Part shown: positions 1 through 43,351 of the stretch, piece after piece
Layout: the number at the start of each line of letters is the position of its first letter
How positions within the stretch are numbered: the first letter of the stretch is position 1
NCBI GenBank assembly: GCA_024639645.1
Contig: JAHEIB010000003.1
Coordinates: forward strand, 1 to 43,351
DNA: 43,351 nt
Reading direction: 5' to 3'
From: Deltaproteobacteria bacterium
GTDB lineage: Bacteria; Desulfobacterota; Desulfobacteria; Desulfobacterales; B30-G6
Made by a program: the position numbers and the translations under genes
The notes under the pieces: model-generated
What the model was told of the DNA's origin: nothing
What the model saw: only the letters and a program-made list of their open reading frames with translations
The model's database searches: none

Positions 1-1462
1 TGAAGTTGTGGGGGTCTGGATAATCGGCGCCCCATCCGATGATGAAAATGGGATAACGGAATTGACGGATGGCCGGCATATAATCTTTCCAATCCACATT
101 GCGAACTTCTATTTGGAATTTCGGATTCAAAGATTCGATATTTTCTTTCAACATCAGGGCCGCGGCTTCCCTCTCTTCCCGGCCGGTGTTGTGGGTGATG
201 ATCATCTTGAAGCCCTTTTCCCAGACCTTGCCTCCCCAGGCTTTTTTCATATACGCCTCAGATTTGTTCAGATCGAAAGCATACATGGGCACATCTTTTT
301 TATATGCCAGCCCCTTGATCAGGGGTGTTCCCGGAAGGGAGCCTAAGCCGTTGAGCACTTCTTTGAGAAAGGTATCTCCGTCATAGGCGTGCATGAAGGC
401 CTTGCGTACGTTGATATCACTGAAAAAATCGGGTGGAATGCCTTCACCATCCAGTTTCCCGCTCCCGATGCTGGGGTTGCCCGTGGGATCGATTTTCTGG
501 CAAAACAACGCGCCGGTAACCGCCAGCTGGGGAAGTTTTGTAATTTTGACGCCTTTCATGCCTTCCACTTCATGCAGAAAGGTCTTGCCCACATGGATAC
601 GGTCAGCATCGCCGGCCTTTAGCATCAACATACGGGTGGCGTGTTCGGGAACATATTTGACAATGGCTGTCTTGATGGTCGCTTTGGGGCCCCAATATCC
701 GTCGAACCTTTCAAAAACAAACTGCTTGGATGTTTCCCAGAGTCTCAGTTTATAGGGCCCGGTTCCATTGGCTATGGCGCGCAGGGGCTCTTTGCCTTCG
801 GCCGGCTTGTTGTATTTGGCGGCGTTGGCAATATTGCCGTCCCAGCATCCATTGGCCATGGCCCATTCCTTGTCAAGGACTGCGGCCGAGGAATAGCAGA
901 GAATACCCAGCAAGGGGGGATACGCTTTGGGCAGGTGAAGAATCACCTTGTCCCCCTTGGCTTCCACGGCTTTGTCAATTTTCTCGAAAATACCAGGAAC
1001 AAACTGGTCGCCATCGCGTGTGGTATCGCTGCCGGTGAGGGCTTCCAGCATCATCCACATGGGTCCACCCGCAGGGTCGCTGATCATGGCCCGCTTAAAA
1101 GAATACGCCACATCATCGGGCGTCAGATCACCACCTTCATGAAATTTTACACCCTTGCGAATGGTAAACGTATAGGTTTTACCATCGGCGGAAATACCGC
1201 CGTTTTCCACAGATGGTACCTGAGTGGCCAGAATGGGTGAGTATTGGTCGGTATATGGATCTTTGAAGAAAATCAGATTTTGATAAATGGTATACAGTTT
1301 GGCAGCGCCGGCATTGTCGTAGACCTTGGCCGGATCCAATGTTTCCACGGACCCGATATCTGCCAGAACAAATGTGTCCGGATTTTTCACCTGGGCATAC
1401 GTGGCTGTGACCCCCATGACAAAAACCAGACAAAGAACCAGGATGAATAATAGTTTTTTCAT
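1..1462 (-). CDS. ABC transporter substrate-binding protein, family 5 (peptide/nickel type), 3'-truncated by window edge
   Basis: Periplasmic binding component of a peptide/opine/nickel-type ABC importer (SBP_bac_5 family). The frame is open from ATG 1462 to base 1, about 487 codons, so the C-terminus lies outside the window. A signal peptide is visible: MKKL, a hydrophobic core, then a cleavage-like TYAQ near residue 24. Family landmarks follow: an LDPAKVYD segment near the mature N-terminus, a GKTYTFTIRKGVKFHEG segment, the DVAYSFKRA motif, and a YPDPHNF motif at the edge, which in this family lies in the last fifth of the protein. The ligand cannot be told from sequence and no permease or ATPase gene is in view. 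A promoter with TTGACA and 17-bp spacing lies about 70 bp upstream. Family assignment is firm, substrate unknown. Confidence 0.9.
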   Translation of the reverse strand, partial: MKKLLFILVLCLVFVMGVTATYAQVKNPDTFVLADIGSVETLDPAKVYDNAGAAKLYTIYQNLIFFKDPYTDQYSPILATQVPSVENGGISADGKTYTFTIRKGVKFHEGGDLTPDDVAYSFKRAMISDPAGGPMWMMLEALTGSDTTRDGDQFVPGIFEKIDKAVEAKGDKVILHLPKAYPPLLGILCYSSAAVLDKEWAMANGCWDGNIANAAKYNKPAEGKEPLRAIANGTGPYKLRLWETSKQFVFERFDGYWGPKATIKTAIVKYVPEHATRMLMLKAGDADRIHVGKTFLHEVEGMKGVKITKLPQLAVTGALFCQKIDPTGNPSIGSGKLDGEGIPPDFFSDINVRKAFMHAYDGDTFLKEVLNGLGSLPGTPLIKGLAYKKDVPMYAFDLNKSEAYMKKAWGGKVWEKGFKMIITHNTGREEREAAALMLKENIESLNPKFQIEVRNVDWKDYMPAIRQFRYPIFIIGWGADYPDPHNF

Positions 1463-1531
1463 AATATCTCCTTTTCTCTTTATGATTTAAAATCACATGG
1501 CCCAGCTATTTTAGGCCGGCTCTTATTTAAA

Positions 1532-1560
1532 TATTTATTAATGTTAAATGTTTGTGTCAA
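1532..1560 (-). promoter_or_regulatory. Candidate sigma70 promoter of the solute-binding protein gene
   Basis: On the minus strand a perfect TTGACA (1555-1560) is followed after 17 bp by TAAATA (1532-1537). The predicted start is near 1525, giving a leader of about 60 nt before ATG 1462. Seen in sequence, function inferred. Confidence 0.5.
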
Positions 1561-1754
1561 CACTAAATCACATTTATGTTGCGAAGTCTACATTTCATCT
1601 GCGAACTGATCATGGATTGACAATGGTGGGTGGTTTTGGATGTGTCGACTGTCCGTATGAAACCGGGAAAGTCTTTTTGTTTAATGGAATGAAATCACGC
1701 CAAAGCCTTTTCGAACGTCAAAAAGGCCTTGTTGGAGCTAAGTATGGCAGGTTA

Positions 1755-1780
1755 CGAGGCGACCACTTGAGGTCGCCTCG
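1755..1780. repeat. Perfect GC-rich inverted repeat downstream of hsp20
   Basis: Ten paired bases (1755-1764 with 1771-1780) around loop ACTTGA. It could form a stable RNA hairpin at the 3' end of the hsp20 message. There is no U-tract, so Rho-independent termination is unlikely; an mRNA-stabilising or protein-binding role is equally possible. Confidence 0.45.
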
Positions 1781-1852
1781 CAGTCGATTCGGTTCTTACT
1801 GTGCATAAGCGAGTGTTCACCCCCACAATTTGCCGTGGGACAGGTTCTGGCA

Positions 1853-2284
1853 TTATTGAACCGTGATCTGTTTGGGTTTGCTATCCACCGGTTTCAGAAT
1901 TTCGATCTTCAGCAGGCCGTCCTTGTAGGTTGCTTTGATATTCTCGGTATCTACATTCGCGGGCAGAGTGAAGCGTCTTTCAAATTTCCCATAAGACCTT
2001 TCCCGCCGGAAATAGTTGTCTTCTTCAATCTTATTGTCCGAGACCCTTTCACCTTTCAAGGTCAAAACCCTGTCTTTGACATCCACTTCGATGCCTTCCT
2101 TGTCCACACCGGGGAGTTCTGCTTTTAGTACGATGTGATCATCCTCGTCATAGATGTCCACTTTTGGATTCCACATCCAAAAAGCATCTTTCCGGTTGAA
2201 GTTTTGTGCTGGCAAGAAAAAATCATCCATGAATCGATTCATCCCAAGCATATCCCGCATAGGGTTCCATCTGATGAGTTCCAT
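1853..2284 (-). CDS. Hsp20/alpha-crystallin family small heat shock protein
   Basis: ATP-independent holdase chaperone of the cytoplasm that binds unfolding proteins during stress. The 143-aa length is typical. An N-terminal arm (MELIRWNPMRDM) is followed by the alpha-crystallin domain from about residue 40 to 132. That domain includes the LPGV turn, a VLTLKGER strand and the family signature around ATYKDGLLKIEIL. The C-terminus ends with an ITV motif, the IxI/V type tail that docks oligomers. The start is supported by a strong AGGAGGAG ribosome-binding site 6-8 nt ahead of ATG 2284. It is transcribed divergently from fumarase. A hairpin in its leader (2320-2342) could be regulatory, but no recognised ROSE or CIRCE element was found. 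Confidence 0.95.
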   Translation of the reverse strand: MELIRWNPMRDMLGMNRFMDDFFLPAQNFNRKDAFWMWNPKVDIYDEDDHIVLKAELPGVDKEGIEVDVKDRVLTLKGERVSDNKIEEDNYFRRERSYGKFERRFTLPANVDTENIKATYKDGLLKIEILKPVDSKPKQITVQ

Positions 2285-2319
2285 GATTACTCCTCCTGTA
2301 ATAAATTGTTTGTTCTACA

Positions 2320-2342
2320 AACCGTGTGCTTGGCACGCGGTT
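2320..2342 (-). promoter_or_regulatory. Hairpin in the hsp20 leader
   Basis: Inverted repeat AACCGTGTGC/GCACGCGGTT with a 3-nt loop, one G-T wobble apart from perfect, about 36 nt upstream of the hsp20 start. It does not include the ribosome-binding site, so an RNA-thermometer role is not directly supported. It may be an operator or an mRNA-stability element. Confidence 0.3.
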
Positions 2343-2590
2343 CCGAACCTGAACTTGCGGAGACGTGCTGTCTCCTTTGTCTTTCCCCCATTTTGGGAGA
2401 AGTCCAAGCCACCCGTTTCACTGGCGGTAGTTGACTCAACGCCGGAAGCTTCAATTGTCTTCCATTGGTCATTTGAACATAATTTAATTATCATACGGAA
2501 TATGTCAAATTAAATTTCATTACTTTTTATATATAATAGCTATAAAGTAATGAAGGCAAGGGCCACAAGCGGAAAGAAGCACAGGACAAC

Positions 2591-2618
2591 TTGACAAGCA
2601 TGCCGGAAGCGGTATACC
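2591..2618 (+). promoter_or_regulatory. Candidate sigma70 promoter of the fumarase gene
   Basis: TTGACA at 2591-2596 and TATACC at 2613-2618, 16 bp apart, about 66 bp before the fumarase start codon. Pattern seen in sequence, activity inferred. Confidence 0.45.
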
Positions 2619-2684
2619 GATGCTATGATGAAAGTGATTTTGACCCTATGCTAAAAACTTAATTTACCCTACAGGGAGTAACGA

Positions 2685-4298
2685 ATGACTGATTTTAAAT
2701 TTCAGGAAATGTTTCCGCTGGAGGAAGATACCACCGAATACCGTCTGCTGAGTACAGAGCATATTTCGGTCACCCCTTATGAGGGTGGGGATATTATCAA
2801 CATAGCACCGGAGGCCTTGTCTCTCCTTTCAGAGGAGGCCTTCAGAGACGTTTCCCATCTCATGCGAACAGCGCACCTTAAAAAGGTTTCCGAGATTCTG
2901 GATGATCCTGAGGCATCTGAAAATGACAGGTTTGTGGCGCTGGAATTGTTGCGGAATGCCGTGATTGCAGCTGATGGCGAATTTCCCATGTGTCAGGATA
3001 CCGGCACCGCCATCGTCATGGGGAAAAAGGGCCATCGTGTCATGACCGACGGCTCAGATGAGGCGGCCTTGTCATATGGTGTGTTTAATGCCTACCAGAA
3101 GAACAATTTACGCTACTCCCAGAACGCACCCCTATCCATGTATGAAGAACAAAACACGCTCTGCAATCTCCCGGCCCAGATCGAGTTGTACACCACCAAA
3201 GGGGATTCATACGGGTTTCTGTTCGTGGCCAAGGGGGGCGGGTCTGCCAATAAAACCTACTTGTTCCAGGAGACCAAGGCGCTATTGAATCCGGAGTCAT
3301 TGGTGGCATTTATGAAAACCAAAATGAAGATGCTCGGTACGGCGGCCTGTCCACCCTATCATCTGGCATTTGTCGTGGGGGGCACGTCCGCTGAATTCAA
3401 CCTAAAAACCGTCAAACTTGCAAGTGCCGGGTATTTGGACGGACTTCCGGTAGAGGGAAGTCCTGCCGGGCATGCGTTCAGGGACAGGGAACTCGAGCAT
3501 GAGATCCAGGCTTTATCTAGGGAACTCGGGATAGGGGCACAATTCGGTGGGAAGTATTTTTGCCTGGACACCCGCGTGATCAGGCTGCCACGGCACGGGG
3601 CCTCTTGCCCGGTGGGGATAGGTGTCAGCTGCAGTGCTGACCGCAATATCAAGGCCAAGATATCGCGCGACGGTATATTTCTCGAAAAACTCGAAACTAA
3701 TCCCGCGAGATTTCTTCCGGAAGTGACTTCCACGGGGGAGGCTGCCGTAGCCATCGATCTTAACCTGCCCATGACACAAATTCGAGCTGAATTGAGTCGG
3801 TACCCGGTCAAGCAACCCCTTCTTCTCTCCGGCAAGATCATCGTTGCCAGGGATATTGCCCACGCAAAAATTAAAGAGCATATTGATCAGGGCGGTGAGT
3901 TGCCGCAGTATTTCAAAGATCATATTATTTATTACGCCGGACCGGCCAAGACCCCTGCAGGATATGCATCCGGATCATTTGGTCCAACCACCGCGGCCAG
4001 AATGGATCCCTATGTGCCTGTTTTTCAGAAACTGGGCGGCTCCCTCGTGATGCTGGCAAAAGGAAACCGTTCCAGGGTTGTTACCGACGCATGCCGAGAG
4101 AATGGTGGTTTTTATCTTGGTTCCATAGGTGGACCGGCTGCCAGACTCGGCAGGGACTGCATAACCGCCATGAAGATTCTTGCGTACGAGGAGCTCGGCA
4201 TGGAGGCGATCTTTGAAATTACAGTAAAAGACTTTCCAGCGTTTATCCTGGTGGATGACAAAGGGAATGATTTTTTCCAGTCCCTCCTGAGCGATTAA
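2685..4298 (+). CDS. fumA: Class I (Fe-S) fumarate hydratase, single-chain
   Basis: Reversible hydration of fumarate to malate by an oxygen-sensitive [4Fe-4S] enzyme in the cytoplasm. The 537-aa length and single chain match the FumA/FumB type, in which the alpha and beta parts (separate in some anaerobes) are fused. The three cluster cysteines are visible at Cys103 (MCQDTGTA), Cys222 (ACPPYHLAF) and Cys316 ([13 protein letters not shown]), spaced like those of the E. coli enzyme. The C-terminal beta part starts near residue 350 and carries the [11 protein letters not shown] segment. The ribosome-binding site AGGGAG lies 6 nt before ATG 2685. It sits upstream of pyruvate:ferredoxin oxidoreductase on the same strand, both feeding central carbon metabolism, but the 165-bp gap leaves co-transcription unproven. 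Confidence 0.95.
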
Positions 4299-4445
4299 AT
4301 CAGTACGATAGCGGTTCTGATAAAATCGTAAAACGATTTCTTTGGGTCTTTACAAACCAGAACGATTGGTATAGTCTGAAAAATTCTTTTAACATGGCTA
4401 AAACATGATGACAGATGGGCCAGGTTTGCCTTTCTGGACCAATAA

Positions 4446-8015
<3,570 letters not shown>

Positions 8016-8040
8016 ACGGGAACTGCTTTACGAAAAATAC

Positions 8041-8065
8041 AAAATCCCCCTTTATGGGGGATTTT
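8041..8065. terminator. Bidirectional Rho-independent terminator
   Basis: Perfect 10-bp stem AAAATCCCCC/GGGGGATTTT around loop TTTAT, with A/T runs on both sides. It serves the plus-strand pyruvate oxidoreductase and, read from the other side, the minus-strand thioesterase, whose TAA stop (8064-8066) overlaps the edge of the stem. Confidence 0.85.
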
Positions 8066-8552
8066 ATATTTGGGATATCAGACAGGTGCTGGTAGCATGG
8101 GCATACAGTTTGTCATTTCCATCGAGAAGACGTCCTTCAACGGTAGCAATCTGTTTCCCGGCATGAATGACCTTTGCCCCGGCTGTTACGGGGCCTGTCC
8201 TGCTTTTTACCGGACGGATAAAATTGACCTTCAATTCCAGGGTGGAGCAGGCTTTGCCTGGGGGCAGAAGGGTCATAACGGCTGCTGTCATGGCTGCATC
8301 CAGTAGCGTGGTGAGCAGACCACCGTGAACGGTTGAGAACGGATTGTAGTGATATTCGGATGGGTTGAGTCCGCAAGCGGCCTGTCCGGCATCGATGCTC
8401 AGGATCTGATATCCCACCAGATGGGCTGCTGGCGGCGGTGCAATACTGCCATCCATTATGGCGCAAAGATAATCCAAACCACTGATGTTTTGCGTGTCTC
8501 TCGAACTGATCTGCGGATCTTCCCACTTTATCGTCCGTGTGCGTTTGGGCAT
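8064..8552 (-). CDS. PaaI/YbgC-type hotdog-fold acyl-CoA thioesterase
   Basis: Predicted to hydrolyse acyl- or aryl-CoA thioesters. The 162-aa product has the hotdog signature HYNPFSTVHGGLLTTLLDAAM near residue 67-87, with HGG and the Asp of LLDAAM at the active-site helix, then a beta-sheet segment ending in VEGRLLDG. The open frame extends upstream to 8795, but that part is low-complexity and repeat-derived. The start at ATG 8552 is preferred because AGGAG lies 8-9 nt before it and homologues begin near here. The enzyme is convergent with pyruvate:ferredoxin oxidoreductase. The substrate cannot be named. Confidence 0.85.
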   Translation of the reverse strand: MPKRTRTIKWEDPQISSRDTQNISGLDYLCAIMDGSIAPPPAAHLVGYQILSIDAGQAACGLNPSEYHYNPFSTVHGGLLTTLLDAAMTAAVMTLLPPGKACSTLELKVNFIRPVKSRTGPVTAGAKVIHAGKQIATVEGRLLDGNDKLYAHATSTCLISQI

Positions 8553-8876
8553 TGTAAGCATCTCCTGTTGCAACGACAATTGTCGCCGGGTTATTCTGAT
8601 ATAAAACCGGCACCTCTGGTGGAGACCCGGAAAGGTTCTACCGATCCGGTGAAAAATAAAAAGGAAAATATCGAATGTCGAACAAGGAATGTGAAATAAT
8701 GAAGTATTGTATAGCATAGATATACCGCTTGTCATAATAATGTTCCGAAAATAGGATGGCGGCATAAGGGTTTGTAGCAGAAAAACGGTCCTCAATCGGA
8801 ACGTTTTTCTGACAACCCCTATAAAATGATCTCATAAAGATAAACCAGCAACATCAAAAGGCACCGTCTGCAATCC
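8553..8876. other. Divergent intergenic region thioesterase/YkgJ protein
   Basis: This gap contains a stretch around 8651-8720 rich in TATCGAATGTCGAAC-like sequence, resembling intergenic filler repeats familiar from Desulfobacteraceae genomes (recognition from memory, not verified). It also holds a strong 14-bp palindrome at 8778-8811. A TATAAA-like box at 8820-8825 may belong to a promoter for the YkgJ-type gene, but no good -35 was seen. Confidence 0.4.
8778..8811. repeat. Strong inverted repeat upstream of the YkgJ-type gene
   Basis: Arms 8778-8791 and 8798-8811 pair over 14 bp with one mismatch (outer ten bases CAGAAAAACG/CGTTTTTCTG perfect) around loop TCAATC, ending 65 bp before the next start codon. 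It could be an operator or an attenuator-like hairpin. Confidence 0.45.
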
Positions 8877-9521
8877 ATGAAAAACAGACCTTCCCAAGCA
8901 AAGACGCAATGTATCCGCTGTGGTACCTGTTGTAAAAAAGGGGGTCCCTCCTTTCACATCCAAGACCGTCATCTCATCGAGGACGGGACCATTCACACAC
9001 GCTATCTTTACACCATCCGCACGGGCGAATACGTTCATGACAATGTTCAGGGACATCTCAAACCGGCCGATTCAGACATTATCAAGATCAAGGGCAAAAG
9101 CCCTTCATGGGAATGTGTGTTCTTTCAAAAAAGGGATAAGTCCTGCCGTATATATGACCATCGACCCCTTGAGTGCCGCTTGTTGAAATGCTGGGACACA
9201 CAGGATATCGAGGCCGTTTATGAAAAAGGCAGGTTGACGCGCAAGGATATTCTTGCCGGAATAAAGGGCTTGTGGGAACTCGTAGCCGGTCATGAAAAGC
9301 AATGCAGCTATGAAGCGATCTACCGTGCACTCGAGGATGCCGATGGGGTGTCCCAAAAACAGACCCGGGAGTCGATAGCCAATGCCATTCAATATGACAG
9401 GGCCATCCGGCAGTTGGTTCTGGAAAACGGCAATGTCACACCCGATATGATCGATTTCCTGTTTGGGCGGCCCCTCACGGTTACGCTCAAACCCACGGGT
9501 ATCGAAATGGATACCCTATAA
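8877..9521 (+). CDS. YkgJ family cysteine-cluster (CxxCxxCC) protein
   Basis: A 214-aa cytoplasmic protein with the YkgJ/UPF0153 cysteine pattern: CIRCGTCC at residues 12-19, then a CVFFQ segment and SCRIYDHRPLECRLLKCW near residue 95-106. These cysteines are proposed in the family to bind zinc or an Fe-S cluster, but no reaction is established. The C-terminal half is helical and specific to this group. ATG 8877 has no clear ribosome-binding site, and no better internal start precedes the cysteine motif. Its TAA stop merges directly into the palindromic repeat at 9519-9567. It is convergent with the nitrilase gene. Confidence 0.8.
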   Translation: MKNRPSQAKTQCIRCGTCCKKGGPSFHIQDRHLIEDGTIHTRYLYTIRTGEYVHDNVQGHLKPADSDIIKIKGKSPSWECVFFQKRDKSCRIYDHRPLECRLLKCWDTQDIEAVYEKGRLTRKDILAGIKGLWELVAGHEKQCSYEAIYRALEDADGVSQKQTRESIANAIQYDRAIRQLVLENGNVTPDMIDFLFGRPLTVTLKPTGIEMDTL

Positions 9522-9567
9522 GCAGTAAGCGATAAGCCCAAAGCAGCTTAAAGCTTACCGCTTATTG
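9519..9567. repeat. Palindromic TAAGC repeat between convergent genes
   Basis: Arms 9526-9544 and 9546-9564 form an imperfect hairpin built from TAAGC/GCTTA units. The stop codons of both flanking genes (9519-9521 plus strand, 9562-9564 minus strand) are made of the TAA of this repeat. It could act as a shared transcript end. It belongs to the family also seen at 13770-13815, 24690-24760, 28432-28494, 30580-30650, 39585-39645 and 41400-41445. Confidence 0.6.
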
Positions 9568-10377
9568 CGCATCGCTGTATAATTCCGGTCTTCTGTTGGG
9601 AAGGAAAAAATGCATGCGGTTGCTGCGGATAGTGTCAAAGGTCTCAGCTTTGAGATCCACGAGTATCATTGTCTCCCTGCTGCTGAGACTTTGTCCGATA
9701 ATGTTGCCGGCTGGATCCAATACCACGGCATTTCCAGGAAATGTGAGGCCCTTTCCGTTGTAACCTGTTTGGTTGCATGCAACCACAAAGACGCTGTTGT
9801 CAAAAGCCCTGGCAGTCAGATGGCGCATCCAGGACCGGTGTTTATCTATGGCCAGCCCCCTGGGGGAGGCGTGCGGCATAAAGAGGATTTCAGCGCCCCT
9901 GATGGCCATTTTCGTACTGAGTTCCGGGAAGTGCGTGTCATAGCACAACTGGATACCAAAAGCAGATTCTTTGAACGTAAAAATCGGAATCGTATTTCCC
10001 GGGCTGTAGATCTCTTTTTCGGGGGGTGCGATGTGACTCTTTCGGTATATTTCCATTTTACCATCCGGCATGGCAACCATGTGGGTGGCATAGATTCGGC
10101 CGCTACCTCCCTTTTCCGCCATGCCGGCCAAAACAAGAAGATCATTTAAAACAGCCAGATTGGAAAGTGCTTCACTGACAGGACCTGGAATCGGTTCCGC
10201 AATATCTGGAAGCACTGCATGGTTGCTGTATCCGGTAATACTCAATTCCGGAAAGCAGATTATGTCTGCGGCAGCCTTCCGGGCTTTCTTGACAAAGGTG
10301 GTGATCTTGTCCAGGTTCTGTTGGGTTTCTCCAACCCTGGCATTACAGACCACAACCGCGATGCGAAGATCTTTCAT
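9562..10377 (-). CDS. Carbon-nitrogen hydrolase (nitrilase superfamily)
   Basis: Predicted amidase of the nitrilase superfamily, hydrolysing a C-N bond of a small amide or carbamoyl compound in the cytoplasm. The 271-aa length is typical. The catalytic Glu-Lys-Cys triad is visible: Glu44 in FPELSITGY, Lys113 in YRKSH and Cys145 in QLCYDTHFPE. A conserved CNQTGYNG segment follows near residue 205. The ATG overlaps the stop of the upstream hybrid kinase by four bases (ATGA), so the two are translationally coupled in one operon with ahbA. Its stop codon lies inside a palindromic repeat. The substrate is unknown; omega-amidase or N-carbamoyl-type activity are possibilities only. Confidence 0.88.
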   Translation of the reverse strand: MKDLRIAVVVCNARVGETQQNLDKITTFVKKARKAAADIICFPELSITGYSNHAVLPDIAEPIPGPVSEALSNLAVLNDLLVLAGMAEKGGSGRIYATHMVAMPDGKMEIYRKSHIAPPEKEIYSPGNTIPIFTFKESAFGIQLCYDTHFPELSTKMAIRGAEILFMPHASPRGLAIDKHRSWMRHLTARAFDNSVFVVACNQTGYNGKGLTFPGNAVVLDPAGNIIGQSLSSRETMILVDLKAETFDTIRSNRMHFFLPNRRPELYSDAQ

Positions 10378-13241
10378 CCTAGCACTTCCTTGATTTTGAT
10401 AGAAAGATCTTTCATGCCGAATGGTTTTTGCAGAAACCCACGAAAGCCGCTGTCCATAATTTTTTTTCCCTGATCGTCCAGGCTATAGCCACTGGATAAT
10501 ATGGCCTTTATATCCGGATTGATTTTTTTCAAGCGCATGAAAACCTCACCGCCGGTCATGCCGGGCATAATCATATCCAGGATAACCAGGTCAATATTTT
10601 CCTTTTGGGCGGTGTAGGTGTCTACGGCATCTTGGCCGTTGTTAGCCGGCAGGACCTCATATCCCAGGGCTGTAAGCATTTCTGAACCGACCTGTAGCAG
10701 GCTGAACTCGTCATCCACCAGCAGGATGGTTCCCTTGCCTTGGTCTATAGACTCACTGGTTGCCTTGGTAAGGCTTGAAGCTTTGCCTGATGCCGGCAGG
10801 TAGACTCTTACACGGGTGCCTTTTCCTTCCGCCGATTTGACGGTAATATACCCGTTGTAGGACTGGATAATACCGTAAACCGAAGCCAGTCCCAGTCCAG
10901 TACCCTTGCCCATTTTTTTGGTCGTAAACAAGGGGTCGAACATGCGTTTTTGAATTTCAGAACTCATGCCGATGCCTGTGTCCGAAATCTCGATGAGGAT
11001 ATAGGTCCCGGGTTTGGGTCGGAAATCTTCATCAAGAATCTCCTGGGCGGCTATTTGGGCTGTCTTGAGGTCCAACCTGCCGCCATCGGGCATGGCATCG
11101 GCCGCATTCACGAACAGGTTGAACAGAACCTGTTCCAGTTGGGTTCGATCTGCTTCAATGATCAGTTTTTCCTTTGGAAGGTCCAGCTCCAGGGTGATTT
11201 CTTTGCGGGTTCTTCCAAAGGCCTGTGCACTTTCATTTACCACCTTTATCAGATCGAGGGGTTTGACTTCATAGCTTCCTTTTCTGGCATATCCGAGAAA
11301 CTGACTTGTTAATTTAGCGCCACTGTCCACTTGCTGATCGATATTCTGAATTCTGGCCATAATGGGGTGATCGTCATCAAAATCCAGTCTCATCAGGGAT
11401 AGATTGCCTTTGATAACGGCTAGGAGGTTGTTGAAGTCGTGAGCGATGCCGCCTGCAAGGGTACCGATGGCTTCCATTTTCTGCGCTTGAAGCAGTTGGG
11501 TTTCAAGACGTTTGTTCTCGGAAATATCCCTGATAATGAGAAGAAGGCCCATGGGGTTGCCATTGTGGTCATTATAACGGGATACACTGATGAGCACATC
11601 TAGAAGGTGACCTTCCTTGGTGATGCATTTCGATGCAAATCCACGATGGGGCTTGCCGCTTTCGGCAACCTCCCTGATCATTGAATGGCAGGTCTCGTAC
11701 TCGGGCTTGGCTATAAAGGTGAACGGTGAGCTTTCTATTTCCGTGATGGACCACCCGAACACGTTGACGAATTCGGGACTGATATATTTAATGCGTCCGG
11801 CCAAATCGCATGTGGCAATGGCATCCGCTGATGAATGGATCAAGGAACGGTACAATTGTTCGTCCTGTTTGGATTCCTTATAGAGTTTTCTGAATTTGTT
11901 TTCGCTTTCCTGCAGTTTTTTAAAGGAATCGGCATTGGCAATTCCTGCCGCGATCTGCGATGCTATTCCGCTTAGAATACCGGTGTCACTCTTGGTCAGT
12001 GGCTTTTGAGAATTCCAATTATCCACAGCCAGAATACCGAAAGCTTTCTGGTTGTACACGAGGGGGACACAGATAAAGGAGGGGGATGCAATGGTATCGG
12101 CAAAAATTTTGCTGCTCTTGGATAGGTAGGAAAAGATTTCGTCAACATCTTCCACGAGAAACGGTCGCTGCTCTTTTACGGCTTTTACGAAGGGCCCCCT
12201 GGCTTTGGGGTTGTTCAAGTTGAAGCGCGCCTGCTGCAATACCTTCAACTGCTCTTGGGTGTGCCCGTAGCTTGCCACGTATTCCAGGGAGCCGGAATCA
12301 TCTCGTATTGACATGATCATTGCCCTGTCAAAATTTAAGCGTTTTTGCATGATGGGTATGACCCTGTGGATCAAACGATTTACATCCAGGATTGCGGATG
12401 ATTCAGAGGATATCTCCTGGATTACGGACATGTCGTTGTAGCGCGCATTGGCGGCGTTGAGAAGGTCTTTGGCTGAGTCCCCCTGGGAAGTGATGGTCCG
12501 GGCCAACTCTTCGTTTTTTGAATGGATAGTCTTGCAATAGATGATGAGTGTCATCAGACTGGACACCAAAAACAGTATCAATGTGTGGGTCATTGAAAAA
12601 ATCAGACCAGAAACAACGGTCAATAACAGGGTCGCCAAAAGCGCGTATTTGCTGATACGGGTCCAAAATGTCGACTGGGTTGTTTTCCACGATATCATGT
12701 AAATACAGGCATCGTCTCCCCGGTGGTAGCATTCCGGGTGCTCGATTGTGGCGAAATTGTCGGTAAAGAGTTTTGGTAAGGACTCGAGTGTCCCCATACG
12801 GTTGGCGCACTGATACGGTTTTTCCTCTACACCACTGTTGGGGGTGGCTTTGAGTCGTACCAGGTTGGAACGGATACTCTTTGTTTCGATGTGGGCACCA
12901 CGGCTCATGATGCGGTAGAGCTTACCCGTGGCAAGATACACCATGACAGGACTCATGAGACCCAAGGTGTATTCTTTTACAGCACCGATTTTTTTGGAGA
13001 GAATGGTATACCTGCCGGCTTCCCTGGCAAGATCCGGGTTGCCGGTTTTTTCAACCATGATTTCGTGAAGCCGGTCAACCTGGCCCTGGGTCAACCAGTG
13101 GGCATGGTCTTCTATTTCATAGTTTTCAATTCCGGCATATTCAAGAAGGGGTGGAATCTCTATATCAGGGTAATTACTGGAAATATATTCCAGATAGGTA
13201 TTGGAGATACGGCTGTTGTAGAGGGGGGTGTTGTTGCCCAT
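10374..13241 (-). CDS. Membrane-anchored hybrid sensor histidine kinase (sensor-2TM-GAF-PAS-HisKA-HATPase-REC)
   Basis: A 955-aa signalling protein from ATG 13241, five bases after the ahbA stop. A longer open frame to 13358 exists but would run into ahbA. Residues 1-190 form a cytoplasmic sensor-like domain ending in HPECYHRGDDACIYMISW, reminiscent of V4R-type or AraC-N-terminal ligand domains (tentative). A two-helix membrane hairpin lies at about 198-236, then a GAF domain at about 275-440 and a PAS domain at about 475-590. The phosphorylation box LAGGIAHDFNNLLAVIK is near residue 617, followed by a HATPase with GTGLGLASVYG. A C-terminal receiver has LLVDDEFS and phospho-acceptor Asp in VILDMIMPGM. 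The output is unknown. The operon context suggests a link to heme/siroheme or amide metabolism (weak inference). Confidence 0.9.
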   Translation of the reverse strand: MGNNTPLYNSRISNTYLEYISSNYPDIEIPPLLEYAGIENYEIEDHAHWLTQGQVDRLHEIMVEKTGNPDLAREAGRYTILSKKIGAVKEYTLGLMSPVMVYLATGKLYRIMSRGAHIETKSIRSNLVRLKATPNSGVEEKPYQCANRMGTLESLPKLFTDNFATIEHPECYHRGDDACIYMISWKTTQSTFWTRISKYALLATLLLTVVSGLIFSMTHTLILFLVSSLMTLIIYCKTIHSKNEELARTITSQGDSAKDLLNAANARYNDMSVIQEISSESSAILDVNRLIHRVIPIMQKRLNFDRAMIMSIRDDSGSLEYVASYGHTQEQLKVLQQARFNLNNPKARGPFVKAVKEQRPFLVEDVDEIFSYLSKSSKIFADTIASPSFICVPLVYNQKAFGILAVDNWNSQKPLTKSDTGILSGIASQIAAGIANADSFKKLQESENKFRKLYKESKQDEQLYRSLIHSSADAIATCDLAGRIKYISPEFVNVFGWSITEIESSPFTFIAKPEYETCHSMIREVAESGKPHRGFASKCITKEGHLLDVLISVSRYNDHNGNPMGLLLIIRDISENKRLETQLLQAQKMEAIGTLAGGIAHDFNNLLAVIKGNLSLMRLDFDDDHPIMARIQNIDQQVDSGAKLTSQFLGYARKGSYEVKPLDLIKVVNESAQAFGRTRKEITLELDLPKEKLIIEADRTQLEQVLFNLFVNAADAMPDGGRLDLKTAQIAAQEILDEDFRPKPGTYILIEISDTGIGMSSEIQKRMFDPLFTTKKMGKGTGLGLASVYGIIQSYNGYITVKSAEGKGTRVRVYLPASGKASSLTKATSESIDQGKGTILLVDDEFSLLQVGSEMLTALGYEVLPANNGQDAVDTYTAQKENIDLVILDMIMPGMTGGEVFMRLKKINPDIKAILSSGYSLDDQGKKIMDSGFRGFLQKPFGMKDLSIKIKEVLG

Positions 13242-13245
13242 TTTC

Positions 13246-13701
13246 CTATAGTTTGAAATGCGCCTTGATCTTAAACACACGTGTTGCCGGTAGATTGAGT
13301 ATCTCTTGAATACCCGTTTCATCGGCAATCCGTTGGAGATTGATTTTGATCTTTTCACGGGAAGACGCGATGAAGGTGAACCAGATATTGAAGTGGTTGT
13401 TGCGCTGGTAGTTATGGGTCACACCAGGGTATTGGTTGACGATTTCAGTGAAGTGCTGGATTTTATCCTGTGGCACGGATGCGGCACAAAGGGTACTGAC
13501 ATAGCCTAACTTTTCCGGGACAAAATTTCCCCCAATCCGGCGTATGAGACCCTGCTTTCGCATTCTGGATACCCGTTCCAGGACATCTGCTTCCTGCAGT
13601 TTGAGACCATCGGCCACTGCCCGGTAAGGGCTATGGGTAATGGGAAAGTCGGATTGTATCCGGTTCAGAATTTTTTTATCAATATCGTCAAATGGTGGCA
13701 T
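13246..13701 (-). CDS. ahbA: Siroheme decarboxylase subunit AhbA-like (AsnC/Lrp-type fold)
   Basis: One half of the AhbAB enzyme that decarboxylates siroheme to 12,18-didecarboxysiroheme, the first step of the alternative heme pathway of sulfate reducers and archaea. The 151-aa protein opens with an AsnC/Lrp-like helix-turn-helix (DDIDKKILNRIQSDFPI, then GLIRRIGGNFVPEKLGYVST). It continues into the ferredoxin-like domain with PGVTHNY and NIWFTFIAS, the AhbA/NirD-type signature rather than that of a DNA-binding Lrp. AhbB is not adjacent, which is unusual because the two subunits are normally made together. The downstream hybrid kinase starts 5 nt after the stop. A plain Lrp regulator is the less likely alternative. 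Confidence 0.82.
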   Translation of the reverse strand: MPPFDDIDKKILNRIQSDFPITHSPYRAVADGLKLQEADVLERVSRMRKQGLIRRIGGNFVPEKLGYVSTLCAASVPQDKIQHFTEIVNQYPGVTHNYQRNNHFNIWFTFIASSREKIKINLQRIADETGIQEILNLPATRVFKIKAHFKL

Positions 13702-13769
13702 GTCAGCTGTTCAATCCTTATTGTCAACGCCGCACTATTCTATAGCAAGATGCTGTATCACTATCTTTT

Positions 13770-13815
13770 GAGCCGTAAGCCAAAAGCAGCTTAGGGCTTA
13801 CAGCTTATAGCTTAG
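13770..13815. repeat. Palindromic TAAGC/AGC repeat spanning the yjbQ stop codon
   Basis: Sequence of the same family as 9519-9567, made of GTAAGC, GCAGCTTA, GGCTTACAGCTTATAGCTTA units. It includes the yjbQ stop codon (13805-13807), and the last yjbQ codons are also repeat-like. Confidence 0.5.
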
Positions 13816-14200
13816 AGCTGATACGCAGATGCAACTTCCGGGTTCGTGGCCCATCGAATTCACAGAAGAATATTCCCTGCCAGGTTCCCAGTACCAGCTG
13901 TCCGTTTTCGATGGCGATCATCTCAGAAGCGCCCACCAGTGTCGATTTGATATGTGCAGGTGAATTCCCCTCCATATGACGATAGCCCGCTTTCCAGGGG
14001 ATAACCTGGTTGAGTACCATCAATATGTCCGATGGGACACTTGGATCCGCGCTTTCGTTGATTGTTACTGCGGCAGTGGTGTGGGGAACGTACAGAAAGC
14101 AGAATCCATCCTGTATATCGTGGGATTGTAGTGCTGTCCTTATCTTGTTGGTAATATCGATAAGTTCTGTCTGCTGTTTTGTTTTAATGGTCAGGATCAT
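13805..14200 (-). CDS. YjbQ/UPF0047 family protein (secondary thiamine-phosphate synthase type)
   Basis: A 131-aa protein of the YjbQ family, small trimeric enzymes for which weak thiamine-phosphate synthase activity has been reported; the true role is uncertain. The signature is visible: FLYVPHTTAAVTINESAD with two adjacent threonines after the His, then HMEGNSPAHIKSTLVG and GTWQGIFFCEFDGPR. ATG 14200 is preferred over ATG 14212 because GGAAG lies 5 nt ahead of it, while nothing suitable precedes the upstream ATG. The dsrC terminator (14252-14280) lies just upstream, so this gene needs its own promoter or read-through. Its stop codon is formed by the repeat at 13770-13815. Confidence 0.88.
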   Translation of the reverse strand: MILTIKTKQQTELIDITNKIRTALQSHDIQDGFCFLYVPHTTAAVTINESADPSVPSDILMVLNQVIPWKAGYRHMEGNSPAHIKSTLVGASEMIAIENGQLVLGTWQGIFFCEFDGPRTRKLHLRISSKL

Positions 14201-14251
14201 AACATCTTCCATGGAATAACCGGGCTGATCGGCAGCATGGGCTCAACAAAA

Positions 14252-14280
14252 AAAGGCTCTGCAGGAGCTGCAGAGCCTTT
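14252..14280 (-). terminator. Rho-independent terminator of dsrC
   Basis: Perfect 13-bp stem AAAGGCTCTGCAG/CTGCAGAGCCTTT around a 3-nt loop. On the minus strand it is followed by a run of T residues. It lies 42 bp past the dsrC stop codon. Confidence 0.9.
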
Positions 14281-14321
14281 GTCATGAACAAGTACAGTCA
14301 ATCGATTTACCGATCAGGTGG

Positions 14322-14639
14322 TTATACACACCCGGTTGGTTTCGGCAGACCGGCCATCTTACATGCTCCCTTGCCTGGTCCTGATGGAAAGAGCTCGTAG
14401 ATGTGTTTCAGTTTGAATCCAGTCACTTTTGAAAGGACACGAACCATCGGTGCAATCCCATTTTTCTCATAGTACTCTCTGAGAACCGTGATGACTTTCT
14501 GGTGTTCATCGTTCAATTCTTCGATTCCCTCTTCTTTCTTTACCAACTGAACCCATTCGGCACTCCAGTTTTCATAGGAATCGATGAATCCATCCTCGTC
14601 AACACCAAATGTTTTACCCATAAATTCTACTTCCGGCAT
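14322..14639 (-). CDS. dsrC: DsrC, dissimilatory sulfite reductase-linked sulfur carrier
   Basis: DsrC accepts sulfur from dissimilatory sulfite reductase as a trisulfide between two C-terminal cysteines, which must then be reduced. The 105-aa length is standard. Both redox cysteines are present, Cys93 (KGACKMAGLPK) and the penultimate Cys104 (PTGCV), eleven residues apart, so this is true DsrC and not a TusE-like relative lacking the first cysteine. The fold is recognisable from MPEVEFMGKTFGVDEDGF through APMVRVLSKVTGF. AAAGGAGGG lies 7 nt before the ATG. It has its own promoter (14719-14747) and terminator (14252-14280), and lies 137 bp past flxA on the same strand. That placement supports DsrC as the disulfide substrate of the neighbouring Flx-Hdr complex (inference). 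Confidence 0.97.
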   Translation of the reverse strand: MPEVEFMGKTFGVDEDGFIDSYENWSAEWVQLVKKEEGIEELNDEHQKVITVLREYYEKNGIAPMVRVLSKVTGFKLKHIYELFPSGPGKGACKMAGLPKPTGCV

Positions 14640-14680
14640 TTAACAACCCTCCTTTATTTAATAATAGATTTTCTTCTGCT

Positions 14681-14697
14681 AGGTCTTTTACAGACCT
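14681..14697 (-). promoter_or_regulatory. Small hairpin in the dsrC leader
   Basis: AGGTCT/AGACCT pairs around a 5-nt loop between the dsrC promoter and its ribosome-binding site. Possibly an mRNA-stability element. Weak evidence. Confidence 0.3.
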
Positions 14698-14718
14698 TAA
14701 TAATTTTAGGAAGAATAT

Positions 14719-14747
14719 TTAATAAATGATAAGTGAATCATTGTCAA
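14719..14747 (-). promoter_or_regulatory. Candidate sigma70 promoter of dsrC
   Basis: TTGACA (14742-14747) and TATTAA (14719-14724) on the minus strand, exactly 17 bp apart, about 80 bp before the dsrC start. It would allow dsrC to be expressed more strongly than the upstream flx genes. Confidence 0.6.
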
Positions 14748-14776
14748 CACGAAAAATAGGGATGTTGCATCCTCAA

Positions 14777-15619
14777 TTAATATTCCCTGGGAGTTTGGTT
14801 GATCTGGTCCAGTGTAAACACGGGCCCGTCCTTGCACACAAGTTCTTTACCGATACCGCACCGGCCACACATACCGAAACCACATTTCATTCGATTCTCC
14901 AGGGACATGATGATGTGGTCATGGGCATAGCCTAGCTTTTCGAGCACCGGCAGCGTAAATTTAATCATGACCGGTGGGCCGCAGACAATTGCATAGGTGT
15001 CGTCATCGCCCTGGGGTGCTTTCTGTTCCGTTACCGGGGGGGTGAAACCCACATTGTATTCCCACCCTTCGGCAGGGGCATCGATGGTGAGATGCATATT
15101 GATGTCATCCCGTTTTTCCCACTCCACCAGTTCATTTTTGTAAAGCAGCATCCCAGGTGTCCGGGCACCGTAAACAACATCAATATTTCCGAATTTCGGT
15201 CGGTTAGCAGGATCCAGCATATAGACGATGGAAGAGCGAAGGGTTGTAAATGCAAAACCGCCACCCACAATAAGGATGTTTTTTCCTTCCAAAAAATCCC
15301 AGGGATACCAGTTCCCAAGGGGGCCACGCAGACCCATGATGTCGCCGACCTTCATGTTGTGAAGATGTGATGTCACCACACCGGCTTTAAATACGGTGAA
15401 TTTTACAAAACCCTTTTCAACCGGTGAAGAAGCGATGCCAATGGGGATTTCTCCGACACCTGCCACGGAAAGTTCTGCAAACTGACCGGCCTGGTAGGAA
15501 AATTTTTCCTCATCACCGTCATTTAAGAACACATATTTGAATGTTTTCAAACTTTTATCTTCGGTCGCAACCTCTATGTCATCGATACGAACCGGATAAG
15601 GTACATATGGATTTTGCAC
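14777..15619 (-). CDS. flxA: FlxA, FAD/NAD(P)H-binding oxidoreductase subunit of the Flx-Hdr complex
   Basis: Predicted entry point for NADH (or NADPH) electrons into FlxABCD-Hdr, related to sulfhydrogenase gamma subunits and PyrK-like proteins. The 280-aa protein has a ferredoxin-reductase-type FAD domain (residues 1-100, YQAGQFAELSV), an NAD-binding domain with IVGGGFAFTTLRS near 125, and a C-terminal [2Fe-2S] motif around CGFGMCGRCGIG plus a following Cys. GTG 15619 is chosen because GGAGG sits 5 nt ahead and the product then begins MQNPYVPYP like relatives. ATG 15631 is possible, but its own first codons form that ribosome-binding site. The gene order hdrA-flxD-flxC-flxB-flxA matches that described for Desulfovibrio. 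Confidence 0.88.
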   Translation of the reverse strand: MQNPYVPYPVRIDDIEVATEDKSLKTFKYVFLNDGDEEKFSYQAGQFAELSVAGVGEIPIGIASSPVEKGFVKFTVFKAGVVTSHLHNMKVGDIMGLRGPLGNWYPWDFLEGKNILIVGGGFAFTTLRSSIVYMLDPANRPKFGNIDVVYGARTPGMLLYKNELVEWEKRDDINMHLTIDAPAEGWEYNVGFTPPVTEQKAPQGDDDTYAIVCGPPVMIKFTLPVLEKLGYAHDHIIMSLENRMKCGFGMCGRCGIGKELVCKDGPVFTLDQINQTPREY

Positions 15620-15653
15620 GTGGTCCTCCATTTATTTCTTTGCTCTTATATGC

Positions 15654-16718
15654 CTATTCCTGCACTGCGCAGGCCTGTTCATCTACTTTATGATCATTCA
15701 TCAACGCACAAACTTTTCGGATATCGATGTTGACAGGGCACTGGTTGACACACCGGCCGCAACCGACACACATGATGCCCTGGTCGTATTTGTCTACAAA
15801 ATACTTCAATTTATGCATAAACCGCTGTCGAACCCGCTGAAGTTTGGTGCCCCGGGGGTTGTGACCGGTGGTATGCAGGGTAAAGAGCGGGAACATACAG
15901 CTGTCCCAGTTCTTAAAGCGTTTCCCGGATTTGCCGTGAATTTCATCCTGAAGGTCAAAGCACCAGCAGGTGGGGCAGGTGTATGTACAGGTGCCGCAGT
16001 TGAGACAGGCAAATGAGATATCTTCCCAGAAAGGGGCTTCATGCAGATCCAGAATGTCCTGACCTTTCAGGTTGTCTGTTGCGATGGTGGATATAATTTT
16101 GGCTTCTGCTGCTTTCTTTTTAGCATCGAAAAGGGTTGTGTCCTCATCGACCGCTTCCAGGCCTGCGGTACTGAGAAAATTCCCGCCTTTTTCGGTCAAA
16201 ATCTTGACCAGATATGTTTCCCCTTCATCCGCCAGAAGAAGATCCAGGCCCTCCTCATGATAGGGGCCGCATCCTACAGAGGTGCAGAAACAGGTGCTTT
16301 TAGGCGTATCACAGGCCAGGCCGATGAATGTGGTGGCCGCCAGTGCTTTTACCCAATAGGGATCCTTGTATTCGGATGTGTCGAAATTGAGGTTTACCAG
16401 GGTTACGGCTTTGGCGTCACAGGGTCGAATACCCAATACCGCACGGGGTGAATCATCCGTCTCAATGGCCTTCATGACATGGTGATCCTCATCACGCTCA
16501 TCAAGAGAATATTCAACAATGGCTTCGGATTGTGGAAAAAGTAGTGATTTGGGTGACAAGCGCGTGTTCAGAAAGGAAAAATCAGGTTGTTCGCCCTCTT
16601 TGAGCGCCTTGAAGCTATAATAGGAATCCTCCTTGACCGGTCCCAACAATCGGAAGGATTTTTTTAGCGATTCCAATCCTTCTGCCCACTGCTTTTTGTC
16701 GATTTTTACTAATTTCAT
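15654..16718 (-). CDS. flxB: FlxB, iron-sulfur subunit (sulfhydrogenase beta-like)
   Basis: A 354-aa cytoplasmic Fe-S protein predicted to carry electrons between FlxA and the rest of the complex. An N-terminal alpha/beta region contains GIRPCDAKAV near residue 100 and additional cysteines near 136-150 (ACDTPKSTCFCTSVGCG). Two [4Fe-4S] ferredoxin-type clusters follow: CLNCGTCTYTCPTCWC at about 238-253 and CVGCGRCVNQCPVNI at about 317-331. ATG 16718 is preferred, with AAGG 9 nt ahead; an upstream TTG at 16724 lacks support. flxA begins 34 bp after its stop. An HydB-type sulfhydrogenase subunit is the nearest alternative name. Confidence 0.85.
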   Translation of the reverse strand: MKLVKIDKKQWAEGLESLKKSFRLLGPVKEDSYYSFKALKEGEQPDFSFLNTRLSPKSLLFPQSEAIVEYSLDERDEDHHVMKAIETDDSPRAVLGIRPCDAKAVTLVNLNFDTSEYKDPYWVKALAATTFIGLACDTPKSTCFCTSVGCGPYHEEGLDLLLADEGETYLVKILTEKGGNFLSTAGLEAVDEDTTLFDAKKKAAEAKIISTIATDNLKGQDILDLHEAPFWEDISFACLNCGTCTYTCPTCWCFDLQDEIHGKSGKRFKNWDSCMFPLFTLHTTGHNPRGTKLQRVRQRFMHKLKYFVDKYDQGIMCVGCGRCVNQCPVNIDIRKVCALMNDHKVDEQACAVQE

Positions 16719-16740
16719 AATCAATTGCCTTATATAGGGT

Positions 16741-16832
16741 CATTTGTGTTTTGTGTTTTGTAATGTTGTCACGTGCCGGCGTTCACATTGAAATCCTGCT
16801 CCAGACACCAACCACTAAATACCCAACACCAA
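16741..16832. repeat. Intercistronic repeat-like sequence between flxC and flxB
   Basis: On the minus strand the flxC stop TGA runs straight into two copies of a TTGGTGTTGGG/TTGGTGTCTGG-like unit separated by TATTTAGTGG, then AT-rich sequence up to the flxB ribosome-binding site. This is a second repeat type that abuts a stop codon. Confidence 0.4.
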
Positions 16833-17780
16833 TCACTTAATAAAATCATTTGGATCATTCGGCCGGTATGTATCAAGGGGAGGTCTTTCGTCGAGACTCA
16901 TCCCGGCTTCCCAGCCGAACTGTTCGAAACAGTCTTTTTCCAGCTTTTTGGTGAAAACCCGCATATTGATCCCCACCGGGCAGGCACGTTCGCATGCCCC
17001 GCAGTCGGTACACCGTCCGGCGCAGTGAAAGGCCCGTAAGAAATGAAACGTTCTCACATCCGTAGGGTCCTGTCCTTTGCCCACCCACTGGGGTTTTGCT
17101 TCATCCACGAAACACGTGGGACAATAACAGAGGGGACAGGCATTTTTGCAGGCATAGCAGCGGATGCAGGGTGACAGGAGCGATTCAAAATAATCCCATT
17201 TTTCCTGGGTATCCATGGCTTCAATTTCTTGCACATCCGCATACCGGTCCACATCCTGTTGTTCTTCAACCTTTTCCGCAGCAAGCTCGTCATAAAAAAC
17301 CGGGTTGCGATGCGTACAGACCGCGCAGTTTTTCTGAAGGACATCTGATTTGTTCAAGGGGGTTTCCTTGCCGCCTGCCGTCACCAGGATTTTTTCTCCG
17401 TTTTCGGTCACAGTCTGAATTTCATCCGCAAAAAGGGTGGCAATTTTGTGCTTGTCGATCATGCCCTTGCAGGGGACACCGATCACCACGAGCTGCTCCC
17501 GGCTGATTTTGTTCTCAATGATATGGGTTGCGATGTTTCTCGTGTCACAGCCTTTGGCGACGATACCGATCCTCTCTTTTCGATCGGTGAGGTAGTTGGC
17601 CAGGTTGATACCGCAATTGCTGTCCCAGACAAATTGTCCGACATCCTCAGGTGTTCTGGCAAAGCAGGGTTCATTCATCATGGGCAGGGTTCCCTTGCGG
17701 AATCCAATGACCATCTCCACCGAGCAGTCTTTTAACAGGCGTTCGGAAATTTCTTTAATTTTATCTATATAATCTAACAT
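16833..17780 (-). CDS. flxC: FlxC, iron-sulfur subunit with FrhB-like N-terminal region
   Basis: A 315-aa Fe-S subunit of the Flx module. Residues 1-150 form an FrhB/HdrA-like region with IGIVAKGCDTRNIATHI and IGVPCKG. A CAVCTH motif lies at 152-157. Two ferredoxin-type motifs follow: CIRCYACKNACPLCYC at 205-220 and CTDCGACERACPVGI near 257-271. The ATG lies one base after the flxD stop, so translation is probably coupled; AAGG lies within the end of flxD. Position between flxD and flxB fits the known flxDCBA order. The direct electron partner inside the complex cannot be told from sequence. Confidence 0.85.
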   Translation of the reverse strand: MLDYIDKIKEISERLLKDCSVEMVIGFRKGTLPMMNEPCFARTPEDVGQFVWDSNCGINLANYLTDRKERIGIVAKGCDTRNIATHIIENKISREQLVVIGVPCKGMIDKHKIATLFADEIQTVTENGEKILVTAGGKETPLNKSDVLQKNCAVCTHRNPVFYDELAAEKVEEQQDVDRYADVQEIEAMDTQEKWDYFESLLSPCIRCYACKNACPLCYCPTCFVDEAKPQWVGKGQDPTDVRTFHFLRAFHCAGRCTDCGACERACPVGINMRVFTKKLEKDCFEQFGWEAGMSLDERPPLDTYRPNDPNDFIK

Positions 17781-17781
17781 G

Positions 17782-18213
17782 TTAAGCTACCTTGGCGTCA
17801 TTTTTTTTAAAATGCTGTTGCGGTCCCAGGGCTTTCACCTTTTCGGTCACCTCTTTGACCACTTTCACAAATTTTGTGGATTCGGCCGAGGAGATCCAGG
17901 AGAAATGGATACGATCAGACTCGATACCCATGTGTTCCATCAGGTTCATGAAAAGCGAAAATTTTCGACGAGCATAGTAATTACCTTCCAGGTAATGGCA
18001 TTCGCCGGGATGTCACCCGGACACCCAAACACCGTCCGCACCTTCCCGAAGTGCGGCCAATGCAAACTTGGGACTCATTCTACCGGTACAGGGTATCCGG
18101 ATAACCCGAATATTGGAGGGATACTCCATTCTACTGACACCGGCAAGATCTGCAGCGCCATAGCTGCACCAGTTGCACAGGAAACTGACAATTTTCGGTT
18201 CCCATTCAGACAT
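17782..18213 (-). CDS. flxD: FlxD (MvhD-like) selenoprotein, Sec67 encoded by in-frame TGA
   Basis: MvhD-type [2Fe-2S] protein that passes electrons from the Flx module to HdrA. The reading frame is a complete 143-aa MvhD family protein only if the TGA at codon 67 (18013-18015) is read through. Before it comes [13 protein letters not shown] and [12 protein letters not shown], ending VSG. After it comes [18 protein letters not shown] and a normal C-terminus to TAA 17782. In the second MvhD of this window (31920-32345) the same position is cysteine (SGCNPGDCHY). A SECIS-like hairpin begins 17 nt after the TGA. VhuD selenoproteins of methanogens carry selenocysteine at this motif. GAGGAG lies before ATG 18213. 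A disabling point mutation is the alternative, but all flanking codons are intact. Confidence 0.88.
17980..17996 (-). promoter_or_regulatory. Candidate bacterial SECIS element of flxD
   Basis: Perfect 6-bp stem ATTACC/GGTAAT with loop TGGAA, stem starting 17 nt and loop 23 nt after the TGA. Position, small apical loop and G in the loop agree with bacterial SECIS elements. Function is inferred. Confidence 0.6.
18013..18015 (-). other. Predicted selenocysteine codon (TGA) in flxD
   Basis: In-frame TGA at codon 67 replacing the cysteine of the MvhD motif G-C-x-P-G-x-C-H-Y. The second cysteine of the motif (GEC) is retained. Confidence 0.85.
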
Positions 18214-18294
18214 TTTTTTGTCTCCTCTCTCAATTGTGTCTTGTTTGCTATTACATATTGATAAGAGATCGAATTTCGATCTCCATATAGCCTT

Positions 18295-18407
18295 TTTGGG
18301 GTTTAGACTGCATCCTTTTAGGTGCCGTCAGCTCTAGACTGTTAGCAACCCTCGAACCCTCGGTCCCTTGGACCCTTCAGTTCTTGTATCTCCCTCCGAC
18401 CCTATCG
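18295..18407. repeat. Intercistronic repeat cluster after hdrA
   Basis: On the minus strand the hdrA stop TAG runs into CGATAGGGTCGGAGGG and then units of AGGGTCCAAGGG, CCGAGGGTTCGAGGG, ending with GCTAACAGTCTAGAGCTGACGG. The same G-rich plus AGC-palindrome arrangement occurs after the stop codons at 24792 and 31920. Confidence 0.5.
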
Positions 18408-21400
18408 CTACACTGCCTCATTCATCGAAAAAATCTGCGAAAAAATCTGATCATTATCAAATCCTTTCAGACGGATCGCTCCCGATCGGCAGGAAGCGAC
18501 ACAAAGACCGCAGCCCTTGCACAGAACTGAATTGATTTGCGCTTTTCCAGCAAAGGGACCCTCTTCCAAAAATGAGGGCGCATTGTAGGGGCATATGGAT
18601 ATGCATACACCGCAGGAACTGCAGTCCGCCTGTGTGGTGGCCGCTACCGTTCCGCTCGTAAATATTATCTGGCGTGAAAGCAATGTGATGGCACGCGAAG
18701 CGGCAGCTTTCCCCTGTGCGATGGACTCATCGATGGGTTTGGGATAATGGGCCAGACCACAGAGAAAAACCCCGTCGGTTGCAAATTCCGATGGCCCCAA
18801 TTTAGCGTGTTTTTCTACAAAAAAACCATCGTCGTTCAAAGGCACCTTGAAAAACTGGGCCAGTGCTTCATCTTTATTGGGTATGACGGCGGACGCAAGG
18901 GAAAGCAGATCTGCGCCAATTTCTATGGGGCGACCCAGTACATGATCTGTGATTTTGACAGTGATGTTGTTTCCATCAATGAGGACCTCAGGTTTGTTTT
19001 CCAAGGTATAGCGAATAAAAATAACGCCGGCTTCACGCGCCTTTCTATAAAGGATCTCTCTTTCTCCATATGTCCGGATATCCCGGTATAAGATATAGAC
19101 ACTCATTTCCGGGTTTCGTTTCTTCAATTCCAATGCATTGTCGATTGAATGCGTACAACATACGCGCGAGCAGTATTGACGATCCGGCTCTCTAGAACCG
19201 ACACACTGTATAAAAACTGCCGAATTTAGACTTTTGAGCGTAGGATCCCCTTCAATCAGTTTTTTATCCAACTCAAGGCTCGTTATAATTCGTGAATCTT
19301 TTCCATAATGATATTCCTTTGGCTCTAATGCTGCCGCCCCCGTGGCAAGTATTGCCACACCATGCTCCAAAACCTGATCATCGCCATTTGAAGACAGTTT
19401 GGTCTTAAAATTGCCGACAAAGCCTTCGACCTCTGTCAGTTTTGTATTCAAGTGTACCGTTATTTTGTCGTCTGAATTGATTTCACTGTTGAGGGTCGAC
19501 AACCTTTCCTGTATGTCTTCGCCTTTGGCTGTCTTAAACAGGCTGAGTGCCTGGCCGCCAAGCTGAGAGTTTTGTTCCACGATATGTGTTTCGTATCCCT
19601 GGGCCGAAAGACTTTGTGCAGCAGCCATACCAGCAACGCCACCGCCAACGATGAGTGCCGTCTGGTTGACCTCTAATTCAGCTTCTTTAAGAGGCTCCAT
19701 GAGGGCAACCTTTGAGACGGCCATTCGAACCAGATCCTTTGCCTTTTCCGTTGCCAGATCGGGATTGTTTTTATGGACCCAGGAGTTTTGATTTCGGATA
19801 TTGCACATTTCAAACAGGTATTTGTTCAAACCGGCATTGATGAGTGTTTCCTGGAAAAGCGGTTCGTGGGTCTTTGGCGTGCATGCTGCCACCACGACCC
19901 TGTTTAGATTTTTTTCCTTGATGATCTGAGATATGACTTCCTGTGTGTCCTGAGAACACGAATATAGGTTATCGGTTGCAAAGTCTACATAGGGAAGAGA
20001 TGCCGCATATTCTGCCACACCGGGCACATCAACGACACCGGCGATATTGATACCACATTTACAGACAAATACGCCAATCCGGGGACGCTCACCAAATATG
20101 TTTTTTTCTACTAATTTTTCAGGGGTCTTGGTAAGTGAGTTACGTGCGGCCGCCAATTTTTCTCCGGCTGCAGCCGCTGCTGCGCTGGCGTCAACAACAG
20201 CCTGGGGTATATCTTTGGGCCCCTGAAATGCACCACAAACATAAATGCCTTCCTTCGATGTAAGGACCGGATCGAATGATGAGGTTTTACAGAAGTTTCC
20301 TTCAGTGAGATCAACGTCCAGTTTTTGCGCCAGACTCACGATCTCAGGAGATGTCTCAAGACCGACTGAGAGAACGATCATATTGTATATTTCTGATACG
20401 ATTTCTCCATTTTCTGTAACATATCTGATTTCAAGGTCATCTGTTTCCGGAACCGGATTGACTGTGTGAACACGACTTCTGATAAAATTGATGCCATGTT
20501 TGGTTTTCGCGTTTTCGTAAAATCGCTCAAATTCCTTTCCGTGTGTTCGCATGTCCATATAGAAAACAGAGCAATCCAGGTCCTCCCCGATATGCTCTTT
20601 TGCAATGACCGCTTCCTTGATGGCATACATGCAGCATACGGAAGAACAATAAAAATTATCGCATTTATTCAGATCCCTGGAGCCAACACACTGGAACCAG
20701 GCAATTTTTTTTGGTTCGGCTTTGTCTTTTGAACGCCGTGAAACATGCCCCATGGTGGGTCCAGACGCTGACAGAATTCTTTCGAATTCCATCGACGTGA
20801 CCACATTTGGCAAGTTGGCATACTGGTAGTTGTCAAAGCGTGAAGGATCAAAAGGTTTAAACCCGGGTGCAAGAATTACGGAACCTACCTGAAGGGTATG
20901 TTTTTCCTCTTTTTGGTCGAAATCGATTGCATCGGCTTCGCAGAATTTTTTACAGGCACCGCACTTGCCTTTTTTCAGATAAATGCAGGAATCGGGGTCA
21001 ATGGCATATTTCAACGGAACAGCCTGGGCATATTCAACATATGCTGATTTTCGCTTTGCCAGGCCCATGTTGTAGGTATCGATTATCTTTTTAGGACATT
21101 TTTCAGCACAGATGCCACAGGCGATACATTTGGACTCATCTATATATCTGGGATGCTGGGTAAGTTCGACTTTAAAATTGCCGGCTTCTCCGGTGATTTC
21201 TTCAATTTCGCTGAGTGTTCGTATTTCAATGTTTAAGTGCCGGCCGACCTCGACCAGTTTCGGTGAGATAATTCACATGGCACAATCATTGGTAGGAAAT
21301 GTTTTATCCAACTGTGACATGGCGCCACCGATGGAGGGACCTTTCTCTACCAGATATACATAATACCCGGAATCGGCAAGATCCAATGCGGACTGCATAC

Positions 21401-21452
21401 CAGCGATACCGCCACCAACGACCATGACCGATCCAATTAAATCTTTAGGCAT
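18408..21452 (-). CDS. hdrA: HdrA, long FAD/Fe-S heterodisulfide reductase subunit; selenoprotein with Sec60 encoded by TGA
   Basis: Electron-bifurcating flavoprotein of the Hdr family, here 1014 aa. The frame runs from ATG 21452 (MPKDLIGSVMVVGGGIAGMQ) to TAG 18408 if the TGA at codon 60 (21273-21275) is read as selenocysteine: TNDCAM-Sec-IISPKLVEVGRHLNIE. The HdrA-GltD paralogue in this window has cysteine there (DCAACIGTPKMVSVG). A first HdrA module (residues 1-440) has a [4Fe-4S] motif CIACGICAEKCP near 107 and CGACKKFC near 165. A second starts with GVFVCKCGINIAG near 460 and has GGGVAGMAAAQ near 613. Two ferredoxin clusters end the protein (CSSCGVCISICP, CKGCGLCVASC). AGGAGATAGAGG precedes the ATG. 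No hdrB or hdrC gene is adjacent. Selenocysteine is inferred; HdrA selenoproteins are known in methanogens. Confidence 0.9.
21244..21263 (-). promoter_or_regulatory. Candidate bacterial SECIS element of hdrA
   Basis: Ten nucleotides after the TGA a stem CCGA/TCGG forms, with an inner CT/AG pair and apical loop GGTCG lying 18 nt after the TGA. The loop and its distance resemble the E. coli fdhF SECIS (loop GGUCU). The stem contains an AA/G internal bulge, so folding should be computed. Confidence 0.5.
21273..21275 (-). other. Predicted selenocysteine codon (TGA) in hdrA
   Basis: In-frame TGA at codon 60, in a motif where the other HdrA proteins of this window have cysteine. HdrA family sequence continues without a break on both sides. 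Confidence 0.87.
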
Positions 21453-21579
21453 GACCTCTATCTCCTGGGTTAGGTGTTTAATCGTTTAATTGATGTCGTG
21501 AACCATAATCGCTATCAAGCGTTTAGCAGGATCGACAGACGATTTGTCGAAAACGATGGTTCAAGAACCAATTGAGTTG

Positions 21580-21606
21580 TGTATATTGTGCTAAATTGGT
21601 TGTCAA
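21580..21606 (-). promoter_or_regulatory. Possible promoter of the hdrA-flxDCBA operon
   Basis: Perfect TTGACA and TATACA on the minus strand, but only 15 bp apart, which is below optimum. It lies about 130 bp upstream of ATG 21452. Confidence 0.3.
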
Positions 21607-21677
21607 TAGTATTCCATGAATTTTGTTCGAAATGGTTTCGTTTATGTTCGGGGTCATAAAAAGGCCATAAGTCAGTG

Positions 21678-21707
21678 TTGTCAAGGTAGGTGTCAATGGT
21701 CTATATT
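21678..21707 (+). promoter_or_regulatory. Candidate promoter of miaA
   Basis: TTGTCA (21678-21683) and TATATT (21702-21707) spaced 18 bp. The predicted start near 21714 would leave no leader for an ATG at 21717, which supports the internal start at 21753. Confidence 0.45.
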
Positions 21708-21752
21708 TAATATCAATTGAGGCTATGGGCACAGTATGGTGAGACAGATAAA

Positions 21753-22703
21753 ATGGGCAACGACATTGAAATGATAAAACCAAAAGCCATCATTCTCTGC
21801 GGTCCGACAGGCATCGGCAAGACATCTTTTGCCATCCAACTGGCCAGATCATTCCAGGGAGAAATCATCGGTGCGGACTCCATGCAGATTTACAGGCATA
21901 TGGATATCGGCACGGCCAAACCGACCCCGGCAGAACGATCCATGGTTCCCCATCACATGGTGGATATCATCGATCCGGACGTGTCCTTCGATGCGGAGTC
22001 CTATGCCACACTGTCACTTCCCATTGTAATGGCATTGCAGGCGCGTCAGGTCGTACCGCTCGTGGTGGGGGGCACGGGTCTTTATATCAAATCCTTGATT
22101 TATGGTCTGTTTGGTGCGCAGCCCAGGGACGAAAAGATTCGGATTCGGCTGAAACAAAAGCTTGAAAAAGAGGGGGCAGAGGTTCTTTTTGAGCGCTTGA
22201 AACAGGTCGATCCTGTTGCTGCGCGAAAATTACACGTCAATGATACCTACCGTATCATACGTGCTTTGGAGGTATATGAAACAGCAGGGGTTCCCATTTC
22301 CGTATATCAGCAGCGACACCGGTTTCAGGAAAGCAGACTGACGACACTGAAATTTGGCCTGCATATGGAGCGGGACCGGCTTTATGAACGGATCGACCAG
22401 CGTGTGGACATGATGATCCAGGCGGGTCTTCTGGATGAAGTCAGGCGCCTGCGGGAGGCAGGGTATTCCGGCGCGTTGAAATCCATGCAGTCCATCGGTT
22501 ATCGTCACATGGGTGATTTTCTGGAAGGTCGTATGGACTGGCCGGAAACCATCCGGACCTTGAAACGGGACACCCGGCGATATGCCAAACGCCAGATCAC
22601 ATGGTTCAAGACCGACAGGGAAATTGTCTGGGTAGACCCGGTTGTTTCAGAGGATGTGAAAAACAGGATTCAAAAATTCCTGTCAGATCGATCAGGCGTT
22701 TAA
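21753..22703 (+). CDS. miaA: tRNA dimethylallyltransferase
   Basis: Transfers a dimethylallyl group to N6 of A37 in tRNAs reading codons that begin with U. The 316-aa protein has the P-loop GPTGIGKTSFA near residue 18, the DSMQIYRHMDIGTAKPT signature following it, the HHMVDIIDPD segment, VVGGTGLYIKSLI near residue 105, and a C-terminal QSIGYRHMGDFL and TRRYAKRQITWFK. ATG 21753 is preferred, with GGTGAG 9 nt ahead. The upstream ATG 21717 lies almost on the predicted transcription start. Relevant to this window because related tRNA hypermodification affects decoding of UGA-adjacent contexts, though no direct link to selenocysteine is claimed. Confidence 0.95.
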   Translation: MGNDIEMIKPKAIILCGPTGIGKTSFAIQLARSFQGEIIGADSMQIYRHMDIGTAKPTPAERSMVPHHMVDIIDPDVSFDAESYATLSLPIVMALQARQVVPLVVGGTGLYIKSLIYGLFGAQPRDEKIRIRLKQKLEKEGAEVLFERLKQVDPVAARKLHVNDTYRIIRALEVYETAGVPISVYQQRHRFQESRLTTLKFGLHMERDRLYERIDQRVDMMIQAGLLDEVRRLREAGYSGALKSMQSIGYRHMGDFLEGRMDWPETIRTLKRDTRRYAKRQITWFKTDREIVWVDPVVSEDVKNRIQKFLSDRSGV

Positions 22704-22741
22704 AATTAATATCGGTATTGCTGTGGATAAGAAAATTATTT

Positions 22742-22770
22742 TTGACAAGCTCTTTTGACATGGTCATATT
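22742..22770 (+). promoter_or_regulatory. Candidate promoter of the secreted OB-fold-like gene
   Basis: TTGACA (22742-22747) and CATATT (22765-22770) with 17-bp spacing. A second TTGACA follows at 22755. The gene begins at 22960, so the leader would be long. Confidence 0.3.
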
Positions 22771-22890
22771 AGATATAGTCGTGATTGAAATACAATCCGG
22801 ATAGACTGCTTGGTGGGCCCCGACAATGCTGTTGTCCGGGAAGAGAATAGCCTTTTTATCAAGAAAACACGAAAGGACGGGAACACGGAA

Positions 22891-22907
22891 AAGACCAGGA
22901 GGGTCTT
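22891..22907 (+). terminator. Weak terminator-like hairpin after miaA
   Basis: AAGACC/GGTCTT around loop AGGAG, followed by CGTATTTTTATAAATTTTTT. The stem is short. If it acts on a transcript from 22742 it would be an attenuator ahead of the 22960 gene. Confidence 0.35.
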
Positions 22908-22959
22908 CGTATTTTTATAAATTTTTTAATAGGTTATTATACTAGGAAAGGAAAAAGAA

Positions 22960-23463
22960 ATGACAGGTAATAATAGTCATACACAAGGGATGTATGGATG
23001 GATATTGTTTGTCGCTATACTGTTTGCCATGGGAGCCGGCGCTACTTTTGCTGAAGGGCCCAAGGACATGGGCGGATGGGAATTGGGCAGCACCTACAAC
23101 CAGTACTACGATGCATCAGAGATGGACCGCATCAGATGCACCGTCAAAAAGGTAACCACCGTGGTGCCGCTGAAGGGTATGGCCCCGGCTGTGATACTCC
23201 TTGTGGAGGAATCAAAAGGGGACACGACCCCGGTGCATATCTGCCCTGAGTGGTATCTGGGAGTCAAAGATATCGGGATCAAGAAAGGTGACAGGCTTAA
23301 AATAAGGGGTTCATGGGCGGAAATCAACGACGAATTCATTTTCATGGCTTCCAAGATCAAAAAAGGCGACTACTTTGAATTGAAGGTCAGACTGACTTCA
23401 AGTGGAAAGCCTTTCTGGACCATGGGGCCCGAAGAACTGGCCAAGGAAACAGCCAGTAATTAG
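22960..23463 (+). CDS. Small secreted protein of unknown function, OB-fold-like
   Basis: A 167-aa protein with a signal peptide: a polar start, then GWILFVAILFAMGAGATFAEG, cleaved probably after AEG/FAE near residue 32. The mature part of about 135 aa is beta-rich: RIRCTVKKVTTVVPLKG, APAVILLVEES, VHICPEWYLG, KKGDRLKIRGSW, EFIFMASKIKKGDYFELKVR. This order resembles bacterial OB-fold periplasmic proteins that bind ligands or nucleic acids (tentative). The WxMGP near the C-terminus is a possible group motif. AGGAAAGG lies 8-10 nt before the ATG. It is alone between miaA and the convergent signalling gene at 23539. No function is assigned. Confidence 0.75.
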   Translation: MTGNNSHTQGMYGWILFVAILFAMGAGATFAEGPKDMGGWELGSTYNQYYDASEMDRIRCTVKKVTTVVPLKGMAPAVILLVEESKGDTTPVHICPEWYLGVKDIGIKKGDRLKIRGSWAEINDEFIFMASKIKKGDYFELKVRLTSSGKPFWTMGPEELAKETASN

Positions 23464-23538
23464 AGTATTTTTCGGGTATGGCATGCGTATCAGAAATAGA
23501 AGCGGCAAGGTCGCGTTTTACAAGATCGCCAAGCAAAT

Positions 23539-24672
23539 TTATTTTTTAAAAGGGATTTTGATGGTAAACTGAGAGCCCTGTCCCTCAACGGAATCCACAT
23601 GGATGGATCCACCGTGCTGAGCGATGATTTTGTTGGAAAGAAAGAGCCCCAGCCCGGTTCCCTCTCGGCCTTTTGAAGAGTAAAAAAGTGAAAACAGCTT
23701 GTCCCGGGTCTCAATATCCATTCCGATACCATTGTCACCAATGATAAAGAAAAGATGCTTTTCGTCATTCTTGACTGAAAACACTATCTTGTGCTGTTTG
23801 TTCCGATCGTCTTTGATACAGGCATCGATGGCATTTTCGAGGATATTGATGAGGGCTGAATGGACAAAGCCTGTGTCGATATGAATTTTCTCGGCCGAGA
23901 AATCGAAATCTTTTTCCAGCGCTATATTGAATGTTTTACTTTTGGGTTTAACGACCCGGATGACATCATTGGCAAAGGTGAGAATATCGATTTTTTCACA
24001 TCTGAGATTCCTCTCTTTTGCGTAAAACAGGATGTCGCTCACCATTCGTCGAATCCGCTCCACCATCATTTTGAGGATGTCACCGCCTTCCTCGATCTTC
24101 AAAATGTCCTTGGTCTTCAATCCTGAAGCGAGAAGATAGAGACCGCCATCAAGACCGGTCAGCAGCCCCTTGATCCCGTGTGAAATAGATCCCACCATGA
24201 GACCCAGGTTTGAGAGGTTGTCCTGGAGTTCGGTTTTTTCGCGGATGAGTCGTTCAAGATTTTCGGTGTATTCCTGGAGCTGCTTCCGGGTGACAATCTT
24301 TTCTTCCACCCGTTTCAGGGAAATTTCAAGGGCGTCCATGTTGATGGGTTTAGTAATAAAATCAGTTGCTTGATGCTTAAGGCTTTTAATGGCCAGATCC
24401 ATGTCGCCGTGGCCGGTGATCATAATGACTTCCGCTTCGGGATTTTCGCGTTTGATGTGTTGCAAAAGAGCGATGCCATCCATGAGGGGCATCTTGATGT
24501 CAGTCAGGATAATGGGCGGTCTTTCCTCAAGAAAGGTTTCCAATGCTGTTTTGCCATTTGCCGCCGTCAACAACTGATATCCCATGTCCGACAAGGTCAT
24601 GCCGAGGACATCACGGATGTCTTCTTCGTCATCCACCAGGAGAATTTTTTTCTTGTCTTGGGACGTGTTCAT
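23539..24672 (-). CDS. REC-histidine kinase (receiver at N-terminus)
   Basis: A 377-aa cytoplasmic signalling protein. The N-terminal receiver has LLVDDEED, phospho-acceptor Asp58 (ILTDIKMP), and Lys108 in TKP. A coiled segment (about 120-155) leads to an H-box with His165 in GSISHGIKGLLTG, unlike the usual HEIxNPL. The ATPase has DNGIGMD and GREGTGLGLFLSN. AAGGGAAG precedes ATG 24672. It is the last gene of the second Hdr locus, and its receiver and linker closely resemble those of the protein at 41432-42583 at the other end of the locus. It probably takes part in a phosphorelay with the membrane kinase just upstream (inference). The target is unknown. Confidence 0.9.
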   Translation of the reverse strand: MNTSQDKKKILLVDDEEDIRDVLGMTLSDMGYQLLTAANGKTALETFLEERPPIILTDIKMPLMDGIALLQHIKRENPEAEVIMITGHGDMDLAIKSLKHQATDFITKPINMDALEISLKRVEEKIVTRKQLQEYTENLERLIREKTELQDNLSNLGLMVGSISHGIKGLLTGLDGGLYLLASGLKTKDILKIEEGGDILKMMVERIRRMVSDILFYAKERNLRCEKIDILTFANDVIRVVKPKSKTFNIALEKDFDFSAEKIHIDTGFVHSALINILENAIDACIKDDRNKQHKIVFSVKNDEKHLFFIIGDNGIGMDIETRDKLFSLFYSSKGREGTGLGLFLSNKIIAQHGGSIHVDSVEGQGSQFTIKIPFKK

Positions 24673-24689
24673 TTTTCTTCCCTTAGCAT

Positions 24690-24791
24690 TAAGCTTTAAG
24701 CGGTAAGCTGAAAGCCTGCTAACCGCTTGTGGCTTACAGCTGTTAGCTAGCCTCGACCCCTTATTTCACCCTTGAACCCTCGAACCCTCTA
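24690..24791. repeat. Intercistronic repeat cluster after the heme-motif sensor kinase
   Basis: On the minus strand the stop TAA of the sensor kinase is followed by TAGAGGGTTCGAGGG, TTCAAGGG and GGGGTCGAGG, then CTAGCTAACAGCTGTAAGCC and a TAAGC/GCTTA palindrome. This is the clearest example of the G-rich plus AGC composite repeat. Confidence 0.55.
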
Positions 24792-27059
24792 TTATGGTAA
24801 CGGAAACGACACAATAAAGCAGACACCCTGGTCCTTGTTAGGCAACGCCATGATGGTTCCCCCACAGTCCTTGACAATGCCGTAACTGATGGAGAGACCC
24901 AAACCGGTACCCGCACCCACTTCCTTGGTGGTGAAAAAAGGTTCGAATATTTTTTCTGCAACATGGTTTGGAATGCCGATACCTGTGTCGCAGACTTCGG
25001 CGACAACGCGGTCCCCATCGAGATAGGTTTTGAGTATAATCCGTTCTTCATGATCAACCCGGTTTGCAAAAGATATTTTCTCCTCGATAGCGTCCCTGGC
25101 ATTGAGCAGGAGGTTGATGAATACCTGTTCAAGACGACTTGGATCGGCATGGATTTTGGGTAACTCCGGTTGCATATCCTTGATGACCGCTATCCCCCTG
25201 ACTTTCAGTTGCTGGCTGAAAATCTCAAATGCGCTCACGAGGACATCGTTGATGGAAATTTTTTCCAGTGCCATGTCTGTTTTTCTGGCAAACTGCCGCA
25301 TGTGGTTGATAATCCGGGCAGCCCGGTCCACATTGCTGTCCACTTTCATCAGCATGGTTTCGAGGGTTTCTTTTTCAATATCTTCACCACGGCTGATCTT
25401 CTTGATGAAAAAACTGCTGGCCGTCTTGATGACCGACAGGGGTTGATTCAGTTCGTGGGCAACACCCGTGGCCATTTCACCCAGCGTGGCCATTTTGCTG
25501 GCCTGGATCAGCTGCTGTTCCGCCTCCAGGCGCTTGGTGATGTCACTTGTGGTGACCAGGAGCACCTCTTGCCCGGAATATTCGGAAAGAGAATTACGGA
25601 TATCCACGAAAAGCTCTTTGCGGTCTTTGGCCAGATGCTTGGCCTGGTTTATGACGGCGGATGCTGTCAGCATCGTGGCGTAATGCTCCCTTTCTTCTTC
25701 CCGGAAAAGATCCAGGAATGATCTGCCAACGATATTTTCCGCGGTGAACCCGTACACGCTCTCAACACTCATATTACAGTCCAGAATATGGAGGGTCTTG
25801 ATGTCGAGTACAAACACGGGGTTGGGTATATTGTTGAATATGTCGCGGTATTTCTTTTCGGATCGCTCCAGGTCAACTTCTAGCTGCTTGTGTTTGGAGA
25901 TATCGTGGGAGATCTCCATGGCGGCGACAATCTCGCCTTTATCGTTGACAATGGGCGAAGTCCGCACAATCCAGTGTTTGACGGTACCGTCTTTGTCAAA
26001 ACCGGTCTCTTCTGTGGAGTATGACTTGCCATCCGCGAAGGTCCATTCAACCGGGCAGCGCTTACACTTTTCCGAACGGCCCTTGTAGGCGTGGTAGCAG
26101 AAATCTCCGGGTTTGGGGTCGAACCGGGTAGAGAATTCCTTGTTGTAACGCAGCAGTTTATAATTTCGATTCTGGACGGTGATGATACAGGGAACCTGCT
26201 CAAACAGCTGCATATATTCGTCCCGCTGCATATTGAGAGCCTTTTCTTTTTGGGCGATCTCTGAACCCATTTTATCGATGGCATCTCCCAGCTGACCCAT
26301 TTCATCCTTCTGCGACAGTTGGGACTTGCTTTCATAGTCACCCTTTGCAATATCCTGGGTGCGGGTGATGAGTTTTTTGACGGGATGGTTGACAAACCTC
26401 AGCACGAAGAAAAAGATGATGGTGGATGTGAGCAGAAAAACGGAGATGGACATGCTGATAATACCACGCTGAAGGTGATACAGGGACGCATCTGTTTTTT
26501 TTAGAGAGACGACCAGGTCCAGAGCCCCGAGAATCTTCTTGTCCCGGGGGTGGATGTGGCAATCATCCGTGGAGCAGCCTGGTTCGTTTCGGATAGGGCT
26601 GATGATGCCCAGGAGCCGATACCCCTCGGCATGGTTGAATATACGCGTCCTTTCGTGGAGAGCGAGCTCGGAAAGGGGTGGTTCTGACCGGTGGCAGATG
26701 TCGCAGGCTTCGGCCTTGATGTTTGTGGACAGATCGACTTCAGAGGGTCGGTTCGAAAACTTGATTTCCCCTGCCTTATTGTATATTCGAATATTCTCTA
26801 TTTCAGGCAGCCTTCCGATGTTCATGATGATCTGGTTGATATCATCCCTGGAATTGAGCATCATGGCGTAGTGCGTTCCCAGCCGGATAGTGGTAGTGAG
26901 TCTGTCGGTGGTTCCCACAATATTCTGCATCTCCTTTTCCTTCTGATAGCGCACATTGACATAGGCCCATATTGAAACAGACACCAGAAAGACAAGACCG
27001 ATGGTCAATACGATCTTGGAGACGAGCTTTGTACGTAATTTTTTGAAAAAATTAAACAT
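24792..27059 (-). CDS. Membrane sensor histidine kinase with periplasmic heme-binding motifs (2TM-HAMP-PAS-PAS-HisKA-HATPase)
   Basis: A 755-aa inner-membrane sensor kinase. TM1 lies at about 16-35 and TM2 at about 199-222. Between them a periplasmic domain holds a canonical c-type heme motif CDICH (119-123) and a CX4CH motif (162-168). A HAMP linker follows (about 222-275). The first PAS (about 283-390) contains Cys321, Cys332 and Cys335 in a CYHAYKG...CKRCP pattern. A second PAS is at about 400-510. The phospho-acceptor is His535 in GVAHELNQPLSVIK, and the ATPase has GAGTGLGLSISYG. It starts seven bases after the REC-HdrA stop, so it is co-transcribed. A redox or gas-sensing role through heme is inferred; heme binding itself is predicted from motifs only. 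Confidence 0.9.
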   Translation of the reverse strand: MFNFFKKLRTKLVSKIVLTIGLVFLVSVSIWAYVNVRYQKEKEMQNIVGTTDRLTTTIRLGTHYAMMLNSRDDINQIIMNIGRLPEIENIRIYNKAGEIKFSNRPSEVDLSTNIKAEACDICHRSEPPLSELALHERTRIFNHAEGYRLLGIISPIRNEPGCSTDDCHIHPRDKKILGALDLVVSLKKTDASLYHLQRGIISMSISVFLLTSTIIFFFVLRFVNHPVKKLITRTQDIAKGDYESKSQLSQKDEMGQLGDAIDKMGSEIAQKEKALNMQRDEYMQLFEQVPCIITVQNRNYKLLRYNKEFSTRFDPKPGDFCYHAYKGRSEKCKRCPVEWTFADGKSYSTEETGFDKDGTVKHWIVRTSPIVNDKGEIVAAMEISHDISKHKQLEVDLERSEKKYRDIFNNIPNPVFVLDIKTLHILDCNMSVESVYGFTAENIVGRSFLDLFREEEREHYATMLTASAVINQAKHLAKDRKELFVDIRNSLSEYSGQEVLLVTTSDITKRLEAEQQLIQASKMATLGEMATGVAHELNQPLSVIKTASSFFIKKISRGEDIEKETLETMLMKVDSNVDRAARIINHMRQFARKTDMALEKISINDVLVSAFEIFSQQLKVRGIAVIKDMQPELPKIHADPSRLEQVFINLLLNARDAIEEKISFANRVDHEERIILKTYLDGDRVVAEVCDTGIGIPNHVAEKIFEPFFTTKEVGAGTGLGLSISYGIVKDCGGTIMALPNKDQGVCFIVSFPLP

Positions 27060-27066
27060 AAATAGC

Positions 27067-30000
27067 TCACGACTTGGGTTCGCCGGGACTCACAATGGAT
27101 AGTGATGGCCAGTTGCTTTCCATGGCTGCGTCGATCATGTCCAGAACTTGATGATCGGAAAAGCCTTGGATCACGGATGCACTGTTGGGACAGGCCGTGG
27201 CACAGTTGCCGCAGCCCTGACACATGGCAGGGTTGACCACAATTTTCTCCAGGTTCGAATCCAGATGTCTTGCATGGTAGGGACATGTGTCGATACATTT
27301 TTCGCAAAGACTGCAGAGGCTGTGTCGCACCGAGGCGATAATTTTCCCGGCAGACAACGTTTCATGAGTGAGAATTCGTAATGCTCTTTGAGCGGCAGCC
27401 CCGGCAGTGGCGATGGTGTCCGGTATTGATCTGGGGGATAAGGCAATTCCACATCCAAAGACCCCTTCTTTGATCGCGTCTACAGGGCGCCACTTGGATT
27501 CCGCTTCCAGAAAAAACCCATCTTGATCCTTTTCAACGGCAAAAGCCTCCGCCAGTGTTGCCGGCAATTGCGGAACCATACCGGTGGCAAGAACCAGGAG
27601 ATCGGCTTCTATCTCCAGGGGTCTGTTCAGAATGGGATCGGTGACAGTAACAGCAAGGGGTGTATTCGTTTTTGTGGGAGCACTTACCCGGGGTTTGTTA
27701 TTCAACGCGTACTGGATGAAGATGACCCCCTCTTTGCGGGCAGTTGTGAAGTAACGCTCGGTGAATCCAACAGTCATCATATCACGGTAAAGAATATAAA
27801 CAGCAATCTTCGGGTTTGCCTTTTTAAGCGTTAAGGCGTGTTTCAACGATGTGGGGCAACAGACCCGACTGCAGTAATTTCTCGGTTCTTGTCTGGAGTC
27901 CACGCACTGGATCATCACCACGGAATCGAGTTTCTGTGGGTCAACATCACCTTTTGCGAGACCCGATTCCAGTTCTTTTTGGGTCATGATGGCCTGACTG
28001 GTACCGTGACCATACGCAGAGGTTGTGGCTTCGTTGCCGCCGGTTGCCAGTATGGCGACACCGTGCTGAATCGTCTCAATGCTTCCGTCACCGTTTTCGA
28101 TGCTTGTATAAAAATTTCCCACATCACCAAATGCGGCCGTAATTTTTGATTGCAGGTGAATATGGACAAGGGGGTGATTTTCTGACGCTTGAACGGTTTC
28201 ATTGAGATACGGCTCCAGAGATAGACCCTCGATGGTCTGATGCAGCCAGAGCAGGTTTCCACCAAGCTTGTCGCTTTGTTCTACCAGGTCCACGGGATAG
28301 CCGTGATCCGCGATTGCCAGGGCGGCATGCATCCCGGCAATACCACCGCCGACCACCAGGGCCCTCCTGGTGACGGGCTGCATGGATGTGGGTAGCGGAT
28401 CCATATTTTTCAGCCTGGAAATGCCCATTTTTAAAGCTGATAGCCGGTAGCTGACAGCCGATAGCTGGTTTGTTGGATTTTGGGTTTGAGTGAAGATCGG
28501 GGACATGATATCCACCACATCCATCATTTCGGCATCCAGATGAATTTGTTGGCCCAACACTCTCAGTTTTCGGATGAAAAGGTACGGATGGCACGCGCCT
28601 ATGAGGAGCCGGTTGGGCCGGCGGTCTTTAATGATCCCGGTGAGTTCCTCCCATCCAGTTGCTGTACAGCATTGTCCGAGAAAAACGACCCTGTCCACAC
28701 ACGGATCCTGTTGGAGCTGGCGTGTCAATGCTTCCTCGTCCAGATGCTCCGAATATTTGTTCCCGCAATTGCAGACAGCTACCAGCATCTTCGGCTCTTC
28801 TTTTGAGATATCCTGAAATGCCGGCTCAGAAAAAGATTCATCTGAAAGAGACCCCCCCGCAGCATGAATGATTCTGGAGGCTTCCAGAGACGCCGCAGAT
28901 GCATACATTACGGATTCACTGATATCTTTGAGGCCTGAAAACGATCCGCCGGCCAGTACACCTGATCGGTCGGTGGTCACAGGAGAAAGCGCTTCCGTCT
29001 GGATGAAGCCCCAGGGGTTAAGGGGCGCCTCGATCAGTTTTGATAATACCTCGATACCACGTGCCGGGCGCTGGCCTATGGCCAGCACCACCAGATCAAA
29101 GGTTTCATTATGGATACTCCCGTCGATCTGGGCGTATCGGATAAGCGCTTTCCCGGTCGATGTATCTGCTGTGATGGAATGGATGCGGGCCCTTTCAAAT
29201 CGTACACCGTGCTCCTGCTCTGCGCTGTCACGATAGCGCTGGAATGTTTTTCCAAACGTGCGCATGTCCATGTAAAAAATGGTGGTTTCAACGGGCGAGG
29301 GGTTCTTTTTTATCACCAGCAGGGCTTCTTTTATGGCAACCATGCAACAGACGGAAGAGCAGTAATCTGCGTCGAGTTGGACATTTCGAGAGCCTACACA
29401 CTGTATCCAGGCGATCTTCTCGATATTTTTACCATCCTGGGGTTTCACCAGCCGACCCTGTGTCGGCCCGGTGCCGCTCAGCATCCGTTCCAGTTCGCGG
29501 CTGGTAATCACGCCGGGGTTTGTCCTATAGCCATAAATGTTTTTCGATTCGGTTGGATCAAAATATGCCGTGCCACCTGATAATACAATGGCACCCACCT
29601 CAAGAGATTGAACGTCACCGGCTTCGATCTCTTCGTAAACCTGAACGATTTTTGCGATCATCTGTTCCGGGTCAAAGGGTTTCATCAGATAATCCTGCGC
29701 GCCTGTTTTCATTGCTTCCACGGCGGTTTCCACCGTGGCAAAAGCGGTCATCATCAATACACACAGGTCAGGGAAACTTTCCTTGGCTTTCTCGAGGAGC
29801 TCGACGCCATCCATTCCGGGCATCTTGATATCCGTCAACATGAGGTTGAACGACGCTTTTGACAGCTTTTTGAGCGCCATGGGCCCGGATTCGGCAACAT
29901 CCACAGAAAAACCTTCTTCGTCCAGCCACGCCTTCAGGGAGTCGCGCACGATCAGTTCGTCATCCACCACCAGGACATAAAATTCTTTACGTTTTTCAAG

Positions 30001-30549
30001 CGAAAGCTCAATGGCCTGGGTAGGACAAATCTTTTGACATTCTCCACAGTGGTTGCAGGCTGCAAGATCGATGACATAAGGGTTGGGGATGGTGTGGGGA
30101 ACGGGCAGGTAAATTGCCTTGCGCGTCGTCAAACCCTCATTGAATGCGTCGGGAATTTCCACCGGGCAAACCGTTTCACAGGCGCCGCAGCCAACGCATC
30201 GTTCCGGATCGACCCATGTGGGTTTCTTTCGCACGGACACTGAAAATTTGCCGGGCTCGCCTTCTATGGCCACGACTTCCGTGTTGAGCCGGATATCGAT
30301 ATTTTCGTGAAAAAGGCCCTTTCGAAGGCAAAACTGAGATGACTGGTCACGCTTGACAAGGGGCAGCATCTTGCACATGCCGCAATGGTTTGATGGAAAT
30401 TGATCGTCCAGCTGACTGAGAATGCCGCCCATATATGTTTCGCGATCGATGAGGGTAACACCGTACCCGTTTTCGGCCAGATCCAGGGCCGAGCGGATAC
30501 CGCTGATGCCTGCGCCCACTACCAGGGCTTTACCCATTTTTTTACCCAT
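27067..30549 (-). CDS. HdrA-like flavoprotein with an inserted response-regulator receiver domain
   Basis: A 1160-aa HdrA family protein with an unusual insertion. Residues 1-185 are HdrA: FAD motif VGAGISGIRSA, the SNHCGMCKMLPL motif (cysteine where hdrA at 18408 has selenocysteine), and [4Fe-4S] motifs CVGCGACETVCP (118-129) and CNHCGECQKICP (165-176). Residues 191-305 are a complete receiver: VDDE at 195-198, phospho-acceptor Asp240 in LTDIKMPGMDG, Thr268 and Lys290. HdrA sequence resumes at 315 with EVGAIVLSGG and CVGSRNVQLDADYCSSVCC. A second module has GGGIAGMHAAL near 735, and two ferredoxin motifs end the protein (CSLCEKCIDTCP, CQGCGNCATACP). AGGAGG precedes ATG 30549. About 20 residues near 686-706 are encoded by a genomic repeat. 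Confidence 0.92.
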   Translation of the reverse strand: MGKKMGKALVVGAGISGIRSALDLAENGYGVTLIDRETYMGGILSQLDDQFPSNHCGMCKMLPLVKRDQSSQFCLRKGLFHENIDIRLNTEVVAIEGEPGKFSVSVRKKPTWVDPERCVGCGACETVCPVEIPDAFNEGLTTRKAIYLPVPHTIPNPYVIDLAACNHCGECQKICPTQAIELSLEKRKEFYVLVVDDELIVRDSLKAWLDEEGFSVDVAESGPMALKKLSKASFNLMLTDIKMPGMDGVELLEKAKESFPDLCVLMMTAFATVETAVEAMKTGAQDYLMKPFDPEQMIAKIVQVYEEIEAGDVQSLEVGAIVLSGGTAYFDPTESKNIYGYRTNPGVITSRELERMLSGTGPTQGRLVKPQDGKNIEKIAWIQCVGSRNVQLDADYCSSVCCMVAIKEALLVIKKNPSPVETTIFYMDMRTFGKTFQRYRDSAEQEHGVRFERARIHSITADTSTGKALIRYAQIDGSIHNETFDLVVLAIGQRPARGIEVLSKLIEAPLNPWGFIQTEALSPVTTDRSGVLAGGSFSGLKDISESVMYASAASLEASRIIHAAGGSLSDESFSEPAFQDISKEEPKMLVAVCNCGNKYSEHLDEEALTRQLQQDPCVDRVVFLGQCCTATGWEELTGIIKDRRPNRLLIGACHPYLFIRKLRVLGQQIHLDAEMMDVVDIMSPIFTQTQNPTNQLSAVSYRLSALKMGISRLKNMDPLPTSMQPVTRRALVVGGGIAGMHAALAIADHGYPVDLVEQSDKLGGNLLWLHQTIEGLSLEPYLNETVQASENHPLVHIHLQSKITAAFGDVGNFYTSIENGDGSIETIQHGVAILATGGNEATTSAYGHGTSQAIMTQKELESGLAKGDVDPQKLDSVVMIQCVDSRQEPRNYCSRVCCPTSLKHALTLKKANPKIAVYILYRDMMTVGFTERYFTTARKEGVIFIQYALNNKPRVSAPTKTNTPLAVTVTDPILNRPLEIEADLLVLATGMVPQLPATLAEAFAVEKDQDGFFLEAESKWRPVDAIKEGVFGCGIALSPRSIPDTIATAGAAAQRALRILTHETLSAGKIIASVRHSLCSLCEKCIDTCPYHARHLDSNLEKIVVNPAMCQGCGNCATACPNSASVIQGFSDHQVLDMIDAAMESNWPSLSIVSPGEPKS
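28432..28494. repeat. AGC-type palindromic repeat inside the REC-HdrA coding sequence
   Basis: AAAGCTGATAGCCGGTAGC followed by TGACAGCCGATAGCTGG matches the intergenic repeat family (for example 30580-30650). It is read in frame as QLSAVSYRLSAL, replacing a stretch that is ordinary HdrA sequence in the paralogues. Confidence 0.6.
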
Positions 30550-30579
30550 TATAAACCTCCTGGGAATTTGACGGCGTCA

Positions 30580-30644
30580 AATTCAGCTCATAGCTGATAG
30601 CGCATAGCGCGTAGCACTGACATCTATCAGCTATGCGGTGTCAG
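30580..30644. repeat. AGC-type palindromic repeat between the FrhB/FdhB-like gene and REC-HdrA
   Basis: CTCATAGCTGATAGCGCATAGC and CTATCAGCTATGCGGTGTCAGCTA units form an imperfect hairpin. The stop codon of the upstream gene (TAG, 30645-30647) is part of the TAGCTGA unit. Confidence 0.55.
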
Positions 30645-31790
30645 CTAATTGTGTATACCTACGATTTCAGCAAATTCGTCTTCCTTGAATTCAGAAAGAG
30701 GCGGCATTTCTTCTGGGTTTTTGCCGGCTTCGTAGTTGAATGCCCGCTGGGTGTTGTATGCGATCATGCGAAACAGCGGCATGATTGCGATGTCATTGGG
30801 ACAAGCGTTGGTGCATTGTCCACATCCGACACAGGCGGTGCTCATGTGCGCCAAACGGGTGATGTGGTACAGCAATGTGTCCGTGGGCATTTTTACGGCC
30901 CCTTTTTTTCTGGCCCATCGCAGATACTGGTTGGGTTCGTGATCGAACACATCGGTCACGAAAACGCACTCTCTGCAGTAGCACACGGGGCATGCAACCC
31001 GGCAGTTATAACAGTTTACGCATCCGGCCAGATAGGCGCTCAGTTTCTCCACGCTGTCCGTCTTGCCGGCTGTTTCAGCAAACATATTGTCTCGAAATGT
31101 CGTTCTTTCCGAAATCAGACGTTCTATTTCTTTCCTGCGCGAGGCAGGTTCTTCTGCAGCCGAGAGATCGAGGCTTTCAAGAAGATGGCCACCCTTGTCC
31201 GTAAGTGCCTGAACAAGGATCTGTTGACGGGTATCCACACCGAAAAAGCCGATGCTGATGTCTGCACCTTCGGCTACGGGAAGCTCGCAGGATTGGCATG
31301 CCTGTGCCGGTTCGACACTGCCCATGTCGGGGGTTTTTCCGGAAAGCACCTGAGCGGCAAATGTGTTCGCGGCCCCATCGCCGTTTTCGCCAGCCCAGTT
31401 CAGATAATCCCTGTTCCCCATCGCCCCCAGGCAGTCAATGCCGATGCGTATCAATTTGTCGGTGCGTGCCTGTTTGAGTTTGACCAGTTCCACAAAAGCT
31501 CTGATTTCGCATGGGCGCATCACGGCTGCTATGGTACCACCCGAGGGTTTACGTGTGAGGCGTGACACGATTTTGGCATTGTTCATTGGAAACGCCGGGG
31601 ACAGGGGGTCCACGCTGTTCAATGAGACCGGGTCTGTCAAGAGGGTCGGCATGACCATCTTTTTTGTGGGAAGCCTACAGGGAGCCAGGATGGCATTGAC
31701 ATCCTCCTTTGCCAGGATATTTTTAAAAAGCCCCCTCAGCGCGTCCAGCAGATCATGATCTTTAACATCTATTTTGGCCGTTATTACCAT
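30645..31790 (-). CDS. FrhB/FdhB-like iron-sulfur subunit of the second Hdr locus
   Basis: A 381-aa cytoplasmic Fe-S protein. The N-terminal half resembles F420-hydrogenase/formate dehydrogenase beta-like subunits, with AAVMRPCEIRAFVEL near 88-102 and RIGIDCLGAMGN near 115-126, and a CQSCELP motif at 165. Two ferredoxin-type clusters follow: CVNCYNCRVACPVCYCREC (257-275) and CVGCGQCTNACPNDI (320-334). The layout parallels FlxC of the first locus, but the sequences are clearly diverged. A strong AGGAGG lies before ATG 31790. It stands between mvhD and REC-HdrA, so it probably connects to these. Whether it binds a flavin or an external dehydrogenase is not visible. Confidence 0.85.
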   Translation of the reverse strand: MVITAKIDVKDHDLLDALRGLFKNILAKEDVNAILAPCRLPTKKMVMPTLLTDPVSLNSVDPLSPAFPMNNAKIVSRLTRKPSGGTIAAVMRPCEIRAFVELVKLKQARTDKLIRIGIDCLGAMGNRDYLNWAGENGDGAANTFAAQVLSGKTPDMGSVEPAQACQSCELPVAEGADISIGFFGVDTRQQILVQALTDKGGHLLESLDLSAAEEPASRRKEIERLISERTTFRDNMFAETAGKTDSVEKLSAYLAGCVNCYNCRVACPVCYCRECVFVTDVFDHEPNQYLRWARKKGAVKMPTDTLLYHITRLAHMSTACVGCGQCTNACPNDIAIMPLFRMIAYNTQRAFNYEAGKNPEEMPPLSEFKEDEFAEIVGIHN

Positions 31791-31799
31791 TCGGTCCTC

Positions 31800-31919
31800 C
31801 TAGGACAACCTGGCGGTTGTCGGCTCTTGGCTATTCGCTGGTAGCTCCCAGCCACCCTTGGATTCTCGACCCCCAGAACCCGGTCTTTTCTCTCCATCCC
31901 TCAACCCTCCAACCCTTCC
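31800..31919. repeat. Intercistronic G-rich and AGC repeat cluster after mvhD
   Basis: On the minus strand the mvhD stop TGA is followed by GGAAGGGTTGGAGGGTTGAGGG, then GGTTCTGGGGGTCGAG and AGCTACCAGCGAATAGCC. Same arrangement as at 24690-24791 and 18295-18407, more degenerate. Confidence 0.45.
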
Positions 31920-32345
31920 TCACCCCACCAATTGCATCCTGGCCTGGCTGGGTCCCAGGGTCTTGATCTGAGCCACGAGTTCCTGAAGGGTTTCAGCCAG
32001 CAAAACACCATCGCTGGCCGCTATCCATGTGAGCCTCAGCCGTTCAGGCTCAAATCCGAAACTGGGCAGAATCTCTTTCAACAGTTTGATACGTCGGCGG
32101 GCTTTGAAATTCCCGTTGATGTAGTGGCAGTCGCCGGGATTGCAGCCACTCACCAGAACACCATCGGCACCTTCCAGGAGCGCCTTGATGACATACTTGG
32201 GGTCCACCATGCCACTGCACATCACCCGGATGATTTTTATATTCGGTGGATAAGAGAGGCGCGATGTGCCGGCCAGGTCTGCCGCCGTATAGGTACACCA
32301 GTTGCAGAAGAAAGCCAGGATGGTGGGTTCGAAATTATCGTCCAT
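31920..32345 (-). CDS. mvhD: MvhD-like [2Fe-2S] subunit, cysteine form
   Basis: A 141-aa MvhD family protein linking an electron-input module to HdrA. It has CNWCTYTAADLAG near residue 14, VMCSGMVDPKYV near 41, and VSGCNPGDCHYINGNFKARRR near 66-85, where the first cysteine is encoded by a normal TGC codon. It is the internal comparator for the TGA-containing flxD at 17782-18213. AGGAG lies 7-8 nt before ATG 32345. A large inverted repeat occupies the gap before it (32367-32491). It is part of the second Hdr operon between HdrA-GltD and the FrhB/FdhB-like gene. Confidence 0.93.
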   Translation of the reverse strand: MDDNFEPTILAFFCNWCTYTAADLAGTSRLSYPPNIKIIRVMCSGMVDPKYVIKALLEGADGVLVSGCNPGDCHYINGNFKARRRIKLLKEILPSFGFEPERLRLTWIAASDGVLLAETLQELVAQIKTLGPSQARMQLVG

Positions 32346-32366
32346 AATATGTCTCCTATATTTGCC

Positions 32367-32491
32367 CTGCGGGCGACATTTACGCTTTGCGTGACATTAG
32401 TGCTTCGCACGTCATTTATCCTTGCACACAGCCGAGAGCTTATAGCTACGATGAATGACGCGAAGCAAGTGTCAATAAATGACAGCCGCAG
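32367..32491. repeat. Long imperfect inverted repeat with internal ~18-bp tandem units
   Basis: The left arm (32367-32420) contains three degenerate tandem units of the type GTGACATTAGTGCTTCGC. The right arm (32450-32491) is an imperfect inverse of it, with TGCTTCGC and GTCATT blocks matching. The spacer includes GAGAGCTTATAGCTAC, an AGC-type repeat piece. It fills the gap between the HdrA-GltD stop and the mvhD ribosome-binding site and could fold into a large hairpin in the polycistronic message. Confidence 0.55.
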
Positions 32492-32561
32492 GCATAATGA
32501 CTTTCTGTTTAAGAATGTTGAGGTGTTATAATTCATTACTAATATTTATGTAGAGCATTGT

Positions 32562-35500
32562 CTATCCCGCCAATAGCCCTTCAATTTCAGAAAAAATCTG
32601 CTTGTCTGTAAAATGACGTACCTTGGCTGCACCACTGGGACAGTATCCGGCACAACTGCCACACCCTTTGCAGATGGCTTCGTTGACTTCACTGATGCCT
32701 TTGCGCTCGTTGAATTCGATGGCCGTGTAGGGGCAGAGGCTAATGCATACCTGGCATCCGATGCAGATATCAGGGTCGATGGTGGAGATCATCGGTGACA
32801 CGGCCACCTGGCCGGAAGCACTGAGTGAAAGTGCTTCGGCAGCGGCTCCTTTGGCCTGGGCGACGGTATCCGGGATGTCTTTGGGTCCCTGGCAGGCGCC
32901 GGCCAGGAAGACACCGCTCGTAGCGGTGGAAACGGGTTCGAGCTTGGGGTGTTCTTCCTGGTAGAAGCCATCGCTTCCGGTGGAAATACCGAAAATTCTG
33001 GCCACATCGTTTACATCGGGACGTGGCTCCATAGCGGTACACAGGATCACCATTTCCACGGGAATTTTCAATAGACTGTCGGAGAGGGTGTCTTCCGCTG
33101 TTACCCACAGCATGTTGTCGACTTCCTTCACACTTGAGGCTTTGCCGCGGATCATACGAACACCTTCGCTTTGGACACGCGTATAGAATTCTTCGTAGCC
33201 TTTGCCGAAGCAACGCATGTCGATGTAGAAATTGTAAATCTGGGTTTCGTGACCACACTTGTCCTTGAGAAGATGGGCGTACTTAAGGGCATACATACAG
33301 CATGTGCGGGAACAGTACTCATGATAGTTGATGTCGCGACTGCCGATACAGTGCAGGATAGCCACACTTTTGGGTGGCTTGGTGAACTTAAGGTGATCAT
33401 CAGGGTCGCGTTTCAAAAGCCGGCCGCTCGTAGGCCCGGTGGCATTAGACAGGCGTTCGAATTCCAGGTTGGTGAAGACGTTGGCATACCGGCCGTATCC
33501 ATACTGTGTCATGGGGCTTGGATCAAGGGGGTCAAAGCCCGTAGCAACAACGATGGAGCCCACTTCGACATCCTGTATTGTTTCCGTCATGTTATGATTG
33601 ATGGCTTTTGCCTCGCAGGCATCCACGCACAGTTTACAATCACAGCACCCTCCGCAATCCAAACACCGGGCGGCTTCCGCTGTTGCCGCTTCCTCTGAAA
33701 AACCGTGATCGACCTCATGGAAACTTTTCACCCGCTGCTGTGGGTCCAGCAGGGTGGACACGACCCTGGGGCTTGTCTCGATATCTTCGGAGACGGATTT
33801 CCAGTTGTTTCCCGGGGGTGGTCCAACCTCCGGTTGTTCTAGGATTCCATGGCGATCTTCATCACAAAGATAGCGATGGATGGCTGCCACAGCCTTGTGG
33901 CCGGCGGCAACCGCTTCGATGACCGTTGCCGGTCCGGTGACGGCATCACCGGCGCCGAAAACATGCGGGAGACTGGTCTGCATTGTTCCAGGGTTGACCT
34001 TGATGGTATTTCGCGTGGTCAATTCCAGACCGGGTTCTTTTGTGGCCCAGGACACATCAATTTTCTGTCCGATAGCGGGAATGACGGCGTCGCATGGTAC
34101 GATATATTCGGAACCCTTTACCGGAACAGGGCGCCGACGTCCGCTGGCATCCGTAGGGCCGAGTTCTGTCCGGATACAGGTGCACCCGCTTACATGCCCA
34201 TCCTTGCTCTGTATGTCCACAGGTGCTGTGAGAAAGGAGATTTCAATACCTTCCTCCCGGGCCCCGGCAATTTCTTCTTCGTAGGCAGGCATTTCACGTT
34301 CAGAACGTCTGTAGACCACCGTGACATGTTCAGCCCCGAGACGTTTGGCTACCCGTGCCGCGTCTATGGCGACATTTCCACCACCGATAACGACAACCCG
34401 TTTGCCTGGGGCTTCTCGATTCCCCAGGTTGATCTCCCTCAAAAAGCCTACAGCATCAATGACCTCTGCGACCCGCTCCTCTCCCTGGATCTGCATCTGA
34501 AGGGAGCCATGGGCCCCAATCCCCAGAAAAACGGCAGAAAATCCTTTTGACTCAAGATCCGACAGGGATATGTCCTGGCCGAAACGTACATTTGTTTCAA
34601 CGTCGATTCCGTGATCAAGGATATATTGGATCTCCTTTTCCAGCAACTTGGCTGGCAATCGATAGTCGGGGATACCCACACGGAGCATTCCTCCCAGCTG
34701 GCCGAGGGCCTCGAACAAAGTGATGCGGTAGCCTTTGAGTCTCAGGTAATAGGCCACGGTGAGACCGGCGGGTCCGGAACCGATGACGGCGATTTTTTCC
34801 GAACGGTTTTCGATCTTGGGCAGAGGTAGGTCGGAAACGTTCACCTGGTCGGCGGCAAAACGCTTCAACTCACGGATGGCAACCGGGGTGTCCACCTCGA
34901 CCCGGCGACAGGATTTTTCACAGGGTGCCGGACAGACACGGCCAAGGGTCCCGGGGAGGGGTATCTTCTCCATGATGAGTTTTACCGCCTCTTGGTATCG
35001 GCCTGTTTTGATAAGAGCGATATAGCCTTGGACGTTGGTTTCTGCAGGACATGTCTGAACACATGGTGCCCGATCAAGTTTGTCTATGGTGTAAGTGATG
35101 GGAACGGCCTGAGGAAATGGTCGGTAAATAGCTTTTCTCAGCTTGGTGCCCACATCCCATTCATTGGGGAAGGTAACAGGGCATACCTTTTCGCACTCAC
35201 CGCACCCAGTGCAGTTGGTTTCGATATAACGTGCTTTGCGAAGGATTTTGACTTTGAAGTTGCCGATAAATCCGCTGACATCCACTATTTCACTGTAAGA
35301 CAGGAGTTCAATGTTGCGCTCCTGGCCCACAGAGACCATTTTCGGTGTTCCAATACATGCCGCACAGTCCAGGGTGGGAAAGGTTTTGTCATACTGGAGC
35401 ATGTGCCCCCCGATGGTGGGCGTTCTTTCTACCAGGTATACCCTGAAACCGGCACTGGCGATATCCAGGGATGCCTGCATGCCGGCGATACCAGCGCCTA

Positions 35501-35942
35501 CCACGAGGGTGTTTGTACAGACGGGAAATTCCGCCGGTGTTAATTCCTGCTGGTGAACAACACGCATAATGCCTGCTCCGGCTATAATCTTGGCTTTTTG
35601 TGTTGCTTTTTCCTCCTCCAGGGTCACCCAGGAAACATGTTCCCGGACACTGACCATGTGGAAGGACCTGTAGGGGTTGAGACCGGCGCGCTGGCAGGCA
35701 GCCCGAAAGGTTTTTTCGTGCATCCTTGGAGAGCAGGATGCCACAACCACACGCGTGAGATGGTGGGTCCGAATATCATTTTCAATCAATTCCTGACCCG
35801 GATCCGAGCACATGAACAGATAATCCCGTGATACGGTTACATTCGGGAGGGTCGCTACATAAGCAGCCACCTCCTCCACCCGGACACGGTAAGCGATATT
35901 AATGCCGCAGTGGCAGATGTAGAATCCGACGCGTTCAGGCAT
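32562..35942 (-). CDS. HdrA fused with a GltD/NfnB-like NAD(P)H-dehydrogenase module
   Basis: A 1126-aa flavoprotein. The N-terminus is HdrA-like (GFYICHCGINIAYR), followed by an FAD motif VGAGIAGMQASL near 148, the DCAACIGTPKMVSVG motif with cysteine, and a ferredoxin motif CTGCGECEKVCP near 244. From about 290 to 700 a GltD-like block is inserted: Fe-S segment PCVQTCPAE...VCPAPCEKSC, FAD motif IGSGPAGLTVAYYL near 387, NAD(P) motif VVIGGGNVAIDAA near 518, and GAGDAVTGP. HdrA resumes with CLDCGGCCDCKLC and CIGSRDINYHEYCSRTCC, and two ferredoxin clusters close it. ATG 35942 is chosen: AGGAGG lies 6 nt ahead, and it overlaps the upstream gene by 8 bp. It could take NAD(P)H electrons directly into HdrA (inference). 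Confidence 0.93.
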   Translation of the reverse strand: MPERVGFYICHCGINIAYRVRVEEVAAYVATLPNVTVSRDYLFMCSDPGQELIENDIRTHHLTRVVVASCSPRMHEKTFRAACQRAGLNPYRSFHMVSVREHVSWVTLEEEKATQKAKIIAGAGIMRVVHQQELTPAEFPVCTNTLVVGAGIAGMQASLDIASAGFRVYLVERTPTIGGHMLQYDKTFPTLDCAACIGTPKMVSVGQERNIELLSYSEIVDVSGFIGNFKVKILRKARYIETNCTGCGECEKVCPVTFPNEWDVGTKLRKAIYRPFPQAVPITYTIDKLDRAPCVQTCPAETNVQGYIALIKTGRYQEAVKLIMEKIPLPGTLGRVCPAPCEKSCRRVEVDTPVAIRELKRFAADQVNVSDLPLPKIENRSEKIAVIGSGPAGLTVAYYLRLKGYRITLFEALGQLGGMLRVGIPDYRLPAKLLEKEIQYILDHGIDVETNVRFGQDISLSDLESKGFSAVFLGIGAHGSLQMQIQGEERVAEVIDAVGFLREINLGNREAPGKRVVVIGGGNVAIDAARVAKRLGAEHVTVVYRRSEREMPAYEEEIAGAREEGIEISFLTAPVDIQSKDGHVSGCTCIRTELGPTDASGRRRPVPVKGSEYIVPCDAVIPAIGQKIDVSWATKEPGLELTTRNTIKVNPGTMQTSLPHVFGAGDAVTGPATVIEAVAAGHKAVAAIHRYLCDEDRHGILEQPEVGPPPGNNWKSVSEDIETSPRVVSTLLDPQQRVKSFHEVDHGFSEEAATAEAARCLDCGGCCDCKLCVDACEAKAINHNMTETIQDVEVGSIVVATGFDPLDPSPMTQYGYGRYANVFTNLEFERLSNATGPTSGRLLKRDPDDHLKFTKPPKSVAILHCIGSRDINYHEYCSRTCCMYALKYAHLLKDKCGHETQIYNFYIDMRCFGKGYEEFYTRVQSEGVRMIRGKASSVKEVDNMLWVTAEDTLSDSLLKIPVEMVILCTAMEPRPDVNDVARIFGISTGSDGFYQEEHPKLEPVSTATSGVFLAGACQGPKDIPDTVAQAKGAAAEALSLSASGQVAVSPMISTIDPDICIGCQVCISLCPYTAIEFNERKGISEVNEAICKGCGSCAGYCPSGAAKVRHFTDKQIFSEIEGLLAG

Positions 35943-38235
35943 GCAGGGCCTCCTGGTCAAGTTCTAAATTGATATGGACAGGCATGGGGTGTTCATATCT
36001 TATCTCAATGGATTGAATCAGTAGCTCGGCAATATCTTGAACAGCAATGCGTTCTTGGATACCGAGGTTCATGATGGCTTTTTGGAGCATCCGTGTGCAA
36101 TAGGGACAGGCCGTGGCGATCACACCGGCACCAGTGTTCAGGGCCTGTTCAATTCGCTGCACTGCCAGTCGGTCATTGGAGGAAGGATCCTGGAATGCGC
36201 CCCCGCCCCCGCCCCCGCAGCAGAGGCTGTTGTTACGATTGTCAGGCATTTCAACAAGGCTGAGACCCGGGATGCCCTTCAAAATACGGCGCGGCGCGTC
36301 GTAAATGCCGTTGTGACGCCCCAGGTAACAGGGATCGTGAAAGGTGACACGGCTTGTTACTTCGAATCTTGGGACCAGATCTCCTTTTGAGACGAGTCGA
36401 TCAAGGAGCACGGTGTAGTGTTCGAATTCCATGTGCGCCCGGGTATTTGCATACGCTTTTCGAAAGGTTTCAAGACAATGGGGTGAGGTCGTGAGGACCC
36501 TTTCAACACCCCGACGCTGAAAAAGCGACATATTCTCATGTGAAAGGTCTGAAAAACGGTCTACAGCACCTAATCGGAAGGCCGGGTCTCCGCAACAACG
36601 CTCTTCTTTTCCAAGGCTGCCAAATCCTACTTTTGCCTGCAGCAGCAGTTTGAGGAGCGCCCGGCCGGCCTGATTGCATGTCTGGGACGGTGTTTCGTCA
36701 TATGCCGTGGTGCAGCACGTGAACAGGCAATAGGTATGTTCCGGTTTGAAATCAGGTATATGGATATCTTCTGACCAGCACAATCGTTGCCCGGGGTCTC
36801 CCCCCCAGGGGTTACCTTTGTCCGTTAGTTGCTGCAAAGGGATTTCGAACGGCGCCGGGGTGTGCCCCTGTATGTTCTGGATTTCCCGGACGGATCTGAT
36901 TACATCGATGAGATGAATTCCCCGGGGGCAGGCGTCCCCGCAGGCATCACAGGTGACGCAGTTCCATGCAGCGTCATCGACACTCTTTACGGTACCGGTA
37001 CCCAGGCCGATTTGGCGAAGAATCTGTCTGGGGCTGTAAGCTGATACCTGATTCCAGGGACAGACAGCGGTACAGGTGCCGCACTGCAAGCAGACCATAA
37101 ACAGCTCTCCAATACGCGTCTTGACGTTTTGCATGTCCACGGAAGAGGGTTTTGCAGCTTTTTCCCGAACGCTTGTCAAAAACAGGGCCAGGGGGCGGTA
37201 GAAGAGGTGGGACCACTTTCCAAAAGGGACCTCGATGACCAGCATGGGCACGGCGATGGCCAGATGGATGACATACATGACATACGTACCCATGGGCCAG
37301 CCGGCCAGGCGCACCATGTGCATGATGATACCGGTCAGGGTGGTCAGAAAAAGGAGGATCAGGAAAAGCCAGTCGGAAAGCTCTGAAAAGCGGTGGAGGG
37401 CCTCTTGTTTTCTGCGTCGGCTCTGGAACATTTCAATGGTAACGATCAGGATGACACCGGTGGCATAGTATCCAAAGAGGCTCGAGAAATGCCAGCTGCT
37501 ATCATCCACCTGAAACCAGCGGATAAATACGATAATCAGGGTCATCATGGTCATGTAGCCGGATACCAGAAGAAAATGTTTCAGCCAGCGGCTTTTGTCC
37601 TCACTGCATTCCCGCCAGCGCTTCTGGGTTGCAAAATGAAGCACAAAGGATTTGGCTTCGGTCAGATAAAGCCGGAAAGGTACGGACGTGTCGCTCATGA
37701 TGAATCGGAACATCCTGAATGCATTTGACAGGAGAAAGAGTGACAGCACAGCCGCCATGCCAAGATCGCCGATTTCGATCCACAGAACCGGCACAAAGGT
37801 ATTGACGGCCACATGATCGGTAATGATGGGGCCGTGAAAAAACCAGAATAGAGCGATGATACCCAGGGCCACCACACCCAGCGCACCCATCTCCCATGTT
37901 TCGTAGAGATAGAATTTTTTGGCGAGACCGGTCCAGTCGTACTGGGTGGTCAACCACCGGCGGGTTGCCATCATGGTTTCTGCGGGTTCGGCACCCCGGG
38001 GACAATCTAAATTGCATTCACCACAATAATAACAGAGCCACGGGACGGGTGACTGGAGCAGCTTGTCTCTTAAACCCAGCTGAAGATAGCGGTATATCTT
38101 TCGAGGGAATGTATCTGTGCCGGTGGAAAGGGGACATGACGCGCTGCAGGTGCCGCATTGCATGCAGATTTCCATGTCTCTGGCCCCGAACTTTGCTACC
38201 TCCTGGTAAAGTTCCGGGTCGATTTCCTTATACAT
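35935..38235 (-). CDS. Membrane HdrC-(6 TM)-HdrD-like fusion protein
   Basis: A 766-aa protein joining three Hdr functions. Residues 1-85 are an HdrC-like ferredoxin domain with CMQCGTCSASCP (25-35) and CYYCGECNLDCP (68-79). Six hydrophobic segments follow at about 117-134, 156-178, 219-239, 253-271, 289-309 and 318-336. A second HdrC-like Fe-S domain has CLQCGTCTAVCP (382-393) and CVTCDACGDACP (426-437). The C-terminus (500-745) is HdrB/HdrD-like with two CCG motifs, CC at 547-548 (RCCGD) and 672-673 (LCCGG), the kind that bind the noncubane clusters of heterodisulfide reductase. GGGAGATG precedes ATG 38235. It is first in the second Hdr operon. It could couple HdrA to the membrane quinone pool; no heme ligands were proven. 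Confidence 0.9.
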   Translation of the reverse strand: MYKEIDPELYQEVAKFGARDMEICMQCGTCSASCPLSTGTDTFPRKIYRYLQLGLRDKLLQSPVPWLCYYCGECNLDCPRGAEPAETMMATRRWLTTQYDWTGLAKKFYLYETWEMGALGVVALGIIALFWFFHGPIITDHVAVNTFVPVLWIEIGDLGMAAVLSLFLLSNAFRMFRFIMSDTSVPFRLYLTEAKSFVLHFATQKRWRECSEDKSRWLKHFLLVSGYMTMMTLIIVFIRWFQVDDSSWHFSSLFGYYATGVILIVTIEMFQSRRRKQEALHRFSELSDWLFLILLFLTTLTGIIMHMVRLAGWPMGTYVMYVIHLAIAVPMLVIEVPFGKWSHLFYRPLALFLTSVREKAAKPSSVDMQNVKTRIGELFMVCLQCGTCTAVCPWNQVSAYSPRQILRQIGLGTGTVKSVDDAAWNCVTCDACGDACPRGIHLIDVIRSVREIQNIQGHTPAPFEIPLQQLTDKGNPWGGDPGQRLCWSEDIHIPDFKPEHTYCLFTCCTTAYDETPSQTCNQAGRALLKLLLQAKVGFGSLGKEERCCGDPAFRLGAVDRFSDLSHENMSLFQRRGVERVLTTSPHCLETFRKAYANTRAHMEFEHYTVLLDRLVSKGDLVPRFEVTSRVTFHDPCYLGRHNGIYDAPRRILKGIPGLSLVEMPDNRNNSLCCGGGGGGAFQDPSSNDRLAVQRIEQALNTGAGVIATACPYCTRMLQKAIMNLGIQERIAVQDIAELLIQSIEIRYEHPMPVHINLELDQEALHA

Positions 38236-38326
38236 GTGATCATCTCCCTAAGCATTTAGAATTTTCAATTGAACCCTTAATTCCTGCAACGGTTCAAACA
38301 TGAAACACGAAGTAATGCAGACTTTT

Positions 38327-38342
38327 TGCATCTGGATATCCA
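38327..38342 (-). promoter_or_regulatory. Possible sigma54-type element upstream of the membrane Hdr gene
   Basis: TGGATATCCAGATGCA on the minus strand keeps the GG-N10-GC spacing of -24/-12 promoters, but the -24 element is poor (TGGATA). It lies between the receiver gene stop and the Hdr operon. Low confidence. Confidence 0.25.
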
Positions 38343-38343
38343 C

Positions 38344-38760
38344 CTATCCATGTTCCAGGGTAGACAAATCCTGAACTGTCGTCAGGAGATCCTCGGTTTC
38401 CAGCGGTTTTTCCATGAACGTATCGGTTAATTCATAGGCTTCACAGTGCCTGTAACCGTATACGTTTTGGCATCTCAGAAACGTGTCTTTATCCAGGTTA
38501 GAGAGCATGATGACCGGTATATGCCTGAGGACCTTGTCCTGCTTGAGGTTTTGATACAGATGGATGCCGCTTTTTCCCGGCATCATCATGTTGAGGATGA
38601 TGACGGATGGATGCTCTGTAATAGCTTTTTTGAACCCGTCTGCCTTGTTGTTCGCCGTAATTGCATTGAATCCGCTGGCGTTCAGGAGATTTATAAGGAA
38701 AATTCTCGTATCTGCCTCATCGTCCACCACAAGGATTTTTTTCACGATTTTTGCAGACAC
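38344..38760 (-). CDS. Single-domain receiver protein with Asn in place of the phospho-acceptor Asp
   Basis: A 138-aa stand-alone receiver domain. The acidic pair is present (ILVVDDEADTR) and the Lys is present (MEKPLE), but the segment that normally reads L-D-x-x-M-P reads VIILNMMMPGKSG, so the phospho-acceptor is Asn (codon AAC). GTG 38760 is chosen because GGGAGG lies 8 nt ahead. An in-frame ATG at 38886 would start inside the sigma54-type promoter at 38870-38885. It probably acts without phosphorylation, for example as a constitutive or decoy partner, or senses something else (inference). It is the first gene behind that promoter, about 110 bp upstream of the Hdr operon on the same strand. 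Confidence 0.85.
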   Translation of the reverse strand: MSAKIVKKILVVDDEADTRIFLINLLNASGFNAITANNKADGFKKAITEHPSVIILNMMMPGKSGIHLYQNLKQDKVLRHIPVIMLSNLDKDTFLRCQNVYGYRHCEAYELTDTFMEKPLETEDLLTTVQDLSTLEHG

Positions 38761-38869
38761 CCCAAAAGCCTCCCGGAAAAAAATGCTTTCGCGTTTGTGG
38801 TCTGTCAGAGAGGAATGTACACAGTGCAATCTCAGACCTTTGTTGCTATTCAGGTTTATCTGATGAATT

Positions 38870-38885
38870 AGCACAGAGCGTGCCA
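38870..38885 (-). promoter_or_regulatory. Sigma54 (-24/-12) promoter of the receiver gene and probably the second Hdr locus
   Basis: On the minus strand TGGCACGCTCTGTGCT matches the consensus TGGCACG-N4-TTGCW at all but one core position, with the invariant GG and GC exactly 10 bp apart. It lies 110 bp before GTG 38760. A sigma54 activator gene lies directly upstream on the same strand. Confidence 0.7.
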
Positions 38886-38957
38886 AACTTATAATGATAT
38901 ATAACTTACAGAAATAATTGGTATAAAATGAATATTTCCCATCAGGTCATACCCTGC

Positions 38958-38998
38958 TACATCACATATGTTGCAATAAACGCAACATATGTGATGTA
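38958..38998. promoter_or_regulatory. Perfect 17-bp palindrome, candidate enhancer site for the sigma54 activator
   Basis: TACATCACATATGTTGC and its exact inverse flank a 7-nt spacer AATAAAC. It lies 73-113 bp upstream of the -24 element, a usual distance for an upstream activating sequence. Also possibly a hairpin terminator of the activator gene transcript, but no T-run follows. Confidence 0.6.
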
Positions 38999-39034
38999 AC
39001 TTATTAATAATATGATTTAAAAATTTCCTGAAAC

Positions 39035-39057
39035 ATATTGCAACGTAAGTGCAACAT
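39035..39057. promoter_or_regulatory. Second dyad related to the palindrome
   Basis: ATATTGC-N9-GCAACAT shares its GCAACAT half-site with 38982-38988 and contains TTGCA-N7-TGCAA. A second, weaker activator site is plausible. Confidence 0.4.
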
Positions 39058-39073
39058 TGATGCAGCGTTGTGA

Positions 39074-39202
39074 TGCTTTCAAAGCAAGGCACCGGATGTA
39101 ACAAAGGGTGCCAGCGAGCGCATCATTGATATATATGGTTCTTTTACAGAGATCAGGCGGGATGTCCTGGCGGAGTTGTATTTACGAACAGGGAAAAAGT
39201 AG
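39074..39202 (+). pseudogene. Possible C-terminal gene remnant
   Basis: A 42-codon open stretch without a start codon, ending TAG 39200-39202, reads as a plausible helical protein tail (ASERIIDIYGSFTEI, then RRDVLAELYLRTGKK). No ribosome-binding site, start or family could be identified. It may be chance. Confidence 0.2.
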
Positions 39203-39584
39203 GGTCCGAGGGGAATAGGCTTTGTCAGAATAGCATTCCTAAATTGCTTCGACAAATAAGGTCAAACGACCGCTCGAACTTGCAAATAAGCGCTCGTAAG
39301 GAACGCACGTGCCAAGGTATTAAAATACGATTGTCTGGTTAACAGATCTGGATTGTAATAAATTGAAGCGTACCCTGAAGCAAGCTGCAGTGAATGCTCT
39401 GCCTGACGGCAGTGCTATGCATCTCGATAATGATTTTATCTATTTGATCTGCTCGCTGACACCGCAGCAAACCTCGGGGTTAGCGCTCGCTGTTTCGGTT
39501 CAACAACGGACGAATGGGGATCTCATTGGCTATTTTGTTCCTGCCTGGCATCGTTGCGCTCTCCATGAGCATTAAATGATAAGT

Positions 39585-39645
39585 TTTAAGCATTATGCTG
39601 CGTATCGTTTAATGATCAAAGCTTATCGCCGAAGCAGCTAAAGTA
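39585..39645. repeat. TAAGC/AGC palindromic repeat at the end of the sigma54 activator gene
   Basis: GATAAGTTTTAAGC ... AAAGCTTATCGCCGAAGCAGCTA. The activator stop codon TAG (39638-39640) is the first triplet of TAGCTGCTTCGG on the minus strand, so the stop is again formed by the repeat. Confidence 0.45.
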
Positions 39646-41371
39646 GGTGATACCGCTTCATCTTTCGCCATAGGGTGGTGCGATCCATATTTAAAGTACG
39701 GGCTGTTTCTTTTCGGTTTCCGCCCTGCTGTTTTAAGACCTGGATGATTTTTTGGCGTTCTATTGAGGCTGATGCATCAGCACTAAGATCGGAGAGCGCT
39801 GTTTGCATATCCGATGCCGGGGAAGAGAACTGAACGTGCTCGGGCAGGTGTTCGGGTAGAATTTCCTGTTCCTGACTGATAATCAGGGCGTGCTCGAGAA
39901 TGTTTTCAAGTTCCCTCACGTTGCCGGGATAATCAAACTTGAGAAGTATTTCCAGGGTGGATTTTGAAATATTCACCGGGTGGTTGCCCCTGGCGGCACA
40001 GAGCCGTCTCAGTATATGCCGTAACAGCAGGGGTAGGTCTATCTTGCGGTCCTTCAGTGTCGGGAGTCTAAGTCTGAAAACATTCAACCGATAAAAAAGA
40101 TCTTCTCGGAACAATCCGTTTTCTACCAGCTTGTCGAGTTTTCTATTGCTGGCAGATAAAATTCGCACATCGACTTTACGGGTATGGCGACTCCCCAGTG
40201 GATAAAACTCCCTGTCTTCCAGTACCCTCAATAGTTTTGCCTGAAGTGACAAAGGCAGATCACCGATTTCGTCCAGGAAAATAGAGCCGCCATCCGCTTC
40301 GTTGAATCGTCCGGGTTTGTCCCGATCGGCGCCTGTAAATGCGCCTTTGACGTATCCGAACATCTCAGATTCCAGCAGGTTGTCCGGAATGGCGGCGCAG
40401 TTGACCTTGACAAAGGGGCAGGATGCCCGTTGGCTGGAAGAGTGGATGACCTTTGCCAGAAGGTCTTTGCCGGTTCCCGTGGGCCCTTCAATGAGGATGG
40501 TCGCGTCGGTTCCGGCAATAACGGATACGGTTTCAAACACTTTCTGCATCTCAGGGCTCTTGCCGATCATATCGTGGAAGGTGTATCGGTCGCTGATAAC
40601 CTGATCCAACTGGTGTTCGAGGGTAAGGTCGTGAAAAGTGGCCAGCCCACCGACGATGGCGTCTTTTTCGTTTTTCAGGGCAATGATATTGGCTCTGACG
40701 GGAACCTTTTCACCGGCGTTGGAAATGATTTCTCCCTGCCGGATGCTCTGCTTGATTCCTTTTTTGATGGATTCTTTCAAGAGGAAGAGATCGTTGGTTC
40801 CGTCGTTTCCGAAAATAGTTGAACAGGATTTTCCCAGGACCTGGCGTCGGTCATAACCGGATATTTTCTCGGCTTTGTTATTGAAAAAGGTTATGTAGCC
40901 CCCTCGGTTGACCGTAAAAATACCCACATCGAGATTGTCCAGGATTATTTTCAGGCTGCGCTCCTCATAATGAATGCGGTCGATGAGGTCCGCGATGGGG
41001 GAATGGTCCTGGAGAATCGTGAGACAGCCGGCCAGTTGATAACTTGCATCATAAATCGGGATAGCCATCCGTGTTAGCAAGCGTGCCGTTTCATTCTCAT
41101 TGATGATTTCCACCTCCGGCTCGTCTGTGACGGCATTGCTGTTCCCCTTCAGAAGGCAGGTGGTCATGCAGGGAACACCGGTGAAGATATCACGGCAATC
41201 TTTCTCTTTGACATCATTTTCTTTCAAACCCATGAGCGCCTGGGCCGTCAGGTTCATGGACTTTACCTTCCGGCCGAGATCCACAGTAAAGGCACCGACG
41301 CCGAGTTCATCGAGGATTGCCAGGGATTGATCGCTCCGGATGACATCTATTCTTTTATGATCTAAAGACAT
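39638..41371 (-). CDS. Sigma54-dependent transcriptional activator (PAS-PAS-AAA+-Fis)
   Basis: A 577-aa enhancer-binding protein that opens sigma54 promoters by ATP hydrolysis. There is no receiver domain. Two PAS-like sensor domains occupy about 12-125 and 135-250, the first with Cys59, Cys68 and Cys72 ([15 protein letters not shown]), suggesting a redox or metal-responsive site. The AAA+ domain starts at 268 ([11 protein letters not shown]) with Walker A GPTGTGKD (296-303), the sigma54-contacting GAFTGA loop (343-348) and Walker B SIFLDE (363-368). The C-terminal helix-turn-helix is at about 548-577 ([20 protein letters not shown]). GGAG lies 8 nt before ATG 41371. A -24/-12 promoter and palindromic sites lie immediately downstream, making the Hdr locus its likely target (inference). 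Confidence 0.95.
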
Positions 41372-41399
41372 TTGGAAACTCCGATAAAATTGCTTCGCA

Positions 41400-41445
41400 T
41401 TATTAGCTCATAGCTGATAGCCCGCTACGAGCTAGCAGCTATCAG
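41400..41445. repeat. AGC-type palindromic repeat at the end of the REC-histidine kinase gene
   Basis: TTAGCTCATAGCTGATAGC and GCTAGCAGCTATCAG form an imperfect hairpin. The last three codons and the stop (TAG 41432-41434) of the kinase lie inside it. Confidence 0.5.
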
Positions 41446-42583
41446 TCACCGGCAGTCGGATGATAAATGTCGTGCCTTTTCCCGGCCTGCTCTTAACCTC
41501 GATCCGGCCGTTGTGGTGATCGATAATACCATACACTGTCGAGAGCCCCAGACCCACGCCGTAGCCTTCCTGTTTGGTGGTGAAAAAAGGCTCGAATATA
41601 TGCGGCAGATTGTCTTCCGGGATTCCGACACCTGTGTCCGTAATCGTGATGGTCACATGGGTCTTGTCCGTATGATATTGGCTGTCAATATGTAGGGCTC
41701 CTCCCTCTGGCATGGCGTCGATGGCATTGAAAATCAGGTTGATGATGCACTGCTGCAGCTGATTGGCGTCCCCCTGGATGTCGGGAAAGTTCGGTTGAAA
41801 GGCGGTGGTCAAAACAATGTCCTGCAACGCGAGTTTGTGTTGGCTCAAGGATGTGCATTTATTGAGTAGTTCCTGTATGCGAACAGGGCCCATGGCTGGT
41901 GGTGATTTTCTGGAAAAAGCCAGGAGGTTGGAAACAATCTGTGAACACCGTTCTGTTTCGGATTCCACAAGTTCCAGGTATTGTTTGAATTTATTTATTT
42001 TTACTTCTTTCAAAGGGTGTTTTTCTATGATTTTGGACATGAGCCTAATATAATTGAGAATACCTGAGAGGGGATTATTGATTTCGTGAACCACGCTGGC
42101 TGCCAGCCTTCCAAGGGACATCATTTTATCCTGGTGAAGAATCTGGGCCTGGTCCGCAGCCTGTTTTTCAAGGAATTTTGTGTAATCCTGTAGTTTTTTG
42201 CGGGATGTGTAACGTTGTTTTGCGCGTTTCAGAGACAGGTGCAGGGCATGGTCGCTGATGGGTTTGGTGATAAAATCGGAGGCATCAAGTTGAAGGGCCT
42301 GGATGGCGAGATCCATTTCTGCAAAAGCGGTACAGACGATCACCTCGATGTCCGGATCGAGAACCTTTACGGCCTCCAGAACCTCGAGGCCGCTCATCCC
42401 CGGCATCCGGATATCCGTGATAACAATCCTGGGAGATACCTTGCGGCACAGGTCGAGACCGCTTGTTCCATCCGGAGCGGTTGTTACCTGGTAGCCTTTA
42501 TCGCTCAGGGTGAGGCACATGACATCCAGAATGTCTTTTTCATCGTCGATGACAAGAATGTGCCAGTCGGAATGATCAGACAT
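41432..42583 (-). CDS. REC-histidine kinase (receiver at N-terminus)
   Basis: A 383-aa cytoplasmic protein. The receiver has LVIDDEKD and phospho-acceptor Asp57 (VITDIRMPGMSG), with Lys107 in TKP. A coiled linker precedes the H-box with His166 (SVVHEINNPLSGILN), then an ATPase with DTGVGIPEDN and GYGVGLGLSTVYG. ATG 42583 is preferred over ATG 42628 because GGAGGAAAG lies 8 nt ahead. The receiver plus linker closely resemble the protein at 23539-24672 (for example DFITKPI and the SLKR linker), while the H-boxes differ. It lies 60 bp upstream of the sigma54 activator, so it may share its message. Its phosphotransfer partner is not obvious, because the activator lacks a receiver. Confidence 0.92.
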   Translation of the reverse strand: MSDHSDWHILVIDDEKDILDVMCLTLSDKGYQVTTAPDGTSGLDLCRKVSPRIVITDIRMPGMSGLEVLEAVKVLDPDIEVIVCTAFAEMDLAIQALQLDASDFITKPISDHALHLSLKRAKQRYTSRKKLQDYTKFLEKQAADQAQILHQDKMMSLGRLAASVVHEINNPLSGILNYIRLMSKIIEKHPLKEVKINKFKQYLELVESETERCSQIVSNLLAFSRKSPPAMGPVRIQELLNKCTSLSQHKLALQDIVLTTAFQPNFPDIQGDANQLQQCIINLIFNAIDAMPEGGALHIDSQYHTDKTHVTITITDTGVGIPEDNLPHIFEPFFTTKQEGYGVGLGLSTVYGIIDHHNGRIEVKSRPGKGTTFIIRLPVTDSC

Positions 42584-42680
42584 AATTTCTTTCCTCCGGT
42601 TTCCCGGTCCTGTCAGATCGGTGCACATGCGCTTTAAACTTGAAACATTTGGTTAAAGGTATTGTATGCCAGGGGTATTG

Positions 42681-43351
42681 TCAAGAAAGCCTGCCCTGAT
42701 GCGTGTCCCGGCGTTCCAGTTCCCTTTGAATCCGAGACAGGGTTCCCATTTTATCCAGGGACCAGTGAGGCGCGACCAGTTCGTGCGGGTGCGGGTCACT
42801 GGTCAGTCTTTGAACGATCATGTCTTCGGGAATCCGCTCCAGAAAATCACAAACCAGATCCACATAGGCGGTCTGTGTCAGGCAACGGTAAGATCCCTTT
42901 TGGAGCAGGGTTTCGAGCCGGGTGCCCTTGATGACATAGAGTAGATGGAGCTTGATGCCGTGGATGCCCAGTTGTGAAATAAATTTAGCTGTCTGGTGCA
43001 CGTGGTCAGTGGTTTCACCCGGCAGCCCCAGGATGACATGCGCACACATCTGAATACCTCTGTTTTGGGTTTTCTCAACCGCTTTCGCAAAACAGGCTGC
43101 ATCGTGTCCCCGATTGATCAGGGCCAGCGTGCTGTCATGGGCTGATTGAAGCCCGTATTCGACCCAGACAAGGCTCTTGCCTGCAATTTCCTGGAGTAGG
43201 GCCAGTTTTTCCTGGTCGATGCAGTCCGGCCGGGTTCCAATAGAGATACCCACGATACCATCTACGCTGATGGCTTCCTCATAGAGATGCCTCAGGCTTT
43301 CAACAGGGGCATACGTGTTGCTGAACGACTGAAAATAGGCCAAAAACTTCT
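42681..43351 (-). CDS. YhcC-like radical SAM protein (TIGR01212 type), 5'-truncated by window edge
   Basis: C-terminal 223 codons of a radical SAM family protein; the Cx3Cx2C cluster motif and start lie beyond the right edge. Visible landmarks include FLAYFQSFSNTYAP, GISIGTRPDCI, WVEYGLQSAHD, HVILGLPGETTDH, GIKLHLLYVIKGTRLE and a C-terminal PHWSLDKMGTL, all characteristic of the YhcC group. The open frame continues to base 43351, so the TTG at 43343 is not a real start. Members have been associated with tRNA or small-molecule modification, but function is unsettled. Its stop lies 97 bp upstream of no supported gene; the next gene on the same strand begins at 42583. Confidence 0.9.
   Translation of the reverse strand, partial: KFLAYFQSFSNTYAPVESLRHLYEEAISVDGIVGISIGTRPDCIDQEKLALLQEIAGKSLVWVEYGLQSAHDSTLALINRGHDAACFAKAVEKTQNRGIQMCAHVILGLPGETTDHVHQTAKFISQLGIHGIKLHLLYVIKGTRLETLLQKGSYRCLTQTAYVDLVCDFLERIPEDMIVQRLTSDPHPHELVAPHWSLDKMGTLSRIQRELERRDTHQGRLS

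Follow-up and report, generated by a model that had tools for sequence, protein, structure and literature searches.

Known Hdr systems and receiver–enzyme combinations

To our knowledge, little is known about how the direction and rate of electron bifurcation are tuned post-translationally. In solved Hdr complexes, the ferredoxin-like domain inserted in HdrA is the dock for the ferredoxin-side partner and the anticipated exit for electrons (on the HA6 side), and bifurcation appears to be gated by movement of an arm formed by the MvhD-type subunits and the N- and C-terminal domains of HdrA (PMC12350162). Among sulfate reducers, locus VIII of Db. autotrophicum HRM2 comprises hdrL, mvhD, fdhB, hdrA4, and hdrCB (PMC2702500), and the control of Hdr found described in a sulfate reducer is transcriptional; in D. 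vulgaris, the DVU2394 two-component system controls the adh-hdr operon (PMC3333781). Receivers joined to metabolic enzymes, including a REC–thioredoxin reductase, constitute a recognized though rare kind of protein (PMC5847659).

Here, we describe HdrA-REC, a response regulator with a metabolic-enzyme output located inside the electron-bifurcating-type subunit HdrA. It is encoded on a 43,351-nucleotide stretch of a Desulfobacterales genome (contig JAHEIB010000003.1), which is referred to below as the window. With a probability of roughly 0.65, HdrA-REC serves as the HdrA component of an Hdr electron-transfer complex, either cytoplasmic or linked to the membrane, and phosphorylation of the built-in receiver sets the activity of that complex.

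Architecture of HdrA-REC

HdrA-REC is encoded by a single 1160-residue frame with no internal stops (Table 1). HdrA-type Fer4 and FAD matches to Pfam lie on either side of Response_reg, and the NCBIfam HdrA2 and HdrA models cover the rest of the protein with scores under their equivalog cut-offs (660 bits against 1100), which places it in a subfamily other than that of methanogen HdrA; judged by its sequence, HdrA-REC is an HdrA homologue of another subfamily and not methanogen HdrA itself. HdrA-REC has the TrxR-like FAD domain of an HdrA, interrupted by a ferredoxin module, together with the conserved Cys motifs: residues 1–110 hold GxGxxG and FPSNHCGMC motifs, and the inserted ferredoxin-like module contains eight invariant cysteines (Cys118, Cys121, Cys124, Cys128, Cys165, Cys168, Cys171, and Cys175).

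Alignment to the solved HdrA 5odc (E = 3.1e-113) pairs residues 7–185 with 5odc 145–313 and residues 313–505 with 5odc 316–507, so that the receiver occupies the place of a two-residue loop where the inserted ferredoxin module joins the FAD domain. Residues 584–765 align with the N-terminal part of 5odc, and residues 965–1140 with its C-terminal part. A Foldseek search with the AlphaFold2 model returned the HdrA structures 8rvy, 5odc, 8rvu, and 7bkb as top matches, with target-normalized TM-scores of 0.75 to 8rvy_A and 0.92 to 8rvu_a. A preliminary description of the window had placed a receiver in this HdrA, between the ferredoxin clusters and the rest of the FAD domain. Pfam, the 5odc alignment, and AlphaFold2 bear out the insertion, and its position holds with one refinement, as the protein is built of two FAD-type halves and the receiver sits in the first.

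Table 1. Features of the HdrA-REC locus, in positions of the window; residue numbers are those of HdrA-REC.
Feature	Position	Strand	Basis
HdrA-type flavoprotein with inserted receiver domain, 1160 aa	27067..30549	-	ORF, Pfam/NCBIfam, 5odc alignment, AlphaFold2, Foldseek
First part of N-terminal HdrA FAD domain, residues 1-110	30220..30549	-	5odc/8rvu alignment
Inserted ferredoxin-like module, residues 111-188	29986..30219	-	Pfam, conserved columns
Receiver domain, residues 191-305	29635..29979	-	Pfam, conservation, AlphaFold2
Codon of predicted phospho-acceptor Asp240	29830..29832	-	Invariant column in alignment
Second part of first FAD domain, residues 314-560	28870..29610	-	5odc alignment
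Module homologous to methanogen HdrA N-terminal domain, residues ~584-716	28402..28800	-	5odc alignment
Second, C-terminal FAD domain, residues ~725-1060	27370..28377	-	Pfam, alignment, Foldseek
C-terminal 2x[4Fe-4S] ferredoxin domain, residues ~1071-1125	27175..27339	-	Pfam, conserved columns
FrhB/FdhB-like Fe-S protein, putative electron-input subunit	30645..31790	-	Pfam, locus comparison
MvhD (FlpD family) [2Fe-2S] electron-transfer subunit	31920..32345	-	Pfam, E=3.7e-53
HdrL: HdrA with inserted GltD-type NAD(P)H domain	32562..35960	-	Pfam, NCBIfam
QmoC-HdrD-like fusion	35935..38235	-	Pfam, NCBIfam, locus comparison
Stand-alone receiver protein, often conserved upstream of operon	38344..38886	-	Locus comparison, Pfam
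PAS-PAS-sigma54 activator without receiver	39638..41371	-	Domain search
Second hybrid REC-HisKA-HATPase kinase	41432..42628	-	Domain search
Membrane sensor histidine kinase, candidate phospho-donor	24792..27059	-	Pfam, locus scoring, motif conservation
Hybrid REC-histidine kinase (REC-HATPase), usual partner gene of sensor kinase	23539..24672	-	Pfam, locus comparison

The receiver domain and its conservation

The Response_reg match (107.7 bits, cut-off 30.2; E = 4.7e-31) spans residues 192–301 and covers profile positions 1–110 of 111. AlphaFold2, supplied with a 57-sequence alignment, predicts a complete (β/α)5 receiver at residues 191–309 (mean pLDDT 88.0, pTM 0.87), flanked on both sides by linkers of approximately four residues. 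The preliminary description had also listed an intact set of catalytic residues, and all are found as claimed: the acidic pair Asp196/Asp197, the predicted phospho-acceptor Asp240, Thr268, and Lys290. The domain therefore possesses the fold, the acidic pair, and the Asp, Thr/Ser, and Lys residues that define a receiver, and, as it shares one polypeptide with an enzyme domain, HdrA-REC has the domain make-up of an enzyme-output response regulator. Phe270 occupies the aromatic switch position and is replaced by tyrosine in 95 of 98 orthologues. The receiver sequence falls in the NtrC/AtoC/FixJ class, and a DNA-binding output is absent from the protein.

Of the 98 aligned orthologues, a set in which a few rows represent one genome reached twice, 96 retain the full complement of five catalytic residues; the two exceptions are one sequence with a conservative DE pair (L215) and one with a degenerate receiver (L022). 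Mean pairwise identity across the 98 is 66% in the receiver, 55–68% in the FAD and ferredoxin parts, and 22% in the linker at residues 306–316. By this sequence measure, the receiver and its catalytic residues are under strong purifying selection. In known kinase–receiver pairs, α1 is the kinase-docking helix, while α4 is the switch helix. When the orthologues are compared with 38 NtrC-type receivers of the same loci, conservation is raised in α1, β3, and α4, and hardly in α5, although the two sets differ in depth and can be read only for the contrast between one element and another. The junction residues Arg187 (90%) and Phe190 (100%) are conserved as well.

The operon and its kinases

On the minus strand of the window, 5′ end first, lie genes for a hybrid REC-kinase, a PAS–sigma54 activator, a stand-alone receiver, a QmoC–HdrD fusion, HdrL, MvhD, an FdhB-like Fe–S protein, HdrA-REC, a sensor kinase, and a further hybrid REC-kinase. 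HdrA-REC thus shows the gene association with MvhD and HdrB/HdrC-type subunits that is typical of an HdrA. The core HdrL–MvhD–FdhB-like–HdrA(REC) is nearly invariant across approximately 95 loci, most of which carry HdrC and HdrB directly downstream of HdrA(REC), followed by the sensor kinase and the hybrid REC-kinase. In the window genome, HdrC/HdrB are represented by the QmoC–HdrD-like fusion, with its membrane cytochrome-b-like, Fe–S, and CCG domains. The GltD domain of HdrL is inserted in the corresponding ferredoxin module, a module that tolerates large inserts. Judged by the gene set as published, locus VIII of Db. autotrophicum HRM2 is probably the same operon (PMC2702500).

The two genes following HdrA-REC had been read as histidine kinases, in agreement with their domain content. 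The first begins 7 bp downstream of HdrA-REC and encodes HAMP, two PAS, HisKA, and HATPase domains with periplasmic CxxCH and CX4CH motifs, and the second encodes the REC–HATPase hybrid. Among covered homologues of the sensor kinase, CxxCH is present in 57 of 57, CX3CH or CX4CH likewise in 57 of 57, and the phospho-His in 62 of 62. Such periplasmic Cys–His motifs are the signature of covalently bound c-type haem, which the kinase would be expected to bind; the HAMP, HisKA, and HATPase domains expected in a c-haem sensor kinase are present, and its membrane helices were read by eye only. A Pfam match to the Mcp40H-20 sensor fell below its cut-off, and a sequence search of the PDB for a solved relative of the sensor region gave no match.

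Of the 82 scored loci whose receiver is intact, 66 have the sensor kinase nearby, and in 64 it lies on the same strand; the count is biased upward because short-flank loci were included when the kinase was found. At least 16 intact-receiver loci have no sensor kinase nearby. Four of the genomes checked, all with intact receivers (G213, G169, G290, and G176), gave no match to the sensor kinase at E ≤ 1e-90; they would have to rely on a different kinase, and lineages may differ in their phospho-donor. Kinase and receiver are usually, but not obligatorily, linked. Across 58 kinase–receiver pairs (Neff 39), the mirror-tree partial correlation between the kinase DHp and the receiver was 0.14, against 0.13 for the FAD control, indicating nothing beyond shared ancestry; mutual information with APC likewise did not exceed the FAD control, and the highest-scoring pairs showed no clustering at the known interface.

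The other receivers of the operon could also be addressed by these kinases, which counts against a phospho-switch in HdrA. The presence in the operon region of further receivers, hybrid kinases, and a sigma54 activator would also suit a flow of information in the reverse direction, in which the receiver serves as a module for docking or reporting, Hdr is bound to the membrane or hybrid kinase, the redox state of HdrA alters kinase or phosphatase activity, and the real outputs are the other receivers or the sigma54 regulator. The short linkers, which tether the receiver beside redox clusters, agree with such an arrangement. We nevertheless regard it as unlikely, because a reporter alone would need no full phosphorylation site that is near-invariant (96 of 98), and the adjoining sigma54 activator lacks a receiver to address.

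Distribution and evolutionary history

The preliminary description had proposed that the architecture be sought beyond the window, and it has proved not to be unique. In the Desulfobacterales, a group that includes sulfate reducers, an orthologue was found in 110 of 292 genomes, and in 70 of the 173 of good quality (E ≤ 1e-220); a sample of the phylum outside the order yielded seven more full-length cases (G324, G332, G422, G558, G627, G665, and G666). A scan of GTDB with one genome per species returned many full-length orthologues at 46–68% identity, mostly labelled as Desulfobacterales, Desulfobacteraceae, or deltaproteobacterial MAGs. Each of these genomes has one orthologue, except for one in which the match is split over two contigs, and the next-best HdrAs of the same family of genomes drop to approximately 600 bits, which clearly separates the orthologue set. 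A chimera or assembly artefact is ruled out, as the architecture is common to approximately 100 genomes. Five mainly-receiver matches from the GTDB scan (L057, L063, L072, L074, and L080) were checked as further independent fusions and are ordinary NtrC-family regulators. The HdrA-REC architecture is genuine, of long standing in the group, and subject to selection.

In an HdrA tree built on the FAD columns, with receiver columns excluded, the REC-bearing proteins form one clade (SH-aLRT 97), with the REC-less L235, and then L233 and L234, outside it. The tree fits a single gain of the receiver and would illustrate the entry of a signalling domain into a metabolic enzyme. In L233 and L234, the same Hdr operon is followed by two stand-alone receivers and a kinase, and the kinase of L233 is a distant homologue of the window sensor kinase with the same haem-type motifs; to judge from gene content, this arrangement looks like an unfused precursor of the same regulatory link. 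The receiver in HdrA might instead drain phosphate from the kinase and so tune signalling to another receiver, of which there are others in or near the operon. Such a role is very improbable, since the free-standing receivers of the REC-less sister could do that job, and a phosphate sink has no need to be built into a catalytic domain on short linkers.

One clade (L022, L237, and L238) has a degenerate receiver and lacks the linked sensor kinase, which is found at 0 of these 3 loci against 66 of 82 with an intact receiver; the three form a single clade and are counted as one event. The HdrL of this clade has no GltD insert. In one of these genomes (G670), the sensor kinase is encoded elsewhere, with no hybrid kinase beside it, and the presence of the kinase therefore fails genome-wide as a strict predictor of receiver integrity, as it does in the four intact genomes without a match. 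Receiver integrity associates with kinase linkage, not with kinase presence.

Because the degenerate clade retains the domain despite the loss of catalytic residues, a structural role of the receiver is possible, in which the fold was captured for dimerization or subunit contact and phosphorylation is incidental; the acceptance of large inserts by the ferredoxin module, such as the GltD domain in HdrL, would accommodate it. This reading is quite unlikely, given that the five catalytic residues are retained in all but two of the aligned orthologues, that α1 and α4 are specially conserved, and that dead receivers coincide with a missing linked kinase.

Proposed mechanism

Phosphorylation control of Hdr is the explanation that we infer to be the most likely. 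The direct control suggested in the preliminary description is favoured, rather than established, by the widespread architecture, the purifying selection, the lack of a DNA-binding output, and the usual operon-linked kinase of one family. The Hdr complex would consist of HdrL, MvhD, the FdhB-like protein, and HdrA, together with HdrC–HdrB or the QmoC–HdrD fusion. The membrane kinase would sense a periplasmic redox or ligand signal through its covalently bound c-type haem, and this kinase, or the adjoining hybrid REC-kinase, would set the phosphorylation state of Asp240. Phosphorylation would lead to a change in α4/β5 where the inserted ferredoxin module meets the FAD domain, and this change may, with no need for transcription, raise or lower either the flow of electrons through the ferredoxin branch or the docking of partners at that site. 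The receiver is clamped to the base of the ferredoxin module, where it would be well placed to alter the geometry of the exit cluster or the docking of partners. Clusters HA5 and HA6 of methanogen HdrA lie in the inserted ferredoxin module, the expected exit for low-potential electrons.

A more specific version, in which a bifurcating or confurcating Hdr has its low-potential ferredoxin branch gated by receiver phosphorylation through the periplasmic c-haem kinase, gained once and kept across the Desulfobacterales, is somewhat less likely than not. If phosphorylation control holds, an energy-conserving enzyme may be governed directly rather than through gene expression, and if gating holds, there would be a direct phospho-switch on energy conservation. 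More than one-third of the sampled genomes of one order carry this conserved, predicted phospho-switch in a bifurcating-type subunit. Direct kinase control of an electron-bifurcating machine can be tested with purified proteins, since there is a candidate for the sensor kinase, and nature provides both a REC-less sister and a dead-receiver clade for comparison.

Comparison with known systems

No description of a receiver in HdrA was found in the literature, which is weak evidence as open-licence full texts only were covered. The text on Db. autotrophicum HRM2 makes no mention of a receiver for HdrA4 (PMC2702500), and none is mentioned in HdrA by the paper on the D. multivorans genome, where Hdr proteins of D. 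toluolica are cited too. The preliminary claim that no such system had been described thus stands for HdrA, but not for fusions of receivers to metabolic enzymes in general, which are already on record (PMC5847659).

Like DVU2394, HdrA-REC would represent two-component control of Hdr in sulfate reducers, although DVU2394 acts transcriptionally through DNA binding (PMC3333781). Its receiver belongs by sequence to the same group as NtrC/AtoC-type receivers (3crn, FixJ, NtrC, and ZraR), but is joined to neither an AAA+ nor a DNA-binding output. HdrA-REC resembles HdrA of methanogen HdrABC (5odc/5odh, 7bkb, and 8rvu) and bacterial HdrA2 in its FAD domain split by a 2x[4Fe–4S] module, its C-terminal ferredoxin domain, and its MvhD and HdrB/HdrC partners; it differs from them in the receiver of approximately 120 residues added at the ferredoxin/FAD junction, in its domain order, and in its second FAD half. 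The REC–thioredoxin reductase is similar in that both proteins place a receiver on a TrxR-type flavoprotein, as related cases do on other metabolic enzymes, with direct control presumed (PMC5847659). The cases in that report are combinations with a single enzyme, whereas HdrA-REC holds its receiver within one subunit of a multi-subunit electron-transfer complex, is encoded in a conserved operon with a kinase, and occurs order-wide.

Variation in the operon of the REC-bearing HdrA

The HdrD/CCG domains encoded in the window are fused to a QmoC-like membrane part. Among the compared loci, HdrC and HdrB are usually absent after HdrA-REC, the HdrA carrying an inserted receiver, where this QmoC-HdrD fusion lies upstream, which suggests that soluble and membrane versions of the Hdr complex alternate.

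In HdrL, a GltD (NAD(P)H) domain sits within the inserted ferredoxin module, in the same module as, and slightly ahead of, the receiver site in HdrA-REC; the HdrA fold thus seems to have an insertion hotspot in this module. The HdrA receiver is degenerate in one clade (L022, L237, and L238), and HdrL is only about 670-720 aa, without the GltD insert, in all three loci, so a receiver that loses its active site may be coupled to an enzyme that loses its NAD(P)H input. In L233 and L234, a REC-less HdrA operon is followed by two adjacent stand-alone receivers, adjoined in L233 by a haem-motif kinase, and these arrangements are possibly unfused relatives of the HdrA-REC switch.

The associated kinases

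In L247 and L248, the sensor kinase is located away from the Hdr operon with the hybrid REC-kinase still alongside; the two kinases thus make up a module of their own, accompanied in L247 by the sigma54 activator as well. A C-x2-CPVE motif is conserved in the first PAS domain of the window sensor kinase (about residues 290-390), where it may serve as a binding site for a metal or an Fe-S cluster.

A second HdrA in the window

The open frame of a second HdrA extends 5' beyond the listed ATG and reads through an in-frame TGA inside the motif FPTNDCAMU. The U position is Cys in HdrA-REC. This second protein is very likely a selenocysteine HdrA; Hdr/Flx-like genes come after it.

Positions of the features discussed
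Feature	Locus	Position (nt)	Strand
QmoC-HdrD fusion	window	35935-38235	-
HdrL	window	32562-35960	-
Sensor kinase	window	24792-27059	-
Second HdrA	window	18408-21452	-
In-frame TGA	window	21273-21275	
Hdr/Flx-like genes	window	14777-17780	
Kinases outside Hdr operon	L247	8896-12394	
Kinases outside Hdr operon	L248	9884-11068
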